Shown here piece by piece: positions 1 through 64,000 of a stretch of 64,000 nt of DNA. Source of the DNA: Deltaproteobacteria bacterium. Lineage in GTDB: Bacteria; Desulfobacterota; Desulfarculia; Adiutricales; Adiutricaceae. The translations under genes and the position numbers were made by a program. The stretch spans positions 1 through 64,000 of the forward strand of contig JAISEL010000112.1 of NCBI GenBank assembly GCA_031264185.1, in the 5' to 3' direction. The notes beneath the pieces were generated by a model. That model had not been told where the DNA came from, made no database searches, and saw only the letters and a program-made list of their open reading frames with translations. The stretch's first letter is position 1. Each line of letters opens with the position of its first letter.

Positions 1-186
1 AGGTGAGAGCTTCCTTCCTGTCCCGACAGGTCTGCCGCGTTTTTTGGCCGCCAGCCCTTCCTCTCCGGCGAGTTCATACCGCTCAACCCAGCGGCAGACA
101 GTAGGAACGCTTACAAGTAACATGAAAGCGATGATGAGTGCCGGGAAATTCCGACGATGGAGGTTAATCACCCGGTCTCTGATCAT
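1..186 (-). mobile_element. IS630-like transposase, N-terminal part (runs off left edge)
   Basis: Read on the minus strand, an open frame starts at the ATG at 184-186 and continues past base 1 without a stop. Its 62 codons read as a helix-turn-helix of IS630-type transposases: a motif RDRVINLHRR, a recognition helix ending VPTVCRWVERY, then GEEGLAAKKRGRPVG, the usual linker with a Gly-Arg-Pro patch. The DDE catalytic domain would lie left of the window. Just upstream (337-362) is a 26-bp sequence matching the terminal repeats of the small repeats at 8310, 43091 and 61952, in the orientation expected for the right end of this element. Family assignment rests on the HTH pattern; whether the full gene is intact cannot be seen. 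Confidence 0.6.
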
Positions 187-336
187 CTGCGGATACGTTT
201 TGTTGTGTTGGCAGGTTCAATTGTTTTCATGCATATATTATGCAATAAAAATAATGCAATATCTGTTCTCTGTTTGTGGTAAGGATAAAAAAGTTTTAAT
301 TCCACAATATCCTTAAATGGTACGGTGTTTATAATT

Positions 337-362
337 TATCAAAATTATCCGCCGAGGTAATA
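337..362. repeat. Solo terminal inverted repeat, probable right end of the IS630-like element
   Basis: The sequence ends in GCCGAGGTAATA and begins TATCAAAATTATCC. It matches the right ends of the MITEs at 8377-8402 and 43248-43273, and its outer end finishes in TA as theirs do. No matching left end is seen between here and base 1, so the element should extend leftward and include the transposase fragment at 1-186. Confidence 0.65.
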
Positions 363-697
363 TCAAGCTATTTACATCTATCAAAGTTATAACATAATTT
401 TATTTTATAATATATGTCCATAAATTGCACTTTATCTATTATTATATAACTACTGCTTTTTAGCTCACTAAATATTTCATTTCGGTTCCCGGAACTTTCA
501 GTCCTTTCCTTTTAACTGGCCTTCCCCTCGCCCCGAATTCCCAAGTCCAAACATGAGAAAATTTTGGACGGTTTATTTTGTCCGTTGATTGCATGCAGAA
601 ATTGTCGGGAATTTGACGACGGCAAAACGGGGCCGCCAAATTTTCTGTGGATACTGACGGAAAACCTTGCCTTGCAGTTTTGGCGGATTCTTGAGCC
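363..697. other. Non-coding, AT-rich then mixed
   Basis: No reading frame here has a recognisable domain or ribosome-binding site. The left half is AT-rich. The right half, about 480-700, is GC-richer and lies just downstream of the hydrogenase operon terminator. Confidence 0.5.
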
Positions 698-739
698 AAA
701 AAATTCCCCCGGACAGAAAAGCGGCTTCTGTCAGGGGGA
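698..739 (-). terminator. Rho-independent terminator of the hydrogenase operon
   Basis: A stem of 14 bp with one mismatch (705-718 paired with 726-739, seven-base loop) begins TCCCCCGG and ends CAGGGGGA on the plus strand. It is followed, in the minus-strand direction, by six U residues (A698-A703 on the plus strand). It lies 13 bp past the stop codon of the [FeFe] hydrogenase large subunit and is oriented to end that transcript. Confidence 0.85.
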
Positions 740-751
740 GCCTAAAGGTTT

Positions 752-2491
752 TTACTTATGAAAACGCTCATTAGCGTTAACAAATGAGGTATGTAAAAGC
801 TGGTGGCTTAAATGGCCGCAAGGCTCGTGGAGGAATTCCCGGTAAAGAGTTTGGACCTCCGGATTTTCATGGCTTTTGCGGAGCGGCAGATTCCGATCAT
901 CCTGATAGAGGCCCTGGATGCGCTTGGCCCGATAATTAATATCGCGGCTGATGGGCTGACCGCCGCCTGCCACGCAACCTCCGGGACAGGCCATAACTTC
1001 AATAAAATGCCAGCCATTGGGATTCCCGGCTTTGATGGACTCCATAACCTGACGAGCCCGGGACAGACCGTGAGCAATGGCCACCTTGATTGTGGTGCCG
1101 TCCAGGTCGATTTCCGCTTCCCGAATACCTGTCAGGCCTCGGACCGCATCAAACTCCAAGTTGGGGAGAGTCTTTTTGGTGACTACCTCGTAGGCGGTCC
1201 GAAGAGCGGCCTCCATCACCCCGCCGGTCAGACCAAAAATGGTGCCCGCTCCGGTTCCCTGACCCATAACCGGGTCGTAGGGTGCGGACTCAAGACTATT
1301 TAGGTCAATCCCGCTGGATTTAAGTAACAAGCCTAATTCCCTGGTGGTCAGGACATAGTCCACGTCCTGATAGCCGCTGGCGTTCATCTCTGGCCTTTGG
1401 CACTCGAACTTCTTGGCTGCGCAGGGCATGATAGAGACCGAGACGATTTTTCCCGGATTAAGGCCCTCCCGCTCGGCATAATAGGTTTTAACCAGGGCCC
1501 CAAAGATCTGCTGTGGGCTTTTGCAGGTGGAGTGGTGTTCAACCATCTCCGGGTAGAACATTTCCAGAAAATTTATCCAACCCGGCGAGCAGCTGGTGAT
1601 CATCGGCAGCCCCTTCTGGCTTTCCAGCCGGTGAAGAAATTCGGTGGCCTCCTCCATTATGGTCACGTCGGCCGTGAAATTGGTGTCCATAACCCGGTCA
1701 AACCCCAGACGCTTCAAGGCGGCCACCATTTTTCCGGTAACTATGGTTCCTGGCGGATGGCCAAACATCTCACCCAAGGCCACCCGAGTGGCCGGAGCGG
1801 TCTGGACAATAACAATCTTCTCCGGGTCATTGATGGCGGTCAAAACGGCTTCCGTATGATCTTTGACCGTGATGGCTCCCACCGGGCAAACAACCGAACA
1901 CTGACCGCAAAGGGTACAACGAACGTCGCCCAGACTTTTACCAAAGGCCGTTGTCACGATAGAGCTGTAACCCCGGTTGGCAAAGGTGTAGACACTGCAG
2001 GACTGGATCTCCGAACAGAAACGTACGCAGCGGCCGCAAAGAATACACTTGTTGGGATCTCGGATCAGACTGGGAGAGGTGTCGTCAACTTCCCAGACCG
2101 GTTTAGCCTGATCAAAACGCACTTCCCTGACACCCAGTTCCAGGGCCAGAGTTTGTAATTCGCAGCTCTGGTTCCGAGCGCAGGTAAAACAATCCCTGGG
2201 ATGATTAGCCAATAACAGTTCCACCACCAACCGCCTGGCTTCGCGGACTTTGGGGGAATTCGTCAGGACCGTCATGCCCTCAACGACAGGACTGGAGCAG
2301 GCAGCCGCCAAAGCCCTGGCCCCCAGAACTTCGACCACGCAAACCCGACAGCCGCTGTACGGCTTAATGTCGAAGTGATGGCAGAGCGTGGGTATGTTTA
2401 TGCCCAGTTTTTTAGCCGCCCCCCAGATGGTGACCCCGGCGGGAACGGTGACGGGCAAATCGTCTATAGTTAGAGTGACATTTTCGCTCAT
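752..2491 (-). CDS. hydA: [FeFe] hydrogenase catalytic subunit, NAD(P)-linked, HydA/HndD type
   Basis: Catalytic subunit of a multimeric cytoplasmic [FeFe] hydrogenase (579 aa). It has an N-terminal [2Fe-2S] ferredoxin domain with Cys 37, 48, 51 and 65, a His/Cys-ligated [4Fe-4S] segment near 97-110, and two [4Fe-4S] motifs near 149-159 and 192-202. The H-cluster domain carries all three signatures: TSCSPGW (Cys 301), MPCxxKxxE (Cys 357) and a C-terminal EVMACPGGCVAGG. The ATG at 2489-2491 is chosen because the protein then begins directly at the ferredoxin fold; a longer frame exists upstream but overlaps the hydB gene. The gap to hydB is 10 nt. In HydABC enzymes this subunit makes or consumes H2 with electrons from the NuoE/F-like partners, often by bifurcation with ferredoxin. 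Bifurcation is inferred from family, not shown. Confidence 0.95.
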   Translation of the reverse strand: MSENVTLTIDDLPVTVPAGVTIWGAAKKLGINIPTLCHHFDIKPYSGCRVCVVEVLGARALAAACSSPVVEGMTVLTNSPKVREARRLVVELLLANHPRDCFTCARNQSCELQTLALELGVREVRFDQAKPVWEVDDTSPSLIRDPNKCILCGRCVRFCSEIQSCSVYTFANRGYSSIVTTAFGKSLGDVRCTLCGQCSVVCPVGAITVKDHTEAVLTAINDPEKIVIVQTAPATRVALGEMFGHPPGTIVTGKMVAALKRLGFDRVMDTNFTADVTIMEEATEFLHRLESQKGLPMITSCSPGWINFLEMFYPEMVEHHSTCKSPQQIFGALVKTYYAEREGLNPGKIVSVSIMPCAAKKFECQRPEMNASGYQDVDYVLTTRELGLLLKSSGIDLNSLESAPYDPVMGQGTGAGTIFGLTGGVMEAALRTAYEVVTKKTLPNLEFDAVRGLTGIREAEIDLDGTTIKVAIAHGLSRARQVMESIKAGNPNGWHFIEVMACPGGCVAGGGQPISRDINYRAKRIQGLYQDDRNLPLRKSHENPEVQTLYREFLHEPCGHLSHQLLHTSFVNANERFHK

Positions 2492-2501
2492 AATCGTCGC
2501 C

Positions 2502-4412
2502 TCACTTTTTGAAGATTGCGCGGTTTTTGCGGCAGGCCCCGATGCAGGCGCCGCATTTAATACATTTGGAGATGTCGATGGTATGGGCCTTTTTCGGCGA
2601 GCCGTCGATAGCCTGGACCGGGCACTTTTTCCGGCAGACTCCGCAGCCGATACACCGGTCGACGTCGATCCAGTAGGTGATGAGGTCAACACAGTGGTGG
2701 GCGGGGCACCTTTTTTCATATATGTGAGCCTTATACTCCTCCCGAAAATAGGTCAGAGTGGAGAGAATAGGATTGGGCGAGGTCTGACCCAGACCGCAAA
2801 GGGCCGACAGCTTGATGTTCCTGGCCAGTTCTTCTAAGAGTTCAATGTCACCAGCCTTGCCCTTGCCTTTGGTGATGTTGTTTAAGATGTTGAGCATCCT
2901 GGTCGTTCCCTCGCGGCAGGGAGTGCACTTGCCGCAACTTTCATCCCGGGTAAAAGAGAGGAAAAATTCGGCCAGGGCCACCATACAGGTGTCCTCGTCC
3001 ACCACCACCAGACCTCCGGATCCCATCATGGCTCCGGCCTCAATTAGGGAATCGTAGTCCACCGGCCGGTCGATCATTGATTCCGGCAGGCAGCCGCCGG
3101 AGGGTCCGCCAATCTGGACGGCTTTAAACTGTTTGTTGTTTTGAATGCCGCCGCCGATATCGTAAATGATCTCCCGCATGGTCATGCCCATGGAAACCTC
3201 AGCCAGACCGGTATTTCTGATCTTGCCGGTCAGGGCGAAGACTTTGGTTCCCTTGGATTTTTCCGTACCGTAGGAGGCGAACCAGTCGCCGCCATTCAGG
3301 ATGATCCCCGGGATGTTGGCCCAGGTCTCGACGTTATTGTTGTTCGTCGGTTTTCCCCATAGACCGGAGACGGCCGGAAAGGGAGGACGGCTGGTGGGCA
3401 TGCCGCGTTTTCCTTCAATAGATTGGATTAACGCCGTCTCCTCTCCGCAAACAAAAGCCCCGGCCCCTTCTTTGAGCCAGATATTAAAAGAAAAGTCAGT
3501 ACCCAAAATGTTCTGCCCCAGAAAACCCATGGCCTCGGCCTGGGCTATAGCGTTCTGAAGGCGCCGGACAGCAATGGGGTACTCAGCCCGGACGTAGATA
3601 TAACCCTCCTGAGCTCCGATGATGAGTCCGCCAATAATCATCCCTTCCAGGAGCCGGTGGGGATCGCCTTCCATTAAAGAGCGGTCCATAAAAGCTCCGG
3701 GATCGCCTTCGTCGGCGTTGCAGATGATGTATTTTTTATCTCCCTGAGCCTGACGGCAGAGTTCCCATTTGCGGCCGGTCGGAAAACCGCCCCCGCCTCT
3801 GCCCCTCAGACCGGACTTTTTAACCTCATCCAGAAGAGACTCGGCGTCGTCACGCTTGGCCAGGGCTTTGGCCAGAGCCTTGTAACCGTCATAGGCTATG
3901 TACTCTTCCACGTCCTCGGGGTTAATATGGCCGCAGTTGGCCAACAGAATCCTATTCTGCTTGGCGTAAAACTCAATCTCGTTGTAGCGGACAATAGGCC
4001 GCATGGATTCCCGGTCGTGATACAAAAGCTTGGGCACTGGCCGGTGATTAATAATGGTTTCGTCAATTATCTCCCCCACGTCATGAGGGCGAAGTCGGAT
4101 GTAATAGATGTCGTCAGGGTAGACCACCAAAAGAGGACCCATCTCACAGAAACCGTGACAGCCGATGACCACTATTTCCACTGATTTGTCCATATTCCGG
4201 ACAGCCAGTTCCTCTTTGAAAGCCGCAACCAGGTCCCGTGAGCCCGAAGAGGCGCAACCGGTATCGCAGCAGATCATGACGTGATGAGTGATGTCATTGT
4301 AGGGTTTAGCGTTGGGATCCTTCCTGATGGCAATTCGGGGCAGAATCCGAGTCTTTAAAGCCTCAAGCTCCTCAGGGCCGGTCAGGCGAGGCAGATCTTC
4401 CAAGTTTTTCAT
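2502..4412 (-). CDS. hydB: Hydrogenase flavoprotein subunit, NuoF-like, HydB/HndC type
   Basis: A 636-residue diaphorase subunit that binds FMN and NAD(P)H and passes electrons to hydA. It contains, in order: a thioredoxin-like [2Fe-2S] domain (Cys 48/49, 53, 85, 89); the NuoF core with the Gly-rich FMN/NADH loop GRGGGGFPTGRKWE near residue 210; an SLBB region; the [4Fe-4S] motif ESCGKCTPCREG near 495; and a C-terminal double [4Fe-4S] ferredoxin (CIGCGVCRKKCP and CIKCGACIGAC). Fusion of the thioredoxin-like domain to the N-terminus explains why no separate HndB gene is present, so the operon is the three-gene HydABC form. It lies 12 nt downstream of hydC. Confidence 0.95.
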   Translation of the reverse strand: MKNLEDLPRLTGPEELEALKTRILPRIAIRKDPNAKPYNDITHHVMICCDTGCASSGSRDLVAAFKEELAVRNMDKSVEIVVIGCHGFCEMGPLLVVYPDDIYYIRLRPHDVGEIIDETIINHRPVPKLLYHDRESMRPIVRYNEIEFYAKQNRILLANCGHINPEDVEEYIAYDGYKALAKALAKRDDAESLLDEVKKSGLRGRGGGGFPTGRKWELCRQAQGDKKYIICNADEGDPGAFMDRSLMEGDPHRLLEGMIIGGLIIGAQEGYIYVRAEYPIAVRRLQNAIAQAEAMGFLGQNILGTDFSFNIWLKEGAGAFVCGEETALIQSIEGKRGMPTSRPPFPAVSGLWGKPTNNNNVETWANIPGIILNGGDWFASYGTEKSKGTKVFALTGKIRNTGLAEVSMGMTMREIIYDIGGGIQNNKQFKAVQIGGPSGGCLPESMIDRPVDYDSLIEAGAMMGSGGLVVVDEDTCMVALAEFFLSFTRDESCGKCTPCREGTTRMLNILNNITKGKGKAGDIELLEELARNIKLSALCGLGQTSPNPILSTLTYFREEYKAHIYEKRCPAHHCVDLITYWIDVDRCIGCGVCRKKCPVQAIDGSPKKAHTIDISKCIKCGACIGACRKNRAIFKK

Positions 4413-4424
4413 TTCCGCCTCCTT

Positions 4425-4913
4425 TCAGCTACGGTACTTAGCCAGGATTTCGGGGATCCGTTCCGGGCGAAGGCGGCCGTGGGCCTCGTTGTCGACCATC
4501 ATGACGGGAGCCAAACTACAGGCGCCCAGACAGGCCACAGTCTCAAGAGTGAATTGTTGGTCAGCGGTGGTCCCTCCAGGGGTGACGCCCAGGTTGGACT
4601 TTAGTGTCTCCAGGATCAGGGACGAGTTCCGTACATGACAAGCTGTACCCTGGCAGGTGCGGATAACGTGTTTACCGCGAGGTAAAAGCCGAAACTGGGC
4701 GTAAAAAGTGACCACGCCGTAGATCTGGCTGATGGGAACCGACATTCTCTTGGCAATGGCCTCAAGAACGGTCGACGGCAGATAGCCGTATGTCTCCTGG
4801 GCGGCCTGAAGGACTGGGATAAGCGATCCCCTGACCACCTTTTTATAGGTCTCGAAGATCGGCTCCAGTTTGATCAGATCAATTGAGCTGGACTGGGGAG
4901 AGATGACGCTCAT
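4425..4913 (-). CDS. hydC: Hydrogenase [2Fe-2S] subunit, NuoE-like, HydC/HndA type
   Basis: First gene of the hydrogenase operon (162 aa), the NuoE-type thioredoxin-like [2Fe-2S] protein. The cluster ligands are visible as CQGTAC and CLGAC, and YGVVTFYAQFRL is typical of the family. An upstream in-frame ATG would add 29 residues, but the ATG at 4911-4913 has an AGGAG about nine bases upstream and gives the usual family length, so it is preferred. The subunit relays electrons between the flavin subunit and the catalytic subunit. Confidence 0.93.
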   Translation of the reverse strand: MSVISPQSSSIDLIKLEPIFETYKKVVRGSLIPVLQAAQETYGYLPSTVLEAIAKRMSVPISQIYGVVTFYAQFRLLPRGKHVIRTCQGTACHVRNSSLILETLKSNLGVTPGGTTADQQFTLETVACLGACSLAPVMMVDNEAHGRLRPERIPEILAKYRS

Positions 4914-5489
4914 ATATCGGTAACTCCTAAAAGTGATAACCTGGGGGTCCCCCAAAAACCTGGAAAACTTGCTGCCGAGGCTTTTGAAGGTTCCGGCCAA
5001 GAAAACCGGACCAAGTTTGTTGTCGCTAAGGGGTCGTGACCGTTTTTCCGGAAACCGGAGCGAGGATTTAAGTTTGAGAGGGACTTTTAAGGGAGCGAGG
5101 ACGGAGACAAAATGAGGCCAGTCTGCGCAGATGAAAGATTATCCAAAGGTCCGGCCTAAGAAAAACCAGAGCCGCCACAATATGTATTGGGATAAGATAA
5201 CCCTGACCTTTGGCATAAGCAATGGGTAAACCCCACCTGTCCGGGTTTTGAAACCCCAATTCGCGCAAACATTATAAGCCGATATTCAGCCAATAACGAT
5301 TGGTCAAACCAAACCCGCCTTTGGCCAATTATCTTTTTATCTTTTATCCGTAGCCGCTCCCCGGCCAGACCAACTTAAGGCAGCCCAGGGAACAAAAAAT
5401 TCTCGCTGAAATCGGTCACGGCCAGTTACAGCCGCCCCAAGGCCGCAGCCCCGGGCCAGGGCGGACTCACATTATCCGCCCCGTACTGC
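4914..5489. other. Hydrogenase operon upstream region, non-coding
   Basis: No convincing gene. It holds short GC palindromes, including TGGGGGTCCCCCA at 4941-4953, and several CCGGAAA-type short inverted repeats just upstream of hydC. These may be in its 5' leader. No recognisable Rex or other operator was found by eye. Confidence 0.4.
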
Positions 5490-6660
5490 GAACCGGGGCG
5501 GTCTTCCTGACTCCGGCCCGCTAATTTAAAAATCAGGCGGAACGGAAAAAAGGCTGGCGACGGAACGCGGAAATAGGCGAAAAGCCCTGGCTGACGCAAA
5601 AAATTAGGTTCCTGACCTTCCAGGGAATAGAGCCTAAACTCATGGTCAGGAGTTAATGACCCACAAAAGCCAGGAAAACTCATGACGGACCGGGGCGGTC
5701 ATCCTCCAGAATTTCAGCCTGCCAATAGCTTGATCGGCGGAATAACAGGAGGGCTGGCGACGGACGCCTATAAATTTTCCTTTAACCCGCGAACCGAGGC
5801 GGTCTTCCTAATTCGACCCGCTAATTTAAAAACCAGCAGCCGGAAAAAGGGCTGGCGACGGAACGCAGCAATAAGCGAAAAGCCCTGGCTGACGCAAACC
5901 AAAAAGTTACCTGGCCTTCCAGGGAATAAAGTTAAAAACTATCGGCCAGGAGTTAAAAAAACATAAAATGCCAGGAGAAATGTTGACTTCCGGGGCGGTC
6001 TTCCTCCAAAAGGTCAGACTGCCAATAACTTGATTGGCGGAATACCAGGAGGGCTGGAGGCGGAGGCCAATAAATTCTCCTTCAGGCATCGGCCCGGGGC
6101 GGTCATCCTGATTCAGGCCCACCTCTTAAAAAAGAGCAGCGGAACAGAAAAAGGGCTGGCGACGAGCGCGGGAAGAGTGAGAAAGACCCTGTTTTCGCAC
6201 GAATTTAAACGCTCCTGACCTTCCAGGGATTAAAGTTAAACTTATGGCCAGGTATTTTTGCCACAATAAACAGCATGATAGAAGCCAAGGGCCCTGAACA
6301 GTTTTCCTCTGATGTCCGGACCAATTTCACAATCAATAGCTGCCAAAAAGGCAGGTGCGGGCTCCTTAAGTCTCTTTCAAAAACTGCGCCGAACGATTTT
6401 TCTTAAAATTTCCGGGCCCTTAACAAAGAGCCCTTGGAATTATTAAAAATTTCCGGACACCGAACGCGGACTAAAAGCGCGAATATCCTAATTTTTCCCT
6501 AACCTGACAAATAATCCTGAGCCTTCAGAGACTAAGGCTGAATGCGGTCAGGCTCAAATGTTTGGACAAATTCGAAATAGTCTGTCCTAAAAAACGGCTG
6601 GACGCCATGGCCTGGAATTTTTTGTTTCAGGGCGGTCATTTGTAAGAGCTGAATACATTC
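5490..6660. repeat. Tandem array, about 300-bp period, four units (last degenerate)
   Basis: The word ccggggcggtcttcctga or a close variant recurs at 5491, 5792 and 6091. A second word, cggggcggtc followed by ttcctcc/atcctcc, recurs at 5691 and 5991. The block aacgcgg...aagccctgg recurs near 5563, 5860 and, diverged, 6462, and the tract cctgaccttccaggga near 5611, 5915, 6213 and 6516. Spacing is within a few bases of 300 each time. No frame stays open across units and there is no ribosome-binding site, so it is read as a non-coding tandem repeat. Confidence 0.75.
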
Positions 6661-7640
6661 ATAGTTAAAATCCAAGGCTTCAAAAAACATCGCCCTACTA
6701 TCTATAGGAAAATCAAATAACTGAAATTATAATATCATATTTAAAAATTATTGTCAACTATTTTTTTGACAAAAATATTATTTTTTCACAAACTACAAGG
6801 TAATCATTTTTCGACTTATATAGTGCTAAAATTATTAAAAAAATAACTTTAAACATTTAATAATAAATTATTGACAAAATAAATGTCAATAATCAAAGAC
6901 AATAACATCTAATAGGCAGCGCAAAATAAAAGTATAAAGTCTATATTATGGCTAAATACCTCCAGAACCCTTGAAAAACAACTGAAAAATAGGTTCCGCA
7001 AGTTAGTCTATTTATTATACTTTCAAATAACTGAAATTATTTTACTAAATTTTACCTGGGGTGTCAATTTTTTTGACTGCAGCTTGACTAGCGAGTTTGG
7101 TGAGACACAGAGCCGGATGGTACTCCGGGGCGAGAAAAAGAGCCCCCAAAATTGTCATTAGTGACCAAAAGTCACACACTAGTGAATTATTGACAGATTT
7201 CCAGATTTTTGTCAAGTAAAGTAAACTGCCAACCTGCCGGCCGGGAATTTCTGGAAAATTTCAGCTACCACAATGACCGGATACCTTCTTTACGGACGGC
7301 CGGGAAACCAGTCTTTTGGGGCGGGCAAAAAGCGTCTGGTAAATTACTCTCCCTGCCCTAAAACGTAATCAATGCGAGGATTTACTGCAAATATTAAAAC
7401 ATGACTTTATTAGACTTGAGGAAAAAAATTTTGGCGATACGACTGTTTTGATGTGCACAAAAGACGCATAGGCAGACATCTGACGGCAGTTATTACCAAT
7501 ACTTTCTATTAGATTGTTTCAAAGCAGGGAAGCAGATTATTAATACATATTCGTGCAATAATGACAATAGGATAAGGAGTTTCCGGCAGTCTGAAGATAA
7601 AATTCGAGTTTTAGACTAAAACCTGACAGTCTTTTTAAAA
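6661..7640. other. AT-rich non-coding region with short repeats
   Basis: No gene seen. A direct repeat tcaaataactgaaattat occurs near 6713 and 7022. An imperfect inverted repeat with core GTGACCAAAAGTCAC lies near 7152-7166, flanked by ATTGTCA and TATTGACA words, and could be an operator. No gene start is adjacent. Confidence 0.35.
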
Positions 7641-7669
7641 GGTGCGGCTGGCCTAAGGTTAGCCGCGCC
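7641..7669 (-). terminator. Possible terminator hairpin
   Basis: GGTGCGGCTGG pairs with TTAGCCGCGCC (11 bp allowing G-U), with a short loop. In the minus direction it is followed by UUUU. It lies 40 bp beyond the stop of the weak minus-strand ORF at 7708-7974 and fits the end of a transcript there, but the U tract is short. Confidence 0.4.
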
Positions 7670-7707
7670 GTATTATTCTGGACCAGAGACGCTTATTTTC
7701 AGGTGGA

Positions 7708-7974
7708 TTACTTTTGCACCAAAATGCCCGTCACTGTTCTGGCTTTAAAAACAGGCCCGAGTTCAGAATCAAACCGGACAATGAGTTCATACCGGCTGTT
7801 CTCCACCCGAAGCCCGCCTCGGCCAGAACCATAACAGTCCCGGCCCCCTCCGGCCTCAGATCCGCTTATGCGGCTGCCAATTTGCCTCTGGGTAATGATT
7901 TTCCGGCCGAAGGAAGCCAATAAACCTGCGCTCTTTAAGTTTTCAAAAAAATCGGTCCAATGGAGAAAAACCAT
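7708..7974 (-). CDS. Hypothetical small protein (uncertain)
   Basis: An 88-codon frame starting with ATG at 7974. The second half, with RYELIVRFDSELGPVFKA and a final RTVTGILVQK, looks beta-rich and uses codons like the neighbouring genes. The first half is less convincing. A possible terminator follows at 7641-7669. No family recognised; it may be a remnant of a longer gene or chance. Confidence 0.25.
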   Translation of the reverse strand: MVFLHWTDFFENLKSAGLLASFGRKIITQRQIGSRISGSEAGGGRDCYGSGRGGLRVENSRYELIVRFDSELGPVFKARTVTGILVQK

Positions 7975-8097
7975 TAATATCTTCCAGATTTTGGGCTTCC
8001 GGGCAAAAGACTCTATTATTTTTCAAAAAAAATTCACCAAGGGCATTGCGATCCGGAACGATCATATGGAATAATCAAAAAATATCAATTTACGGCC

Positions 8098-8250
8098 ATG
8101 TCCGCTGACACAATTTATCAGCGGACCGCAAACATCCTTTTTCCAAAGGATGCGCCTTTTAAGGACCTGCCCGTATTACGATTCGGAACGGCAGGCTGAC
8201 TTTTAAAAAGTCCGTTCCTCTGAGGGGCTGGCCTTACAGTCCTGCCAAAA
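8098..8250 (+). ncRNA. Candidate structured RNA (unclassified)
   Basis: A run of perfect or near-perfect stems: GTCCGCTGA/TCAGCGGAC (8100-8126), CATCCTTT/AAAGGATG (8133-8152), CCTGCC/GGCAGG (8166-8195), and a long one with GGAACGG (8185-8191) pairing CCGTTCC (8212-8218) around GACTTTT/AAAAGTC. The third and fourth stems share bases and are mutually exclusive. No known RNA family was recognised, and the strand is a guess. Confidence 0.3.
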
Positions 8251-8309
8251 ATCAATTAATTTTGAGAACCGGAGTTCAGGGCCGGTCCACCTGCAACCCA
8301 CAGCCTAAA

Positions 8310-8402
8310 TATTACCTCGGCGGATTATTATGATAATCTATTTCTTTATTGATTTTACCTTATGGTGATTTGTTTGTATCAAAATTATCCGCCGGGGTAA
8401 TA
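8310..8402. repeat. 93-bp MITE with terminal inverted repeats
   Basis: The left end TATTACCTCGGCGGATTATT (8310-8329) is inverted at 8383-8402; over the 25-bp arms about 22 positions match. The outermost bases form TA on both sides, the target dinucleotide typical of IS630/Tc1-type elements. It has the same ends and length as the repeat at 61952-62044 and the same ends as the 183-bp repeat at 43091-43273. Its right arm forms the last codons of the lipid kinase gene. Confidence 0.8.
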
Positions 8403-9439
8403 TCTGAACTGTTCAACTTTTCCGGCTCATAAGGGACTCCGCAGTACTCCAGACGCAGGTGATAAGGCAGTCCGCCAGGTGAGACGAAATTAACCGCCCC
8501 GGCCATAACTTTAACAGTAAAGGAAGTATCCACGAAAACCTCCCCGTCAACCTGAATAACAATGGGAACCTCCGAGGAAACTGTTATCTCCTTAGCCCGG
8601 TAGTAAGTTAAATAATCGGGGAATTTGTAGTATTTTCCTTTAACGTACTCCATGGCAATCCGGATAGTTCGGATCACCGACAGGCTTTTAAAAAGGATCA
8701 CATCTAAAAGGCCGTCATCAGGTTCAGCGTGAACAGCGGCCATCTTATTGCCCCCGTAACAGGGTCCGTTCCCCACATTTATGGTGCAGTAATGGCCGGA
8801 AAAATCTTTCCCATCCATGCTAACCTGATAATACTGGGTGTTTACCAGACCATTGGTGGCTGACAGAGCACCGCCTAAAAAGAAATTGAAGTCATATAGG
8901 ACGTTTCTTATGTGGACCGGCAGATGGGCCTTTAATCCTTTCATGCTCTCATTTAAGCTGGCTGAACTGTGGATGGCGTAAGCCTCAAGCCCCAGAGTAC
9001 AGGTGTTTAAGCCGTAAATACTGCCGCACTTCATTATGTCAGTCTTAATTACCGGAGAGGTGGCCTGAAGACCGATATCACGAAAAAAATCCATTTTCTT
9101 CTCTCCGAAAGCCCGTATGAAATCATTACTTTTGCCGTAAGGGACAGAGGCCAGTTCTACCCCGTCAAGATCAACTATTCCGTTTAAACAGTCAAATAGG
9201 ATGCCGTCCCCGCCGACAGCGTAAACCCTGGTAGGGGCCGAAGGGTTTAAATTTTTGAACTGGCGGACTGAGGCTATGGATTCTCTGGGGAATTTGGATA
9301 TCTGAAAAAAAGGCCTGGGCAAGCCTTTACGGTCGAAGATCTGGCGGGTTGCGGAGATGAATGACTCCATCTGCCCTGAGGAGTCGAATGATTTGGGGTT
9401 TATAATAAAAAGATGATTTTTTTGTGCCGGTGATTCCAT
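8360..9439 (-). CDS. Diacylglycerol/sphingosine kinase-family lipid kinase (YegS/BmrU type)
   Basis: A 359-residue soluble kinase that would phosphorylate a lipid alcohol such as diacylglycerol using ATP. Seen are the DAGK catalytic signature VGGDGILFDCLNG near residue 75 and PYGKSNDFIRAFG, which matches the PxGTxNDFAR motif, followed by the beta-rich C-terminal domain with an ISLxVxVDGE-like strand. The ATG at 9439 has GCGGAAG five bases upstream. It is the third gene of a minus-strand operon, 21 nt after the hybrid kinase gene. The last 14 or so residues (SDITPADNFD... to the stop) are encoded inside the right arm of the MITE at 8310-8402, so the C-terminus has probably been replaced by the insertion. 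The natural substrate is not known. Confidence 0.85.
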   Translation of the reverse strand: MESPAQKNHLFIINPKSFDSSGQMESFISATRQIFDRKGLPRPFFQISKFPRESIASVRQFKNLNPSAPTRVYAVGGDGILFDCLNGIVDLDGVELASVPYGKSNDFIRAFGEKKMDFFRDIGLQATSPVIKTDIMKCGSIYGLNTCTLGLEAYAIHSSASLNESMKGLKAHLPVHIRNVLYDFNFFLGGALSATNGLVNTQYYQVSMDGKDFSGHYCTINVGNGPCYGGNKMAAVHAEPDDGLLDVILFKSLSVIRTIRIAMEYVKGKYYKFPDYLTYYRAKEITVSSEVPIVIQVDGEVFVDTSFTVKVMAGAVNFVSPGGLPYHLRLEYCGVPYEPEKLNSSDITPADNFDTNKSP

Positions 9440-9460
9440 CTTGACTTCCGCCTTAAATAA

Positions 9461-12400
9461 TCAGTTGCCCCGACAGGAAAAATCGGCCAAAATTTCATTA
9501 ATGCCTAAAATGGCTTCATCTGTCTTAAACTCAGACACTCTGGCCGAAATGGCTGACAGTTTGTCTAAGACGGCCCTGTCTCCGGACAAAGCCGACTCCA
9601 AATCTTCTAGCACAGGTTCAGCCTCCTTAGTCTTTTTTAACAGGACAATGCTTTTGAGTTCTTCCAATAAATTTAAAATCCCTTCTCTTTCTGAATAAAC
9701 CAGGCTCCGGGAGACGGTTCCCGAGAATTTGGCCGACAAAATTTCACTAAGGCTATTCCTCAAAAGCTTAAGGTCAGATAGTGCTTCCCCTGACTCAAAA
9801 ATGAGACTGTCCCGCTTGCCCTCTTTACAGCAGTTCTCCAGTCTGGCCATCTTCAATGACAGTTCTCTTGCCCCGATATTGGTCGCCGAACTTTTTAAAG
9901 CATGGAAATTGGTGGCCAGGTCTATAAAATCCGCTTCTCTCAAGGAGCCGCTGACCTTATCGCTGATCTCCCCGGCTTCCTGGATAAAAATCTCAATTAT
10001 TTCCGCATAGTTTTCCAGACCGCCATACTTAGTGATAAGCATCTCTATACCCAAAAGTCCGTCCACCATTTTCAAGGAGGACAGGAGATCCCCGCCCGGC
10101 TTGGGTAAAACGCTGCCGATGTGTTCCAATAAGACTTCCCCCTGGGAGTTTCTGATTATCTTTTCTTTGGGCAGCCATTTTTCAATGATTTCGTCCAGCT
10201 TAACCGTCGATATGGGTTTTGAAATATAATCATTAAAACCGTTTTCCAAAAAAAAGCTCTTCATCCCTACCATAGCGTTGGCTGTCAGGCAAACTATAGG
10301 CAAGCGGTTATAATCCTGCCCCTCTATCTCCCTGATAGCCCGGGTCGTCTCTATACCGTCAATCTCCGGCATCATATGATCCATAAACACCAGATCGTAT
10401 TCGTACTCGGCTATCAAATTCAGAGCCTCCCGGCCGCCTGGAGCAGAATCTACCGTCATCCGGTAGGGTTTTAAGAGATTTAAACAGACCACAATATTGG
10501 TTTCCACATCATCAACCACCAGAGCCCGGGCCGCTGGGGCCGTGAAATCGGGCAGAAAAACGTTATCGTCGTGATAAACCGCCCCTTCCAGCGGCGCATT
10601 ATCCAAAATACGGGCCATTAACGAAGAATCCAGAGGCAATGTAGTCTGTTTTACCTGGGGATCGGACTGGCCCGCTGGCAATGGCCCTATTGTTATGACC
10701 TTGACCTGGGGTAAACAGTCCATAATATTCTCACGATGCAGAAAATAAAGACGGGGGTTTATGAAAATGAATTTAAGACTTTTGTCCAGCAAATGAACCT
10801 TAAACTCTTCTAAACTTCCGGCTTCAACGATCGGGACTTTCAGGCTTTCCAGATTAAAGCGCAAAGACTGGCTGACGATCTGCCGGTCATCGAAAACAAT
10901 GGTCTTTTTACTCATCGGATCGCTGACCGAGGCTACTGGAGCTGAATCTAAAACATTTTGAACAATAGTGGCCACAAAAGTAGAACCCCGGCCGTACTCC
11001 GACTGGACCTCAACGTCTCCGTCCATTAAAAGACAGAGGTTTTTGGTGATCACCAGGCCCAGACCTGTGCCTTCTATGAACCTATCTCTTTTGATATCAA
11101 CCTGTTGAAATTCCTGGAAAAGCTGAGCCAAATCTTCCGGTCTTATGCCCAGACCGCTGTCTGTAACCTCCAGACGCAACTTAATTTTCCGGCCTCCCGC
11201 CGAGACAGACTCTGTCCCGGTCACGGACAGAGAAACAAAGCCTTTTTCCGTGTACTTAACACTGTTGGATAACAGATTAATCAATATTTGCCTAACCCGG
11301 ACATCGTCACCTTCCAGCAATTTAGGCAGACCGGCATCCAGACTGATGACAAAATCCAGAGCTGTGCCTTTAAGGCGCATTTCAATGATGGTTTTAACAT
11401 CATTAAGCAGTGAGTCAAAATGATATTCCCTGGCCGTGATGGTCATGCGGCCGGACTCTATTTTGGAAAAATCCAGGACATCGTTAATAATTGACAGGAG
11501 GTTCCCGCTGGCCCTCCTAATCTCTAAAGCGTAATTTCGCAGGTCGGCCTCACCCGATTCCCTGATTAGAAGTTCAGCCATACCGATAATGGCGTTCATA
11601 GGCGTTCTTATTTCATGGGACATTTTGGCTAAAAAGACGCTTTTGGACTTATTGGCTTCTTCGGCCGAAAGTTTCGCCGCCATAATAGGCGTAATGTCGG
11701 TGAATTCAATAAACCGCCCTTTTTCCTGCCCGGGAAACTGGTCTGAAATAATTTTAAAATGCCTGGGGAAGCCGTCAAAATCCAGCGCCCTCGTGGTCTC
11801 GTAAAACCCGTCACTGCGGATAATTTCACTGACCATCAGCTTAAGATCCATGTTGGAGAAAAGATCCATCAAAGGCCGGCCGATAATAGCGTCATGGTCC
11901 TGGGCTCTGGCCAGATTGACTAAAGGCTGGCTAATCTGGGTAACCCGGCTTAAATTATCAATAATAACAATGTGATTGGGAGTAAAAGTCATCAGCTTCT
12001 GAAATGAGTCGCTGGTTTTGGAATCCTGGCGGCTTCTTTTGGTCATCCTAAACGACATGGAGCAGTAAAAAGCCGACAAGGCTCCATAGGTCAGGCAGTT
12101 GGTGAACTGCTCACCTGAACCGGCAATATTGATCCCCAAAAAGATAAAGAGATACATCAACAGATTGGTGGAGATTATGAAGAGGAAAAGACCGTAAAAT
12201 TTGGAGAAGACAGAGGCAAACCCCACAATGGAGACCAGGCCAAAGAAATAATACTCCGAGCCTCCCCGAAGAACGGTGGCGGCTGTGTAAACCACAAAGA
12301 CAGCAACCGGGGCCAGTAAGGTAATGTTTTCTTTTTTTTTACAGAAATAAGTTACACTCAGATAAGCTGAATAAGCCCCGGCGCATATCAAAAAAAGAGA

Positions 12401-12739
12401 TACTGTCCGGTGATAGTCATTGGCCTCCATAAGCTTAGGAAGGTTAATCTGAAAGAAATAAAGACAGAAAATCAAGGCCAGAAAATTGGAAATATAGTAA
12501 AACCTTAAAGACGGCTGTTCCGAACCGATCTGGGCTCGGCCGATCAAATTCATAAATAAAAAGCCTACAATTACGATCAAAGGCAGAATAACCACAGCCG
12601 GCAGAACGATCTGATAAACCCAGCGGGAAGTACCGTAATGCGGCAGCTGGGCCAGAACCACAGCCACTTCCCCCAGCAAGGCCAGAAAAAAGGTCATGAG
12701 AAAATCAGTTGAGGCTATATATTTTCCTGACTGGGCCAT
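9461..12739 (-). CDS. Hybrid sensor histidine kinase with response-regulator and HPt domains
   Basis: A membrane-bound phosphorelay protein of 1092 residues. In order: about seven transmembrane helices (residues 12-235), a PAS-like domain (about 250-350), HisKA with FLAKMSHEIRTPMNAIIG (phospho-His near 373), HATPase_c with an N box LINLLSNSVKYTEKG and G box GTGLGLVITKNL, a degenerate receiver-like segment (about 600-720, no acidic phosphosite visible), a full receiver DLVFMDHMMPEIDG (Asp near 786) and a C-terminal HPt domain with HALKSSATNIGA (His near 946). This is a full His-Asp-His relay without an output domain, so it must signal to a separate regulator. The ATG at 12739 follows AGGATAAG. 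It lies 60 nt downstream of the FadL-like gene, and both were probably co-transcribed with the lipid kinase. Confidence 0.92.
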   Translation of the reverse strand: MAQSGKYIASTDFLMTFFLALLGEVAVVLAQLPHYGTSRWVYQIVLPAVVILPLIVIVGFLFMNLIGRAQIGSEQPSLRFYYISNFLALIFCLYFFQINLPKLMEANDYHRTVSLFLICAGAYSAYLSVTYFCKKKENITLLAPVAVFVVYTAATVLRGGSEYYFFGLVSIVGFASVFSKFYGLFLFIISTNLLMYLFIFLGINIAGSGEQFTNCLTYGALSAFYCSMSFRMTKRSRQDSKTSDSFQKLMTFTPNHIVIIDNLSRVTQISQPLVNLARAQDHDAIIGRPLMDLFSNMDLKLMVSEIIRSDGFYETTRALDFDGFPRHFKIISDQFPGQEKGRFIEFTDITPIMAAKLSAEEANKSKSVFLAKMSHEIRTPMNAIIGMAELLIRESGEADLRNYALEIRRASGNLLSIINDVLDFSKIESGRMTITAREYHFDSLLNDVKTIIEMRLKGTALDFVISLDAGLPKLLEGDDVRVRQILINLLSNSVKYTEKGFVSLSVTGTESVSAGGRKIKLRLEVTDSGLGIRPEDLAQLFQEFQQVDIKRDRFIEGTGLGLVITKNLCLLMDGDVEVQSEYGRGSTFVATIVQNVLDSAPVASVSDPMSKKTIVFDDRQIVSQSLRFNLESLKVPIVEAGSLEEFKVHLLDKSLKFIFINPRLYFLHRENIMDCLPQVKVITIGPLPAGQSDPQVKQTTLPLDSSLMARILDNAPLEGAVYHDDNVFLPDFTAPAARALVVDDVETNIVVCLNLLKPYRMTVDSAPGGREALNLIAEYEYDLVFMDHMMPEIDGIETTRAIREIEGQDYNRLPIVCLTANAMVGMKSFFLENGFNDYISKPISTVKLDEIIEKWLPKEKIIRNSQGEVLLEHIGSVLPKPGGDLLSSLKMVDGLLGIEMLITKYGGLENYAEIIEIFIQEAGEISDKVSGSLREADFIDLATNFHALKSSATNIGARELSLKMARLENCCKEGKRDSLIFESGEALSDLKLLRNSLSEILSAKFSGTVSRSLVYSEREGILNLLEELKSIVLLKKTKEAEPVLEDLESALSGDRAVLDKLSAISARVSEFKTDEAILGINEILADFSCRGN

Positions 12740-12799
12740 CTTATCCTGTTTTTGGCGTGTATATTTATCCAGAGGACTTTACAATTATCCGGCCTTTTG

Positions 12800-14077
12800 T
12801 CAGAACTTGTGGCCTAAACTCAGGATGACTACCTGACCGGTGATTTTACCCCGGCCGTCTAAAGCAAAACTGGCCGGATTGGCCTGGTAGTTCCGAGCCT
12901 GACAATAGACATATTCGTACGTGACATCCAAACTCCAGCGGTCATTATGAAACCCGGCCCCCACAGAAAAGGAATGGCGGTTATCGGTCGGCACACTGTA
13001 ATCGGCCCAGCGTCCTGTCATGGGCGACTCGGTCCAGGCGTAGCCGGTGCGCAGACTCAACCAATACAGGGCCTCATACTCAAGTCCGAACATGAACCGC
13101 CAGGTGTCTTTCCAGCTTTTGGGATTCTCGGCCACCGTGCCGCCCGGAAGAGCCATATCCAGGTTCCGGTACAGGCTCCATCGCGTCCAGATAGCCCCCA
13201 GCTCAAAAGAAATTTGCTCGGAAGGCTCATAAGACAGGCCGACAGTTATGGAGTCAGGCAGAGTAACTTTGCCTCTGACTGTCCCCGACCTGGGTTTAAC
13301 GGCCTGGTACAGTCCCTGTAGAAACGGATCATCGGGGCCGGAGTAAGAAAAATCAATATCGCCCTTGGCTCTCAGAGTGACGGGACCCCGGTACTGAAGA
13401 CCTATAGCCCACTTATCGGTAAAAGCGTAATGGGCGGCTAAGTTAAAGCCAACGGCCGTATCTGAGGCGTTATTGACCACCGAATCAATATCAAACAGGT
13501 GAACTCCAGTCCCGGGGTCATTGACCGGAATCATTTTCTTCATGTCCATGCTGGCATAAATAAACTCAACTCCGGCGGCTACGGACAGACGGTCGCTGAC
13601 CTTATAGGCCAGAACAGGATTTAAAGAGGCGGTCAAAAAAACGATATCGTACAGGTTATATCGTCCGGGCCAGGAGCGGCCATATTCAATACCCTGACCA
13701 AAACGGGACAATTCAGAGACCCCGACGGAGAATTTATCATTAATCCGGTGAGTCAGATAAAAATGGGGAAAAGGCCAGATCGCGTCTTTTATAGGGCTGC
13801 GACCAAAGTTTCCGCCCCTTGACCAGTCAGCGCGCCCGGTCGTGCCAATGGCCGTCAGGCCCGCTATCAGCTGGGTTCCAGGCAGTCTGGTCATCTGGGC
13901 CGGGTTATGATTAACTGTGGCCGCATCCGGTCTTCTGGCTGCCGCCGCTCCCCCTAAAGCTGTACCCCTGGCATCCAGCTCGTAGATGGCAAAGCCTTCA
14001 CCGTAAGCCTCACTCCAGGTCAGAAGCCAAACCATTATCAATAGCCCCATGATTAAGGCCGGAATCTTAAACCGCAC
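12800..14077 (-). CDS. FadL/OmpP1/TodX-family outer-membrane protein
   Basis: A 425-residue outer-membrane beta-barrel for uptake of hydrophobic compounds such as fatty acids. It starts at GTG (14075-14077) with a signal peptide (LIMGLLIMVWLLTWSEAYG) followed at once by the family's N-terminal signature GFAIYELDARGTALGGA and NHNPAQMTRLPG. Alternating amphipathic strands run to a C-terminal GHKF with the terminal aromatic residue needed for barrel assembly. It is the first gene of the operon with the hybrid kinase and lipid kinase, which suggests linkage between hydrophobic substrate entry and a membrane signal. The substrate is not predictable. Confidence 0.9.
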   Translation of the reverse strand: MRFKIPALIMGLLIMVWLLTWSEAYGEGFAIYELDARGTALGGAAAARRPDAATVNHNPAQMTRLPGTQLIAGLTAIGTTGRADWSRGGNFGRSPIKDAIWPFPHFYLTHRINDKFSVGVSELSRFGQGIEYGRSWPGRYNLYDIVFLTASLNPVLAYKVSDRLSVAAGVEFIYASMDMKKMIPVNDPGTGVHLFDIDSVVNNASDTAVGFNLAAHYAFTDKWAIGLQYRGPVTLRAKGDIDFSYSGPDDPFLQGLYQAVKPRSGTVRGKVTLPDSITVGLSYEPSEQISFELGAIWTRWSLYRNLDMALPGGTVAENPKSWKDTWRFMFGLEYEALYWLSLRTGYAWTESPMTGRWADYSVPTDNRHSFSVGAGFHNDRWSLDVTYEYVYCQARNYQANPASFALDGRGKITGQVVILSLGHKF

Positions 14078-15210
14078 GACTAATAAAACCTTTCATATCA
14101 GTAAATTGAGGCCGTAGCTTTCTAAACTATCCGGCAATCTAAAGTCATCTTAAATCTCTAAATTAAAATCCAAGCCTTTTAAGCCGCAGTCAAAGCCCTA
14201 AAAATCCCTGAACGGAGATACAACTTCCGGGCCGCAGCCGGACCGGATATCAGTACGGCCCGCCGGTTTAGTTGCGATTTGCGTCCGACTATGACTTTAA
14301 TGGCCCAAACAGCTCTGTTCCGGTTATAGGATCGCAGCGGAGCCGACTGGCGGCTCGAATCTTTGGAGACCTGCCCTTCATTTTTAAATAATTTTGCCAA
14401 ACCCTATAAAATCACAGAAACGGGGCATTCTTATCTGAGTCGTTTTTTAAAATTACCTTCTTTTAGTGCATTTTTTTAGACATAAAAAGACTAAAAATAC
14501 ATATTATCAATGTATAATAAAAAATTATTATAACTATATTTTAGTCTTAATAGCGATACAATAGTGATTTAAATGTTCAGACTGGCAAAAATAAAATTAT
14601 TGGCCAACAAAAGAAGCGAAAAACAAAACACATTGCTGATATCTAATTATCTAGATTCTGGATTATTGCTAAGATTCTCCCTAAAGTCAAGAATAATTTT
14701 ATTATTGGAGACGTAAAGCTATATGGACTTGGAAGCCGTTTTGACTCATGAAAAAAAAGCCAGCCACAATATAACGGCCGCATTTTTTAACACTTCCTTC
14801 CTGTCTCTCCCCGAAAAAATCCCGGGGCAAGGCGTCCGGGGCAAAAAAAGGAAACCGTCCGATCGGAAAGCATTTAGTTATGAATTAATTTACTTGTATC
14901 GCGGGCGATCTCCGGCCTGATCAGCAAAAGCCCTACAATATCTTTAGCTTATCCTTGACGCCGAAAAATAACCGGGCTAAAATAAATTAAAAATAGTCAG
15001 CCTTAAAGGCCGCCCAGGTAAGCGGACCGTCTTATAGCTCCACCTTCGGGCAGTCTTAAACATTCAGAAAACTACTGAAAAAATGAGCAGCCCTGAGCAG
15101 TTAGAACGATTATCCAAATAAGGCTCGGGCATACTGCCGGACATCCGGTCAGGCAAGACCTAAAAACAAGACCAGTTTAAGCATCAATATCAACAGAAAC
15201 AGAAACTGCC
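14078..15210. other. Intergenic region between divergent units
   Basis: It separates the minus-strand FadL operon from the plus-strand DUF4132 pair and should hold both promoters. The middle (14440-14720) is very AT-rich and includes an 8-bp inverted repeat TATAATAA/TTATTATA near 14513-14532. Short frames on either strand show no family resemblance. Confidence 0.4.
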
Positions 15211-15630
15211 ATGGAAATTAAAGTTCAAATTAAATCAGCGGGAAAGCGCCGCAAAGCCCTGCAATCCGTGCCCTACGTTCTGCCTAATGATATAAGCACA
15301 CTTAAGGATCTCATCACTGCCCTGGTCAATATTGAGGCTGAACTCTATAATTCACAGGAACCTGATACCCAGCTGTTTTCTTTTTTGACCGCCGAGCAAA
15401 TTGACCAGATGTCAGAGGCAGGTAAAGTCGGCTTTGGCAGAATATATTCAGAGACCAGGGTTGAGACCCCCAAAGCGGTCACGGTGGCCCTCCTGGGTTT
15501 TGAGGACGGTCTTTACCGGGTTCTGGTTAATTCTAAACAGATTAACAGCTTAGAGGAGGCCGTAAACCTCAATAATGGCGATACTCTGACGTTCATTCGC
15601 CTGACTTTTTTAGCCGGCAGGATGTTTTAG
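15211..15630 (+). CDS. Small beta-grasp-like protein paired with a DUF4132 protein
   Basis: A 139-residue protein with no family I can name with certainty. The predicted order is a beta hairpin (MEIKVQIKSAGKRRKALQSV), an amphipathic helix (STLKDLITALVNIEAELYN), a linker, then strands AVTVALLGFEDGLYRVLVN and a C-terminal NNGDTLTFIRLTFLAGRMF. A loop ending in NGDTL followed by a strand and Leu-Ala-Gly is the pattern of MoaD/ThiS/ubiquitin-like beta-grasp folds, but the chain does not end in Gly-Gly. It is 78 nt upstream of, and co-directional with, the 1672-residue DUF4132 gene, so the two probably work together. Function unknown; the fold is inferred from pattern only. No strong Shine-Dalgarno is seen before the ATG. 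Confidence 0.75.
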   Translation: MEIKVQIKSAGKRRKALQSVPYVLPNDISTLKDLITALVNIEAELYNSQEPDTQLFSFLTAEQIDQMSEAGKVGFGRIYSETRVETPKAVTVALLGFEDGLYRVLVNSKQINSLEEAVNLNNGDTLTFIRLTFLAGRMF

Positions 15631-15708
15631 GCGTAAATTCAATTTCCGAAGTGCAACAGCGGCAGGGCAGGCCTTCGGTTTTCGGCCTGATCCTGTCAGG
15701 GAGAAAAA

Positions 15709-18700
15709 ATGGACCAGGATAAAATCAAACCCAACCCAGAAATTGAAAAAAAATTAGAGACAGCCTGCCAAAATTTACCAGGGGCGGCCGGTAATTTAGC
15801 CCAGCAGCTGTGGCGTTTGTACGAAAAATTCAAAAAACAAAACCTGTACTTCGGTTCATATTTTCAGGAAGATCAAAAACTACTTGAAGCCTATACGGAT
15901 CTTTGCGGGGTGTCGGCCGCCAAAACCAAAAAATTTGATGATTTTTGGAATAAAGATTTCGCCCTGGTCATGGAAGGCATTTTTGGCCTGACCGAGGCCT
16001 CTGGCCTAAAAAGGCTATGTGAAAGCATAACTCTTTCACCCTACTCCAAGAACTACTACCGCCCGTCCTTTCGCTCAAACATAACCGGTGATTATTATCC
16101 GGCTCTTTTAAAGCAGATTATCCAGCATTTTTATTTCCTCTCTGCGGACTTAGGCCTCTGTCAGTCTCTGACCCGCAGTCTGGACATAGAGCTGGATAAT
16201 TACCTGGCCCAGGCTCTGATAAGCCAGGATAAGGAAATAGAGGCTCTGGTTTCCGAGGCGATTTCAGGCGACAACAGCCGGGCTAAACTGTCTTATTGCA
16301 TTATCAGAGGCGTTGTCAAAAGCGGCCGGAAATCATTTCTGGAAATGCTTGGTCAGCTTCTGCTGGCCGCAAAACTGCAGGAGGGTCTGCGTCAGAGCAT
16401 TTTAGAGAACGCCGATGCCGGCAGCTGTGAAACCCACGCCTTTTTCATCAAAGTGTGTCTTGACCATGACCTGGTCCGCTTTTCGGCGGTCATTCGGGCT
16501 ATGGCCACCTGGTCCGGTCTGGCCTTTGACAACACTAAACCCCCGGTCATCAGGAAGTGCTTTGAACTGGCCAATGATTTCCTGACCGATAAAACGAAGT
16601 TACAACCCGCTCTCAAAAGTCCCGATGTGCTGGAAATTTATCTGGCCCTGTGGTCTACGGCCTGCCGCGATATTCATGAGGCTCAGAGTTCGGCCCGGAC
16701 TTTGCTGGATGCGCCTGAAAAATACCGCCGCCTCCTCGGCTGGTACTTTATTTTACATACAGCCCATGACAAAATTAAGCATCAACTGGCTGTGGAACAT
16801 ATTGACGTCCGCGAGCCTGAAGAGCTGGCCTGGATTTGCTGCAATTTATACACCAGAAGCCAGGCTAACTACAGTTACGGCCCAAAAGAAGATAAATACC
16901 CTGCCCCAGAGCTGCCGGACAGTCCGGCGGTCAGGCGCGACCAATTTCAAAAAATAACCAGGGCTCTGGAATTTATAGGACATAAAAATACCCGCTTCGA
17001 ACCGAGTGTTTTTCCATGGTCCTGGGTGGAACTTAAACCGGGAGAGGTGGTCCAGAGCCTTATCGGCCTGGCCGGTTACGACAAAAATCCCGAACTTATT
17101 CTGAAGCTGGCCGCCTGTATCCCGTACATGGATGCCGGCAACCGTCAGGCTTTTTATAAAAAGATTCTGGACCCAAAAATTCCGGAACAGAAGGAACATC
17201 TGCTCGAAGGGCTCGGCGACAGCAGCGTTGAAAACAGAAAATCCGTCGTTGAAATACTTTCCAAAACAGAACTCGACTCATCTGATATTGACAGTCTGAC
17301 CAGTACCCTGACCTCACAAAGTTCAAGCCTCCGGAAGGCGGTGATGACGGTTTTGGGCCAGCAGCAGCCGGCCTTGGTTATGCCGGTCATCGATCGCCTG
17401 ATTAGGGCCAAAAATAACAAGCAGCTTCTGGCCGGACTTGAACTTTTAGATATTTTCAGTCTCCGGGACAAACCTCTTTCGGAAGCTTATGAAGACCGAA
17501 TCAAGGAACTGAAAACCCTGGAAAAACTGCCTAATGATCTGGCGGTAATCTTAAAACGTTTTGACTCCGAGTCGGTCAGCGCCAGGTTTGCGCCCGAAAA
17601 CGGATTCGGACTTTATGACCCAAAAGCCGATATCTTTAATTCGGATAAACTGTCTCTGAGCAGGCCGGAAATCGAACTCTACCCGCCGGAGATACTGGCT
17701 GAGAGGCTAAAACCGGATGAGGATAAAGTCGCCGGTTTTATTTACTCTCTTAAGGATCTTTTAATCAAACACAAAGACTCGGAAGTTGTGATTGAAACCT
17801 ATGATAAGCAAAGGATCAAAGTTTTAATCGGCAATAATCATTACAACCTTCCTTTACTGCCTGACCGGGAACTAAAAGACGGCCAGACTGACATTTTTTC
17901 CTATTACCTGGCCGATGAGATTATGGAGATTTTCGAAAATTCCGGCCTGATGCCTTTGGAATTGGAGAAATCCCTTTTTATCGGCCGAAAAAGTCTCTGG
18001 GCCGGCCGGGGGGTTTCTCCGGATGCCAAAAGGATTTTCCGTGGCTTACCCTATGACGAGACCGTTTTTAATTTTCATAAATACGCCCAGCTTGATGAGG
18101 GGATAATCCGGAACATTTTTTCCAATATCATAAAATTCAATCACATTGGAATTTTTGATTTTGCCTTATCAGCCTGGCAGAGCCTGTCCCGACTTGTAAC
18201 TGAGGACGATATTTTAAAGCCGTATGACACGGAAGACGCTGAAAATAACCGTTTTTCCTACGGTAACAATTCAGACTCCTTTGCCAGCATGTTTGATATC
18301 AACCTGATTTCCTATTGGCGCCGCTCAGCCCTCCGCAATCATGAAACTGACGCTCAATTCGCAGTGTTCTTTAAAGAAAACTGGTACCAATACAGCCAGA
18401 CCGGCTTCAGGAGTTCTCATTATTTTTCCCCCGACGATCTGGTCATACTCAAGGCTTACGGCCGGGGTCTGATCAGCTTAGACGCCGTCTATTTTGAATT
18501 ATTGCTCAGCCCTAACAGTCAGGACTATATCAGACTTCTGACTTCCAGCCGGCCGCTCCGTAAAAAAGCCGAAACTGACTTCCCTTTTATTGCCGATGTC
18601 ACGGCCAAAGCTGTTGACCGCATAGTTACGGTCGAAGAAAAACGCGGAGAACTGCCGACTCCCCTGACCCCGGCGGCCTCAGAAATTATGAAATTTTACG

Positions 18701-20727
18701 GAGGTTCCAAGCATTTTGCCGCCTTACTGACTGCCTTAGGCAATGATAACTTCCACCGGGGGTATTTATACCGGAATTTTACGACCAAGCAAGAAGTCTT
18801 AAGCGCCTTACTGAAACGCTGCTATCCCCGGCCGGATGACACCGGAGAAACTTTCAAGGAAGCGATAGCCGAGGCCAAAATCAGCCGGAACCGAATTCTT
18901 CAGGCTGTTATGTACGCCCCGCAGTGGGTTCATTTAGCCGAACAGGCTGCCGGGATCATAGGTTTAGCCAGCGCCGTCTGGCTCTTTCAGGCTCACATAA
19001 GCGAACATTTCAGCGCGGAAAAAGAAACACAGGTAGCCACTTTTTCGCCCATCAGCCCCCAGCAGTTTGTTGACGGCACTTTTGACAAAACCTGGTTTAT
19101 GAGCGCTTATGAAACAGTGGGCAGCGATATTTTCCAGGAGCTTTACAAACACGCTAAATATCTGACCGATTCCAACAGCGCCCACCGCCGTTCCCAGCTC
19201 TATACTGACGCTATTTTAGGCCGGTTAAACAAAAATGACCTGATTAAGGATATCTCCGACAAACGCAATCAGGAAAAACTGAGAGCCTTACCTTTAATTC
19301 CCCTGGATCCTCAAAACCCCAAAGATGCTCTGGAGCGGTACGAGTTTATCCGGACTTTTCTCAAGCAAAGCCGCCAATTCGGTTCCGCCCGGCAGGCCAG
19401 TGAAGGTAAGGCCGCCGCCTCAGCCCTGGAGAACCTGGCCTTAACGACCGGTTTTGACGACCGGGACCGTTTAAGCTGGTACATGGAAAGCGAGAAATTG
19501 GACTCCCTCAAGCATCTCCTGGAGGACCGGGAGATCGGGGAGTACCGGGCCAGGATGCTGTTTGACGAGGACGGCACCCCTTCACTTTCGGTCAGCAAGA
19601 ACGGCCAGCCTCTGAAAAGCGTACCTAAAGCCGTAAGTAAAAACGAGGACATTCTGGAGATCCAGAAAGCCGTCAAAGATCTCAAAGATCAAAAAATTAG
19701 AGCCCGCGAGGGTTTTGAGATGGCTATGGTTGCCTCGACCGCCTTCCGGGTCAGAGAGATCGTCCGCCTTTTTTCTCACCCCGTTTTAAGCCGGCTGATC
19801 AAATCTCTGGTCTTGGCCTCCTCTTCCGGCTTAGGCTTTCCCCTGGTTGATAATGACCGGCTTATCCTTCTGGACACTCAGGGCCGCGAAGCTGAACTCA
19901 AGGAAAGCGAACAAATCCGGATTGCCCATCCTTATGATTTAATGAACCACAAGGTCTGGAGCGGCTACCAGAAGCATCTGTTCAAAAACCAAATTGTCCA
20001 GCCATTTAAACAGGTTTTCCGGGAGTATTACGCTCTTACAGCTGACGAAAAAGAGGAGGTCACCGTCTCCCGCCGCTACGCCGGTCACCAGATCCAGCCT
20101 CAGAAGACTTTGGCTCTTCTTAAAAGGCGCGGCTGGACAGTGGACTATGAGGAAGGTTTACAGAAGGTCTGTCACCGGGAAAATCTCATAGCCCGGATGT
20201 ATGCTCTGGCTGATTGGTTTTCCCCGGCTGACATTGAAGCCCCGACCCTGGAGACCGTCCGCTTCTTTTCCCGGGACCGGGACGAAATACGGGCTTTGGC
20301 CGAAATACCGCCTATTATATTCAGCGAGGTCATGCGGGATATTGATCTGGTCGTCTCTGTGGCCCATGTGGGCGGAGTTGATCCCGAGGCCAGCCATTCC
20401 ACCGTGGAAATGCGGGCCGCCATAGCCGAAGAGCTGGTTAATCTTCTCAATCTTTCCAATGTCAGCTTCAAAACAAGTCACGCTCTCGTCAAAGGCACCT
20501 TAGGCGACTACTCCGTCCATCTGGGGTCGGGTATTGTCCACAAAAGCGGGACCGGGATGGTGGCCATAATACCGGTTCATTCCCAGGCCAGAGGCCGAAT
20601 CTTTCTGCCCTTTGCCGACGACGATCCCCGGACCGCCGAAATCATGTCCAAAATCCTATTGCTGGCAGAAGATAATAAAATCAAGGACCCCATCATTTTG
20701 GAACAGATTCTTGGAGCTTTAACTTGA
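15709..20727 (+). CDS. Large DUF4132 (MolR/YehI-type) protein
   Basis: A 1672-residue, mostly helical cytoplasmic protein. The N-terminal two thirds resemble the DUF5724/YehI-type region, with HEAT-like repeats near residues 490-600. The DUF4132 domain lies at about 1310-1475 (KIRAREGFEMAMVASTAFRV, IAHPYDLMNHKVWSGYQKHL, IVQPFKQVFREYY). A C-terminal segment near 1475-1672 has FRENLIARMYALADWF-like and DLVVSVAHVGG stretches typical of the family. AGGGAG lies six bases before the ATG. In Enterobacteria such proteins (MolR, YehI) sit with MoxR-type AAA and VWA genes, but none are present here; the only partner is the small beta-grasp-like gene upstream. Biochemical activity is unknown. Confidence 0.85.
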   Translation: MDQDKIKPNPEIEKKLETACQNLPGAAGNLAQQLWRLYEKFKKQNLYFGSYFQEDQKLLEAYTDLCGVSAAKTKKFDDFWNKDFALVMEGIFGLTEASGLKRLCESITLSPYSKNYYRPSFRSNITGDYYPALLKQIIQHFYFLSADLGLCQSLTRSLDIELDNYLAQALISQDKEIEALVSEAISGDNSRAKLSYCIIRGVVKSGRKSFLEMLGQLLLAAKLQEGLRQSILENADAGSCETHAFFIKVCLDHDLVRFSAVIRAMATWSGLAFDNTKPPVIRKCFELANDFLTDKTKLQPALKSPDVLEIYLALWSTACRDIHEAQSSARTLLDAPEKYRRLLGWYFILHTAHDKIKHQLAVEHIDVREPEELAWICCNLYTRSQANYSYGPKEDKYPAPELPDSPAVRRDQFQKITRALEFIGHKNTRFEPSVFPWSWVELKPGEVVQSLIGLAGYDKNPELILKLAACIPYMDAGNRQAFYKKILDPKIPEQKEHLLEGLGDSSVENRKSVVEILSKTELDSSDIDSLTSTLTSQSSSLRKAVMTVLGQQQPALVMPVIDRLIRAKNNKQLLAGLELLDIFSLRDKPLSEAYEDRIKELKTLEKLPNDLAVILKRFDSESVSARFAPENGFGLYDPKADIFNSDKLSLSRPEIELYPPEILAERLKPDEDKVAGFIYSLKDLLIKHKDSEVVIETYDKQRIKVLIGNNHYNLPLLPDRELKDGQTDIFSYYLADEIMEIFENSGLMPLELEKSLFIGRKSLWAGRGVSPDAKRIFRGLPYDETVFNFHKYAQLDEGIIRNIFSNIIKFNHIGIFDFALSAWQSLSRLVTEDDILKPYDTEDAENNRFSYGNNSDSFASMFDINLISYWRRSALRNHETDAQFAVFFKENWYQYSQTGFRSSHYFSPDDLVILKAYGRGLISLDAVYFELLLSPNSQDYIRLLTSSRPLRKKAETDFPFIADVTAKAVDRIVTVEEKRGELPTPLTPAASEIMKFYGGSKHFAALLTALGNDNFHRGYLYRNFTTKQEVLSALLKRCYPRPDDTGETFKEAIAEAKISRNRILQAVMYAPQWVHLAEQAAGIIGLASAVWLFQAHISEHFSAEKETQVATFSPISPQQFVDGTFDKTWFMSAYETVGSDIFQELYKHAKYLTDSNSAHRRSQLYTDAILGRLNKNDLIKDISDKRNQEKLRALPLIPLDPQNPKDALERYEFIRTFLKQSRQFGSARQASEGKAAASALENLALTTGFDDRDRLSWYMESEKLDSLKHLLEDREIGEYRARMLFDEDGTPSLSVSKNGQPLKSVPKAVSKNEDILEIQKAVKDLKDQKIRAREGFEMAMVASTAFRVREIVRLFSHPVLSRLIKSLVLASSSGLGFPLVDNDRLILLDTQGREAELKESEQIRIAHPYDLMNHKVWSGYQKHLFKNQIVQPFKQVFREYYALTADEKEEVTVSRRYAGHQIQPQKTLALLKRRGWTVDYEEGLQKVCHRENLIARMYALADWFSPADIEAPTLETVRFFSRDRDEIRALAEIPPIIFSEVMRDIDLVVSVAHVGGVDPEASHSTVEMRAAIAEELVNLLNLSNVSFKTSHALVKGTLGDYSVHLGSGIVHKSGTGMVAIIPVHSQARGRIFLPFADDDPRTAEIMSKILLLAEDNKIKDPIILEQILGALT

Positions 20728-20961
20728 GGAAAAAAAAGACAGGGCCCCTGGAAGATACGGTCTTCTCCGGCCTCTTCCACTGAACGAAGTCTAAAGCCGC
20801 AGACCATCTCAAAGAGAGCTGGACCTTATATCTAGGCCTTTGGATAAAAATGCTCCGGTCCAGACTGCAGTTCCGTGAACCTGTAAATAAAAATTTGGTC
20901 TGGTTGAGACAGGCGCTCATATTGTAACCGCCGCAAAAACTGGCCCGTATAAGCTTAGTGA
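20728..20961. other. Short intergenic gap
   Basis: A weak hairpin (GGCC...GAAGA/TCTTC...GGCC, 20743-20772) follows the DUF4132 stop but lacks a T tract. No gene seen. Confidence 0.3.
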
Positions 20962-21195
20962 ACAAGAATCGGTTTTGATATCTACAGGATAATCACAAAT
21001 ATATTTGGCCACAAATTAGCTCCTGCCAATGAGCTGGCTAAATTATACCACGAACGCCGGGAGACAGAGACACTTCTTGGTGAGATTAAAAAACTATCCG
21101 CTCATATAGTTCAGCTATTCGGAGCAAGACTCCACTTCTGGTTGAGCAATAAATTTGAGAACTTATCATTATACATTTCACCATATGACAGCTGA
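20962..21195 (+). pseudogene. IS4-family transposase, C-terminal remnant
   Basis: Between an upstream in-frame stop and TGA at 21193-21195 the frame reads YRIITNIFG, APANELAKLYHERRETETLLGEIK. This is the YREK-region pattern of IS4-family DDE transposases (usually LYHERWEIETxFxELK), with the conserved Trp changed to Arg and no upstream catalytic Asp residues. It is a decayed fragment of about 75 codons with no start. Confidence 0.7.
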
Positions 21196-21631
21196 CGGCC
21201 AAGACCGCCTGGGATCAGTCTCTTGACCCGGACTATTTAGTTTTAAACACACTTATCAGGTTCTCAGACTTAAATTGCCGCAGTCAGCGGCTTTCCCCCC
21301 AGAGAGCGCTAACTGCCAGCAAACGGAGGAGAAATGGAAAGATAATTTGGCTATATGCCACGATGGAATGCGGGAAAACATTGTCCTGGAAAAAAAACCA
21401 TATTTCGCCAACGGTCAGAAAGACAGCGGGAACGAGAAAATGGACAGAGCCGGTAACCTGGAGCAAAGCGATAAAGAAGTGATTGCCCTGAAGCTTGGCA
21501 GCAACCGGGACAGTCGGCTCTGGCAGGTGATTCCGGTTGAAAACAACTGTACTTTTATGGGAATTCTCTTATCATATCGTCGTATTTACCAGCTTTTAAG
21601 AGCTGACTGTCTATTGATAAAAACTATCAAT
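21196..21631. other. Gap between IS4 remnant and acyltransferase
   Basis: Frames are open on both strands but none is recognisable. A minus-strand frame (about 21284-21540) would encode a hydrophobic stretch including VHFLVPAVFLTVGEIWFFF and could be a membrane-protein remnant. Nothing firm. Confidence 0.3.
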
Positions 21632-22672
21632 TTACCCGGCTTTGGCCGTAAAGTTCCTGGCGAACGCTTCCACGGTGTTCACCAGCGCAACAATCAGCGT
21701 TGTGGCAGCAAGATTCAAAGTGAAGGAAAGGAGCACAAAAGGCAAAGGCGGAAGGCTGGTCAAAGCGTCAAGCGCCTTGAAAACCAACAGACCGCCGGGC
21801 ATGTGGAAAAGATAGAAACGAAAGGCGTTGTCTTCAAAATAACGATAGCAGACATTGCCACGCAAGTCCTTATACCAACGCCGTGAGCAATATAAGCTGG
21901 CCTGATAGGCCAGCAGCGCCCCGGCGCAGCACGCGATCCAGTAAAGAATTTGCGGCAGATCGACGCGGGAGGCGAACAAGGCATAGAGCAAAAGTGTAAC
22001 GGTAAAGACCGGAACCTTCCGGCGCTTCAAAAAGACGTCAAGGCGATCCCTGCAGGTCCATAAGGAGATCCCTAGGAACACATGGATCAGCGGCCCTGCC
22101 GTTTCCCATAAGGTGTACCAAGTCAAACCGCGACCATATCGGTCTATCAGCCAGGATAAAGCGAAAGCCAGGACGAGTCCCCCTAGTTGTCCGATCCTTT
22201 TAAGCAAAGGAAACGCCGCCAGCCAAAATACGCTTGCCCAGAAAAGCACCAGCAGAAACCAGAGATGCTCATTGAACAAGCCCTTCAGTCCGGCCTCATA
22301 GGTATGCAACAAGGAGAGTCCTACAGGGCGATTATATGCAGGCAGATCAAAAAGAGTATATAGCGGCACCGTCCAGAACAGCGTCATGCAAAGCCAAGGG
22401 CTGAGCAGTCGTTTGGCCCGGTTAGCGAGTTGCTCCGCGAAACTTCTCTTTTTTAACTCAAGACTGCGGGCCAGTAGATAGCCGGAAGCCATCATGAAAG
22501 ACGGGATGATGATCAGACCCAAGCTGGAAGCTATCCATCCCGCAGTGATGTTAGGCTGTTCCGCGACCATCTTCCAGAAGATGCCGGGGACGGTAAAGGG
22601 GAGAAGAGCATGGACGAAGATGACCCCCAGCAGACTGCATGTTTTCAGCAGATTTATTTCGTCGACGCGCAT
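21632..22672 (-). CDS. Acyltransferase 3 family membrane protein (OafA/YrhL type)
   Basis: A 346-residue integral membrane acyltransferase with about ten transmembrane helices. The N-terminus has INLLKTCSLLGVIFVHA, matching the family's R/N-x(10)-H motif, followed by a loop and PSFMMASGYLLARS. The middle carries NEHLWFLLVLFWASVFW, and the end is FYLFHMPGGLLVFKALD, typical of the last helices. Relatives transfer acetyl, succinyl or other acyl groups to surface sugars or lipids. It stands alone between an IS4 remnant and an ISKra4 remnant. The acceptor cannot be predicted. Confidence 0.85.
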   Translation of the reverse strand: MRVDEINLLKTCSLLGVIFVHALLPFTVPGIFWKMVAEQPNITAGWIASSLGLIIIPSFMMASGYLLARSLELKKRSFAEQLANRAKRLLSPWLCMTLFWTVPLYTLFDLPAYNRPVGLSLLHTYEAGLKGLFNEHLWFLLVLFWASVFWLAAFPLLKRIGQLGGLVLAFALSWLIDRYGRGLTWYTLWETAGPLIHVFLGISLWTCRDRLDVFLKRRKVPVFTVTLLLYALFASRVDLPQILYWIACCAGALLAYQASLYCSRRWYKDLRGNVCYRYFEDNAFRFYLFHMPGGLLVFKALDALTSLPPLPFVLLSFTLNLAATTLIVALVNTVEAFARNFTAKAG

Positions 22673-22873
22673 GGCCTCTCCGCCTTTTTTATTTATGCTG
22701 TACTCGTGCCCAGTCTTTTACGAAAGGCAGCGCTGCAGCCGGTGATTTTCGTTGCCTGCTTCAAGCGCTTCATAGCGATACGTCACTCTGTCCAGCAGGG
22801 TGTCATCAAGATAATTCTAAAAAAAATTTTGCATAACTTAGCATTTTGCACAACTTTTAGATGCCTCAGCGTG

Positions 22874-23977
22874 TCATATAATGATTCCAAAATTGATGCC
22901 AACGATTTGTTTGAAGGTATAAGAGAACGAATTCCTAATAATATTTGAGGCGCCGTCTTTGGACCGCCTCACTTCTGAGCAGCACACGCGCTGTTTAATG
23001 AGCGTTTTACATACGGCCTCTGCTGCCCCGCTGCCAACAGGCCGGTTATTTGCTCTTTCGCGCCGGTAATGTGTTCTGCCTTTCTGATTATTGAGGTGCA
23101 CAAGAACTTTATCCAATTCTTCGGCAGATGGTTTTTTGAGCGCCTGCCGCCGCTCTTCCAGTTCATCAATTAGTAAATCCACACCATTATTGTTTGAGTG
23201 CTTTATTTTGCGGAGCCAAGTCTCAGTCCTCCCATCCCTGTCGGATGGTTTTTTGGGGAAAAGAATGTCCGACGCTTTGCAGACATAAGCCGGCATATGA
23301 TGGGAATCAAGAACTTGCACGTCAGTTCCTGGGGTCAGCCGCACCCAGTTGTGAGCCGCTCCGCCGGCAATTCCCTGAACTGCAGCATTCGGAAGCAGGG
23401 ATTCAGCTCCGGACAACTCCAGCTCAAGGCGTTCCAAAAATGTCTCTTTCCCGTATTCCGGAACTTCACCCGCATAAACAGCGCTGCGGCGCCCGCAGTC
23501 TTTATCAGCCAGGGAGACGACACCGGCCATGGCTTCTCTAAAAGTCGGCTTTTTATCCTTATCCTTCAGCAGCAGAGCTGTTCCGTCCAAACTGACTGAA
23601 ATGGCACTAATTTCGTCTTTATTTTGATCTTTGGCACCATCATATTTGATGAAAGATTCAGAATTTTTGGCTAATTCTCCGACTTTATCTGATAATTTTG
23701 TTATATAGTCCCTGCTGACATACACATCATGGTCATCGAATAAATCGGTCTGTACGGCGGCTGAAGGCATATTGGCCGTCTTTGGCGCAGCCAATTTGGC
23801 GAACCGGGGCGTCAAATTCAGAACCATACGAGCCTTGCTCTCCATAGGGAAATATCTTTTGCCGCCTTCAACTGACCGGCAGGCCTGCCGCATAACATTA
23901 GCGGCGCCAAAGGAATTGACAGCGGCTTAGACAGCCTATTCCGTCTCCAGCATATTTCCCTTAGGAGTAAATTTCAT
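22874..23977 (-). pseudogene. ISKra4-family transposase, 5'-decayed
   Basis: The open part (22874-23893, 339 aa from an internal Met) contains family signatures LTPRFAKLAAPKTANM, VLDSHHMPAYV and NNRPVGSGAAEAVCKTLIKQR. The reading frame can be followed upstream in phase, with family-like SFGAANV, but is interrupted by TAG and TAA stops near 23920-23938, and the N-terminal zinc-ribbon half is missing or unrecognisable. The gene is therefore broken. Confidence 0.8.
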
Positions 23978-24069
23978 GCCTGGAGATATTTCTCCGGACT
24001 CAGAAACCGACATGGAGACAGAATGGCTGGCTGAAGCAAAGAAGCGGCTGGCTCGTTGACCATAGGGAA

Positions 24070-24640
24070 CCTCATAAAAGATAAAGTATCACTATTATAG
24101 CATTTACAGATTTAAAATCTAGTAAGCGTTCACGAGTTTAAAAACTGTGCGCCAACATTTGAGGAACTCCAGATTTAGTCATGTTTATTCCCGAGTTTAT
24201 AGGCCGATACAAGGTATTATCTAATTTTTTATAATTTAAAATTACAGTAGAATAAAATTTAGCTGGGGTGTTGAGCCAGAGTGTTCGAGGTATAGCGGCA
24301 GCCAGGGTTTCAAGTGGTTTGACGACCTGCCTAGCTGATCCTTCCGTCTGTCAGTTTCGCCGGTGGGAACTGGCTAACTGCCAGGGTTCCAAGTGGTTTG
24401 GCGAGCGATTTACCGTGAATCAGTCAGCAGGAGTATCTTTCCGTATTTTTGATCCACCCACATATGTTAGATTGCCGGATCTTTGTCAATGGTCTGATTT
24501 GTGACCCTGGGTGAAGCCTTAGGAGGCGTAACGAAATAAAATTAACAACTATTGCAGAAAATGATCATAGCCTTATTGTGTAATTCAATTCACAGTGAAA
24601 TTTATCTCTAATAATTTTAATTTTTGCAAATTCAATATCA
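24070..24640. other. Non-coding, with a 25-bp direct repeat
   Basis: gccagggttt/ccaagtggtttg-type sequence occurs at 24301-24325 and 24380-24404 (23 of 25 bases alike, 79 bp apart). A 78-codon plus frame spans it (24268-24504), but the two copies fall in different phases, so it is not treated as a gene, although its end (RFTVNQSAGVSFRIFDPPTY) looks protein-like and may be a remnant. Confidence 0.35.
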
Positions 24641-24675
24641 TTTAGGTGACACACCATGAACAACCCGGTTACTGC

Positions 24676-24900
24676 CTATGCAGATACCGTGTAGACAGCC
24701 CTGCAGGTTTTTAAATGATCCTCCGCCAAATATCCATACTGACTCTCCGCCGCCGCTTTTTCGGCCTGACAGCGGCAGGAAGAGATTTTTTCCAAGGAGC
24801 CGGAAATCAATTCCGGGCAACCTTCCAAAGTCGCGGTCGCGTCCAAAAGACCGGCCGGAAAAGCCGGACAGGTCTCTAACCCGCATTTCCGGCGGTCCAT
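24676..24900 (-). CDS. Small Cys-rich hypothetical protein
   Basis: 74 codons starting at the ATG at 24898-24900. Codon use resembles nearby genes (GC-rich third positions), which is the main reason to keep it. It has seven Cys: MDRRKCGLETCPAFPAG near the start, EGCPEL, SSCRCQAEKAA and HLKTCRAV. The spacing could bind a metal or form disulphides, but no known domain is recognised. It lies about 120 nt downstream of the WYL regulator on the same strand. The Shine-Dalgarno is poor. Confidence 0.45.
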   Translation of the reverse strand: MDRRKCGLETCPAFPAGLLDATATLEGCPELISGSLEKISSCRCQAEKAAAESQYGYLAEDHLKTCRAVYTVSA

Positions 24901-25021
24901 GGCAGCATTCCAGATATTTTGACGGGATTTAAAGCTATGATTAACACCTCAAGACAATTGCGGCCTTTTTAATTCAGGTCTGCTTGAACTGTCCTTATCC
25001 GAGCCTGAGACATTTTCCCGT

Positions 25022-25963
25022 TTACTCCAAAATTTCCGCCTCCCGGCCAAAACTTCTGACCCAGGCCAAAAGCTCCGACTCACTTCTGGTGGTCAACTCC
25101 AGAATCACGCCTTGGTCAGCTGTTTCTTCCAGCTTTTGATTGTCAGCCCAGATCCTCTCTCTTATATAGTCAGAGGCCTTACCGGGAGTAAATTTTATCC
25201 GGAAAGTTTTCGGCTCATGCCACGGCAGGCCGAAAGAGTTCAGTTCCACCTCCGGCAGAGTAAACGAATAGAACCGGTTTATGGGGGTCACCCGGCTGAT
25301 GCGGTGGACTGCCAGATTCGTCAGGTGGTGGATTTTGGCAAAACTGTCGGCCTTGACCGTAGCCCCGACAATATAAAGAGCGTTGCCCATGCAGAGGATT
25401 TTTCCGGGCGCGAAAAGATGCTCGCGTTCCTCAGCCGAACCTGAAGCCTTGTAGAAAACCTGGCAGATTTCCCGGTCATCGGCGGCTTTCAGCAACAACT
25501 CAATATTAGTATAATGCTTAGAGTAATCAATCTTGCCTTTGCTGAAGAAATTAAACTGGGGCTTTTGTAACTTGTCCCGATCCTCAAAAGCCTGGTCAGC
25601 CATTAACATAGACAGATTCAAAATTGATTCATCAACCCGTTCCCGGACCTGCTCCGGAAGCGCCGACCCGGCCATGTCACGGCAGACGCATAAATACCTC
25701 AGTTCCTCGAAATCCAGACCCAACCGGTTCCGGGCTATGGTCTTGATCTGATACCAGCGCTTCTTATGTTCTATACCCGTATCCAGATGAAGCCCTATAA
25801 CTTTGACTATTTCCTCAACCATGCGGATGATTGTCTGAGCGGAACACCCAAACTCACTGGCCAGTTCGACCAAAAAATGACGCTTTCCTTCCAGCATCAG
25901 CTTACGGAATAACCGCAGCAGTTTTTCACCCGGAGTAGTATCGGGGTCCAATTTTTTGGGCAT
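25022..25963 (-). CDS. WYL-domain transcriptional regulator
   Basis: A 313-residue cytoplasmic regulator. The N-terminus is a winged helix-turn-helix (EKLLRLFRKLMLEGKRHFLV, LASEFGCSAQTIIRMVEEI). The centre and C-terminus are a WYL domain (ICQVFYKAS, HLFAPGKILCMGNALYIVGA, IHHLTNLAVHRISRVTPI) followed by the WCX-like C-terminal extension. WYL proteins bind nucleic-acid or nucleotide ligands and often control defence, DNA repair or mobile-element genes. The promoter presumably lies in the very AT-rich region upstream. No obvious target is next to it except the small Cys-rich ORF downstream. Confidence 0.85.
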   Translation of the reverse strand: MPKKLDPDTTPGEKLLRLFRKLMLEGKRHFLVELASEFGCSAQTIIRMVEEIVKVIGLHLDTGIEHKKRWYQIKTIARNRLGLDFEELRYLCVCRDMAGSALPEQVRERVDESILNLSMLMADQAFEDRDKLQKPQFNFFSKGKIDYSKHYTNIELLLKAADDREICQVFYKASGSAEEREHLFAPGKILCMGNALYIVGATVKADSFAKIHHLTNLAVHRISRVTPINRFYSFTLPEVELNSFGLPWHEPKTFRIKFTPGKASDYIRERIWADNQKLEETADQGVILELTTRSESELLAWVRSFGREAEILE

Positions 25964-26521
25964 TTCTCCCTGCCTTTTTGTGGAATCGACTCAAAAGACG
26001 CGGTCTGACCGGAACCCTAAACCGCGCAAAGCTTTTTGACTTCAATAAACCTTCCTGGGAATATGAAATAAAAACCACATTGCTTACATAAATGAATATT
26101 AAAAAATATTAATACATTATTAATATTTATTACATAAAATATAATTTAAAAATTTAATAATACTAAATTTTACTACATTTATTTATTTATTTATATATAA
26201 TATATTCATTATTTAATTAATTTAAATATCTATAATTAGTTATTAAATTGTTACTGCCGTCAGTTTCCGGTTTTTTACCACCGAATCTGAGTTATCCAGG
26301 TCCGTTTTTCCACGGTCCGGTTTTTAGCTTGGCCCAATCCGTCCGGTTTATGGACTTATCAGGTCATCGCTGCAGACGCGGGACTCAATCAGCTTTTCCA
26401 AAAACAGAATAAACCGTCAGCTTTCCATAATCAGGAATTCAAAACATTTTTTTTCCAAAATGGTACGGCCGAAAGAATTCAGGCAAAGCCGATGTATTTT
26501 CAGTTCAATGTAGGCCGGATT
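25964..26521. other. Very AT-rich spacer
   Basis: 26090-26255 is almost pure A/T, with overlapping attt tandem repeats near 26178-26195 and several short inverted repeats. No gene. It separates the WYL gene from the 3' end of the radical SAM operon and probably holds the WYL promoter; no clear terminator for the operon was found. Confidence 0.4.
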
Positions 26522-27907
26522 CTATAGGGTCTCAGATGATTTCCCGGCCGACAGAGACAGATTCTGGGCGCACATGGGCACAAGCCTGCCCCCGGCCTGC
26601 AGATAATGGTTGCAGCATTTGACCAGACGGGCCAGATCAAAGGAATAGGGATCCATCAGTCCGTGGACAAAGACGCTTTTAACCGACTCCCGGCCTGCCT
26701 CAAACGCCCGGTTGGGCGAAAAGTCCTGACCTTCCAGGCGCTTTAAAAAGCTCCGGATCCGGCTCATCAGGACTTTATCTTCCTGGCTGGGCGACAGAGC
26801 CGACCAGCGGTCGTAAATTTTGTCTAAAATGATCTGATGCCCTTCCGGCTCCAGACCTGGAAAAGAGCGGTTGGCCGTGACCCTGAGGTATTCTTCCAGG
26901 CCCAAAAACTCCATTAATGACAAAAATTCCCCATCCCGGACTTTAAAATAGTAGGCGGAAGCGGCGCAGCCCGGATGGGAGCAGGCGATGGGAGCCAGAT
27001 CTCCCGGCTTTATGAATTTGGAAGTCTCCAGATTGTTTACGACCTCGTCGATGGTCAGACGCAAATCGGGCGAGAAATTATCCTGCGCCCGGCCTGAGAC
27101 CGCCGCCGGCTGAATCATGAGGCTTAAGGCTTTGGACTTAAAAAAATAATCGGCTACCTGCGGAATCTCCCGCTCGCTTACGCCTCTGGCCGCCACAGTC
27201 ACCAGAGAGTACGGCAGATCCTCCTGTTCAAAAATACGGATGATTTCCTTTTTAGTCTGAAGAAGATTCCGTCCCCTCAGGGTCTCATAAGTCGCCTCGG
27301 TCAGGCCGTCAAACTGGAGAGCGGCCACGACCCGGTTTTTAATGAACAGATCTCTTAAGGCTTTATCTTTCAGAAGTCTCAGGCCGTTGGTGGAGACGGT
27401 CAGCTGGGCCACTCCCAGTTCGGCTGATATGTCTATAAACTCAGAAAACCTGGGGTGCAGCGTCGGTTCCCCGCCGGACAGATTAAGCAAGATAAGCGAT
27501 TCTTCGTAAGAGCGCAATTTTAAAAGGGACTCCCGAAACTCCTCCGGCGACATTTCAAAAACTGCCTCCCTGGGTTTCAGGCAAACAGGACAGGCCAGGT
27601 CGCATCGGCTGGTTATTTCGGCAATCGGCAGGCAGGTATGCTGACGGTGCTGGGGACAAAGACCGCAGGAATCAGGGCAGCCTTTAAAATCGGAAGTAAA
27701 GCGGTATTTCGGCCGCACCCCGGGCCGGATATGGTTAAAATAAGCTTTATAGCGCCGGACGTCTCTGGAGATTAAGACTTTTTCCGAACCGTGAACAGGA
27801 CACATCTTATCCAGCAGGATACAGCCGTCCTCTTCCGTAAGTCCGGCCGGAATCAGTTCCCGGCACTCGGGGCACCAGCCGGTCGTCAGAGCATAAAACC
27901 TGGCCAT
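26522..27907 (-). CDS. Radical SAM enzyme, MJ0619/tetraether-lipid-synthase-like (second copy)
   Basis: A 461-residue radical SAM protein, last gene of the operon. In order: an N-terminal zinc-ribbon pair (WCPEC, Cys 12 and 15, with MCPVHG); a Cys group CPDSCGLCPQH (Cys 77, 81, 84); the radical SAM motif RCDLACPVCL (Cys 102, 106, 109), which binds the [4Fe-4S] cluster and SAM; the GGEP motif LLNLSGGEPTLHP; and a C-terminal segment with VHGLMDPYSFDLARLVKCC. The CPxxCGLC...CxxxCxxC layout is that of the MJ0619 family, whose members include archaeal tetraether lipid synthase. The start overlaps the stop of the preceding gene (TAATG). Homology to the neighbouring 502-residue protein over its full length points to duplication. 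Substrate unknown; an acyl-ACP or lipid is inferred from context. Confidence 0.88.
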   Translation of the reverse strand: MARFYALTTGWCPECRELIPAGLTEEDGCILLDKMCPVHGSEKVLISRDVRRYKAYFNHIRPGVRPKYRFTSDFKGCPDSCGLCPQHRQHTCLPIAEITSRCDLACPVCLKPREAVFEMSPEEFRESLLKLRSYEESLILLNLSGGEPTLHPRFSEFIDISAELGVAQLTVSTNGLRLLKDKALRDLFIKNRVVAALQFDGLTEATYETLRGRNLLQTKKEIIRIFEQEDLPYSLVTVAARGVSEREIPQVADYFFKSKALSLMIQPAAVSGRAQDNFSPDLRLTIDEVVNNLETSKFIKPGDLAPIACSHPGCAASAYYFKVRDGEFLSLMEFLGLEEYLRVTANRSFPGLEPEGHQIILDKIYDRWSALSPSQEDKVLMSRIRSFLKRLEGQDFSPNRAFEAGRESVKSVFVHGLMDPYSFDLARLVKCCNHYLQAGGRLVPMCAQNLSLSAGKSSETL

Positions 27908-29415
27908 TAACGGCCCTCTTCGGCCCAGAACCGGGGATCCCGGCAGCGGTAAATCAGATTATAGGCGCAGGCCGGCCGAAAACTGCCATCCTCTTCCGGC
28001 ACCAGATCCCCGCAGGTGGCCACCCTGGCCAGATCAAAATTATCCTGGTCCATATGAGCGTGGAGGCAAACAGTCTTTATGATCCCGGTGCTCTCGGCGG
28101 CCCGCCTCAGGTTGTTCTGGACCTGCAGCTCGTCACGGCCAGGCCCGTCAGCAGCGGTAAAAAGAGCCGAAACCAGCTTTTTTATGAGCCTTAACTGTTC
28201 CAAAGAGGCTCCGGCCGCCCAAAGGCTGTTTATTTTGTCTCTGACGCTCCGGGACAGTTCATCGGTCGGCCTCATGAGGTAACCAAAGGAAGTAGCCCGG
28301 GTCAGGATCTCGGGTTCGGCCAAAGAAGTCAGAGGGACCATGGCGGCCGAGTCTATCAGATAGTAGGCCACAGAATAGCACAGAGCATGGTAAGAGCCGT
28401 GGGCGAAAAAATCGGTCGGTCTTATATTGGCGTCTGACAGCCCGTTTTCGACCTCTTCTATGGTGGCTCTTTTTTTAGGTTCAAACCTGCTGCCGTGGTA
28501 ACCGGTGTACGTTACAGTCTGTATAGTCACGCCCTTGATGAACGTCCGGGCAAAATAGCGCCTGATTAAAAGCCCAATCTCCCGGTCGTTTATGCCCGGC
28601 ATCCAGACTATAAGAAGAATTGTCGGCACTTCCAGTCTTTCCAGCCGTTCCAGAGCCGAAAGCTTGGCCCCGACAATATCCCGGCCATGAACAATTATAC
28701 TGGTCAGGGGATCCAAAGTGTCCAAGGACAAAATGACCTGGGCCCCTGTGCTTTTGATTTTTTTAACCAGTTCTTCATCCTCGGCCAGTTTCAGGCCGTT
28801 GGAGTTAACGCTTATCCGGTCAAACGATCGCCGGGCGCACTGTTCCAGCAGTTCGGGCAGAGCCGGATGCAGCGTAGGTTCACCGCCGGTTATGTTTAAA
28901 AGATCCAATGTCTCGGACTGGGCCTCAATGACCTCTAAGATTTTCTCCAGCTCTCCGGGCGTCTTATGGTACGTCAGATCCTTTCGGTTGTGGGTAAAGC
29001 AGATGGGGCAGGCCAGCTGGCACTGATTGGTCACGGAGAAAATCGGCAGCCTTAGCCTTCCCAGATGAGCCCGGCACAGTCCGCAGTCAAAAGGGCATCC
29101 GTCAGTTACCGGTTTTAGGCCGACTGCCGGACCCAGCTCCAGACCAGGCCCGACACGCTCCGAAAACCATTTCGCTGTTTCGGCCACTTTATTTTTCCGG
29201 GAGCCGCCGGACGGACACAGGCGATCCATATAAACGCCCCTGGAATTGGCGGCGTAGAGAGCCGGTTCGGTCTTTTGACACTCCGGACACCAGGCCCGGG
29301 TGCTGCCTAATATCTCGTCATAGGATCCTGCCGGATCTGCGGCCTCCGGGCCGCATCCGCAGTCGGGACCGCAGCCTAAAGCTCCGGCCATGGGTATCTT
29401 AAGGCTCATGCTCAT
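27907..29415 (-). CDS. Radical SAM enzyme, MJ0619/tetraether-lipid-synthase-like (first copy)
   Basis: A 502-residue paralogue of the next gene. It has an extra Cys-rich leader (GCGPDCGCG, Cys 15, 19, 21), then WCPEC (Cys 43, 46), CPFDCGLC (Cys 107, 111, 114), the radical SAM motif QCQLACPICF (Cys 132, 136, 139) and NITGGEPTLHP. The C-terminus has HAHMDQDNFDLARVATC and RPACAYNLIYRC, so extra Fe-S clusters are likely. The start lies 17 nt inside the cysteine desulfurase gene, which implies translational coupling. Family members join unreactive carbons or insert groups through a 5'-deoxyadenosyl radical. Here the neighbours suggest an acyl chain as substrate, which is inference. Confidence 0.88.
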   Translation of the reverse strand: MSMSLKIPMAGALGCGPDCGCGPEAADPAGSYDEILGSTRAWCPECQKTEPALYAANSRGVYMDRLCPSGGSRKNKVAETAKWFSERVGPGLELGPAVGLKPVTDGCPFDCGLCRAHLGRLRLPIFSVTNQCQLACPICFTHNRKDLTYHKTPGELEKILEVIEAQSETLDLLNITGGEPTLHPALPELLEQCARRSFDRISVNSNGLKLAEDEELVKKIKSTGAQVILSLDTLDPLTSIIVHGRDIVGAKLSALERLERLEVPTILLIVWMPGINDREIGLLIRRYFARTFIKGVTIQTVTYTGYHGSRFEPKKRATIEEVENGLSDANIRPTDFFAHGSYHALCYSVAYYLIDSAAMVPLTSLAEPEILTRATSFGYLMRPTDELSRSVRDKINSLWAAGASLEQLRLIKKLVSALFTAADGPGRDELQVQNNLRRAAESTGIIKTVCLHAHMDQDNFDLARVATCGDLVPEEDGSFRPACAYNLIYRCRDPRFWAEEGR

Positions 29416-30910
29416 TTCCTTCTTCCCGGCTTAAGGCCTCAATACGGGCCAAAAAATCGGGCCGGGTCATCTTAAGGCCCCAAAGACCGAAAGCCAGAAC
29501 GCTTAGATTTTTAAATCCCCGGCGCCTGAGCCTCCAGGCCATAATGGGCGCATCGTAACCGGCGTCACAGGTTAAAAGGAGAGGCCCGGCGGGCTTTAGC
29601 TCTTCCCAGGCCGAACTATCGGCCAAAGCTGTAACCCGGCTGCCCGGCAGAGGTTTTTGGCCCTGAAACCTGGGAAAGCGCTTTATATGGATAACTGTTA
29701 GATCTTTTTGAAAGAGGAAATCTTCGGTCAGATCCCCCGGTTTCAGAACGGTTATCCTTTTATGCTCATCACCCAATAAAATGATCTTAAAAATCTTAAG
29801 AACATAAGCCAGTTCCCGGGGGGAGAAATCATGACCAAAGGACAGACGCAAAGTCGAACGAGCCGCTTCCGGGCTCAGACCTATGGCTGTAAGGGCGTGG
29901 GAGGGGTCATTTTCTCCGGTCCGGCAGGCCGAGCCAGCCGCCGCGCTGATACCGTGAAAGTCCAGCTGCCCCAGTAAAAAGGCATTATCCAAGCCCGGCA
30001 GGGTCAGGCTGACCGTGCCGGGCTGACTGCCGCTGCCTGGGGGTGTATTAAAACTGACCCGGGGATAAAATTCTGAAATCTTTTCAATAAACGTTTCTTT
30101 CAGCTGTCTTAGGCCTGAGGTTTTGCCCAGTAAAACCGGGATGTCCCTGGCGGCGGCGGCCAGGCCGGCCAGATTATGAAGAGACTCTGTTCCGGCCCGG
30201 CGGCCGTTTTCCTGCCCTCCGCCGACCATAAAAGGGGCAAAAGGTGCGCCGGTTTTGACGTACAGAGCCCCTACCCCTTTGGGACCGTAGATTTTATGAG
30301 CCGAAAAACTGGCATAATCAACCCCTAAATCTGTCAAATCCAAAGGCGTCTTACCCAGAGCCTGTACCAGATCGGAAAACAGAAAGGCCCCATTCAGATG
30401 AACAAACTCGGCCATGGCCTTTAAGTCATACAAAGTGCCGGTCTCATTATTGGCCCCCATCAGGACCGCTAAACCGATTTCGTCCGACCATTGGCGCTTG
30501 AGATCGGCCACTCCGATTCGGCCGTACCGGTCCGGCTCGGCCGCTATGAGCTTGTAACTATCTTCGGCCAGAAGCCTCAAAGGTTCCAGGACGGCCGGAT
30601 GCTCCATGGGGTTATAGATAATAGATCGCCGGCCGGAAGGCATAAGAGGGGCGATAGACCTCAAGTGATTATTGGCTTCCGTGGCTCCGGAGGTGAAGAT
30701 TATTGTATCTGGCCCGACATTTAAGGCCGCCGCCAGATCTTGCCTGGCCCCTTCCACCAGTTGAGCGGCCAGGCGGCCGTCGCGGTACGGAGTCGACGGA
30801 TTAGCCTGAAAAGAAGTCAGAATTTTGAGCATAGCTTTCCGGACCGAACGGCTGACCGGAGTAGTGGCATTATGATCGCAATTGACTTTTTTTCTCAGCC
30901 GAAACATCAT
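29399..30910 (-). CDS. Cysteine desulfurase fused to a rhodanese-like domain
   Basis: A 503-residue, two-domain sulfur-transfer protein. Residues 1-385 are a NifS/IscS-type PLP enzyme: CDHNATTPV near the start, FTSGATEANN, the PLP lysine in SFSAHKIYGPKG (about 206) and the catalytic Cys in GSACRTGENDPSHAL (about 328). After a linker, residues 400-490 form a rhodanese-like domain whose active loop is TCDAGYDA (Cys about 447), followed by WRLRRRGFKNLSVLAFGLWGL. The natural reading is transfer of persulfide sulfur from the first to the second domain, either to build Fe-S clusters for the three radical SAM enzymes or to supply sulfur for the product. It starts 53 nt after the ACP gene with AAAGGG before the ATG. 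Confidence 0.85.
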   Translation of the reverse strand: MMFRLRKKVNCDHNATTPVSRSVRKAMLKILTSFQANPSTPYRDGRLAAQLVEGARQDLAAALNVGPDTIIFTSGATEANNHLRSIAPLMPSGRRSIIYNPMEHPAVLEPLRLLAEDSYKLIAAEPDRYGRIGVADLKRQWSDEIGLAVLMGANNETGTLYDLKAMAEFVHLNGAFLFSDLVQALGKTPLDLTDLGVDYASFSAHKIYGPKGVGALYVKTGAPFAPFMVGGGQENGRRAGTESLHNLAGLAAAARDIPVLLGKTSGLRQLKETFIEKISEFYPRVSFNTPPGSGSQPGTVSLTLPGLDNAFLLGQLDFHGISAAAGSACRTGENDPSHALTAIGLSPEAARSTLRLSFGHDFSPRELAYVLKIFKIILLGDEHKRITVLKPGDLTEDFLFQKDLTVIHIKRFPRFQGQKPLPGSRVTALADSSAWEELKPAGPLLLTCDAGYDAPIMAWRLRRRGFKNLSVLAFGLWGLKMTRPDFLARIEALSREEGNEHEP

Positions 30911-30963
30911 CCGGCCCTTTCAGATACTTCCATTAAGCTGTCCGACAGCCTCTTTGCGCCCCT

Positions 30964-31377
30964 TCACTTCACCTGGCCCTTAAGACCGTCGGTCACCAGA
31001 TTCATAAACGTTCTGACCCGGAAAACTTCGCCTAAATTAGCCACCGGCAGGCCTTCGTACAGCTCATCTGCGGGTACGCACGGCATGGCTTTCCGGAACT
31101 CGGCAACGGCTGCGGCCGTATACTGGCCGTTTTCGGAAACAGGAGCCTGACCCAGAGCGGCCCTGACTTTCAGTTCGTAATCTTTGGGATTTAAGCGGAC
31201 CCTAAAGCGCCTTTCCAGCCTGAAAATAAGATCCAGCAAATCCAGGGAATCCAGGCCCAAATCGCCCACCAGCTTTTGGTTGGCCTCAAAATCAGGGATG
31301 GAGCGGCCTAAACTTGCTTCCAAACATTCTTTCAGCCCATTAAACAAATCCTGCTCGTCAATTGTCACGGGTGTCAC
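30964..31377 (-). CDS. Acyl carrier protein with C-terminal extension
   Basis: A 137-residue carrier protein. The phosphopantetheine site is LGLDSLDLLDL (Ser 44), preceded by the usual QKLVGDLG, and the helix after it is acidic/amphipathic. At 137 residues it is much longer than a typical ACP (about 80): residues 80-137 form an unknown tail including CVPADELYEGLPV. The start is GTG (31375-31377) with AGGAG nine bases upstream. It lies directly after the nitroreductase gene in the operon and is presumably the dedicated carrier for the ketosynthases and reductases encoded upstream. Confidence 0.88.
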   Translation of the reverse strand: MTPVTIDEQDLFNGLKECLEASLGRSIPDFEANQKLVGDLGLDSLDLLDLIFRLERRFRVRLNPKDYELKVRAALGQAPVSENGQYTAAAVAEFRKAMPCVPADELYEGLPVANLGEVFRVRTFMNLVTDGLKGQVK

Positions 31378-31389
31378 GGGTCAATGCTC

Positions 31390-31998
31390 CTAAATTACGT
31401 CACTTTTAACACGGCCCAAAGCGGCCATCAAAGATATCTGAGAGTTTTGGCTGAGACCTAAAAAGGCTTCTATCTCCGCAGCTGCGAATAAGTGCCCCCC
31501 CAGGCAGCAGCCGCCCAGCCCCAGGGACACGGCAGCTAAAAGAAGCGACTCTATGGCCATGGCGGCCGATAAATGGCCGCCCCACAGAAGCTCGGCGGCG
31601 GGTCCGCCGAATTCCTGAAAAAATAAAGGCGGCCGCCTGATAACCGACACGGCCAACAATGGGGCGTTTTTAAACCAGAAAAAATTGGCCCCGTATTCAG
31701 ACATTCCCTCCCGGACGGCCTGACTTTCAAGTCCGGACAGCCTTTTGCCGTAAGCCCGCCGGGCTGTTTCGGCAAAAAGGGCTATTTCCTTTTGGTCGTC
31801 CAGCATGATGACTTTCCGGCCCCGTTGACCGCCGGCCTGGGGAGCCGAATCAAAAGCTTCGGTCAGTTTTAAAATGTCCGAACTGTCCACCGGCTCTGAC
31901 TGAAACTCCCGGACCGAACGCCTGGCGGCCAGTATGTCCATTAAGACATCGTATTGAACCTTATTAATCCGGTCATCTGAGCCGGCATCATTCACCAC
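31390..31998 (-). CDS. Nitroreductase-family flavoprotein
   Basis: A 202-residue FMN oxidoreductase. It has the family start LAARRSVREFQSEPV (FMN-phosphate Arg/Ser), APQAGGQRGRKVIML, and the C-terminal LLAAVSLGLGGCCLGG with the flavin-binding glycines. The start overlaps the stop of the SDR gene by seven bases. Family members reduce quinones, nitro groups, enones or oxidise azolines. In an ACP pathway it could set or remove a double bond, but that is inference. Confidence 0.82.
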   Translation of the reverse strand: MVNDAGSDDRINKVQYDVLMDILAARRSVREFQSEPVDSSDILKLTEAFDSAPQAGGQRGRKVIMLDDQKEIALFAETARRAYGKRLSGLESQAVREGMSEYGANFFWFKNAPLLAVSVIRRPPLFFQEFGGPAAELLWGGHLSAAMAIESLLLAAVSLGLGGCCLGGHLFAAAEIEAFLGLSQNSQISLMAALGRVKSDVI

Positions 31999-32705
31999 AG
32001 ACCCCCGTCAACCGGCAGTACGGCGCCGTTTATATAAGTTGCTTCCGGACCGGCCAGAAAGGCGACGACCTGGGCCACTTCCTCTGGCCGACCGAAGCGC
32101 CTTGAGGCTATTCTCTCCAACAGCTTGTCCCCGTAGCGGTCAATGACTCTCTGGGCCATAGGCGACCGTATGACCCCCGGAGCTACGGCGTTAATTAAAA
32201 TTCCTTTAGGTCCGACTTCCAGAGCCAGACCCCTTACCAGACGCTCCAAGGCGGCCTTGGACACGGCGTAGTTTAACTGACCGCGCCCGCCAAATCTGGC
32301 GGCCGAAGATGAAAGATGAATAATCCGTCCGCCTCCCTGGGGCAGCATTATTCTTAAAGCGGCCTGAGTAAGCCTTAAGGCCCAGTTAAAATTGACCTCA
32401 TGGACCTTCTGCCAGTCATCCGGCTCAAAACTTAAAGCGTGGCCTTCAATATTAATGCCCGAAGCATTGATTAAAAGGCCGATGGGATTATTGTTTTCCG
32501 AAATTTTCTCCAAAGCCTGAACAGGGTCGGCCAGGCTCGACAGTCTTACGGCCCGGCCGCCCAACTCGGCGGCTAAACTCTCGGCCTTACCTTCGGACTC
32601 ATTATAACCGCACCAGACTTGAAAGCCTTTGAGGGACAGAGCCCGGGCAATAGCCTGCCCCAGAGCCCCTGTAGCCCCGGCTAAAACTGCGGTTTGGCTG
32701 GACAT
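31992..32705 (-). CDS. Short-chain dehydrogenase, FabG-like ketoreductase
   Basis: A 237-residue NAD(P)H oxidoreductase. It has the Rossmann motif GATGALGQAIARAL, NASGINIEG (NAG-like), the catalytic Ser in IIHLSSSAARFGG and YAVSKAALERLVRG with the Tyr/Lys pair, then NAVAPGVIRSPM. Length and motifs fit FabG. AGGAGG lies six bases before the ATG, the strongest Shine-Dalgarno in the operon. It should reduce the 3-ketoacyl-ACP made by the ketosynthase. Confidence 0.88.
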   Translation of the reverse strand: MSSQTAVLAGATGALGQAIARALSLKGFQVWCGYNESEGKAESLAAELGGRAVRLSSLADPVQALEKISENNNPIGLLINASGINIEGHALSFEPDDWQKVHEVNFNWALRLTQAALRIMLPQGGGRIIHLSSSAARFGGRGQLNYAVSKAALERLVRGLALEVGPKGILINAVAPGVIRSPMAQRVIDRYGDKLLERIASRRFGRPEEVAQVVAFLAGPEATYINGAVLPVDGGLW

Positions 32706-32724
32706 CGGCGTCCTCCTTTATGTT

Positions 32725-33996
32725 TTAAATGACCCTTCTGAATGTCATGGCCGCATTCTGACCGCCGAACCCGAAGGAGTTGGTTAAAATAACAGAGCCG
32801 GAAAAGGGCTGACCAATGTCCTGAACATGAAAAAGCTCGCATCCCGGACCGGCCGTCTCCAGCCCGACATTGGGCGGAATGAGATTGCGCTCAAAAGCAA
32901 AAAGACAGGCCGCCGCTTCCAGAGCCCCGGCTGCGGCAATGGCGTGGCCTGTCATTGATTTAACGGCCGCCACCGGCAACTGGGGCCAGTTGGGAAAAAG
33001 TCTTCTGACCGCTCCGGCTTCAATGGGATCGTTCAGCACCGTGCCGGTACCGTGGGCGTTTAAGTGATCCACCTCCAGAGGCGAGAGCTTGGCTGCGGAC
33101 AGGGCCGCCTCCATGGCCCGAAAAGCGCCTGAACCGGCCGGGTCCGGGGCGCTCAGACTGTAGGCGTCCAAACTGGCCCCGTAGCTTAAAATCTCCCCGT
33201 AAATCTTCCGGCCGCAGGCTCTGGCTTTTTCCAAAGGTTCCAGAACCATGACCGCCGCCCCTTCACCCATGACCAGACCTCTTCTCTGGACATCAAAAGG
33301 ACGGCAAAGGGGCCAGGGCTCTTCCGGTTCGCCTTCGGCCAAAGCTCCCAGCAGATAAAAGCCGCCCAGGCCTAAAGGATTAATCAGGGAATCAAAAGCT
33401 CCGGCCACAGCCAGCTCAAACTCTCCCCCGGCCACGGCCCGGTACGCCTGGCCCAGGGCTTCCAATCCGGCCGCGCAGGCAGAGCAGTTAGTCAGGCTGA
33501 GACCGGCCCGCCCGTAACGGGCTTCAATCAGACTGACCGCCCGGTCCAGAGGAATTCTCAGGGAGGCCCCGACCATAAGCTTTTGGGTGGCCAGGGGATC
33601 TAAGCCTTTAATCGAACCCACGGCGGCCAAAGAAAATGTCTCCAGGCTCACGCCCAGATGAATAAGGGTTTTCCGGTCAAAACTTTTCAGGCCCGCCTCT
33701 TCTACGGCCTCTTCGGCTGCCGCCAGGGCAAAGGCAATCTTAATGTCCCTGTCCAGAGTCTGTTCCAAAGACAAACCGCCTGTCCCGGAAACGCAGCCGT
33801 AAGAATCGGTCAGCTCTTTAATTAATTCGTCCGTTCTGGGAACTTCTCCGGCCCAATGCGCCGGCAGACCGGCCGTATCAAAGCGAGTCACCGGCTTAAG
33901 GCCTCCCAGCCCGGCGGCTATAGAGTCAAAAAAAACCCGGCGGCCCCGACCGAACGGCGAGACTATCCCCAGTCCGGTGACGGCTACCCTTCTCAT
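32725..33996 (-). CDS. Beta-ketoacyl-ACP synthase II-like, catalytically complete
   Basis: A 423-residue condensing enzyme of the FabF type. The catalytic triad is present: Cys in NCSACAAGLEALGQA (about 170), His in NAHGTGTVLNDP (about 313) and His in MTGHAIAAAGALEA (about 349), ending with NSFGFGGQNAAMTF. The start shares ATGA with the stop of the upstream ketosynthase-like gene, a sign of translational coupling between partners, as for KS-alpha/chain-length-factor pairs of type II polyketide and aryl-polyene clusters. It should extend the ACP-bound chain by decarboxylative condensation with malonyl-ACP. Confidence 0.9.
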   Translation of the reverse strand: MRRVAVTGLGIVSPFGRGRRVFFDSIAAGLGGLKPVTRFDTAGLPAHWAGEVPRTDELIKELTDSYGCVSGTGGLSLEQTLDRDIKIAFALAAAEEAVEEAGLKSFDRKTLIHLGVSLETFSLAAVGSIKGLDPLATQKLMVGASLRIPLDRAVSLIEARYGRAGLSLTNCSACAAGLEALGQAYRAVAGGEFELAVAGAFDSLINPLGLGGFYLLGALAEGEPEEPWPLCRPFDVQRRGLVMGEGAAVMVLEPLEKARACGRKIYGEILSYGASLDAYSLSAPDPAGSGAFRAMEAALSAAKLSPLEVDHLNAHGTGTVLNDPIEAGAVRRLFPNWPQLPVAAVKSMTGHAIAAAGALEAAACLFAFERNLIPPNVGLETAGPGCELFHVQDIGQPFSGSVILTNSFGFGGQNAAMTFRRVI

Positions 33997-34937
33997 GCGG
34001 CATTGACCTCAAAACTGAACCGGTGGCCCCGGGAGCAGATCAAAGAGGTATTTAAACCCAGTTCCGGAGCCAAAGAAGCCAGAAGAGCCAGGATAACCGG
34101 AGAAGCGGCCATGGTCCGGCCGAGGAAGAGGGCTAAAGGATCGTCCGGGACGGACGACTCAATTCTTTCCAGTATAACCTCATCAATTCCGGGCCGGGCC
34201 AAACAGTCACCGCCGCCGTTTCTGACTAAAACCAGAGCGGCCGAAGCCTCGGCCGCCACTTCGGATTCTTTCAGGTAGCCCAAAAGAGCTGTCTGGGCCA
34301 AACTGGCCGGCTCATTGGGACTGTCGGACGCGGCCACTACGGCCGCGTCAACCAGACCTGTCTCCAGGGCTCTGACCGCTTCTTTCAAGGCCTGAGCCCC
34401 GGCATCCTCAAATGGCGTATAGACGGCGCTCTCGCCTTTCAAGCCTTCTAAAACGGAAATAATACAGGCCGGCATATTGGCCAGAGTTTCAAAGGCCCAA
34501 AGGGGATTGACCGACTTAAGACCGCAGCTTACAAACTTTTCCGGCTCAAACACTCCCTGACTGTTGACCGAGGCCGCCAGAATCTCCAGACCGGCCTGAC
34601 GATCCACAGAAGTCAAGCCCGCCCCGACAAATAAGCCGATTCGGTCAGGCTCAAAACCTTTTTTCATGAGTTCAGCCTGACCAAGAGCTTCCCTGGCCGC
34701 CAAAGCGGCCAGAAAGGCCTGTCCGGACATATACTTGCGCATTTTCCTGAAAGCCGGATCATCGGGCAGTTCTGGACTGGGAGTTTGGACGGCCCGGAAA
34801 TTGGCCCAGGGACTGCCTTCCAAAAGCTGTAAGCGGCGCCCGGTGACCTTCCGGCCCTTTTTCAGAGCCGAAATCGTCTCCTCAAGGCCGCCGAAAGGGC
34901 TTATCAGACCGGCCCCGACTACAGATATCCTACTCAA
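33993..34937 (-). CDS. Ketosynthase-like protein lacking the active-site Cys (chain-length-factor-like)
   Basis: About 314 residues if started at TTG 34937, which overlaps the dehydratase stop by eight bases and gives the typical beta-strand start LSRISVVGAGLISPFGG; an ATG at 34970 would add 11 residues unlike the family. It has the fold (KYMSGQAFLAALAAREAL, NMPACIISVLEGLKGES), but where FabF has TACA the sequence is VYTPFEDAGAQAL, so the nucleophilic Cys is replaced. The HGTGT and GH motifs of the second half are also absent and the protein is about 100 residues short. It is probably a non-catalytic partner that sets chain length or primes by decarboxylation. A decayed enzyme is the alternative. 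Confidence 0.75.
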   Translation of the reverse strand: MSRISVVGAGLISPFGGLEETISALKKGRKVTGRRLQLLEGSPWANFRAVQTPSPELPDDPAFRKMRKYMSGQAFLAALAAREALGQAELMKKGFEPDRIGLFVGAGLTSVDRQAGLEILAASVNSQGVFEPEKFVSCGLKSVNPLWAFETLANMPACIISVLEGLKGESAVYTPFEDAGAQALKEAVRALETGLVDAAVVAASDSPNEPASLAQTALLGYLKESEVAAEASAALVLVRNGGGDCLARPGIDEVILERIESSVPDDPLALFLGRTMAASPVILALLASLAPELGLNTSLICSRGHRFSFEVNAA

Positions 34938-35391
34938 AACCGGCCTTTTCCAGCCAGGCGGCCAGGACATTCCGCCTGACCGCCTCCTGATGAGGGTTAT
35001 CTATCTGATGGAAGGAGAATAAGAGCTCGCAGTCGGCCGCCAGTTTGTCTTCCACTTCCGCCCTGACCTGAGCCCGGCCGCCCAATTCGTTATACTGGCT
35101 GACCTGAGAATAGTAGATAAGCTGAGCGCCGGGGTAAACAGGCCTGCGGAATCTGGCTCTTTCCACCAGACTCATCAGAGCTTTTATTTTAAGGCCGTTT
35201 TCTTTCATGGTTTCTTCCAGAAGTAATCCTGACAGCTGGGCCATGCCCTCAATAATAAGTGTTCCTGGCATAATGGGCTTTAAAGGAAAATGATCGTCAA
35301 AAAAGTCTTCCGACAAACTGACGTTTTTAAGCCCGACAGCCTCCCGGCCTGGAACCCATTTAATAATGCGATCCACCAATAAATAACGCAT
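34930..35391 (-). CDS. 3-hydroxyacyl-ACP dehydratase, FabZ-like
   Basis: A 153-residue hotdog-fold dehydratase. The active-site His sits in FFDDHFPLKPIMPGTLIIEGMAQL, which fits the FabZ motif HFPxxPxMPGxL-E-AQ with the helix Glu. The ATG at 35391 is preferred to a longer frame because AGGA lies nine bases upstream and the protein then starts at the fold (YLLVDRIIKWVPG). It lies 50 nt after the methyltransferase gene and overlaps the ketosynthase-like gene. It would dehydrate 3-hydroxyacyl-ACP in the pathway. Confidence 0.88.
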   Translation of the reverse strand: MRYLLVDRIIKWVPGREAVGLKNVSLSEDFFDDHFPLKPIMPGTLIIEGMAQLSGLLLEETMKENGLKIKALMSLVERARFRRPVYPGAQLIYYSQVSQYNELGGRAQVRAEVEDKLAADCELLFSFHQIDNPHQEAVRRNVLAAWLEKAGFE

Positions 35392-35441
35392 AAACGGTTG
35401 TCCTGCCCGAAAATCACGGTGGCCCGGATCTGACCGGACCG

Positions 35442-36059
35442 TTAATAGACAAAGGGGATAAAACGCCAGCGGACTTTCTGGCAGTACAGGCGATAATCTT
35501 CCAGCTGACTCAGAAACTTCTCTTCCCAGGCCGCTCTGGCCGCATAAAGAGCGACTGACAGGACAGCCAGACCAAAGACCCCGGCTGATGGATAAATGAG
35601 ACAATAGCCCAGACGCAGAGTGATATCGGACAGATACATAGGATGCCGGACAATTCCGTATAAAGCCCGGGTCTTAAGCCGCCTTATGGCAATCAGAATG
35701 CCGAAACTGCGGCCTAAGTTCAGAAGTGCCCCCACCGCTAAAACATTAGCCGCAATCATTAATATCCGGCCTAAATCAGCCGCCGGACCGCTTTCCTCCC
35801 CAATGAACCGAAGAAAAACCAGACCGGAAAAAAAAGCGGCTAAGGCCAGAAACTGACCGATTGCCGAAGGGGACAGTTCCCGTTCTGTCCGCCTCAGAAG
35901 GATAACCAGACAGAAGACAGCATTCTGGGCCGTCAAAGAGATCTCATAAAAGCCAAAGCCGCGAGCTGAACGCTCAGGCCAGGCCCAAACGACTCCCCAG
36001 GCGAAAAAAAGGAAAAGCGAAACATTTAAAAGCCGTTCTTCTTTCCGGGTAAAGTTCAT
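35442..36059 (-). CDS. ICMT/PEMT-family membrane methyltransferase
   Basis: A 205-residue integral membrane protein with four to five predicted helices. The C-terminal catalytic signature of isoprenylcysteine carboxyl methyltransferase-like proteins is present: RALYGIVRHPMYLSD (SAM-contacting R-HP-Y) and EEKFLSQLEDYRLYCQKV (E-x(n)-EY-x-Y). It shares an ATGA overlap with the preceding radical SAM gene. Bacterial members methylate carboxylates, amines or lipids at the membrane. In this operon it may cap an acyl product, for example as a methyl ester, which is inference. Confidence 0.83.
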   Translation of the reverse strand: MNFTRKEERLLNVSLFLFFAWGVVWAWPERSARGFGFYEISLTAQNAVFCLVILLRRTERELSPSAIGQFLALAAFFSGLVFLRFIGEESGPAADLGRILMIAANVLAVGALLNLGRSFGILIAIRRLKTRALYGIVRHPMYLSDITLRLGYCLIYPSAGVFGLAVLSVALYAARAAWEEKFLSQLEDYRLYCQKVRWRFIPFVY

Positions 36060-37078
36060 GACCGGTCCTTAGAGCCTCCGGCTTTTACCGGCTGAGGCTT
36101 AATGGCCGTCAGATGGTAGCGCCAGTTAGCCAGGCGCCCCGGTCCGTATAATAGAGGCTCCACTATGCCCCGGCAGCTGGTCCAGCATTCGTCGCAGGGG
36201 TTATTTTCAGCTGCGGCCAGGAGCTTTTTCAGAAGATCATAAAGCTCCTCCCGGACTAAACTGCCGGCCGGCTCGTCCGGCCGGTCTAAGCACCTCAAAA
36301 TCTGACCCTCCGAATCCACGGCCATCAGATTCCGGCCGTTACGGCAAAGACCCCGGTCCTGCCCGTTAAAACCGGCCAGGTAGCCCGGCAGAATCAATAG
36401 CTCAGGACAGGATTTTTGAATTTCTTTCAGCCTTAAAACAGCCCGGTTCAAGTCCAGAGGCGGATGACCCAGGCCCCGGCCCTCCACGCACACAGTCAGG
36501 CTGTGCTTGACTCCGATCCGGCGGCAGAGTTCACTTAGGGGCTCTATCTCGTCAAGGTTGTCGTCCATAACCACTGAGATGAGTCTGACCCGCTGCTCCG
36601 GCTTAACCCGGTTTTCCCATAAAAACTCCAGCGCCCGAACGGCCCGGTCAAAAAGGCCGGCAACCCCTCTCTGCCCGTCATGCCTCAAAGCCGAAGCATA
36701 ATCCAAAGAGACGCCGATTTCACTGAAGCCGGTCTTATAAAGCTCTCTGGCCAGTTCCGGGGTCATAAACCAGCCGTTGGTGACCAGATCCAAATAGTGG
36801 TCCCGGGCCAAAGGTGCGGCTATCTCCAGAAGATTGGGGTGCAGCAAAGGTTCGCCGCCCACTAAACACATAGCCAAAGGCGCAATGGCCCGAAGCTTGT
36901 CGGCCAGAATCCGGCCCGTTGCCAAAGTCATGGCCGGTCTGGAACTGAAAGGCGGCCGCCAGTAATCACAGATTCGGCAGCGGCAGTTGCAGCTATAATT
37001 GACCATGACGTTAACCTGAATCATGGTCCGGGCCAGGATTTTACCGGCCATCTTTAAAGCTTTAAAGGCTGTCAGCAT
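36056..37078 (-). CDS. Radical SAM protein with SPASM-like Cys, first gene of operon
   Basis: A 340-residue radical SAM enzyme. The cluster motif is CNCRCRIC (Cys 30, 34, 37), followed by the GGEP motif MCLVGGEPLLHP, a TNGW strand and a partial TIM barrel. The C-terminus has GLCRNGRNLMAVDSEGQILRC and CDECWTSCRG, a set of Cys typical of SPASM/twitch auxiliary clusters. It is of a different subfamily from the two MJ0619-like proteins at the other end of the operon. A promoter-like sequence lies about 80-105 bp upstream. Substrate unknown; SPASM enzymes often act on peptides or alcohols, but the operon suggests an acyl or ACP-bound substrate. Confidence 0.85.
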   Translation of the reverse strand: MLTAFKALKMAGKILARTMIQVNVMVNYSCNCRCRICDYWRPPFSSRPAMTLATGRILADKLRAIAPLAMCLVGGEPLLHPNLLEIAAPLARDHYLDLVTNGWFMTPELARELYKTGFSEIGVSLDYASALRHDGQRGVAGLFDRAVRALEFLWENRVKPEQRVRLISVVMDDNLDEIEPLSELCRRIGVKHSLTVCVEGRGLGHPPLDLNRAVLRLKEIQKSCPELLILPGYLAGFNGQDRGLCRNGRNLMAVDSEGQILRCLDRPDEPAGSLVREELYDLLKKLLAAAENNPCDECWTSCRGIVEPLLYGPGRLANWRYHLTAIKPQPVKAGGSKDRS

Positions 37079-37153
37079 AACCGGGCCTTAAATTAGGAGG
37101 GAAAAGGGCCAGGGCCGTAAGCAGCGGGCTGTCCTTCCTGCATTATGCCCTTT

Positions 37154-37183
37154 ATTGTAAGATATTTTTAAAAGATTTTCCAA
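37154..37183 (-). promoter_or_regulatory. Possible sigma70-type promoter of the radical SAM/acyl operon
   Basis: On the minus strand TTGGAA (37178-37183) and TACAAT (37154-37159) are separated by 18 bases in an AT-rich stretch, about 76 bp upstream of the first start codon. The position and match are good, but it is a visual call. Confidence 0.4.
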
Positions 37184-37540
37184 ATTTTAAGCATTTTAGC
37201 CAATTAGCCTTTGTTATGCGGACCTCCATGCCTCCCCAATAAACCGCATGTGCGCTCCCCGCAGCGGCAGCCATACTAACTGTCTATCAGGCATCGAAGG
37301 CGAACTGACCCTGCCCGCCTGACGTTCGGCTTGAACGGCTACTGCGGCCGCATCAGCCTTTTGAATGAGCTTAATGACCAGTCCGGCCGGTTGGCGCTGG
37401 ACCTGTTGAGCCACTCCGCCTTCGAGCTGGCCGAATGATCTTCAGCGACTTCCGCGAAAGCGGCCGGGCGCAGCAGCCGGAAGTCGGCCCGGCGCTCTTT
37501 GTTAGTTGACTGCCACATTCGAGGGAGGAAAACCGTTCCC
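37184..37540. other. Gap with one coding-like remnant
   Basis: A plus frame at about 37328-37440 reads FGLNGYCGRISLLNELNDQS and then LALDLLSHSAFELAE before a stop. It uses gene-like codons but has no start, so it is probably a piece of the decayed gene set in front of the restriction locus. The rest is unassigned. Confidence 0.35.
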
Positions 37541-37940
37541 GCTGCCGGCAAGGAGAACGAGTACGCGGACGCTTTAGCCTATTAGGCCGAGACGACCGGC
37601 CAGGCTTATTTCGTTCAGGAGCTTGACAAAATCGGCCAATGGCCGGATGATCTTAAAGACAGCCTGGAACTGAAAATAGACGCCCTGAACTTGGAAATCC
37701 GCTAGGTGAACCGGCATTCGCGCCTGAAGCCTCGCTTTCCTTAATGAAAAGCTGGTTTTCAGAATAATAAGGTAGCCCTGGGAAAAAGCGTCACCATAAA
37801 TGCCACGGACTATTCGCGGCCAAAGACGGGGCTGATCGCAGCCGGCGGGCGTTGATCGAACAGATTGAAAAGCAGATGGAAGTAGGCGAACGAAAGCTGG
37901 AGCGGATTTTGGAAATCAGTCGGAGCATGAAACAGGAGCC
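37541..37940 (+). pseudogene. SNF2-family helicase, C-terminal remnant
   Basis: Fragments in three phases read KENEYADALAY (stop) AETTGQAYFVQELDKIGQWP, then DDLKDSLELKIDALNLEIR (stop) and, further on, ALIEQIEKQMEVGERKLERI. This is the charged coiled-coil tail of SNF2-type helicases that accompany type III restriction genes (FVEAELDKLERWADD...LKAEIKELDREI). Several stops and frameshifts make it dead. It directly precedes the RhuM remnant and the mod/res genes. Confidence 0.6.
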
Positions 37941-38024
37941 TCATGGCAAACGTAAAAGAAGATCATACCCAGTTAGAGAGCGCAGCCGACGAGGCCGCTC
38001 CTTCCGGCGGCGAGACGGCGCTGC

Positions 38025-38526
38025 ACCAGGCCGATGGCGGCCGGGTGCTGGTGGATGTTCGCCTTGCTGGGGACTATGACCCGAATCTGGCGGAGACCAC
38101 GAAAGTTTTCAGCATCATCCAGAACAAGCTACTTTTCACGGCCACCGGACACGCCGCCGCCGAATTAATCCACAGACGGGTCGACCATCAGAAGCCCAAC
38201 ATTGGGTCTGCCTCCCTGTTCCGGTGGTGAAGTGCGGTCCGCCGTCGAAACTGTGGAAAAAACTACCTGGCTGGGATGAGATAGACGGCCTGAACCGCAC
38301 TGAGCAAGCAGATTTTCATGAAAGACTGGCAGAGCAAGCTGGACGATTTCCTGAAATTCAAGAAATTCAAGAAATTCAACGAATACTGGACACGTCATTG
38401 AAAATACGGCCGATGAGTATGCCAACGGCGAATATGGGCGACACGCAGCCCGAAAAGGAAGCCTAAGGCGAGGGAGAGTTGATGAAGATGTTGGAATGTC
38501 TGGCCCGCCAGAGCCGGGAAGTGTAA
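38025..38526 (+). pseudogene. RhuM-family protein, frameshifted remnant
   Basis: Pieces in different phases: GRVLVDVRLAGDYDPNLAET and VFSIIQNKLLFTATGHAAAEL, then HRRVDHQKPNIG; KCGPPSKLWKKLPGWDEIDGL; FMKDWQSKLDDFLKF; and GEGELMKMLECLARQSREV ending in TAA at 38524-38526. Together they follow the order of a RhuM family protein (virulence RhuM, often next to restriction systems). At least three frameshifts are present, one beside three copies of GAAATTCAA (38353-38379). The last piece stops three bases before the mod start codon. Confidence 0.7.
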
Positions 38527-38529
38527 ATC

Positions 38530-40200
38530 ATGACTGAACGACTGCAAAAGCTGGAACTGACCTGGATAGGCAAGGACAAACGCCCGCGCCTGGAACCACG
38601 TATTCTGCTGGAGGACCAGGAGTTATCACATCATGCTCGGTTCCGGCGGGCTGATGACGATATTTTTGACAACCGACTCATCTTCGGCGACAACCTGTTG
38701 GCGTTGAAGGCTTTAGAGCAGGAATACACCGGCCGAGTCAAGTGCGTGTTCATCGATCCGCCCTACAATACAGGTTCGGCCTTCGAGCACTATAACGACG
38801 GTCTGGAACACTCCATCTGGCTGGGCCTTATGCGTGACCGGCTGGAACTGCTGAAACTCCTTCTGCGCGACGATGGCTCCATCTGGATCACCATTGATGA
38901 CAACGAGGCCCATTATTTGAAAGTGCTTTGCGATGAAGTGTTCGGGCGGAAGAATTTTGTTGCCACAATTATTTGGCAGAAGCTTTTTACAGTTAAAAAT
39001 TCAGCTAAGTATTTTTCTGATATGCACGAATACTTGCTTGTATATGCAAAATATATTTCCAGCTGGAATCGCAATTTGTTGCCGCGAAGCACTGAGCTTG
39101 ATAGCTCTTATACAAATCCCGATAATGATCCACGAGGCCTTTGGACAACTAATGCAATCCAAGCCCGAAACTATTATAGCCAAGGCACTTATGAGATAAA
39201 TTCTCCTACAGGGCGGACATTCACTCCACCAGCTGGGACTTATTGGAGGATTGCAAAGAATACATTTGATGAACTTGAAAAAGATGGAAGAATTTGGTGG
39301 GGTAAAGATGGAACCGCGATCCCAAGAATTAAAAAATTTTTGAGCGAAGCAAAACAAGGCGTCGTTCCTGCAACCATATGGTTTCATGAAGACGTGGGGA
39401 CCAATGCTAAAGCAAAAATAGAAGTTAGAGCTTTGTTTGAGGGTATTGGAGACGGAGACATATTCATGACTCCAAAACCTGAAAAATTGATACAACGCAT
39501 CTTAGAGATAGCCACCACACCCGGTGACCTCGTCCTGGATTCCTTCGCCGGCAGCGGCACCACGGGGGCCGTGGCACACAAGATGGGGCGACGCTGGATC
39601 ATGATCGAATTGGGCAATCACTGCCACACCCACATCATTCCCCGCCTAAAAAAAGTCATCAACGATGAGGATCCCGGCGGCATCAGCGAAGCCGTGAACT
39701 GGCACGGCGGCGGCGGCTTCCGCTATTACAAACTGGCCCCGTCGCTGCTAGCCGAAGACGGTCGGGGCTTTCCGGTCATCAATCCGGAATACAACGCGGC
39801 CATGCTGGCCGAGGCCATGTGCAAGCTCATGGGTTTCCGCTACCAGCCCAGCACGGAAATCTATTGGCAGCACGGCCAATCCACCGAAAGCTGTTATATC
39901 TACGTCACGACTCTAGCCCTGGAACAGGGAGCGCTTGCCCTGATCAGCGCCGAAGTGGGGCCGGAGCGCAGTCTTCTGATCTGCTGCCCTGGCTGGCGAG
40001 GCCCGGCCGACCAGTTCCCCAACCTGATTCTGAAAAAAATCCCCAAAGCCGTCTTGAATCGTTGCGAATGGGGCCATGACGACTATTCGCTCAACATTAA
40101 AAATTTGCCCATGCTCCGCCCCGAACCTTTGGGCAGAAAAGGCCGCGCCACCGAAGCGACCGCCCCATCACTCTTTGACCAGTTGGAGGAGGCGAAATGA
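38530..40200 (+). CDS. mod: Type III restriction-modification DNA methyltransferase (Mod)
   Basis: A 556-residue adenine methyltransferase that recognises the target for both subunits. The catalytic motif IV is FIDPPYNTGS (about 76) and the SAM motif I is DSFAGSGTTGAV (about 338); this order makes it a beta-class enzyme as usual for type III Mod. Between them (about 38940-39500, residues 137-323), where the target-recognition domain lies, the DNA is visibly AT-rich and uses different codons from the GC-rich flanks, a sign that this part was exchanged. It overlaps res by four bases (ATGA). Intact by inspection. Confidence 0.93.
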   Translation: MTERLQKLELTWIGKDKRPRLEPRILLEDQELSHHARFRRADDDIFDNRLIFGDNLLALKALEQEYTGRVKCVFIDPPYNTGSAFEHYNDGLEHSIWLGLMRDRLELLKLLLRDDGSIWITIDDNEAHYLKVLCDEVFGRKNFVATIIWQKLFTVKNSAKYFSDMHEYLLVYAKYISSWNRNLLPRSTELDSSYTNPDNDPRGLWTTNAIQARNYYSQGTYEINSPTGRTFTPPAGTYWRIAKNTFDELEKDGRIWWGKDGTAIPRIKKFLSEAKQGVVPATIWFHEDVGTNAKAKIEVRALFEGIGDGDIFMTPKPEKLIQRILEIATTPGDLVLDSFAGSGTTGAVAHKMGRRWIMIELGNHCHTHIIPRLKKVINDEDPGGISEAVNWHGGGGFRYYKLAPSLLAEDGRGFPVINPEYNAAMLAEAMCKLMGFRYQPSTEIYWQHGQSTESCYIYVTTLALEQGALALISAEVGPERSLLICCPGWRGPADQFPNLILKKIPKAVLNRCEWGHDDYSLNIKNLPMLRPEPLGRKGRATEATAPSLFDQLEEAK

Positions 40201-42995
40201 ACCGCGCTGAGTTCCACACCATCGAACGCTGCCTGTCCCTGCGGCGGCCCCAGAGCGAGGCTCTGGGCATCCTGGCCGAAGTGGCCGAACTGCTGCCTCT
40301 CTCCAAAAAGCCGGACCTGGTCCGCGACCTGGCCGCTATAACTGAACGCTTCCCCACAGTGGATGACTTCGAGCGCGGCTTCCCCTCCCTCTGTTTCGCT
40401 CTGGCCACCGGCGTCGGGAAGACCCGCCTCATGGGAGCCTTCATCGCCTACCTCCATCTGTCCAAGGGTTTCTGCAATTTTCTGGTGCTGGCGCCCAACC
40501 TCACCATATACAATAAGCTCATCGCCGACTTCACTCCCAACACGCCCAAATACGTGTTCGCGGGTCTCAGCCGCTTCAGCGTTAACCCGCCCGAAATCAT
40601 CACCGGCGACAATTATGGAGCCGGTAAGGGGTTTCGTGACGGCTGCCTCTTCGGGGCCGACCTCCGGATCAACATCTTCAACATCTCCAAGATCAACAGC
40701 GAAGTGCGCGGCGACAACCCACCACGTATGAAGCGTCTGATGGAGACCTTGGGCGAAAGCTATTTCAGCTTCCTGGCCGGCCTCCCCGATCTGGTCTTGC
40801 TGATGGACGAAGCCCACCGCTACCGGGCCACAGCGGGCCTTAACGCTATCAACGAGCTCAAGCCTGTTCTGGGTCTGGAACTGACCGCCACCCCGCAGAT
40901 TGAAAACGGCCAGAAAAGTACGCCCTTCAGAAACGTCATCTACAGCTACCCGCTCCCCCAGGCCATGGAAGACGGCTTCATCAAAGAACCGGCCGTGGCC
41001 ACTCGCGACAATTTCAACGCCGAACTCTATAATGAGGAACAGCTTGAGCGCCTCAAGCTGGAGGACGGCACGCTCATCCACGAAACCGTCAAAACCGAGC
41101 TGGCCGTCCACGCTGCCAACCATGACCTCAAACCGGTGAAACCCTTCATGCTGGTGGTCGCCCAGAACACTGCCCACGCTGAAAGTTTGCAGAAACTCAT
41201 CGAAAGCCATGAGTTCTTCGAAGGGCGCTACCAGGGTCGGGTCATCACCGTCCATTCGGCCCAGCGGGGCGAGGAAAAGGACGAAACAGTGGAACGCCTG
41301 CTTGATGTGGAAAATCCAGACGAGCCCACCGAAATCGTCATCCACGTCAACATGCTGAAAGAGGGCTGGGACGTCACCAACCTCTACACCATTGTCCCCC
41401 TGCGCACGGCAAATTCGCGCACACTGGTGGAGCAGTCCATCGGCCGGGGCTTACGTCTGCCATACGGCAAAAAAGTCGGCGTGGCCGCCCTGGACCGCCT
41501 GACCATTGTGGCCCATGACCGTTTTGACGAAATCATCCGCGAAGCCTCCGACCGAAAATCTCTCATCCGCACCGGCCTGGTCATAGGATGCGGAGACCTG
41601 GACGAAAAACCCAAGATGCAGCTGAAAGTGGCCTCGAATTTGGATCTGATGCTGGGCACGGAAACCATGCCCTTCCCGCCGGAGCTTTTTGAAAAACCGG
41701 CCGCCGGCTTCACCGCCCCGCCGACGCCTCAAATTTCCGCAGATCTCCAGGCCGCCGACAACCTCGAAACGGTCCGCGAAACTCTGGCCGTCATCAAGAC
41801 CCTGGCACACGAACAGAGTCTGCCGTCGGCCCAGGCGCTGGCCGCGCCGGAGACCAGAGCCGAGATCATTCAAAAAGTCACCGAGAACCAGCGTCCCGCC
41901 CAGGACGCTTCAGGTGACTTCAAGGAGACCGCGCCAGTGGCAGCAATTGTGGACCAGCTGACACGCACCATCATCGACAACAGCATCAATCTGCCGCACA
42001 TCATCGTGGCCCCCGAGCCGGGAGTCAATTACACCTTCAAGCCCTTCCGGCTGGACACCTCCGGCTTGGACCGCCTTACCCCGATGGAGCAGGATATTCT
42101 CATTCAGCACCTGCGCACGGCCGAAAGGGACACCATGACCAGCCGCTGCGTCAACTTCATAAACCCACGCCGGCCGGCCGACCATCTGGTAACCGCGCTC
42201 ATTAATTGCAACGACATAATATATGAAGAACACGGCGACCTCCTGCACGACCTGGCCGACCAGATGGTGACGCACCTGAGAGGCTATCTCACGGCCGGCG
42301 ACGACCTTCTGAACGTCTTGCAGTTTTACCAAAAGGAGTTGGCCGCCTTCATCCACGCCCAGATGCAGGACCATTACCAAAGCGGACCCGCCGGCTTCAC
42401 CGCCATGGTCACCGAGGGTTTCTACCTGCCCCCGCCCTACAGCTGCTCTCTGCCCCAGGACGAGATGATCTTGTATTTCCGGCACCCGGTGGCCGACAAA
42501 TCGACCATCAAGAGCCTGGCCTTTCAGGGCTTTGCCAAATGCCTCTACCCGGTTCAAAAGTTCGACAGCGACGCCGAGCGCGAATTCGCCGTGCTTCTGG
42601 AGGACGAGCCCAAGGTGCAAAAATGGTTCAGGCCCGGTCGCAGGGATTTCTACATCTACTACGCCGCTGAAAGTCGCTACGAACCCGACTTCGTGGTTGA
42701 ACTGGACGACCTCAAGCTCCTCTGCGAGCCCAAGATGAAAAAAGACATGGCCTCACCCGAAGTTCAAGCCAAAGCCGAAGCCGCCCGCCACTGGTGCCAA
42801 GCCGCCACGGCCTATGAACTGGCCCATGGCGGCAAACCTTGGAGCTACCTCTTGGTGCCGGATACGGAGATAAAGCCAAGAATGACTCTGGAGGGGCTGA
42901 TGAAGCGATATAACCTAAATTCCTCTCTTTATAGAGTAAACGCTAGTTGGCCGGTCCGACCTATAAGATCAGAACCAAAAATCCTTACTGTATGA
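40197..42995 (+). CDS. res: Type III restriction endonuclease subunit (Res)
   Basis: A 932-residue ATP-dependent helicase-nuclease. Helicase motifs: ATGVGKTRLMGAF (Walker A, about 70), LMDEAHRYRA (about 204), LELTATPQ and SIGRGLRLPYGKK. Near the C-terminus a PD-(D/E)xK nuclease site is seen as RYEPDFVVELDDLKLLCEPK (about 825-845), with the Glu-x-Lys pair in CEPK. With Mod it forms the type III complex that cleaves DNA after one-dimensional diffusion between inverted sites. Overlap with mod implies one transcript. It looks intact even though the accessory genes upstream are dead. Confidence 0.93.
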   Translation: MNRAEFHTIERCLSLRRPQSEALGILAEVAELLPLSKKPDLVRDLAAITERFPTVDDFERGFPSLCFALATGVGKTRLMGAFIAYLHLSKGFCNFLVLAPNLTIYNKLIADFTPNTPKYVFAGLSRFSVNPPEIITGDNYGAGKGFRDGCLFGADLRINIFNISKINSEVRGDNPPRMKRLMETLGESYFSFLAGLPDLVLLMDEAHRYRATAGLNAINELKPVLGLELTATPQIENGQKSTPFRNVIYSYPLPQAMEDGFIKEPAVATRDNFNAELYNEEQLERLKLEDGTLIHETVKTELAVHAANHDLKPVKPFMLVVAQNTAHAESLQKLIESHEFFEGRYQGRVITVHSAQRGEEKDETVERLLDVENPDEPTEIVIHVNMLKEGWDVTNLYTIVPLRTANSRTLVEQSIGRGLRLPYGKKVGVAALDRLTIVAHDRFDEIIREASDRKSLIRTGLVIGCGDLDEKPKMQLKVASNLDLMLGTETMPFPPELFEKPAAGFTAPPTPQISADLQAADNLETVRETLAVIKTLAHEQSLPSAQALAAPETRAEIIQKVTENQRPAQDASGDFKETAPVAAIVDQLTRTIIDNSINLPHIIVAPEPGVNYTFKPFRLDTSGLDRLTPMEQDILIQHLRTAERDTMTSRCVNFINPRRPADHLVTALINCNDIIYEEHGDLLHDLADQMVTHLRGYLTAGDDLLNVLQFYQKELAAFIHAQMQDHYQSGPAGFTAMVTEGFYLPPPYSCSLPQDEMILYFRHPVADKSTIKSLAFQGFAKCLYPVQKFDSDAEREFAVLLEDEPKVQKWFRPGRRDFYIYYAAESRYEPDFVVELDDLKLLCEPKMKKDMASPEVQAKAEAARHWCQAATAYELAHGGKPWSYLLVPDTEIKPRMTLEGLMKRYNLNSSLYRVNASWPVRPIRSEPKILTV

Positions 42996-43090
42996 CCTAA
43001 GCTCCCGTCATAATATGACCAGGATCGAATGGAATATGTTGTGTGGTATAGAAAAAATGAAAAAATGTTTACAGACAGTTTTCCTAATAC

Positions 43091-43273
43091 TATTACCCAG
43101 GCGGATAATTATGATAAAAGAGTTTATCCTTTGCTTCTTAAGTCTTTAGCATACTCAAAAATTTATGCAATTTCTATAGTCTATTTGTAGTATGGCTAAA
43201 GAATTATTATACAGTGATCGTCTATAAATAATAAAGAATATTTGATCTATCATAATTATCCGCCGGGTTAATA
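43091..43273. repeat. 183-bp MITE with terminal inverted repeats
   Basis: Left end TATTACCCAGGCGGATAATT (43091-43110) is repeated inverted at 43254-43273; 23 of 25 inner-arm bases match. Both ends finish in TA. Ends are shared with the 93-bp elements at 8310 and 61952; the interior is longer. It begins 95 bp after the res stop and supplies the 3' part of the small minus ORF at 43155-43559. Confidence 0.8.
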
Positions 43274-43559
43274 TACTGAAGCTTTGGAAAATTTCCAGTT
43301 GCCAGAAACTAAGAGGGAGCAATGTGTCCACAGAAAAGCGCCTTAAACTTACTCTAAAGGAAGAAAGTCCCGAACCTCCTGAAGCAGGATAAAAAATAGG
43401 CCTGACTCTTTCTGGCAATTTCATAGACAAACTGAGTTTTTCTGCGCATACATTGCTTCCGAGAATAAAACCTTCAAAAGTTTGATACCGATTGGTATCT
43501 CTTTCATTCCCGCACCAACAGCAAGATTTTAATCTGATCGTTAAAAAGTCCTCAGTCAT
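43155..43559 (-). CDS. Small hypothetical protein with MITE-derived tail
   Basis: A 134-codon frame from an ATG at 43559. Residues 1-95 are its own sequence and contain KSCCWCGNERDTN and GSNVCAEK, which could be a small metal site, but no family is recognised. From residue 96 on (FSILTRRIIMID to the stop) it reads through the 43091-43273 MITE. It is either a gene whose end was replaced by the insertion or a chance frame. Confidence 0.35.
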   Translation of the reverse strand: MTEDFLTIRLKSCCWCGNERDTNRYQTFEGFILGSNVCAEKLSLSMKLPERVRPIFYPASGGSGLSSFRVSLRRFSVDTLLPLSFWQLEIFQSFSILTRRIIMIDQIFFIIYRRSLYNNSLAILQIDYRNCINF

Positions 43560-43910
43560 TAATTATTCTTCTCTTATTTCCCTTATACTGTCAATGCTCT
43601 TTATTGCTAAGAAAAAAAGTTTCTAAAAACCCTTCAAAACTTACACAGATTCCGGTGTAATTTCAGGCTTCAAAAGACTCTACGGCTGAAGGCCTCTTTT
43701 GTGTCTTGAACGCTGTAAATATTTAATATTATTTGCTAAACGCCATATCCCGTCCTACTGCTTGAATAGAATCGCCTATACTTTTAATCTATGCCTCATG
43801 GGCGATTGATTCCTTTAGAATAGACGATAATAACTATTTTTTAGCCGCTTTGCCCGTTTTTTGTCTCCCATAACCTTAAATTTTTTCAATCGCCGCTTCC
43901 GGTCAAATTT
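43560..43910. other. Gap next to IS630
   Basis: Non-coding. A hairpin near 43664-43702 (AGGCTTC...GAAGGCC and CAAAAGA/TCTTTTG) may be the terminator of the transposase transcript or part of the IS end. No clear inverted repeat bounding the IS could be matched by eye. Confidence 0.3.
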
Positions 43911-44981
43911 TTAATTTTGTAAGCTCTTCATGTTATTCCGAGGCTGACTCCCATTTACTGCCCGTTTGCGCCAGACAAAGGGACGGGCATTATCATTATA
44001 GACCTCTATAAATTTCTTGATGGCCGAGACCAGATCAGCCTGACTTTTAAAATTGGCTCCATTCAGGCCTTTCCGGGTAAAGATCCCAAAAAATAAAGCC
44101 GCCAGACTAAGCCAGCTGTCTGAAGTAGGCGAAATATGGAAGGTTACATTGGGGTGTTCGGTCAGCCAGCTGTCAGACTTTTTATTGATGCAGGAGTTGT
44201 CAGTCACAGCATGTATTTCCAGGCCTGAGGTGGAGTCTTCTACAGCTTGAGACATAAACTCAAGAAAATCAATTCGCCGCTTTTTATCAGCCGCAGAACT
44301 CTTCCCGGCTCGGGCGGCAATTTCTATCGCCGAGATTAAATTTAAAGTCCCGTGGCAGGTTGAGACGCTTTGAAGGCCTTGAACTATCGTGGAGGAGGAT
44401 GTGTAGACGTACCCGCTGAACCTTTCAATGGCCTGAACATTCGGTTTTTCGTCTACAGAAAGGACAAGAGCGTTTTGGGGCGGTTCAAGATAAAGCCCAA
44501 TAATATCCGTGACCCTGGCCGCGAACTGAGGATCAGTCCTGACACACCATGATCTCTGCCTTTTGAGCGATATTCCTTCCTGCCTAAGGATTTGCCAGGC
44601 CTTGTCGGCCGAAATGCCAAGCTCTTTAGCCACGGATTTTCCGTCCCAGGCGTTCTGCCCCAAAGGCGGCGGCTTAGAAATTATTTCCAAAACAGCTTTT
44701 CTGGTTGAATCTGGCTCATATATTGGGGGTTTGCCGGGGCGAGGGAAGTCGTAAAGCCCATCAATTCCTGAGGATATGTATCTTTTCCGCCAAGTTGCGA
44801 CAGTATTCTTGTCCAGATCCAGCTCTTTAGCTATCTCGGCATCCTGAAGCCCGGATGAACTCAGCAATACCAATCTGGCTCTCTGTACTAACCTGTAATC
44901 AAGGATTTGGCTGCGGCTCCAGACCTCCAGCGTCTCTAAGTCGTCTTTCGAACAAACAGGCCTTTCCGCCACTCTGGTCAT
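43911..44981 (-). mobile_element. IS630-family transposase, probably inactive
   Basis: A 356-residue transposase. The N-terminal helix-turn-helix reads LQDAEIAKELDLDKNTVATW, then a GKPPIYEP linker; the DDE domain has LSVDEKPNVQAIER (first Asp) and VTDNSCINKKSDSW (second Asp; the usual His after it is Asn). The third acidic residue is missing: where the family has SWLNxVExxF this protein has SWLSLAALFFGIFTRK. The enzyme is therefore probably dead. The second ATG (44979-44981) is taken as start because AGGAGG lies six bases before it; an ATG 15 bases further upstream has no such site. Confidence 0.85.
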
Positions 44982-45295
44982 GGGGTGCCTCCTCATGACC
45001 CCATAATACTTAGTCTGAAAAATTAATTCAAGTAAGCATTAAGCTGCCAGCCCGCCATAACTCTCACTCTGGTCATGCATTCAGCCAATGCTTTTAATCT
45101 TTAAAACCGCAGCCGTGCCGAACCGGATAGCCGCTTTACGGCTCCAGCTGCAGCCGGAGCCAGAATGACCGCCCATCCTGGCTCCGGGTTAATTGTCACC
45201 GTCTGTCACTCAGATCTTTTCCTGAACTCAGGAAGGCCTGGAACTTTTTTCCGACAAAAAGTCAGATTTTGGGATGAATCCCTTAAACCACTGAA
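44982..45295. other. Gap, possible IS end
   Basis: actctggtcatg occurs twice (about 44969 and 45067), and tggggtcatgagg...ccccatgacca forms an inverted repeat around the transposase start. A hairpin GGCTCC/GGAGCC lies near 45137-45160. No gene. Confidence 0.3.
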
Positions 45296-48200
45296 TTATT
45301 CGAGTCCAGGCTCAAGACCTATTACCATGGAGTCTTTAGACAGGGTAAAGCCGGTATTAAGAGCCTCCCGCCAGGAAATTACAGTATTGCCGATACCCTT
45401 ATCTTTCTCGACTGAGACATCGGTTATACTGCCGCCTAAAGAAGTCCGGGCTGTTACTGAATTGGCTGTTACATAGAAGCTCGCTTCTGTGGCCAGATTA
45501 TCGCCGACCAGAACGCCTCCGGGTACTAAATTGACAGGATCAGTCAGAGCTGATTCCGCATTTTCCGGCGCATTAGAGAAGGCTGAATAGAGCATAGGAG
45601 ACGGAAGACCGGTAAAAGTATCCAGCAGATACATATAGCTTTTTCCAAGATCTCCGCAGAAGCTGGTAACGGTGTTAGGTTCAAAGGAGGTAAAGGCCAT
45701 CAAGGACACTCCGTTGCCAAGCCCGGTTATCTTGGGCTGGGTTATGGATATCTCAAAATTGTCAGTAATTCCTGGCTGAAGGACCCTGCTGATATCCAAT
45801 TGGCGTTTGTAGCCTATGAACTTGTCGCTCTTAATCGCATCTGCAAGGACGGTATAGGTTGTGGTCCCGCCTGTACCCAGAGTTAATCCTGCCTGAGCCT
45901 TTAGGCCTGCCACCATTCCGCCCCGATAAACCGAAGCCCCGGTCAAATCGGCCAGTTTATTGAGTTCCAAAGTCCTGTCGGAATAGGTCATCTTACCGTT
46001 AATGTCCGTTTCTTCCTTGACCCCGTAGAGGAACTGCAAGTGATTTTCGCGGCAGGCTGCCGTGTTGACAGCAGCGCAGGGAGTTAAATCCTGAATGCCC
46101 CAGAGCCGCCCGGTAGCGAATATGACCCAGAGATTCCCTTTGTTGTCATAGGTGGAATTTACCGCGCCGGTTACCGGCCGATCTGTGGAGATAAAACGTT
46201 CAAGCTTCCAGGCGTTCGGAGCCAACGGCTGAGAAGTGGAAGAATCGGACATCACCAGTCTGTAAACAGCCCCGCTGTCGAGACAGGTTGACTCAACCCG
46301 GCTGATTGTTAGACCATAATATACGAGATTATCATTCCAGGTGCCGGTTCTTTTGTTGCCCTGGGGCAGAGGGATAAAATTCTCGGTAAAGAAACTGTTA
46401 GCCTCAGAAACAATTAAGTTGTTTCCTGTATTAAGCTCCGCCCCGGTACCGGCGTCAAGAACTATCAGCCTGGCATTCTGGTCGCTGTAGCCATCGTATG
46501 GTGAGTGCTGACCGTATACAACTTGACCGTTACTTGAGAAAGTGTCAGTTTTCGGACCGCTGGGAATGACCACATACCACTTGCCGCCGGAAGTCACCAC
46601 TGAAGGGGCGCCGACACTTAAGCCCATTGTTTCGCCGCTGTACCGCCAAAGGAATTTCGGTTCAGCTTCAGGATTGGTCACATCCAGACAGAACAGTTCG
46701 GAATAAAAATTCTGAATCACGCCGTCAGAAGAATCAGGATCGGAAATTGGCCTTCCTCCCAGCCGCAGTCCTCCGATGAGTATCGTCCGCCATTCCCCGC
46801 TGATCTTGACATCGGCCAGGAGGGGTTTCATGTCAACATAATATGAATGAACATAATCAGGATTAGGAAGCCACTGCAATTGAGGCAGAACAGAAGTCGG
46901 GACGTATGCCCAGACTTCAGCACCCAATTCATGTTTCGCGGAATCACCTAGGCCATAACCCACCAAACCTTCGGCCAGAGAACCGTAGAAGCCCATATTG
47001 ATGGCGTGGAAAATGCCGTCGTTACTGCCAACATAGACCATCTGCCTTCTGCCGCCCTGGGCGACCCTGAATTCTCCGTAGGTGTAGTCACCGTAAATGG
47101 TGTCATAATTAAAGGATGGCGGACCTACAATAATAGGTTTGGAGTTGATGATATCCGCCAGTCTCCAGACAATAGTGGCCGGACTGGATCCCCAGGGATT
47201 AGCGATGGTTCTGGTGCGCCACCCGGGAACTTCGGCCCCCTGAATGTACTCAACCAGCTTTTTGGTGTAAGCAGCCTTGGTGTTTTGAATACCAGCCACC
47301 GTTGGCAGGACTTCCCGGAAATTATCATGAAGCATATATTTTTCTAATATCGCCAGGGAACCGTCGGAGGTGTTAAAAAGAGGCAGCTGCGCACTTCCGT
47401 CGGGCTGGCCAAAATAAATCCGTCTCTTCCCGCCTGACTTGGTAGCCGCAGTGCTGTATGAACGGCTTCCCGTCAGAAGCTTGTCGCCGAACGGATCAAG
47501 CTCGGCTAACCACTGGCCGGTATCCCAGACGCTGTTGATTCTGTGGATATTGGGAGGACTGTCCAGGACCACCGGATTGTTGTTGCCATAGGGATCGGTG
47601 CACCGGCTGACCGTCGAAGCCGTATAGCAGTCCGGAAGAATGGCCGGCACCTTATAGGGGTTGTTAAAGGTCAGGATATTATCGCCGTCGTTGTCAATGG
47701 TGGACAGTTTGAGTTTGTGATCGCCGTTGGTGTCTTCCCGCAGATTGCCGTACTTATCAACAAATAATCCGTAAACAGTGCCCACCCAGCGAACTTTCTG
47801 AGAATCGTCATCAGGGTTGGTATATTCGGGGTAGTAAGCTGTCTGAACGGAAATGCCTCCGCCTAAAACGGAATTGACAGAGGCTGAGGTAGCCGTGCCG
47901 GTTGTAATTGAACTGGCAATGGTCCGGAAAGCTTCGGTTAATTTATCCGGAAGCTCGGCAATATTTGTAGCCTGGAAATAGTTTTTGGGTTCGCCTTCGG
48001 GGTTTTCCCATTCACCGGGATCAGGGATGCCGTTATTGTTGCTGTCCGAAAAACCGCCGTATTTCGCAGCCATCCACATAGGATTTTGCAGAACTTCATT
48101 GTTTGAGCCGGAGGAAGAGAAACTGAACGTCCTTATCTGGGTGCTGGTGCCGGGGCTTTGTTTACACGGTGACGGACCGTTTGAATAGGCACAGCCAGGA

Positions 48201-50728
48201 GGAGTCAGAAAATTGGAGGCCGGCGGGGAGCCAAGATTTAAATCCAGATATGTCCCGTCATATGTGGTCCCGCTGATAGTGTAACCGAGACCGTGACTCC
48301 CGCCGGAGGCGGTGCGGTGCATCCTGGAGAAAACAGCCACCCCGGAAACGGTAATGGAATTCAGATCGACCATGTCATTCATGGTCACGACATCAGTTGG
48401 GTTTTGAACGAAATAGTAATTTGCCCCCTGGTTTCTGAAAACGCCTGACACATAATTGGCATTGCCGGCCAGAGTGTTCAGGTTGGACGAAGAGCGAAAC
48501 CTGGCGTTGGTCGTACTGTTGGTCAGCAAAACGACCTTGTATTCGACAACCATGTCCATTTCCCAATCATCGCCCATACCGAAGTCGGAAAAATTGACCT
48601 GGATGGTGAAGCTGATGGGCAGACCGTTTTTGTCGGTTTCCATATCAGTCAAAAAATAGTTCAGAAAACTCAAAACTTTGTTACAGGCGTTGTAAAGGCC
48701 GCTTGAACACCGGTTGGTGGTGTTAAGCGGCAGCACCGATACCCGGCGGCCGTCTTTTAGATCAAGCTTCAGCTCGGGAAAGGCCGCACTCATGGTTACG
48801 GAGTAAACATCAATGGGCATTTTATTGGATGTCCGGCTCATATTATGAGTATGGGCGTAATATGCCGCTGAGGCCACGGCATAGGTCCCTCTGTAGGACG
48901 GCCCCATCGGGCACAGACCTTTGACATCGTCTAAGGTGGAGATGGTTTTAGGCGAACAGTCATCCGTGTCCGCCTTGGCATAAAAATATTTTTTCGAACC
49001 TCCAATACCCTCATTCAGAGAGATGGCCTTCAAATAGGAGGCGACATTGAACTGCTTTGGCAGAGCCGAATTGACCACTCCCGGCATCAGATCGTATGAA
49101 TTCAAATCATTGGAAGCGGAAATATCATCTCCGTCAAAACTGGTATCAATGTCACTTATCAGCATGACGACAGGTTTGGAACACTCTGACGGATTCAGCC
49201 GCCCACTCCAGCTTTTCAGGGAATTAGCCGTTAAAAGCTTATTAATGGGGCTCTTCAGGTACGGACTGCCTCCTAAGGCGGCCCCTGAACGATCGCCGTC
49301 TTCTCCGTTTGAGAAGCTGGAGGTCGGTGATGTTTTACCGACCAGATAACGGATCGATTCAAAGAGCATCTCACCCATCGGGTTCCCCCAGGAATTGAGG
49401 TCGCTGTATAAAATTTCGGCGTTGCCTCCTTCATAACCATAAATCCACCGGCCGGAAATCTGCAGTTTGTCAAAGGCCCACATCAGGCCGCTGGTAAGAA
49501 ACTGGCCGGTTGCCGGGTTGATGGAATTAGTCAGGGAAGCGACGTGGTTTCGCATTATTCCGCCTTTGGCCCGCAAGCTGTCATTGAAACCACCGGTCAT
49601 CAGACCAAACCGCATTTTTCCGTTTCCGCCGTATTCCTGAAGAAGGCCGGTCGGCTTATAAACTTGCTTGGGCGCATCGCCGTACAGGGTACATTGCTCG
49701 CCTTGAGCCACAGCCTTATCGCTGGAGTCAGCTTTGGAGCAGACCTTGACAGTGGCTCTCCAGGATTTGACATTGCTGTCAGTCAGACATCCGGCTCCGG
49801 CGTTGGGAACCGGGCGGGACTGCATGATCCAGTCCCAATAATGACCGGCCGTCCCGCTCCCGCAGCCGTTGTTGGAGGCATTGGCATAGAACTGCAGAAC
49901 CGGAAAGATGTTGCCGTCGGCTGAACTAGCCGTGCCCCTTGGATCCCAAGGGCCGTATTGGCTGCGATCACGCGTTCTGGCGAAATAGTGGCCGGTATTG
50001 CTGTTTGGTTTGGCAAAGGGCGTATATTTCGTTATGTCAAAATAGACGTTAAAGGGAGTGCGGTTCCAGGCGTTGTCAGCCATCACCTCGGATCCCCAGA
50101 TGGAAGCATCATGGGGAACGAAGGAAGGCTCAAGAAAAGTATCCGTGTCTGTGTCAACGACTCTGGAGCCTCCGTACAGGATTTTCCTGACAACGTCCAT
50201 CCGGCTGGAAATTATGAAATTCAGCCAGTTGCCGCTGAAGGTTTTTTTTCCGCCAGACGTCACGCCCCGGCAAATACCGTGTTTGGAGCGATACGACGGA
50301 ATATAAGCCTTCAGACCGGCAGGACGGTTGCTGTTTATTGTCGCCTGGGAATCATCCGGGACAGTGAAAGCAACCCTGTAAAAATATCTGCTGTTCTCTG
50401 TGGCGCGATGATTCGAACCGCCTTCCGGACCGGTATGAACATAGCATGAATCAGGATCAAAGTAGCCGATATAAGTGGCGGCGGGGTTAAAGCCGGTATC
50501 AAGGCGTCCGTCGCCGTCGATGTCAACGATTAAGCCGGCGTAACCCTGATAAAACATTTTCAGGTCTTTTGAGACAGCCAGTAAAACCTCCGGGACGGTT
50601 ACCCCGGTGGCCGTAAAGGGCTGGGTCTCATAATTTTCCCTAAGAGGCGGGTTGGCCCCGAATAGCGGAGAGGCAACCTGAAAAGTGATAACCAGAGACA
50701 TTATTAACATAAACTTAATTTTGAACAT
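45296..50728 (-). CDS. pilY1: PilY1/PilC-like type IV pilus tip and assembly protein
   Basis: A 1810-residue exported protein. It has a signal peptide (IKFMLIMSLVITFQVASPLFG), an N-terminal variable region with a Ca-binding-like loop VDIDGDGRLDTG, a long Ser/Gly/Asn-rich middle that includes SDSNNNGIPDPGEWENPEG, and the conserved C-terminal beta-propeller beginning near residue 1225 with RRQMVYVGSNDGIFHAINM. PilY1 proteins sit at the pilus tip, bind calcium and act in adhesion and retraction control. GAGG lies seven bases before the ATG. Last gene of the minor-pilin operon, 9 nt after pilX. Confidence 0.9.
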   Translation of the reverse strand: MFKIKFMLIMSLVITFQVASPLFGANPPLRENYETQPFTATGVTVPEVLLAVSKDLKMFYQGYAGLIVDIDGDGRLDTGFNPAATYIGYFDPDSCYVHTGPEGGSNHRATENSRYFYRVAFTVPDDSQATINSNRPAGLKAYIPSYRSKHGICRGVTSGGKKTFSGNWLNFIISSRMDVVRKILYGGSRVVDTDTDTFLEPSFVPHDASIWGSEVMADNAWNRTPFNVYFDITKYTPFAKPNSNTGHYFARTRDRSQYGPWDPRGTASSADGNIFPVLQFYANASNNGCGSGTAGHYWDWIMQSRPVPNAGAGCLTDSNVKSWRATVKVCSKADSSDKAVAQGEQCTLYGDAPKQVYKPTGLLQEYGGNGKMRFGLMTGGFNDSLRAKGGIMRNHVASLTNSINPATGQFLTSGLMWAFDKLQISGRWIYGYEGGNAEILYSDLNSWGNPMGEMLFESIRYLVGKTSPTSSFSNGEDGDRSGAALGGSPYLKSPINKLLTANSLKSWSGRLNPSECSKPVVMLISDIDTSFDGDDISASNDLNSYDLMPGVVNSALPKQFNVASYLKAISLNEGIGGSKKYFYAKADTDDCSPKTISTLDDVKGLCPMGPSYRGTYAVASAAYYAHTHNMSRTSNKMPIDVYSVTMSAAFPELKLDLKDGRRVSVLPLNTTNRCSSGLYNACNKVLSFLNYFLTDMETDKNGLPISFTIQVNFSDFGMGDDWEMDMVVEYKVVLLTNSTTNARFRSSSNLNTLAGNANYVSGVFRNQGANYYFVQNPTDVVTMNDMVDLNSITVSGVAVFSRMHRTASGGSHGLGYTISGTTYDGTYLDLNLGSPPASNFLTPPGCAYSNGPSPCKQSPGTSTQIRTFSFSSSGSNNEVLQNPMWMAAKYGGFSDSNNNGIPDPGEWENPEGEPKNYFQATNIAELPDKLTEAFRTIASSITTGTATSASVNSVLGGGISVQTAYYPEYTNPDDDSQKVRWVGTVYGLFVDKYGNLREDTNGDHKLKLSTIDNDGDNILTFNNPYKVPAILPDCYTASTVSRCTDPYGNNNPVVLDSPPNIHRINSVWDTGQWLAELDPFGDKLLTGSRSYSTAATKSGGKRRIYFGQPDGSAQLPLFNTSDGSLAILEKYMLHDNFREVLPTVAGIQNTKAAYTKKLVEYIQGAEVPGWRTRTIANPWGSSPATIVWRLADIINSKPIIVGPPSFNYDTIYGDYTYGEFRVAQGGRRQMVYVGSNDGIFHAINMGFYGSLAEGLVGYGLGDSAKHELGAEVWAYVPTSVLPQLQWLPNPDYVHSYYVDMKPLLADVKISGEWRTILIGGLRLGGRPISDPDSSDGVIQNFYSELFCLDVTNPEAEPKFLWRYSGETMGLSVGAPSVVTSGGKWYVVIPSGPKTDTFSSNGQVVYGQHSPYDGYSDQNARLIVLDAGTGAELNTGNNLIVSEANSFFTENFIPLPQGNKRTGTWNDNLVYYGLTISRVESTCLDSGAVYRLVMSDSSTSQPLAPNAWKLERFISTDRPVTGAVNSTYDNKGNLWVIFATGRLWGIQDLTPCAAVNTAACRENHLQFLYGVKEETDINGKMTYSDRTLELNKLADLTGASVYRGGMVAGLKAQAGLTLGTGGTTTYTVLADAIKSDKFIGYKRQLDISRVLQPGITDNFEISITQPKITGLGNGVSLMAFTSFEPNTVTSFCGDLGKSYMYLLDTFTGLPSPMLYSAFSNAPENAESALTDPVNLVPGGVLVGDNLATEASFYVTANSVTARTSLGGSITDVSVEKDKGIGNTVISWREALNTGFTLSKDSMVIGLEPGLE

Positions 50729-50737
50729 AACAGGCCT

Positions 50738-51376
50738 CTATAATAATTCACGGTATATTGAAGTTACTATTGAATGAGGATCATCAAAATCATTATCTAT
50801 AGACATGGGAGTAGCATCAATAGTTATGACCAGGTTGATCTGGACTCCGGAACCGGCTGAGAAGTCGTACATATCGCCTACTCCAAGGGAGTACCCTTCC
50901 GAGATGGGCTCTTTGATTTCCATGTTGACGACAGCCGAAGCCACCTCCTTATCGCCTACTTTAAAAACAATATGAGGCGGACGAAGAGGATCGGAGTTCT
51001 GGGCATCCAAGTAACGCTGGAGATAGTCAAAATTAGTTGACTCTTGCTGGAGTTTGGCCAGATTAAAGCGGGCCGTGTCAATTTCCACAGTCATTGGAAA
51101 TTTAGGGTCAGACGAGGTGGACAGAATAGCAGTTGGGGATCCTAGTTCAGGATGAAGAAGGATTCGGGAGATCAACGTAGCAATCCGCTCCGTGGAATCC
51201 GCTGTATTAAAAGCCTCCCGCCCAGTTCGATTATTGCCGGAAACAGAAAGCTCGACCATGCTATTGGAAACCAGGACAAAACCCATCATGGCGATAAGGG
51301 CCAAAATTGCCAGAACATATACTAAAATCATGCCCTCAGGCATTTGTTTTGTTTTTTTAGCATTCGAACTGATCAT
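50738..51376 (-). CDS. pilX: PilX-like minor pilin / pilus assembly protein
   Basis: A 212-residue protein with a single N-terminal membrane helix GMILVYVLAILALIAMMGFV followed by VSNSMVELSVSGNNRTGREAF, as in PilX N-terminal domains (these lack the classic GFTLIE site but keep the helix). The C-terminus is soluble. Position between pilV and pilY1 is the normal order of the fimT-pilW-pilV-pilX-pilY1 cluster. It helps prime pilus assembly at the inner membrane. Confidence 0.85.
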   Translation of the reverse strand: MISSNAKKTKQMPEGMILVYVLAILALIAMMGFVLVSNSMVELSVSGNNRTGREAFNTADSTERIATLISRILLHPELGSPTAILSTSSDPKFPMTVEIDTARFNLAKLQQESTNFDYLQRYLDAQNSDPLRPPHIVFKVGDKEVASAVVNMEIKEPISEGYSLGVGDMYDFSAGSGVQINLVITIDATPMSIDNDFDDPHSIVTSIYRELL

Positions 51377-51433
51377 AATTCACCATAAAAGCGTAAAACA
51401 TGATGTTACACCATAAACAGAACATTTATCGTA

Positions 51434-51898
51434 TTAGAAAGAAAAGGATGTAACAACACCGCTGTAAGTTATTTCTTGCCGCCCGATTCTGTCTAACCAA
51501 CTGACTGCTATTTCAATTTGATGGCTAAAAGAAGTAGGTGTCTTGGGAAAAAAACTGACTGTTCTGGAAAAAATGAAACTATCGCAGCCCGGAGGAGTGC
51601 AAACCTGACCCAGGCGGTTAATATTGTTAGTTACAACCACAGGCGTATGAGTTGCCTCATAAGTCAGTTCGGCAAAAGTGAGGGCTCTCAGGCGTTCCAG
51701 CTCAGATTCAGCCAGAAATGTAGCTACCGTGATATTGTCAGCGTAACTAAAACCCTTAAGAGAGATAGTGAGCATCTTGGAAGCGGCCAGACAACCGAAA
51801 GCTAATACAAAAACGGTTACAAGAATTTCAACTAAGGTAAAACCGCCTGACAGATGAGCTTTTTTTATTTTATTTTCAGAAATACAATCCGTTTCCAT
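51434..51898 (-). CDS. pilV: PilV-like minor pilin
   Basis: A 154-residue prepilin. The prepilin-peptidase site is SGGFTLVEILVTVFVLAFG with Glu at +5. The ATG at 51896-51898 is preferred to one seven codons earlier because AGAGG lies about six bases before it. The body has TFLAESELERLRAL typical of PilV and a Cys pair CTPPGC that may form a loop. Part of the minor-pilin operon. Confidence 0.85.
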   Translation of the reverse strand: METDCISENKIKKAHLSGGFTLVEILVTVFVLAFGCLAASKMLTISLKGFSYADNITVATFLAESELERLRALTFAELTYEATHTPVVVTNNINRLGQVCTPPGCDSFIFSRTVSFFPKTPTSFSHQIEIAVSWLDRIGRQEITYSGVVTSFSF

Positions 51899-51930
51899 TG
51901 TCTGCCTCTGACATGACACAATCGCTAAAT

Positions 51931-52518
51931 TTAAGAAATTGGCAATGTAGTTTGCTCGGTGGAGATTCGCCCCGCATCATTGCTCAACGAAATCTGCCAC
52001 CCAAGGGGTGACTTGCTGAGATCAGCAGTATCAATGTGTAAAAAGAGATCGAATGGTCTAGGATCAGAAAAAACACGGCTGTCGGGCATGAAAATGGCCC
52101 AGTATATACCTGGGTATGAAACACTGCCGTCTGATATAGTTGGTTTCGGCAATTTTACGGCCATCACATTGCGATGAAACACGCGACGCCCATTCTGAAC
52201 AGAGATCCAGTCAGTCACCGCTGTCCCCGTAAAAGAGGCGACCTGGGTAGTTACCACACAGGTATCATCCACAGCCTTGGAGCAATTTAAAACGACCCTG
52301 ACCGGTTTCTGGCTGGTAGCGGCCAGCAATCTGGCTTTTTGCAGCAGACCGTCAAAGGCTTTGGCTTCAGACCTGACTCTATATCCTGGAACATAGCGGT
52401 TCATGGCAGCGTAAGTAACGACAGCCATCAGCGCGATAAGAGCCACAACGATTATTAATTCAATCAAGGAAAAGCCTGAAGACATCTTCCTGATTTTTAG
52501 GCTGGCAGAAATCGTCAT
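51931..52518 (-). CDS. fimT: GspH/FimT-family pseudopilin
   Basis: A 195-residue prepilin with the cleavage site SSGFSLIELIIVVALIALMAVVTYA near the N-terminus and a GspH-type body (AFDGLLQKARLLAATSQKPV). The start codon shares its A with the pilW stop (TAATG), showing coupling. Cys pair at CSKAVDDTC. It is the FimT/PilH-like component of the type IV pilus initiation complex. Confidence 0.85.
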   Translation of the reverse strand: MTISASLKIRKMSSGFSLIELIIVVALIALMAVVTYAAMNRYVPGYRVRSEAKAFDGLLQKARLLAATSQKPVRVVLNCSKAVDDTCVVTTQVASFTGTAVTDWISVQNGRRVFHRNVMAVKLPKPTISDGSVSYPGIYWAIFMPDSRVFSDPRPFDLFLHIDTADLSKSPLGWQISLSNDAGRISTEQTTLPIS

Positions 52519-53642
52519 TATTGGTAGTTCCTCAAGAAAATCAGTTCAGACAAACTGTTACGTCTTCTCCCATCTGAAACTGTCCCCGCTGAATGGTTAT
52601 ATAAAGGCGGACGAACAGCCCGTAATTGAGGATCTTCATAACCTGAACGGGAGGTCATGGCGACAGCTACGGCCTTCACGGATTCGGATTTGAGTCTGGC
52701 CGAGCTTATAAGCGGGGTGTCTGTTACACGCTCCAGATCAACTGCATCATGATCAAAGTAATAAAAAAACTGCATGTCCTCAATGTTATTGGCCACAACG
52801 GCTGACTTAGTGGCCGGATCATCATAAGCGGCCCTCCCCTGGTCATGGTAAACGGCCATCAGACGGCTGCTGGATTCATCTACGTAGTATGTGACTAGCG
52901 TTATATCCCGTAAATTATAGACAGTGGAACCTGAAACGGGAAAGCTGGAAGGTATTCCGGAAGCAGGGGTGAATCGGCCGTTGGTAACAAAATCAATGGT
53001 CCGGGATGATTCTGAAAAATCTTTGACTTCCACAATGATTGATTCGGTGTTATTAACTAAGGCAATTATATCACCCTTAGCCATGGTGTCGGGGAATATT
53101 TCATCTTTGAGAGTCATTTTGGGGGAGACATACTCTCCGACTACCCCAATTGGAGAAGCGAATTCCAGTTCAGACTTGAAGATTGTGACCATGTCAGAAT
53201 GATCCGCTCCACCGTCTATCCCGAAAATAGCTCTGAATCCGGCTTCGGAACTGTCAGGATTCTTGAACCAGCCGGCGGCGGTGAAGACACTGGGGTCACC
53301 GCTAGTTATGGTTATCTGGGCAGGAACATAGGCCTGGATAAGCTCCACGCTATTACCGAGTATATAAAAACCATTGCCGGCTGAACGCAAATCGCGGCCG
53401 AGAATGTACAATGCCGCTCTAAGGTTTTGCTGCTGCTGGATAAAAGACTCTTCTCTGAGGTAATGAGCGGAATTAAGCCGGTAGATAGAGAAGCTGATAC
53501 CAGCGACAATCATGGCCAAGGCCGTGACAACTAGCAATTCAACCAGAGTCAATCCGTCTTTTAACGACCGGGAAGGTCTTATCACAGGCTGACTGACCGG
53601 AAATGGTCTGAGCCTCTGGGATGTCTTATTATTGATTCTCAC
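52518..53642 (-). CDS. pilW: PilW-like minor pilin
   Basis: A 374-residue prepilin and first pilin gene of the operon. It has a long basic leader, then DGLTLVELLVVTALAMIVAG, a class III-type site where Leu replaces Phe at +1, and a body beginning RAALYILGRDLRSAGNGF, which is the PilW signature. Large beta-rich C-terminus. It is the minor pilin that caps or nucleates the pilus. Confidence 0.87.
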   Translation of the reverse strand: MRINNKTSQRLRPFPVSQPVIRPSRSLKDGLTLVELLVVTALAMIVAGISFSIYRLNSAHYLREESFIQQQQNLRAALYILGRDLRSAGNGFYILGNSVELIQAYVPAQITITSGDPSVFTAAGWFKNPDSSEAGFRAIFGIDGGADHSDMVTIFKSELEFASPIGVVGEYVSPKMTLKDEIFPDTMAKGDIIALVNNTESIIVEVKDFSESSRTIDFVTNGRFTPASGIPSSFPVSGSTVYNLRDITLVTYYVDESSSRLMAVYHDQGRAAYDDPATKSAVVANNIEDMQFFYYFDHDAVDLERVTDTPLISSARLKSESVKAVAVAMTSRSGYEDPQLRAVRPPLYNHSAGTVSDGRRRNSLSELIFLRNYQ

Positions 53643-53950
53643 TATAATCCCCTAAAATTAGCCTTCACAATGAAATCCGTATCATAAAAGGCAATCAGCA
53701 GGAATTCCAAACTAACTTCTTAAGTCTCTAGTTAGAGCAGCTTTGATAAACTTCTCATCAGCCAGAAAAAAAGCTGATCGAATGTCAGGGACATATTTTT
53801 TGGAAAATAACCGTATTTCAATTAGAAGAGCATTGTACCCGCACCCAGCTGTCAATTTTTCTATAAGCACGCCAGGCAACACTCTAACTTTGGGTTATGG
53901 TGAAACGGATATTAACTATCAGATAAAGACACCAATTAAATCAATTTTTA
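53643..53950. other. Intergenic region before pilW
   Basis: About 300 bp between the zinc-ribbon stop and pilW. A 96-codon plus frame overlaps it and the zinc-ribbon 3' end, but it has no ribosome-binding site and no family. The pilus operon promoter is probably here. Confidence 0.35.
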
Positions 53951-54709
53951 TCAATCATTCGATGCTAAAAGAAGAACTACAGGATCTTTATCTTGCGAAA
54001 CAGACGCTTCTATCCTATCATTATACCATTTAATTGATAATTCAGCTGCATCAGCGTCTTTTTTAAGACAAACACCTTTAAATTTAACACCTTCTATAGT
54101 TCTTTTTGACCAAACACGCATCGAAACTATTTCTTGACAGTGAGCAGGAGATAAATTATTGACTAAATGCTTGTATATCTTTGACTCCCGGCCACTGTAG
54201 GAGATTTCTCTTTCCAACGTCCTTTTTGTTCTGATGTCTTGGCGGAGAGACAGTAAATCTCTGGTCAGCTCCTTATCAGAATAGATGTTCGGCTCACGCC
54301 GGACTTGAGACTGAACTGCCGGAGGGTCCAGGCTAGCTCCAACATAACTCAAAGGAATTAAAGCCAAGAAGGCTATTATTATAATAGCAAAGGACATAAT
54401 ACCCAACTTGGATGCCAATCTTGAGGTCGATGGCCTGTACAACAGATCCGAAGCTTTGATGGGAATGTCAGTGTCCTTTTCTTTTATATTAGTAACAATA
54501 TTATCTATTTTACTATGAATATCAGAATTATGAAAATTCACCCCATCATTTAACCCTAATTGACTGCTTATATCTAACAATTGAGGATGAAAACGTTCAC
54601 TGCAGTTGGGGCACCTCGCCCAAATCTTTGGGTCCTCAAATTTAGCCAAAAGGCTCGGATCAGATACTTTAAAAGATGATTTGCAGTTAGGACAAATAAT
54701 TTTCGACAT
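53951..54709 (-). CDS. MJ0042-type zinc-ribbon membrane protein
   Basis: 252 residues starting at ATG 54709; an earlier in-frame ATG at 54799 would add 30 residues unlike the family. It begins MSKIICPNCKSSFKV, then WARCPNCSERFHP, the MJ0042 zinc finger found in many deltaproteobacterial proteins. After a linker is one membrane helix (LGIMSFAIIIIAFLALIPLSYVGA), then a soluble C-terminal domain of about 110 residues. Such proteins are often encoded beside pilus or motility genes, but the role is unknown. GGTGG lies eight bases before the ATG. Confidence 0.8.
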   Translation of the reverse strand: MSKIICPNCKSSFKVSDPSLLAKFEDPKIWARCPNCSERFHPQLLDISSQLGLNDGVNFHNSDIHSKIDNIVTNIKEKDTDIPIKASDLLYRPSTSRLASKLGIMSFAIIIIAFLALIPLSYVGASLDPPAVQSQVRREPNIYSDKELTRDLLSLRQDIRTKRTLEREISYSGRESKIYKHLVNNLSPAHCQEIVSMRVWSKRTIEGVKFKGVCLKKDADAAELSIKWYNDRIEASVSQDKDPVVLLLASND

Positions 54710-54972
54710 CGCAATACCACCATGCCATGAATCAGAGTAACGTAAACCGGAACTTATCCGAAAAACTTTGGAGTCTGACAGGTCTGCTGTGATTAGCAAT
54801 CAAATCTGCTTAAAGTCGCTTAACCGCACCATTTTTTATATGCAATAACGGTGCCAACGCCCCTGAGTTTAAAAAGCAAACCGTTTAGGTTAGGCCGTTT
54901 TTCCGTGACCGGCATATGAATACTTGAAAGAGGCAAAATCACAGTTCCCTAACCACTAATTTAGAGCTGCAT

Positions 54973-55162
54973 GGTTGCCTGCAAGGTAACCAGCAATGGA
55001 CAAAAGAAACATGGTACTCGGCCGAAGATCGCTGTTCATCCGAATCTTCAGCGTGTAAATCCCGACCGAAGGCCGGGGAAAACGCCACTTCCTTGAGTTT
55101 AATTTCAGTTAGAGTAGCCTAAATAATCGCACTTAACGGGTTAACCTACGGAGAAAACGTAG
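54973..55162 (-). ncRNA. Candidate structured RNA or leader upstream of zinc-ribbon gene
   Basis: A GC-richer island with four stems: GGTTGCCT/AGGTAACC (54973-54991), GAAGAT/ATCTTC (55024-55049), CCCGACC/GGCCGGG (55061-55077, three-base loop) and CTACG/CGTAG (55146-55162). No tmRNA, RNase P, SRP or riboswitch signature could be recognised. On the minus strand it would be about 260 nt upstream of the zinc-ribbon start and so might be a 5' leader. Strand and function uncertain. Confidence 0.25.
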
Positions 55163-56310
55163 CGGACCGCTTACCCCGGTCAATCCAGGGTTCTTACAAC
55201 CACCCCTGTTCAGCCGGAGGACTGGAGGCGGAGTGGTTGACAAAACCATATAAAACATATACTCAACGATTTGGGTTTATACGTTAAATTATAAATTTAA
55301 GACGGTATTTTATTCATATTTAAATGAATGTCAATGAAAAAAATCTTAAATACTTACTTCTGCAAAATTCATGCCAAAAGCAATCAAAGACAGCCTGACA
55401 GGCTGGACGTGATTTATTGATTTAATTGTTCAGATTATATCTTGTGGCGCATGATACAGTATCTCATGGCCAGTTTCGGAAAAAATCGTTTTTCTCTCAG
55501 GACGACTTAGAAACGCCTGAGACCTGAAACCGTTACCCAGACTTCCGAATATTATCAGTTAATACTTACGCTAGTTGGCATTACTAAATTAATCTAGGCT
55601 TTATGATGACCTTTCTCTGCTCAAGAAAGTAAAAAATTTATACAGAGTTCCTCTATGAATTTATACAGAGTTCCTGTATGAAAAGACCTGCCCATTTATC
55701 TGTACGCCAGCGGGAAGTCAAGGGAAGCCAGCTTGGGAATAATCTGTATAACTTGATCAATTAAACGCTAGGTTAAAAATGGAGAACTGAACGGTTACAT
55801 TTTCAGTCCAGAGGTAAATGAGCCATCTGAGTAAACATTACCCATTGAGTCGTGTAAAAAAGTACCTTTCAATCCAACTTTGTCTCGAGTCAGATTGCTT
55901 AATTGGCAAAAAAATAAGATTATTTAGTTATATTAAATATAAATATTTAGAATATAATCTGCTTTAAGCGTTATCACCAAATATTTTTGGTCATTTTATT
56001 TTATAAAAACATATAATTCAAAAAATTACGATAATCTTCTCCGGCTTGAGACTGCTCTCCGTAAATCTTGACCCACAGGCTACTCGTCTTAAAGATGATT
56101 TTTCTCTCTTGACATACCCCCGCATTGTGTCATCGACGGACAAAATTTCAGCTTAAAATAACTAAATTATAGTTAAATACATGCTAATTAATTTATATTT
56201 AGATAATATACTATTATATTTGTTATATTAAATTATTTTGATAGCCAATTATATCTGGTAATATTTATTTAATTACACTAAATAAAAAGCCTTTACGCTA
56301 TAAAAGGGTC
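55163..56310. other. AT-rich non-coding region
   Basis: No gene. It contains a perfect tandem pair of a 23-bp unit with one difference (55636-55658 and 55659-55681); each unit holds TACAG-AGTTC-CTNTA, palindromic in the second copy. Long A/T tracts at 55900-56300. Confidence 0.4.
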
Positions 56311-56560
56311 TGTTCCTAAAAATGACGAAAATTTAACAGCCTAAATTTCTTAAAAAAATCATGGTTAATTTTCGTCTACCAAAATTTGACCGCCAAAGTG
56401 ACCAGTTTTTGATCGGACAAATGTTTTTTAAGCTAAAATCAACAGCTACCTCTGCATATGGCTGCGCTTTCCAGAAGTATCACCAATATAGCCGGTCATG
56501 GTTCAGGCGGTACTGTGTGGTCATCAACCTCCACCAGGTTTGGGCATGGTACTAAAAGCC
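56311..56560 (+). mobile_element. IS-like end with decayed N-terminal coding piece
   Basis: TGTTCCTAAAAATGACGAAA (56311-56330) continues into a 28-bp sequence that is repeated inverted at 62977-63004 with one mismatch. Inside it the similarity carries on for another 60-70 bp, and both copies encode a related start: FRLPKFDRQSDQFLI here (frame from ATG 56361) and LRLPKSECQSDQNLI there. The frame here stops at 56553. The IS family is not recognised. Confidence 0.55.
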
Positions 56561-56766
56561 TTAAATCAGCTATCCATCGAATTTCTTATAAAAATACGCC
56601 ATCAAACATACCTATTATATTATTTTTTATTACCCTTTCGGATAAAATTCAGGCCAGTCCACTTGGAAGCAAAAGCCTTTCAATTCCAAAGGCCAGAAAT
56701 CACCTGCCCCAATTACAGACTTTTTTATTACAGCATGACCTGTCTTTCTTCGGCTATCTTCTGGAT
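56561..56766. other. Possible continuation of the IS remnant
   Basis: Several short plus-strand frames are open, with hydrophobic stretches, but no motif. Probably decayed transposon sequence running up to the end of the hotdog gene. Confidence 0.3.
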
Positions 56767-57306
56767 TCATGGTTCTATGCCGCCACTAAGTTCCCTCCAC
56801 CAGGCCCGGCGATGGTCACGCATTTTAAGTCCGGACAAAAAAACCGTTTCCCCGGAAAACCTGAATACTTCGACAGAAGGCGCCTTTAAGCTTTCGTCCG
56901 TTCGGCTGTAGGACCGGAAAGTCTTTTTAAGCCGGCCCAAGCCTTCCAAAACATCGGTCGCCTCAGAGCAGCGATAAGACTGAGCGACCAGTTCCAGATG
57001 ACTTTTTTCCGCCGCCGCCACCCTGATGAACCACACTAGACCCTCAGCCGGACCCAGACCTCTTAAACTTTTAAAATCATAAAGCTCCTTAAGACTGAAC
57101 GTCAGGCTAAAATCGCTGGAAGCCTCGACCAGCCAGTCGGCCGCCTGAATGGCACTCTCCAGAAGAATTAATCCTGGACTTTTGGCTGGCTCTCCCCAGC
57201 GTTCCAAAAGAAAATACTCTTCCAAGGTACCAAGCTTCAGAACCCCGATATGCTCCCAGGGCTTAAAATCTAAAATCCGATCAATAAAAAGCCAGCGCAC
57301 CGTCAA
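56767..57306 (-). CDS. Hotdog-fold FabA/FabZ-like protein without the catalytic His
   Basis: A 179-residue hotdog protein. The start RWLFIDRILDFKPWEHIGVL and the helix SPGLILLESAIQAADWLVEA follow the FabZ pattern, but where FabZ has HFPxxPxMPG this protein has RWGEPAKSPG, so the active-site His is absent. It overlaps the SDR gene upstream by four bases. A similar pair (FabZ-like plus FabG-like) is present in the radical SAM operon. It may be a thioester-binding or hydratase-like variant of an acyl pathway. Activity uncertain. Confidence 0.7.
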   Translation of the reverse strand: MTVRWLFIDRILDFKPWEHIGVLKLGTLEEYFLLERWGEPAKSPGLILLESAIQAADWLVEASSDFSLTFSLKELYDFKSLRGLGPAEGLVWFIRVAAAEKSHLELVAQSYRCSEATDVLEGLGRLKKTFRSYSRTDESLKAPSVEVFRFSGETVFLSGLKMRDHRRAWWRELSGGIEP

Positions 57307-58061
57307 AAGCCTCCGTTAATATGGATGAGCTGCGCGTTGATGAAAGAAGCCCGGTCACTGGCCAGAAACTCAACTAAATCGGCCACTTCCTCGCAGCGTC
57401 CTGGACGTCCCAAAAGACAGTATTTTAAAAATTCCTCTTTTTCGGCCGGCGGCACCAGGCTGGAGACGCCGGCTTCCAATAAACCCGGGACTACTGCGTT
57501 GACCCGGATGGAATAACGCGACACTTCCCTGGCCAGAGACAGGGTAAAACCTCGGATGGCACTTTTGGCCGTAGCATAGGGGACCGGAACTCCCAGAACC
57601 CTTTCCCCGGCAATGGAGCCAAAATTGACAATAGCCCCTCCCTTCTGCCGGATCATGCCTCTTATCAAGGCGTGGGTGGCCATAAACGTGGTTTTTAAGT
57701 TAACTCCCATGGCTTCATCCCAGTCGTCCGGCTCCAGCAGAGCAAACGGCAGGACTACGCTTTTCCCGGCATTATTGATTAAAGCGTCAGGGACGCCGAA
57801 TTCTTCTTCCAGTCTCTGGGCCATACGGGCAACCGACTCCGGTTCCGTTAAATCGGCCACAAAAGCTCTGGCCCCGCACTCCGAAGTCAGCGATTCGGCC
57901 GCCTGGCGATTTTGCCGGAAACTGAAAGCCGTCTCCCAACCGAACTGGACAAATTTTTTGACTAAAGCCTGACCCAAGGCCCCGGTGCCGCCGGTGATGA
58001 ACACTTTTCTCATCCGATCTTCGGTTTTCCCTCCCCGGCCAAAAAGCCTGGGAGGTAACAC
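57303..58061 (-). CDS. Short-chain dehydrogenase, FabG-like
   Basis: A 252-residue NAD(P)H oxidoreductase. Motifs: ITGGTGALGQALVKKF, INNAGKSVVLPF, GAIVNFGSIAGERVLGVPV with Ser, PYATAKSAIRGFTLSLA with Tyr/Lys, and NAVVPGLLEAG; the end HINGG is family-typical. It is co-transcribed with the hotdog protein and related to the SDR of the 26522-37078 operon. A likely 3-ketoacyl-ACP reductase. The sequence just upstream is an IscB-type remnant, so the promoter lies in or beyond it. Confidence 0.87.
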   Translation of the reverse strand: MLPPRLFGRGGKTEDRMRKVFITGGTGALGQALVKKFVQFGWETAFSFRQNRQAAESLTSECGARAFVADLTEPESVARMAQRLEEEFGVPDALINNAGKSVVLPFALLEPDDWDEAMGVNLKTTFMATHALIRGMIRQKGGAIVNFGSIAGERVLGVPVPYATAKSAIRGFTLSLAREVSRYSIRVNAVVPGLLEAGVSSLVPPAEKEEFLKYCLLGRPGRCEEVADLVEFLASDRASFINAQLIHINGGF

Positions 58062-58074
58062 CGCCTCCTTAATT

Positions 58075-58322
58075 TTAGTTTGATTGTAAACGAAGTATCC
58101 GTCCGTATACTTCCGCTCTCTGAATCTGTCGGCAATATCTGTGGGAAACGGTGACGACCCGGGAACCCTTGTTCCGTATGCGAACTGAAAGTCCGGATTG
58201 CCACCCGGCCGATGTGAATTCCGGCATTCTTGCCTTTCAGTACGTCAGCCCGAACCAAATCTCCGGTTCGGAACCCAAACACGCTTTTGGCGCCCGGCCG
58301 ATATCCTCTGGGCATGCCTCAA
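58075..58322 (-). pseudogene. IscB/RRXRR-type HNH nuclease, C-terminal remnant
   Basis: Minus-strand frame reads MPRGYRPGAKSVFGFRTGDL, VRADVLKGKNAGIHIGRVAI, then after a frameshift HRYCRQIQRAEVYGR and a stop at 58075. This is the conserved C-terminal domain of IscB and related RRXRR-domain proteins (GFxTGDLVRAxVPKGKxAGxHxGRVAxR ... YCRLIQRADGY). The RuvC and HNH parts are absent. IscB proteins are RNA-guided nucleases of IS200/IS605 elements; only this end survives here. Confidence 0.7.
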
Positions 58323-58762
58323 CTCGCGAGACTGGTCAGCCGGCAAGCCCGCCGCGCCCCGACAGGCGTTAATAACAGGTTGCCTTTCTCGGCCGGTGGG
58401 GCCAGTAAAACTTTTAAACCAGCCGCAGAGGTTGAAGCGAACGGATGTTTTAAGAAGACCGGAACCCAAGATTTCATTTTTTATTTGAAGAAACCACAAT
58501 GACTAATTATAATATATTAGATTGGATTTAGTCAGACCTGATTTTATCAGATCATTTCACGGGATCTAAAACCAAAAGGATGAGTTTTTTGCTCCGGCTC
58601 TCTGAGACGGAAGATAAAAAGCAGATAAGAGTCTAGCTATCTCAGTGAAGACAGCCGAAGTTCCGAAGACTGTGAAGTAATCCTTTTTGGAACCTCAATC
58701 AATGGCCTTCTCTGCTCAAGATTCTTAACTGTAGTCATTTGTCGTAAGCGTTAACGTTACCC
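58323..58762. other. Non-coding gap
   Basis: No recognisable gene on either strand. Overlapping short frames at 58200-58500 are shadows of the IscB remnant. Confidence 0.35.
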
Positions 58763-58807
58763 AACGCATGGCCAACCCGCAATTGCGGCGCTGGGATGCG
58801 TTTTTTT
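58763..58807 (+). terminator. Rho-independent terminator-like hairpin
   Basis: AACGCAT (58763-58769) pairs with ATGCGTT (58796-58802), with an inner stem CCGC-AATT-GCGG, followed by a run of seven T (58801-58807). No plus-strand gene is seen upstream, so it either ends an unidentified transcript or insulates the methyltransferase gene downstream. Confidence 0.6.
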
Positions 58808-58919
58808 ATTCCAGTTCCCGGTTGCGATGTTTTAGCTGTCGAGCTTGGTCGCAAGACAATTATTTCGCCGAGTAAAACAGCCTAACTATTTTACCTTTTC
58901 CCTGAACTGGAGAATTTTA

Positions 58920-59576
58920 ATGTCCATCTTAACCACCCCACCTCTGGCCCAGATACTGGACGCGCTGTTTAGGCAGGATGCGGCGGCCAGTGCCAAAGTT
59001 AAGGACCTTTCCTGGTCCAAAGAAGAAGTGGACCGCTTAAAGCGGAGCAAAACCGAGTACCGGGCTTTTTACGGGAGTCTGAAGGAGTTCCCGCTCGCGG
59101 TCTCCAGGGAAACCGGTTTGCTGCTTTATATGCTGGCCTGCGGATGCCGGGCCAGATCAATTGTCGAATTCGGGACCTCTTTTGGGGTTTCGACTCTGTT
59201 TTTGGCCGCCGCCTTACGGGACAACGGTGGCGGTCACCTGATATCCTCTGAGTTCGAGCCAACCAAAGTGGCTCAAGCGCGGGAAAACCTGAAAGCGGCC
59301 GGTCTTCTTGAACTGGTTGACGTGCGGGCAGGAGATGCTCTGCAGACTTTAAGCGTCGATTTACCCGAAACTATAGATCTAATGCTCCTTGACGGTTCCA
59401 AAGCCTTGTACCCTGATATTCTGGCCCTGACCGAAAGCCGCTTAAGACCAGGGGCTCTGGTAATCGCTGACGACGCTGACTGTAGCCCTGAGTATATTAG
59501 GCAGGTCCGTACGTCCGGCGGCTACTTATCCGTGCCCTTAACTCCGGACGTAGAACTGTCCATGCGGCTGGGCTGA
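58920..59576 (+). CDS. Class I SAM-dependent O-methyltransferase-like protein
   Basis: A 218-residue methyltransferase. SAM motif I is SIVEFGTSFGVSTLFLAAAL (about 80-100), followed by ISSEFEPTKVAQARENLKAA and DLMLLDGSKALYPDIL with the acidic DxxxLDG typical of CaffeoylCoA-OMT/Methyltransf_24 enzymes. The ATG at 58920 has GGAG seven bases before it; a longer frame from 58845 lacks one. It stands alone. The methyl acceptor cannot be predicted. Confidence 0.82.
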   Translation: MSILTTPPLAQILDALFRQDAAASAKVKDLSWSKEEVDRLKRSKTEYRAFYGSLKEFPLAVSRETGLLLYMLACGCRARSIVEFGTSFGVSTLFLAAALRDNGGGHLISSEFEPTKVAQARENLKAAGLLELVDVRAGDALQTLSVDLPETIDLMLLDGSKALYPDILALTESRLRPGALVIADDADCSPEYIRQVRTSGGYLSVPLTPDVELSMRLG

Positions 59577-59955
59577 ATTAATTCCCCGGGACTCCGAAAC
59601 CTTATGGTTTTCCGGGCCACTAACCTCACACCCACTCAAAAGGCTCGGCCAAAATGCCCGCTCCCACAATGGTCCTATTGAGCTGAAGCCTTTTGAAGAA
59701 AAATTTAGTCCAGGTGGAAATACCCAGGAGCCTGTGCCGGATTATTTGTTTTTGAATTCTCTAAGCTGTTGATTTTACTAAATTTTCGCCAGCAAAGTCT
59801 TTAGTGATATAGTCAATAAAATCAGCCGGTTAGCTATAAAACCCAACAGGCTCCTTGCCTTCCGACATTCAACCCTCCTGACAGCGGTGGCTTTACGAAG
59901 AGTCCGTTTTTAGAAAATTTTATTTATAATCATTTGATATCATTAGCTTTTTAGC
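59577..59955. other. Non-coding gap
   Basis: No gene seen; partly AT-rich. Confidence 0.35.
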
Positions 59956-60375
59956 TCAACTTCCGAAAACTTGCGCCTCCAGGCCAAGTTCGACTCCGCC
60001 CATGACCTTAAAGTCTTCTAAATTCTTTCAGCAGGTCTGAGAAATTTACTTTGTCGCGGAACGTCCAGTACAGTTGTTTCATTCGCTCTATTTTTCGTAG
60101 GAAAAAGACTTTCAGACCGGCCTTGCGGCTCCGGATGAAGTCCGAAAATTTTTTTACCACGGACTTACCCTGTCAGCCATTATTGATCCGGCCGTAAATC
60201 TGCTCGGCATTGACCTAGTTTTTTAGTTTTTCACGTATTGGACTTTTTGCGCACTTAAGCCCGGCGGCAGCCCAAAATCGTGGCCCGGGTCCTACTAACT
60301 CCCCAATGCCTGCAGCCCCAGCTTTCAGAGCCGGTTAAGCCCTATCCAGTCCGACCCTGATCCCACTCAGCCATC
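59956..60375 (-). pseudogene. Decayed gene of unknown family
   Basis: A single minus-strand phase reads LKAGAAGIGELVGPGPRFW, LKCAKSPIREKLKN (stop) VNAEQIYGRINNG (stop) QGKSVVKKFSDFIRSRKAG, then FFLRKIERMKQLYWTFRDKV and NFSDLLKEF, with a final frameshift to FKVMGGVELGLEAQVFGS and a stop at 59956. Codon use and the charged, regular pattern suggest a true former gene. Family not recognised. Confidence 0.4.
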
Positions 60376-60598
60376 TGCCTAACGCCCCTAACCGCCAAGT
60401 CGGCTTTTTTTTGCTGTTCTGACCTAAAAAAGATCTTAAGCAGCAGTTCTAAATCCCTATTTTAGGCAGTTTTTCCTATTTTCCCATTTTCCGTCGAGCT
60501 TGAATCTTCAAAGAAAAATGGTAAAATTACCGCATCTAAAGAATGGGTTGGGAGTCAGTTAGTCTTCATCGGCCCGCTCTAAGATCCGGAGTCCTGAA

Positions 60599-60674
60599 GG
60601 GCGGTTAACTCAGCGGCTAGAGTGTCGGCTTTACACGCCGGAAGTCGGAGGTTCGAATCCTCTACCGCCTACCA
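60599..60674 (+). tRNA. tRNA-Val (UAC anticodon)
   Basis: A 76-base cloverleaf: acceptor GGGCGGT with ACCGCCT (first pair G-U), D stem ACTC/GAGT, anticodon stem TCGGC/GCCGG with loop TTTACAC (anticodon UAC, reads GUA), T stem GGAGG/CCTCT with TTCGAAT loop, and an encoded CCA end after discriminator A. All arms pair. Confidence 0.95.
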
Positions 60675-60883
60675 GACTATATTTTTTCCAAATTTTGGGG
60701 CCTTAAATCCTGTCGTGATTAAGGTCCAGAGGCTTTAAATTTACTTTCCTTAAACTATAAGACAACATAAAATACTCTCCGCTATCTTTCTTCAGAAAAT
60801 ATATTATATATATTATATCCTTTTAGACTAAATAAATTATTTTTCCCATAAAATCAGTTTTTAAAGATGAAGATCAAAGTATT

Positions 60884-61205
60884 GTGGGAACAAAAATTTA
60901 TACCATAGCCGAAATTCAAAATATTGTAACCCCGATTGCCTTTGAGTACGATTTGTAAAGAATTTGGATTTTTGGATCTTATGCTTGAGGAGAAGCCGCC
61001 GCTAAAAGCGGCATTGATTTTTCGTGTGGATACTGGTGGAATTGTAGGAATTTACCGATTCGTGAATTTTTACGATGATTTAAGGGAAGCCTTAGCCAAA
61101 CGGATTGATGTTCTGACGACGAGACAGCTGGACGAAAAATTTTTGAATGCTATAGCTAAAGAAGAAATTAAAATATATAAAAGTATAAAAATATTAATAT
61201 TTTAG
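60884..61205 (+). pseudogene. MntA-type nucleotidyltransferase (antitoxin), broken
   Basis: In one phase from a likely GTG at 60884: YTIAEIQNIVTPIAFEYDL (stop) RIWIFGSYA (stop) GEAAAKSGIDF, the minimal nucleotidyltransferase motif GSYARGEAxxxSDID with two stops. After a frameshift it continues FVNFYDDLREALAKRIDVLT and LDEKFLNAIAKEEIKIYKS. This is the MNT fold of HepT/MntA systems, where it AMPylates the HepT toxin. Not functional as written. Confidence 0.75.
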
Positions 61206-61539
61206 ACCATATAGTTAAATATTGTAACGCTATTATTGATATATATTCATTATTAAGCGATAATTTTACTTAAATTACGCATTATATAAATATTATAGAC
61301 GTTAAAACCATTTAAATTAGCTAATTAACAACTAAATTACCCTAAAATTTTATAAAATTATATGATTTATCCCATGGAAAGAACTCAGAGGAATTCGTAA
61401 TGTTTATGCTCACCGGTATGGTTCTTTAGATCTTCAGCTAGTGCGGGACTCTTCAAAATATGTCACCAAAACGTTAAAAAAAATTGCTAACATGTTCTCT
61501 GCCAACTTAAGAGTCAGGAACAATCAAAACAAAATTTAA
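61190..61539 (+). pseudogene. HepT-type toxin (DUF86), broken
   Basis: Directly following and overlapping the MntA remnant: ILDHIVKYCNAIIDIYSLLS in one phase, several stops, then in another phase PWKELRGIRNVYAHRYGSLD and KYVTKTLKKIANMF, ending in TAA at 61537-61539. RNVYAHRY is the R-x4-H-x-Y HEPN active motif of HepT RNases and PWKEL-GIRN is diagnostic. With the preceding gene it was a toxin-antitoxin pair. Confidence 0.75.
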
Positions 61540-61951
61540 TCCAAAACAGTAACGAAACATTCAAGCCTCGGCCATAAACTGGGCGTTGATCAAAAAAATT
61601 ATATGAAGTCGGTCCTAAACCTCTCTGTCTCGTCTGTGAAGCCCTCTGACCTAAAAATTGAAAATTGCATCCAGACTTTACTCCATAAGGACGGTGACAT
61701 GCCTTAACTGCACCCATCCTCTCCGGCTGGAATAAAATGACGGCTAAGGCCGGAATCAGTTATTTCGCGGCAGCTCCTTCTGGTAGAGCACCATATTTTT
61801 AGAAACAGCTAAAAGAATCTATACCGGACAGGTCTTCCTGATTCATCTCGTTTTTTCCTATGCTCAGATTATTTGCTTACCAGGCTTTTAAATTTTAATA
61901 TCCGTAATTACATAATATTATTTTTATGCTACCTATGCATAATTCTGGATA
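61540..61951. other. Non-coding gap
   Basis: No convincing gene; a 67-codon minus frame (61514-61717) has no family resemblance. Confidence 0.35.
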
Positions 61952-62044
61952 TATTACCTCGGCATTTAATTATGAGAATACTGTAATACCGTTTCTATTA
62001 CAGGTTTTGAACTAATCCTCTCAGAGTTTCGTGCCGTGGTAATA
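61952..62044. repeat. 93-bp MITE, decayed copy
   Basis: Begins TATTACCTCGGC and ends GCCGTGGTAATA, the same ends, orientation and exact length (93 bp) as the element at 8310-8402, with more changes in the arms. Outer TA on both sides. Confidence 0.65.
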
Positions 62045-62363
62045 ATTACAAATCAGACCTTAAAAAACAAACCTTTAACGAGCATAAAATTCAGCCCATA
62101 AACCTTGATCTAATCACCTGATTCTGGTAACTGTACTTTTACAGGCGAGTTAAAATTTATAGGACAAAAGCCCCCTGTTTGACATGAGTTCAAATCTGCC
62201 GACAGTCAGGGAAAATATTTTTTGAACATTTTTATTTTAACCAAAAGTCTAAGCTTTGGCCTGCTTACTGCCTAGACGAGAATGAGGGTTGTCTGTCTTT
62301 ATTCTTATTTTAAAGCCTAAATTATAACCCATTGATTTTATTGATTTTTTTGGGAGCTGGCGA
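62045..62363. other. Upstream region of the pilin gene
   Basis: AT-rich, no gene. It ends with GGGAG ten bases before the presumed pilin start at 62364. Confidence 0.4.
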
Positions 62364-62825
62364 TCTATGCGGACTGGGCCTTTTTCTGACCGCAACCGGG
62401 GGGCGGTTTCACCTTAATTGAGCTGCTGATCGTAGTGGCCATCATCGGTATCCTGGCGGCTGTCGCTATCCCCCAGTACGCCCGTTACCGCCGTTCCGCC
62501 ATGAACAATACGGCTCAGGGAGCCTTCCACTCGGTGGCTGTGGCTCAGGAGGCTTACTTTATCACTAAAAATAACTACACCACCAGCTATTCGGCTCTGA
62601 TCAGCGAGGCCGGTCTGGTTATTGACTACAATGTCCTGTACGGCCCAATAACTCTGGTTCTCTCCACTGACCCGCCTTCATTTAATTTCTTTTTTAACCA
62701 CGTCAGCGAGGCCACGGCGACCTATGTTTTACAACAATGACGGCGGAGAACTAATCCAATCCTTTGAACCGCCCACCTCTAACCGGGTGCTGGTTAATGA
62801 CTCCACAGTGCCCCCGAAACCCTGA
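62364..62825 (+). pseudogene. pilA: Type IV pilin (PilA-like) with two +1 frameshifts
   Basis: From ATG 62364 the leader reads MRTGPFSDRNR, then a run of six G (62398-62403) shifts the frame. In the next phase it continues GGFTLIELLIVVAIIGILAA and VAIPQYARYRRSAMN, a textbook prepilin site (Gly-1, Phe+1, Glu+5) and helix. With five G the whole would be in frame. A second shift lies at TTTT near 62728-62733: removing one T turns an early stop into YNNDGGELIQSFEPP, NRVLVNDSTVPPKP and TGA at 62823-62825, the usual pilin end. As written it gives no full pilin. It could be phase-variable, decayed or a sequencing error. Confidence 0.75.
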
Positions 62826-62869
62826 CCTCGTGTGTTGGAAAGTTTTATAAAAAAAGACCGTACGTTGAG

Positions 62870-63004
62870 TCAGAAGTTGGTTTCTGCCTGGAAAATGGCC
62901 AGTAAGATCAAGTTTTGGTCACTTTGGCACTCCGATTTTGGCAGACGTAATTTAGCCAAGTTTTTTTAATTCAGGGTGTTAAATTTTCGTCATTTTTAGT
63001 AACA
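62870..63004 (-). mobile_element. IS-like end, inverted copy of the end at 56311
   Basis: 62977-63004 is the reverse complement of 56311-56338 with one mismatch. Inside, similarity continues to about 62890 and encodes LRLPKSECQSDQNLI on the minus strand, related to the piece at 56361. The frame stops soon after. Confidence 0.55.
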
Positions 63005-63379
63005 TATGTATTTTAGCTCAGGGTTGATGCTTTCGCAAAACCCTCCTGTTTTCAGAAGTTACGTTTGAAAAATGTAACGATATTAAATAGTTATAAATCA
63101 AATATTCGATAAAATGAACTTCTTGCGAGTCCATCAGGGATTCTTGACGTATTGTAATTAATAGAATTTTTGCTAAGGCTGATTGGCTGACTCTATAATT
63201 TTCCAAAACCAAAAAAATTTTGTATAATCTTTTCAAAATTCCCTAAACTCTTTACCCTTTGGCTCTGGATCTGCTCTTCTCTTGCGTTCAAAGCCAAAAG
63301 GGAGTAAATATGTAGTGTTTAGATTTAGGTAATTTTATTATCCTAGGGACCTTAAAACTCTGACCGTGAGGACGGATAT
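63005..63379. other. Non-coding gap
   Basis: AT-rich at left, mixed at right. No gene; the 72-codon minus frame at 63018-63236 has no support. Confidence 0.35.
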
Positions 63380-63600
63380 ATCAGGCTCATTCAGAAAAAC
63401 CCTGAACTGAATTCAAATGCCTTAAAGGCGGTTATGTTAATAACGCCGAGCTGACCGGCGTGTTGAACGTTTTGGCGGTCGAACAGACCGTTGTTACTGC
63501 CTATGGAGATTTAGACGTTAGCGGGCCGATGAAGCAGGAACCCGCCGTAGAGACCGGGAGCGATAACGTTTCTGACTCAGTGAGAGTTCCCCGGCTTTAG
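63380..63600 (+). pseudogene. TnpB (IS200/IS605 RNA-guided nuclease) C-terminal remnant
   Basis: The frame reads HSEKP (stop) TEFKCLKGGYVNNAELTGVL, NVLAVEQTVVTAYGDLDVSG, then MKQEPAVETGSDN and VRVPRL with TAG at 63598-63600. This is the end of TnpB: zinc-ribbon half FxCxxCGYxxNAD, third RuvC motif NADxxAAxNI and the C-terminal CGD...KQEP tail. The second Cys of the ribbon is Gly and the catalytic Asp is Glu, and the rest of the gene is gone. Confidence 0.75.
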
Positions 63601-63608
63601 GCGGGGGA
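63587..63608 (+). other. IS200/IS605 right-end hairpin
   Basis: TTCCCCGGC-TTTA-GGCGGGGGA folds into a stem with one G-G mismatch and a TTTA loop, then GATTGTCAA. This is the usual subterminal hairpin of the right end of IS200/IS605-family elements, and in functional TnpB loci it belongs to the guide (omega) RNA 3' region. It overlaps the end of the TnpB remnant. Confidence 0.65.
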
Positions 63609-63655
63609 GATTGTCAAAAGCCAGGTATTTTTCCAGAGACTGGACAAAGGACCAT

Positions 63656-64000
63656 ATGGAGGAACCCCGCATTTTCGCGGTCGGCGATATTCACGGCTGC
63701 CGTTTAAAACTGGACCGGCTTCTGGCCAAGCTGGACTGGCGACCGGAAAACCAGGAACTTCTGGTCTTCCTGGGGGATTATATTGATCGCGGTCCGGACA
63801 GCTATGGAGTAGTGGAGACTGTTTTAGGCCTTAAATCTCTCCACCCGAAAGAAGTCATCCTGCTTAAGGGCAACCATGAACAGATGTTCATAAACTTCAT
63901 TACCGGTCAGGAGGAACTCCTCCTGACAGCTAACGGGGTAGCCTGGACCATGCGCAGCTACAATGAAAACACCCCTTTTCCCATAAGCCATTATCAGTTT
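63656..64000 (+). CDS. Metallophosphatase, Ser/Thr protein phosphatase-like (partial, runs off right edge)
   Basis: 115 codons to the window end. The start ATG at 63656 has AAAGGA six bases upstream. Motifs of the calcineurin-like phosphoesterase superfamily: FAVGDIHGCRLKL (GDxHG), FLGDYIDRGPDSYGVV (GDxVDRG) and ILLKGNHEQMF (GNHE), the metal-binding and catalytic residues. This is the form of bacterial ApaH/PrpE-type or PPP-family phosphatases that hydrolyse phosphoproteins or dinucleoside polyphosphates. The C-terminus is outside. Confidence 0.92.
   Translation, partial: MEEPRIFAVGDIHGCRLKLDRLLAKLDWRPENQELLVFLGDYIDRGPDSYGVVETVLGLKSLHPKEVILLKGNHEQMFINFITGQEELLLTANGVAWTMRSYNENTPFPISHYQF

What the first reader, a model, noticed from the sequence alone, without database searches (positions are those of the whole stretch)
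26522..37078. Eleven-gene operon joining a dedicated type II acyl-chain pathway to three radical SAM enzymes
Seen: eleven minus-strand genes, most overlapping or within 60 nt, encode radical SAM (SPASM-like), ICMT-type methyltransferase, FabZ-like dehydratase, a Cys-less KS-like protein, a complete KAS II, FabG-like SDR, nitroreductase, extended ACP, cysteine desulfurase-rhodanese fusion, and two MJ0619-type radical SAM proteins. Known: MJ0619-type enzymes include archaeal tetraether lipid synthase, and radical SAM enzymes sit with ACP, FabF and FabZ genes in the putative ladderane clusters of anammox bacteria. Inference: the operon makes an unusual acyl product (cross-linked, cyclised or otherwise radically modified, possibly methyl-capped or sulfur-containing). 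I do not recognise this gene combination as a described pathway.
Basis: partly seen in the sequence, partly recalled or inferred. Interest (0 to 1): 0.88.

Follow-up and report, generated by a model that had tools for sequence, protein, structure and literature searches.

The report
Radical-enzyme acyl-chain pathway in anaerobes
A conserved but undescribed set of about fifteen genes, found in anaerobic bacteria of at least eight phyla, builds a dedicated fatty-acid-like chain and pairs it with two relatives of the archaeal enzyme that welds lipid tails together, so it probably makes a new kind of radically modified lipid or natural product.

Summary
In detail: eleven minus-strand genes lie at 26522-37078 with junctions from -41 to +53 nt. 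The block recurs in at least eight phyla, often in the order FabZ-CLF-KS-FabG-NTR-ACP-SDR2-HotdogX-rSAMA-HexY-rSAMB. Three new loci found later with rSAMA alone all show it, and CLF and KS are fused in two Riflebacteria. rSAMA and rSAMB form sister clades apart from Tes and TrsS-like proteins; the rSAMA model matches only Tes over full length. Both keep the Tes metal-site cysteines, but the labile Met ligand of the C-terminal cluster is His in all 52 sequences compared. The anammox ladderane pathway is excluded for rSAMA (0 of 25 genomes). Every broadly mapped locus with the cysteine desulfurase-rhodanese also has a methyltransferase, once fused to it. Best reading: a dedicated reducing type II chain builder whose product is functionalised at C-H bonds by a Tes-like pair, most likely with sulfur insertion and methyl capping, otherwise C-C bond formation. 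The product is unknown; I found no described match.

The parts
36056..37078 (-). rSAM1: radical SAM protein, 340 aa, first gene of the operon
   Evidence: PF04055 E 2.4e-12; nearest solved structure BlsE; orthologues near rSAMA/rSAMB in 9 loci
35442..36059 (-). ICMT/PEMT-type membrane methyltransferase, 205 aa
   Evidence: PF04191 E 2.6e-9, PF04140 E 1.9e-6; orthologues in other clusters
34930..35391 (-). FabZ-type 3-hydroxyacyl-ACP dehydratase, 153 aa from the ATG; catalytic His and Glu regions present (DDHFP, IIEGMAQ)
   Evidence: PF07977 E 3e-23; not especially close to anammox FabZ
33993..34970 (-). CLF-like ketosynthase partner, 325 aa, Glu at the nucleophile position, most of the C-terminal domain missing
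   Evidence: PF00109; E188 invariant in 8 homologues; fused to KS in L155 and L156
32725..33996 (-). KS: complete KAS II-type ketosynthase, C174/H315/K346/H351
   Evidence: PF00109 and PF02801; catalytic residues in alignment
31992..32705 (-). FabG-type ketoreductase
   Evidence: NF009466, TIGR01830
31390..31998 (-). NTR: nitroreductase-family flavoprotein, possible enoyl or enone reductase
   Evidence: PF00881 E 5e-21
30964..31377 (-). Dedicated acyl carrier protein, DSL serine motif, about 70-residue C-terminal extension
   Evidence: PF00550 on residues 15-67 only; no structural match to the extension
29399..30910 (-). NifSR: cysteine desulfurase plus C-terminal rhodanese-like domain
   Evidence: TIGR03402 E 3e-87; PF00581 in orthologues
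27907..29415 (-). rSAMA: Tes-like radical SAM protein, 502 aa; rubredoxin-like site, N-terminal [4Fe-4S], SAM [4Fe-4S] and C-terminal [4Fe-4S] sites, with His at the Tes Met439 position
26522..27907 (-). rSAMB: second Tes-like radical SAM protein, 461 aa; keeps CCxxY and the Tes Tyr459 equivalent; His at the Tes Met439 position
57303..58061 (-). SDR2: second FabG-like reductase of the pathway (probable start ATG 58013), 20 kb from the operon
   Evidence: 69% identical to SDR2 inside the L037 cluster; next to rSAMA in most other loci
56767..57306 (-). HotdogX: FabZ-fold protein without the catalytic His, overlapping SDR2
   Evidence: 39% identical to L037 HotdogX; AF2 model pLDDT 84 matches FabZ structures; His absent

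Best explanation
A dedicated two-module pathway. Module 1 (KS-CLF heterodimer, FabG, FabZ with its His-less partner HotdogX, SDR2, nitroreductase, extended ACP) builds a specific acyl chain from malonyl units, working like the reducing type II synthases that make aryl polyenes. Module 2 (rSAMA and rSAMB, with rSAM1) then attacks unactivated C-H bonds of that chain with 5'-deoxyadenosyl radicals, working like tetraether lipid synthase, in which the substrate radical is first caught as a carbon-sulfur bond on the C-terminal [4Fe-4S] cluster. I propose that here the carbon-sulfur bond is kept instead of being resolved by a second chain: the cluster sulfide is delivered to the chain, the cysteine desulfurase-rhodanese supplies new sulfur, and the neighbouring methyltransferase caps the thiol. 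The acetyltransferase HexY then decorates a head group. Shown: gene content, conservation, catalytic residues, Tes fold and metal-site residues, desulfurase-methyltransferase linkage. Inferred: substrate, C-S outcome, capping, order of steps, product. The umbrella claim (dedicated chain-building plus radical tailoring pathway) I hold at about 0.9; the confidence given here is for the specific C-S version.
For: Conserved block across phyla, including three new loci found with rSAMA only (L160-L162). CLF-KS fusion in two Riflebacteria. Housekeeping fab genes are elsewhere and distant (FabF 35% identical). rSAMA aligns end to end with Tes, and its template-free model matches only 7TOL/7TOM over full length, TM about 0.75. 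The Cys ligands of Tes are kept; the labile Met is His in 26/26 rSAMA and 20/20 rSAMB and in six further sequences, but Met in 5/5 TrsS-like paralogues. Tes forms a C-S intermediate on this cluster, and other C-S forming clusters have non-Cys ligands (PMC9433317). Desulfurase-rhodanese: 14 of 14 broadly mapped loci with it also carry a methyltransferase (11 ICMT-type; L160 a fused desulfurase-rhodanese-methyltransferase; L161 and L162 a free copy of that methyltransferase), against 3 of 12 without it.
Against: Several loci with both rSAMs lack desulfurase and methyltransferase nearby (L058, L061, L062, L069, L073), so sulfur supply is not obligatory in cis. rSAMB keeps the Tes Tyr459 equivalent and could do Tes-like C-C coupling. 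A NifS protein could simply maintain Fe-S clusters. The substrate could be a finished lipid instead of an acyl-ACP. Trees of the two modules are only weakly correlated, so the radical module is not tied to one chain type.
Confidence: 0.4

Rival explanations
1. Same chain module, but the Tes-like pair makes carbon-carbon bonds: it cyclises the chain or joins two chains (ring-containing or membrane-spanning acyl product). NifSR only maintains the iron-sulfur clusters.
For: Full-length Tes homology and metal sites; rSAMB keeps CCxxY with the Tyr459 equivalent; loci without desulfurase exist; two Tes-like copies could serve two radical steps.
Against: Outside the Tes clade (100/100); Met439, invariant in archaeal Tes, is replaced; rSAMA lacks Tyr459 and the second Cys of CC; desulfurase co-occurs with a methyltransferase in 14/14 broadly mapped loci, which C-C coupling does not explain.
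Confidence: 0.33
2. The cluster makes a polyene-type or partially reduced secondary metabolite (aryl-polyene-like). The radical SAM proteins act late, for example as desaturases, epimerases or chain-trimming enzymes.
For: KS-CLF with a trimmed CLF, paired hotdog dehydratases and no FabI-type enoyl reductase in the cluster resemble aryl-polyene synthases (PMC8358021).
Against: No aryl starter genes or second ACP near the operon; a nitroreductase may reduce enoyl groups; Tes chemistry known so far acts on saturated chains.
Confidence: 0.15
3. The two Tes-like proteins and NifSR serve cofactor or metalloenzyme maturation and sit beside the acyl genes by accident of genome layout.
For: TrsS-like relatives lie in unrelated loci (L041-L045); module trees are weakly correlated.
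Against: Same neighbours in at least eight phyla, in the same order with rSAMA adjacent to SDR2/HotdogX; SDR2 and NTR trees correlate with rSAMA (r 0.61 and 0.46).
Confidence: 0.07
4. It is the ladderane pathway, or a gene-for-gene relative of the anammox type II clusters.
For: Same broad idea of FASII genes next to radical SAM genes and a Cys-less KS (PMC2649909); one carrier record is titled Kuenenia.
Against: 25 hydrazine-synthase-positive planctomycetes have no rSAMA orthologue (best 66 bits against 719 in the control); no phytoene-desaturase-like genes; FabZ not closest to anammox FabZ; the Kuenenia-titled genome belongs to a class of two genomes here.
Confidence: 0.03

Closest known systems
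Tetraether lipid synthase Tes / GDGT-MAS (MJ0619, PDB 7TOL)
   Same: Fold, domain order, rubredoxin-like site Cys, N-terminal [4Fe-4S] C/C/C/H, SAM cluster, C-terminal cluster Cys
   Different: Separate clade (100/100); Met439 replaced by His; Tyr459 and second Cys lost in rSAMA; two copies in one operon; bacterial acyl-chain genes adjacent
TrsS (NF045646)
   Same: Best NCBIfam match of both proteins
   Different: Scores 214 and 242 against cut-off 490; different neighbours (L041-L045); TrsS-like paralogues keep Met at the labile position
Aryl polyene type II synthase (ApeO-ApeC, ApeQ, paired dehydratases)
   Same: KS with reduced CLF, ketoreductase, hotdog dehydratases, dedicated ACP (PMC8358021)
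   Different: No aryl starter genes; nitroreductase, SDR2, extended ACP; radical SAM module
Anammox FASII clusters proposed for ladderanes (PMC2649909)
   Same: Cys-less KS, ACP, FabZ and radical SAM genes together
   Different: No rSAMA orthologue in anammox genomes; no phytoene-desaturase-like genes here
Lipoyl synthase / biotin synthase (by mechanism, from general knowledge)
   Same: Proposed delivery of cluster sulfide to an unactivated chain carbon
   Different: Different family and clusters; the reaction is not shown here

Membership tests
Tes / GDGT-MAS (tetraether lipid synthase) | Full-length sequence and fold match including rubredoxin-like, N- and C-terminal auxiliary cluster domains | tested here: met
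   HMM alignment 36-488; Foldseek 7TOL/7TOM TM about 0.75, next hits cover mainly the SAM core
Tes / GDGT-MAS (tetraether lipid synthase) | Cys/His ligands C9/C12/C33/H36, C73/C77/C80/H83, C98/C102/C105, C455 | tested here: met
   Cys and H83 conserved in all or nearly all; H36 variable in rSAMA
Tes / GDGT-MAS (tetraether lipid synthase) | Labile Met439 and Tyr459, invariant in archaeal Tes (PMC9433317) | tested here: not met
   Met439 is His in 26/26 A and 20/20 B; Tyr459 is Val in 24/26 A, Tyr in 19/20 B
Tes / GDGT-MAS (tetraether lipid synthase) | NCBIfam NF045702 cut-off and placement in the Tes clade | tested here: not met
   171 and 215 bits against 450; separated 100/100
TrsS | NF045646 cut-off 490 bits | tested here: not met
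   213.9 and 242 bits
Aryl polyene synthase | KS-CLF pair with reduced CLF lacking the nucleophile Cys | tested here: met
   CLF 192-419 aa, Glu at the Cys position in the window type; CLF-KS fusion
Aryl polyene synthase | Aryl starter genes, two ACPs, second KS | tested here: not met
   None among ORFs near the operon
Ladderane pathway of anammox bacteria | Key radical SAM enzymes shared with anammox genomes | tested here: not met
   0 of 25 hydrazine-synthase-positive genomes
Cysteine desulfurase NifS family | PLP-fold family match | tested here: met
   TIGR03402 E 3e-87, below the equivalog cut-off
Sulfur-inserting radical SAM enzymes | Cluster sulfide transferred to substrate | not testable with these tools
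   needs in vitro labelling

The most novel reading that the evidence does not exclude
A previously undescribed biosynthetic system, spread by horizontal transfer among anaerobes of many phyla, in which a pair of Tes-related radical SAM enzymes with a His-ligated auxiliary cluster sulfurises (or cross-links) unactivated sp3 carbons of a dedicated acyl chain made by a type II synthase, yielding a new class of lipid or natural product.
Probability: 0.5. Interest if true: 0.88.

Novelty: new variant of a known kind. Interest (0 to 1): 0.76.

Why it matters
Tes was the only full-length structural match found for this family, and the authors of its structure noted bacterial homologues of unknown role. 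This cluster gives two such homologues a pathway context, a substrate class that can be made (ACP-bound chain from the neighbouring genes), and a testable ligand switch (Met to His) at the cluster that forms the C-S intermediate. If the chemistry is as proposed, it would be an enzymatic route to functionalise unactivated positions in fatty chains, a source of unknown sulfur-containing or cross-linked lipids in anaerobic habitats such as groundwater, sediments and probably termite guts, and a possible biomarker.

Tried and rejected
Ladderane pathway: rejected for rSAMA; the Kuenenia-titled locus L072 was checked and its class holds two genomes here, so the title is probably wrong. Plasmid search for rSAMA gave only 24-29% identical relatives. 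Literature searches for a described cluster found none; the library lacks most subscription papers. The ACP extension and the L071 434 aa and L075 290 aa neighbours have no family match. Rfam found only a tRNA. A first HMM alignment put Met439 opposite Ile with a gap; the ungapped alignment puts it opposite His, so the ligand assignment still needs a structure.

Full report
OBSERVATION. Junctions run from a 41-nt overlap to a 53-nt gap, and G+C is 0.55 against 0.48 for the rest of the window. Family scans give: radical SAM, PEMT/ICMT methyltransferase, FabZ, ketosynthase N-terminal half, complete KAS II, FabG, nitroreductase, ACP, NifS-type desulfurase, and two Tes/TrsS-like radical SAM proteins. 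I call the last two rSAMA (27907-29415) and rSAMB (26522-27907). The annotation corrections are in the observation check.

THE SYSTEM IS LARGER THAN THE OPERON. Homologous clusters in related genomes (L037 and L038) contain three further genes: a second FabG-like reductase (SDR2), a small FabZ-like protein (HotdogX) and a hexapeptide acetyltransferase (HexY). The first two are in this window at 57303-58061 and 56767-57306, overlapping each other, 20 kb from the operon (SDR2 69% and HotdogX 39% identical to L037). HexY is on another contig, C114:1547-2098, 54% identical. In this genome the pathway is therefore split over three places. A separate housekeeping fab cluster (L097) has a FabF only 35% identical to the cluster KS.

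CONSERVATION. One scan of bacterial and archaeal genomes with an rSAMA alignment returned 27 relevant loci (L051-L077). Record titles include Deltaproteobacteria, Azoarcus and other Betaproteobacteria, Pelobacter, Desulfobacterales, Aquicultor (Actinomycetota), Riflebacteria, Muiribacteriota, Elusimicrobia, Planctomycetota and Aminicenantes: at least eight phyla. In 26 loci with rSAMA, rSAMB was found in 21, SDR2 in 19, ACP in 14, KS, CLF and FabZ in 13 each, NTR and NifSR in 12 each, although many contigs are short (profile searches find more). Five loci of TrsS-like paralogues show none of these neighbours except one weak desulfurase. The order FabZ-CLF-KS-FabG-NTR-ACP-SDR2-HotdogX-rSAMA-HexY-rSAMB is shared wholly or nearly by loci as distant as L059, L069, L072 and L160. 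A later search in the Riflebacteria-Muiribacteria phylum found rSAMA in 17 of 40 genomes. Of the regions taken from it, three were not in the first set and were chosen on rSAMA alone (L160-L162); all three show the block. By contrast only 2 of 395 genomes drawn from the window's own phylum have it. This patchiness, and the grouping of the window's rSAMA with those of Azoarcus-type genomes (100/99), indicate horizontal transfer. Isolate names suggest termite guts for several of these genomes; that is inference.

TWO MODULES. Distances between trees show a chain module (KS, CLF, FabZ, FabG, NTR, SDR2; r 0.73-0.96) and a radical module (rSAMA, rSAMB, NifSR, rSAM1, ICMT; r 0.35-0.92) that correlate only weakly with each other (KS-rSAMA r 0.16), with SDR2 in between. 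The reason is visible: Pelobacter, Aquicultor and Aminicenantes (L058, L059, L075) carry window-like rSAMA with a divergent KS and a CLF of only 192-199 aa. The radical module has thus been combined with different chain builders. The loci are few and not independent, so these correlations are descriptive.

CHAIN MODULE. KS has C174, H315, K346 and H351. The CLF has Glu where the KS has its nucleophile Cys, invariant in eight homologues. In two Riflebacteria CLF and KS are one protein of 911-964 aa, which argues that they act as a pair. HotdogX has the FabZ fold (AF2 pLDDT 84; FabZ structures fill the top Foldseek ranks) but lacks the catalytic His. A KS with a reduced CLF and a paired dehydratase is the layout of aryl polyene synthases (PMC8358021). 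No FabI-type enoyl reductase is present; the nitroreductase could fill that role (inference).

RADICAL MODULE. rSAMA and rSAMB are each monophyletic (100/99 and 94/98) and together separated from Tes and TrsS-like proteins (100/100). The rSAMA profile aligns with Tes from end to end (E 1e-52); a template-free model (pLDDT 85) matches 7TOL/7TOM over full length with TM about 0.75, while the other hits cover mainly the SAM core. The Cys ligands of the four Tes metal sites are kept. At the labile Met439 ligand of the C-terminal cluster, TrsS-like paralogues keep Met (5/5), but rSAMA has His in 26/26 and rSAMB in 20/20; the six new sequences from L160-L162 agree. Tyr459 is kept in rSAMB (19/20) and lost in rSAMA. 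Tes forms a substrate-sulfur bond on this cluster before C-C coupling, and its authors note unusual ligands in other C-S forming clusters (PMC9433317). The His assignment rests on an ungapped alignment over four residues and needs a structure.

SULFUR AND METHYL. Among loci with broad coverage, 14 carry the desulfurase-rhodanese. Eleven of these also carry the ICMT-type methyltransferase. The other three (L160-L162) lack ICMT but have a different, soluble methyltransferase: fused to desulfurase-rhodanese in L160 (737 aa) and free in L161 and L162. Of 12 loci without the desulfurase, three have ICMT. The ICMT association alone gives Fisher p 0.016, and the loci are not independent. Replacement of one methyltransferase by an unrelated one, with a fusion, suggests that sulfur supply and methyl transfer serve one product. 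This is why I rank C-S formation with methyl capping slightly above C-C coupling.

WHAT IT IS NOT. It is not the anammox ladderane pathway as far as the key enzyme goes: 25 planctomycete genomes with hydrazine-synthase-like proteins of HzsA size have no rSAMA orthologue (best 66 bits; control genome 719 bits). The anammox genomes were recognised by frame length and genome size, not by name. It is not TrsS or Tes by curated cut-offs.

NOVELTY. No NCBIfam equivalog covers the radical pair, and no paper found describes the combination. The parts are known families; the pathway and the His-signature pair are not described in anything I could find. I class it as a new variant of a known kind (radical-SAM-tailored type II acyl pathway) until a product is known.

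LIMITS. Many loci are fragments of metagenome assemblies. Gene calls were made mechanically. No product, substrate or expression evidence exists.

Noticed in passing
window 38530-42995 (+): Type III restriction-modification-like pair: DNA methylase (556 aa, PF01555) overlapping a 932 aa helicase/Res-like protein, directly upstream of the operon on the other strand.
   Followed up: partly
window 45296-53642 (-): Type IV pilus minor-pilin-like genes with a 1810 aa PilY1-like protein.
   Followed up: partly
window 752-5000 (-): [FeFe] hydrogenase with NuoF/NuoE-like subunits, possibly electron-bifurcating.
   Followed up: partly
window 15709-20727 (+): 1672 aa protein matching DUF5724, DUF4132 and DUF7737, function unknown.
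   Followed up: no
window 22874-23893 and 43911-44996 (-): 43911-44996 is an HTH-containing transposase-like gene; 22874-23893 looks transposase-like but has no Pfam match. They lie on either side of the operon region and may mark mobile DNA.
   Followed up: no
L155:10987-13881, L156:12274-15009: CLF and KS fused into one protein in two Riflebacteria genomes.
   Followed up: yes
L160:11662-13875: Cysteine desulfurase, rhodanese and class I methyltransferase fused in one 737 aa protein; free homologues of the methyltransferase at L161:12944-13594 and L162:6173-6811.
   Followed up: yes
L072: Record titled Candidatus Kuenenia stuttgartiensis lies in a class with only two genomes in this collection; the title is probably a misassignment.
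   Followed up: partly
L059, L060, L062, L066, L069, L071, L075: A further radical SAM family of 336-500 aa (rSAM2) recurs in these clusters but was not seen in the window.
   Followed up: partly
L041-L045: TrsS-like paralogues with their own conserved neighbourhood in the same group of bacteria, including two in this genome (C159, C102).
   Followed up: no
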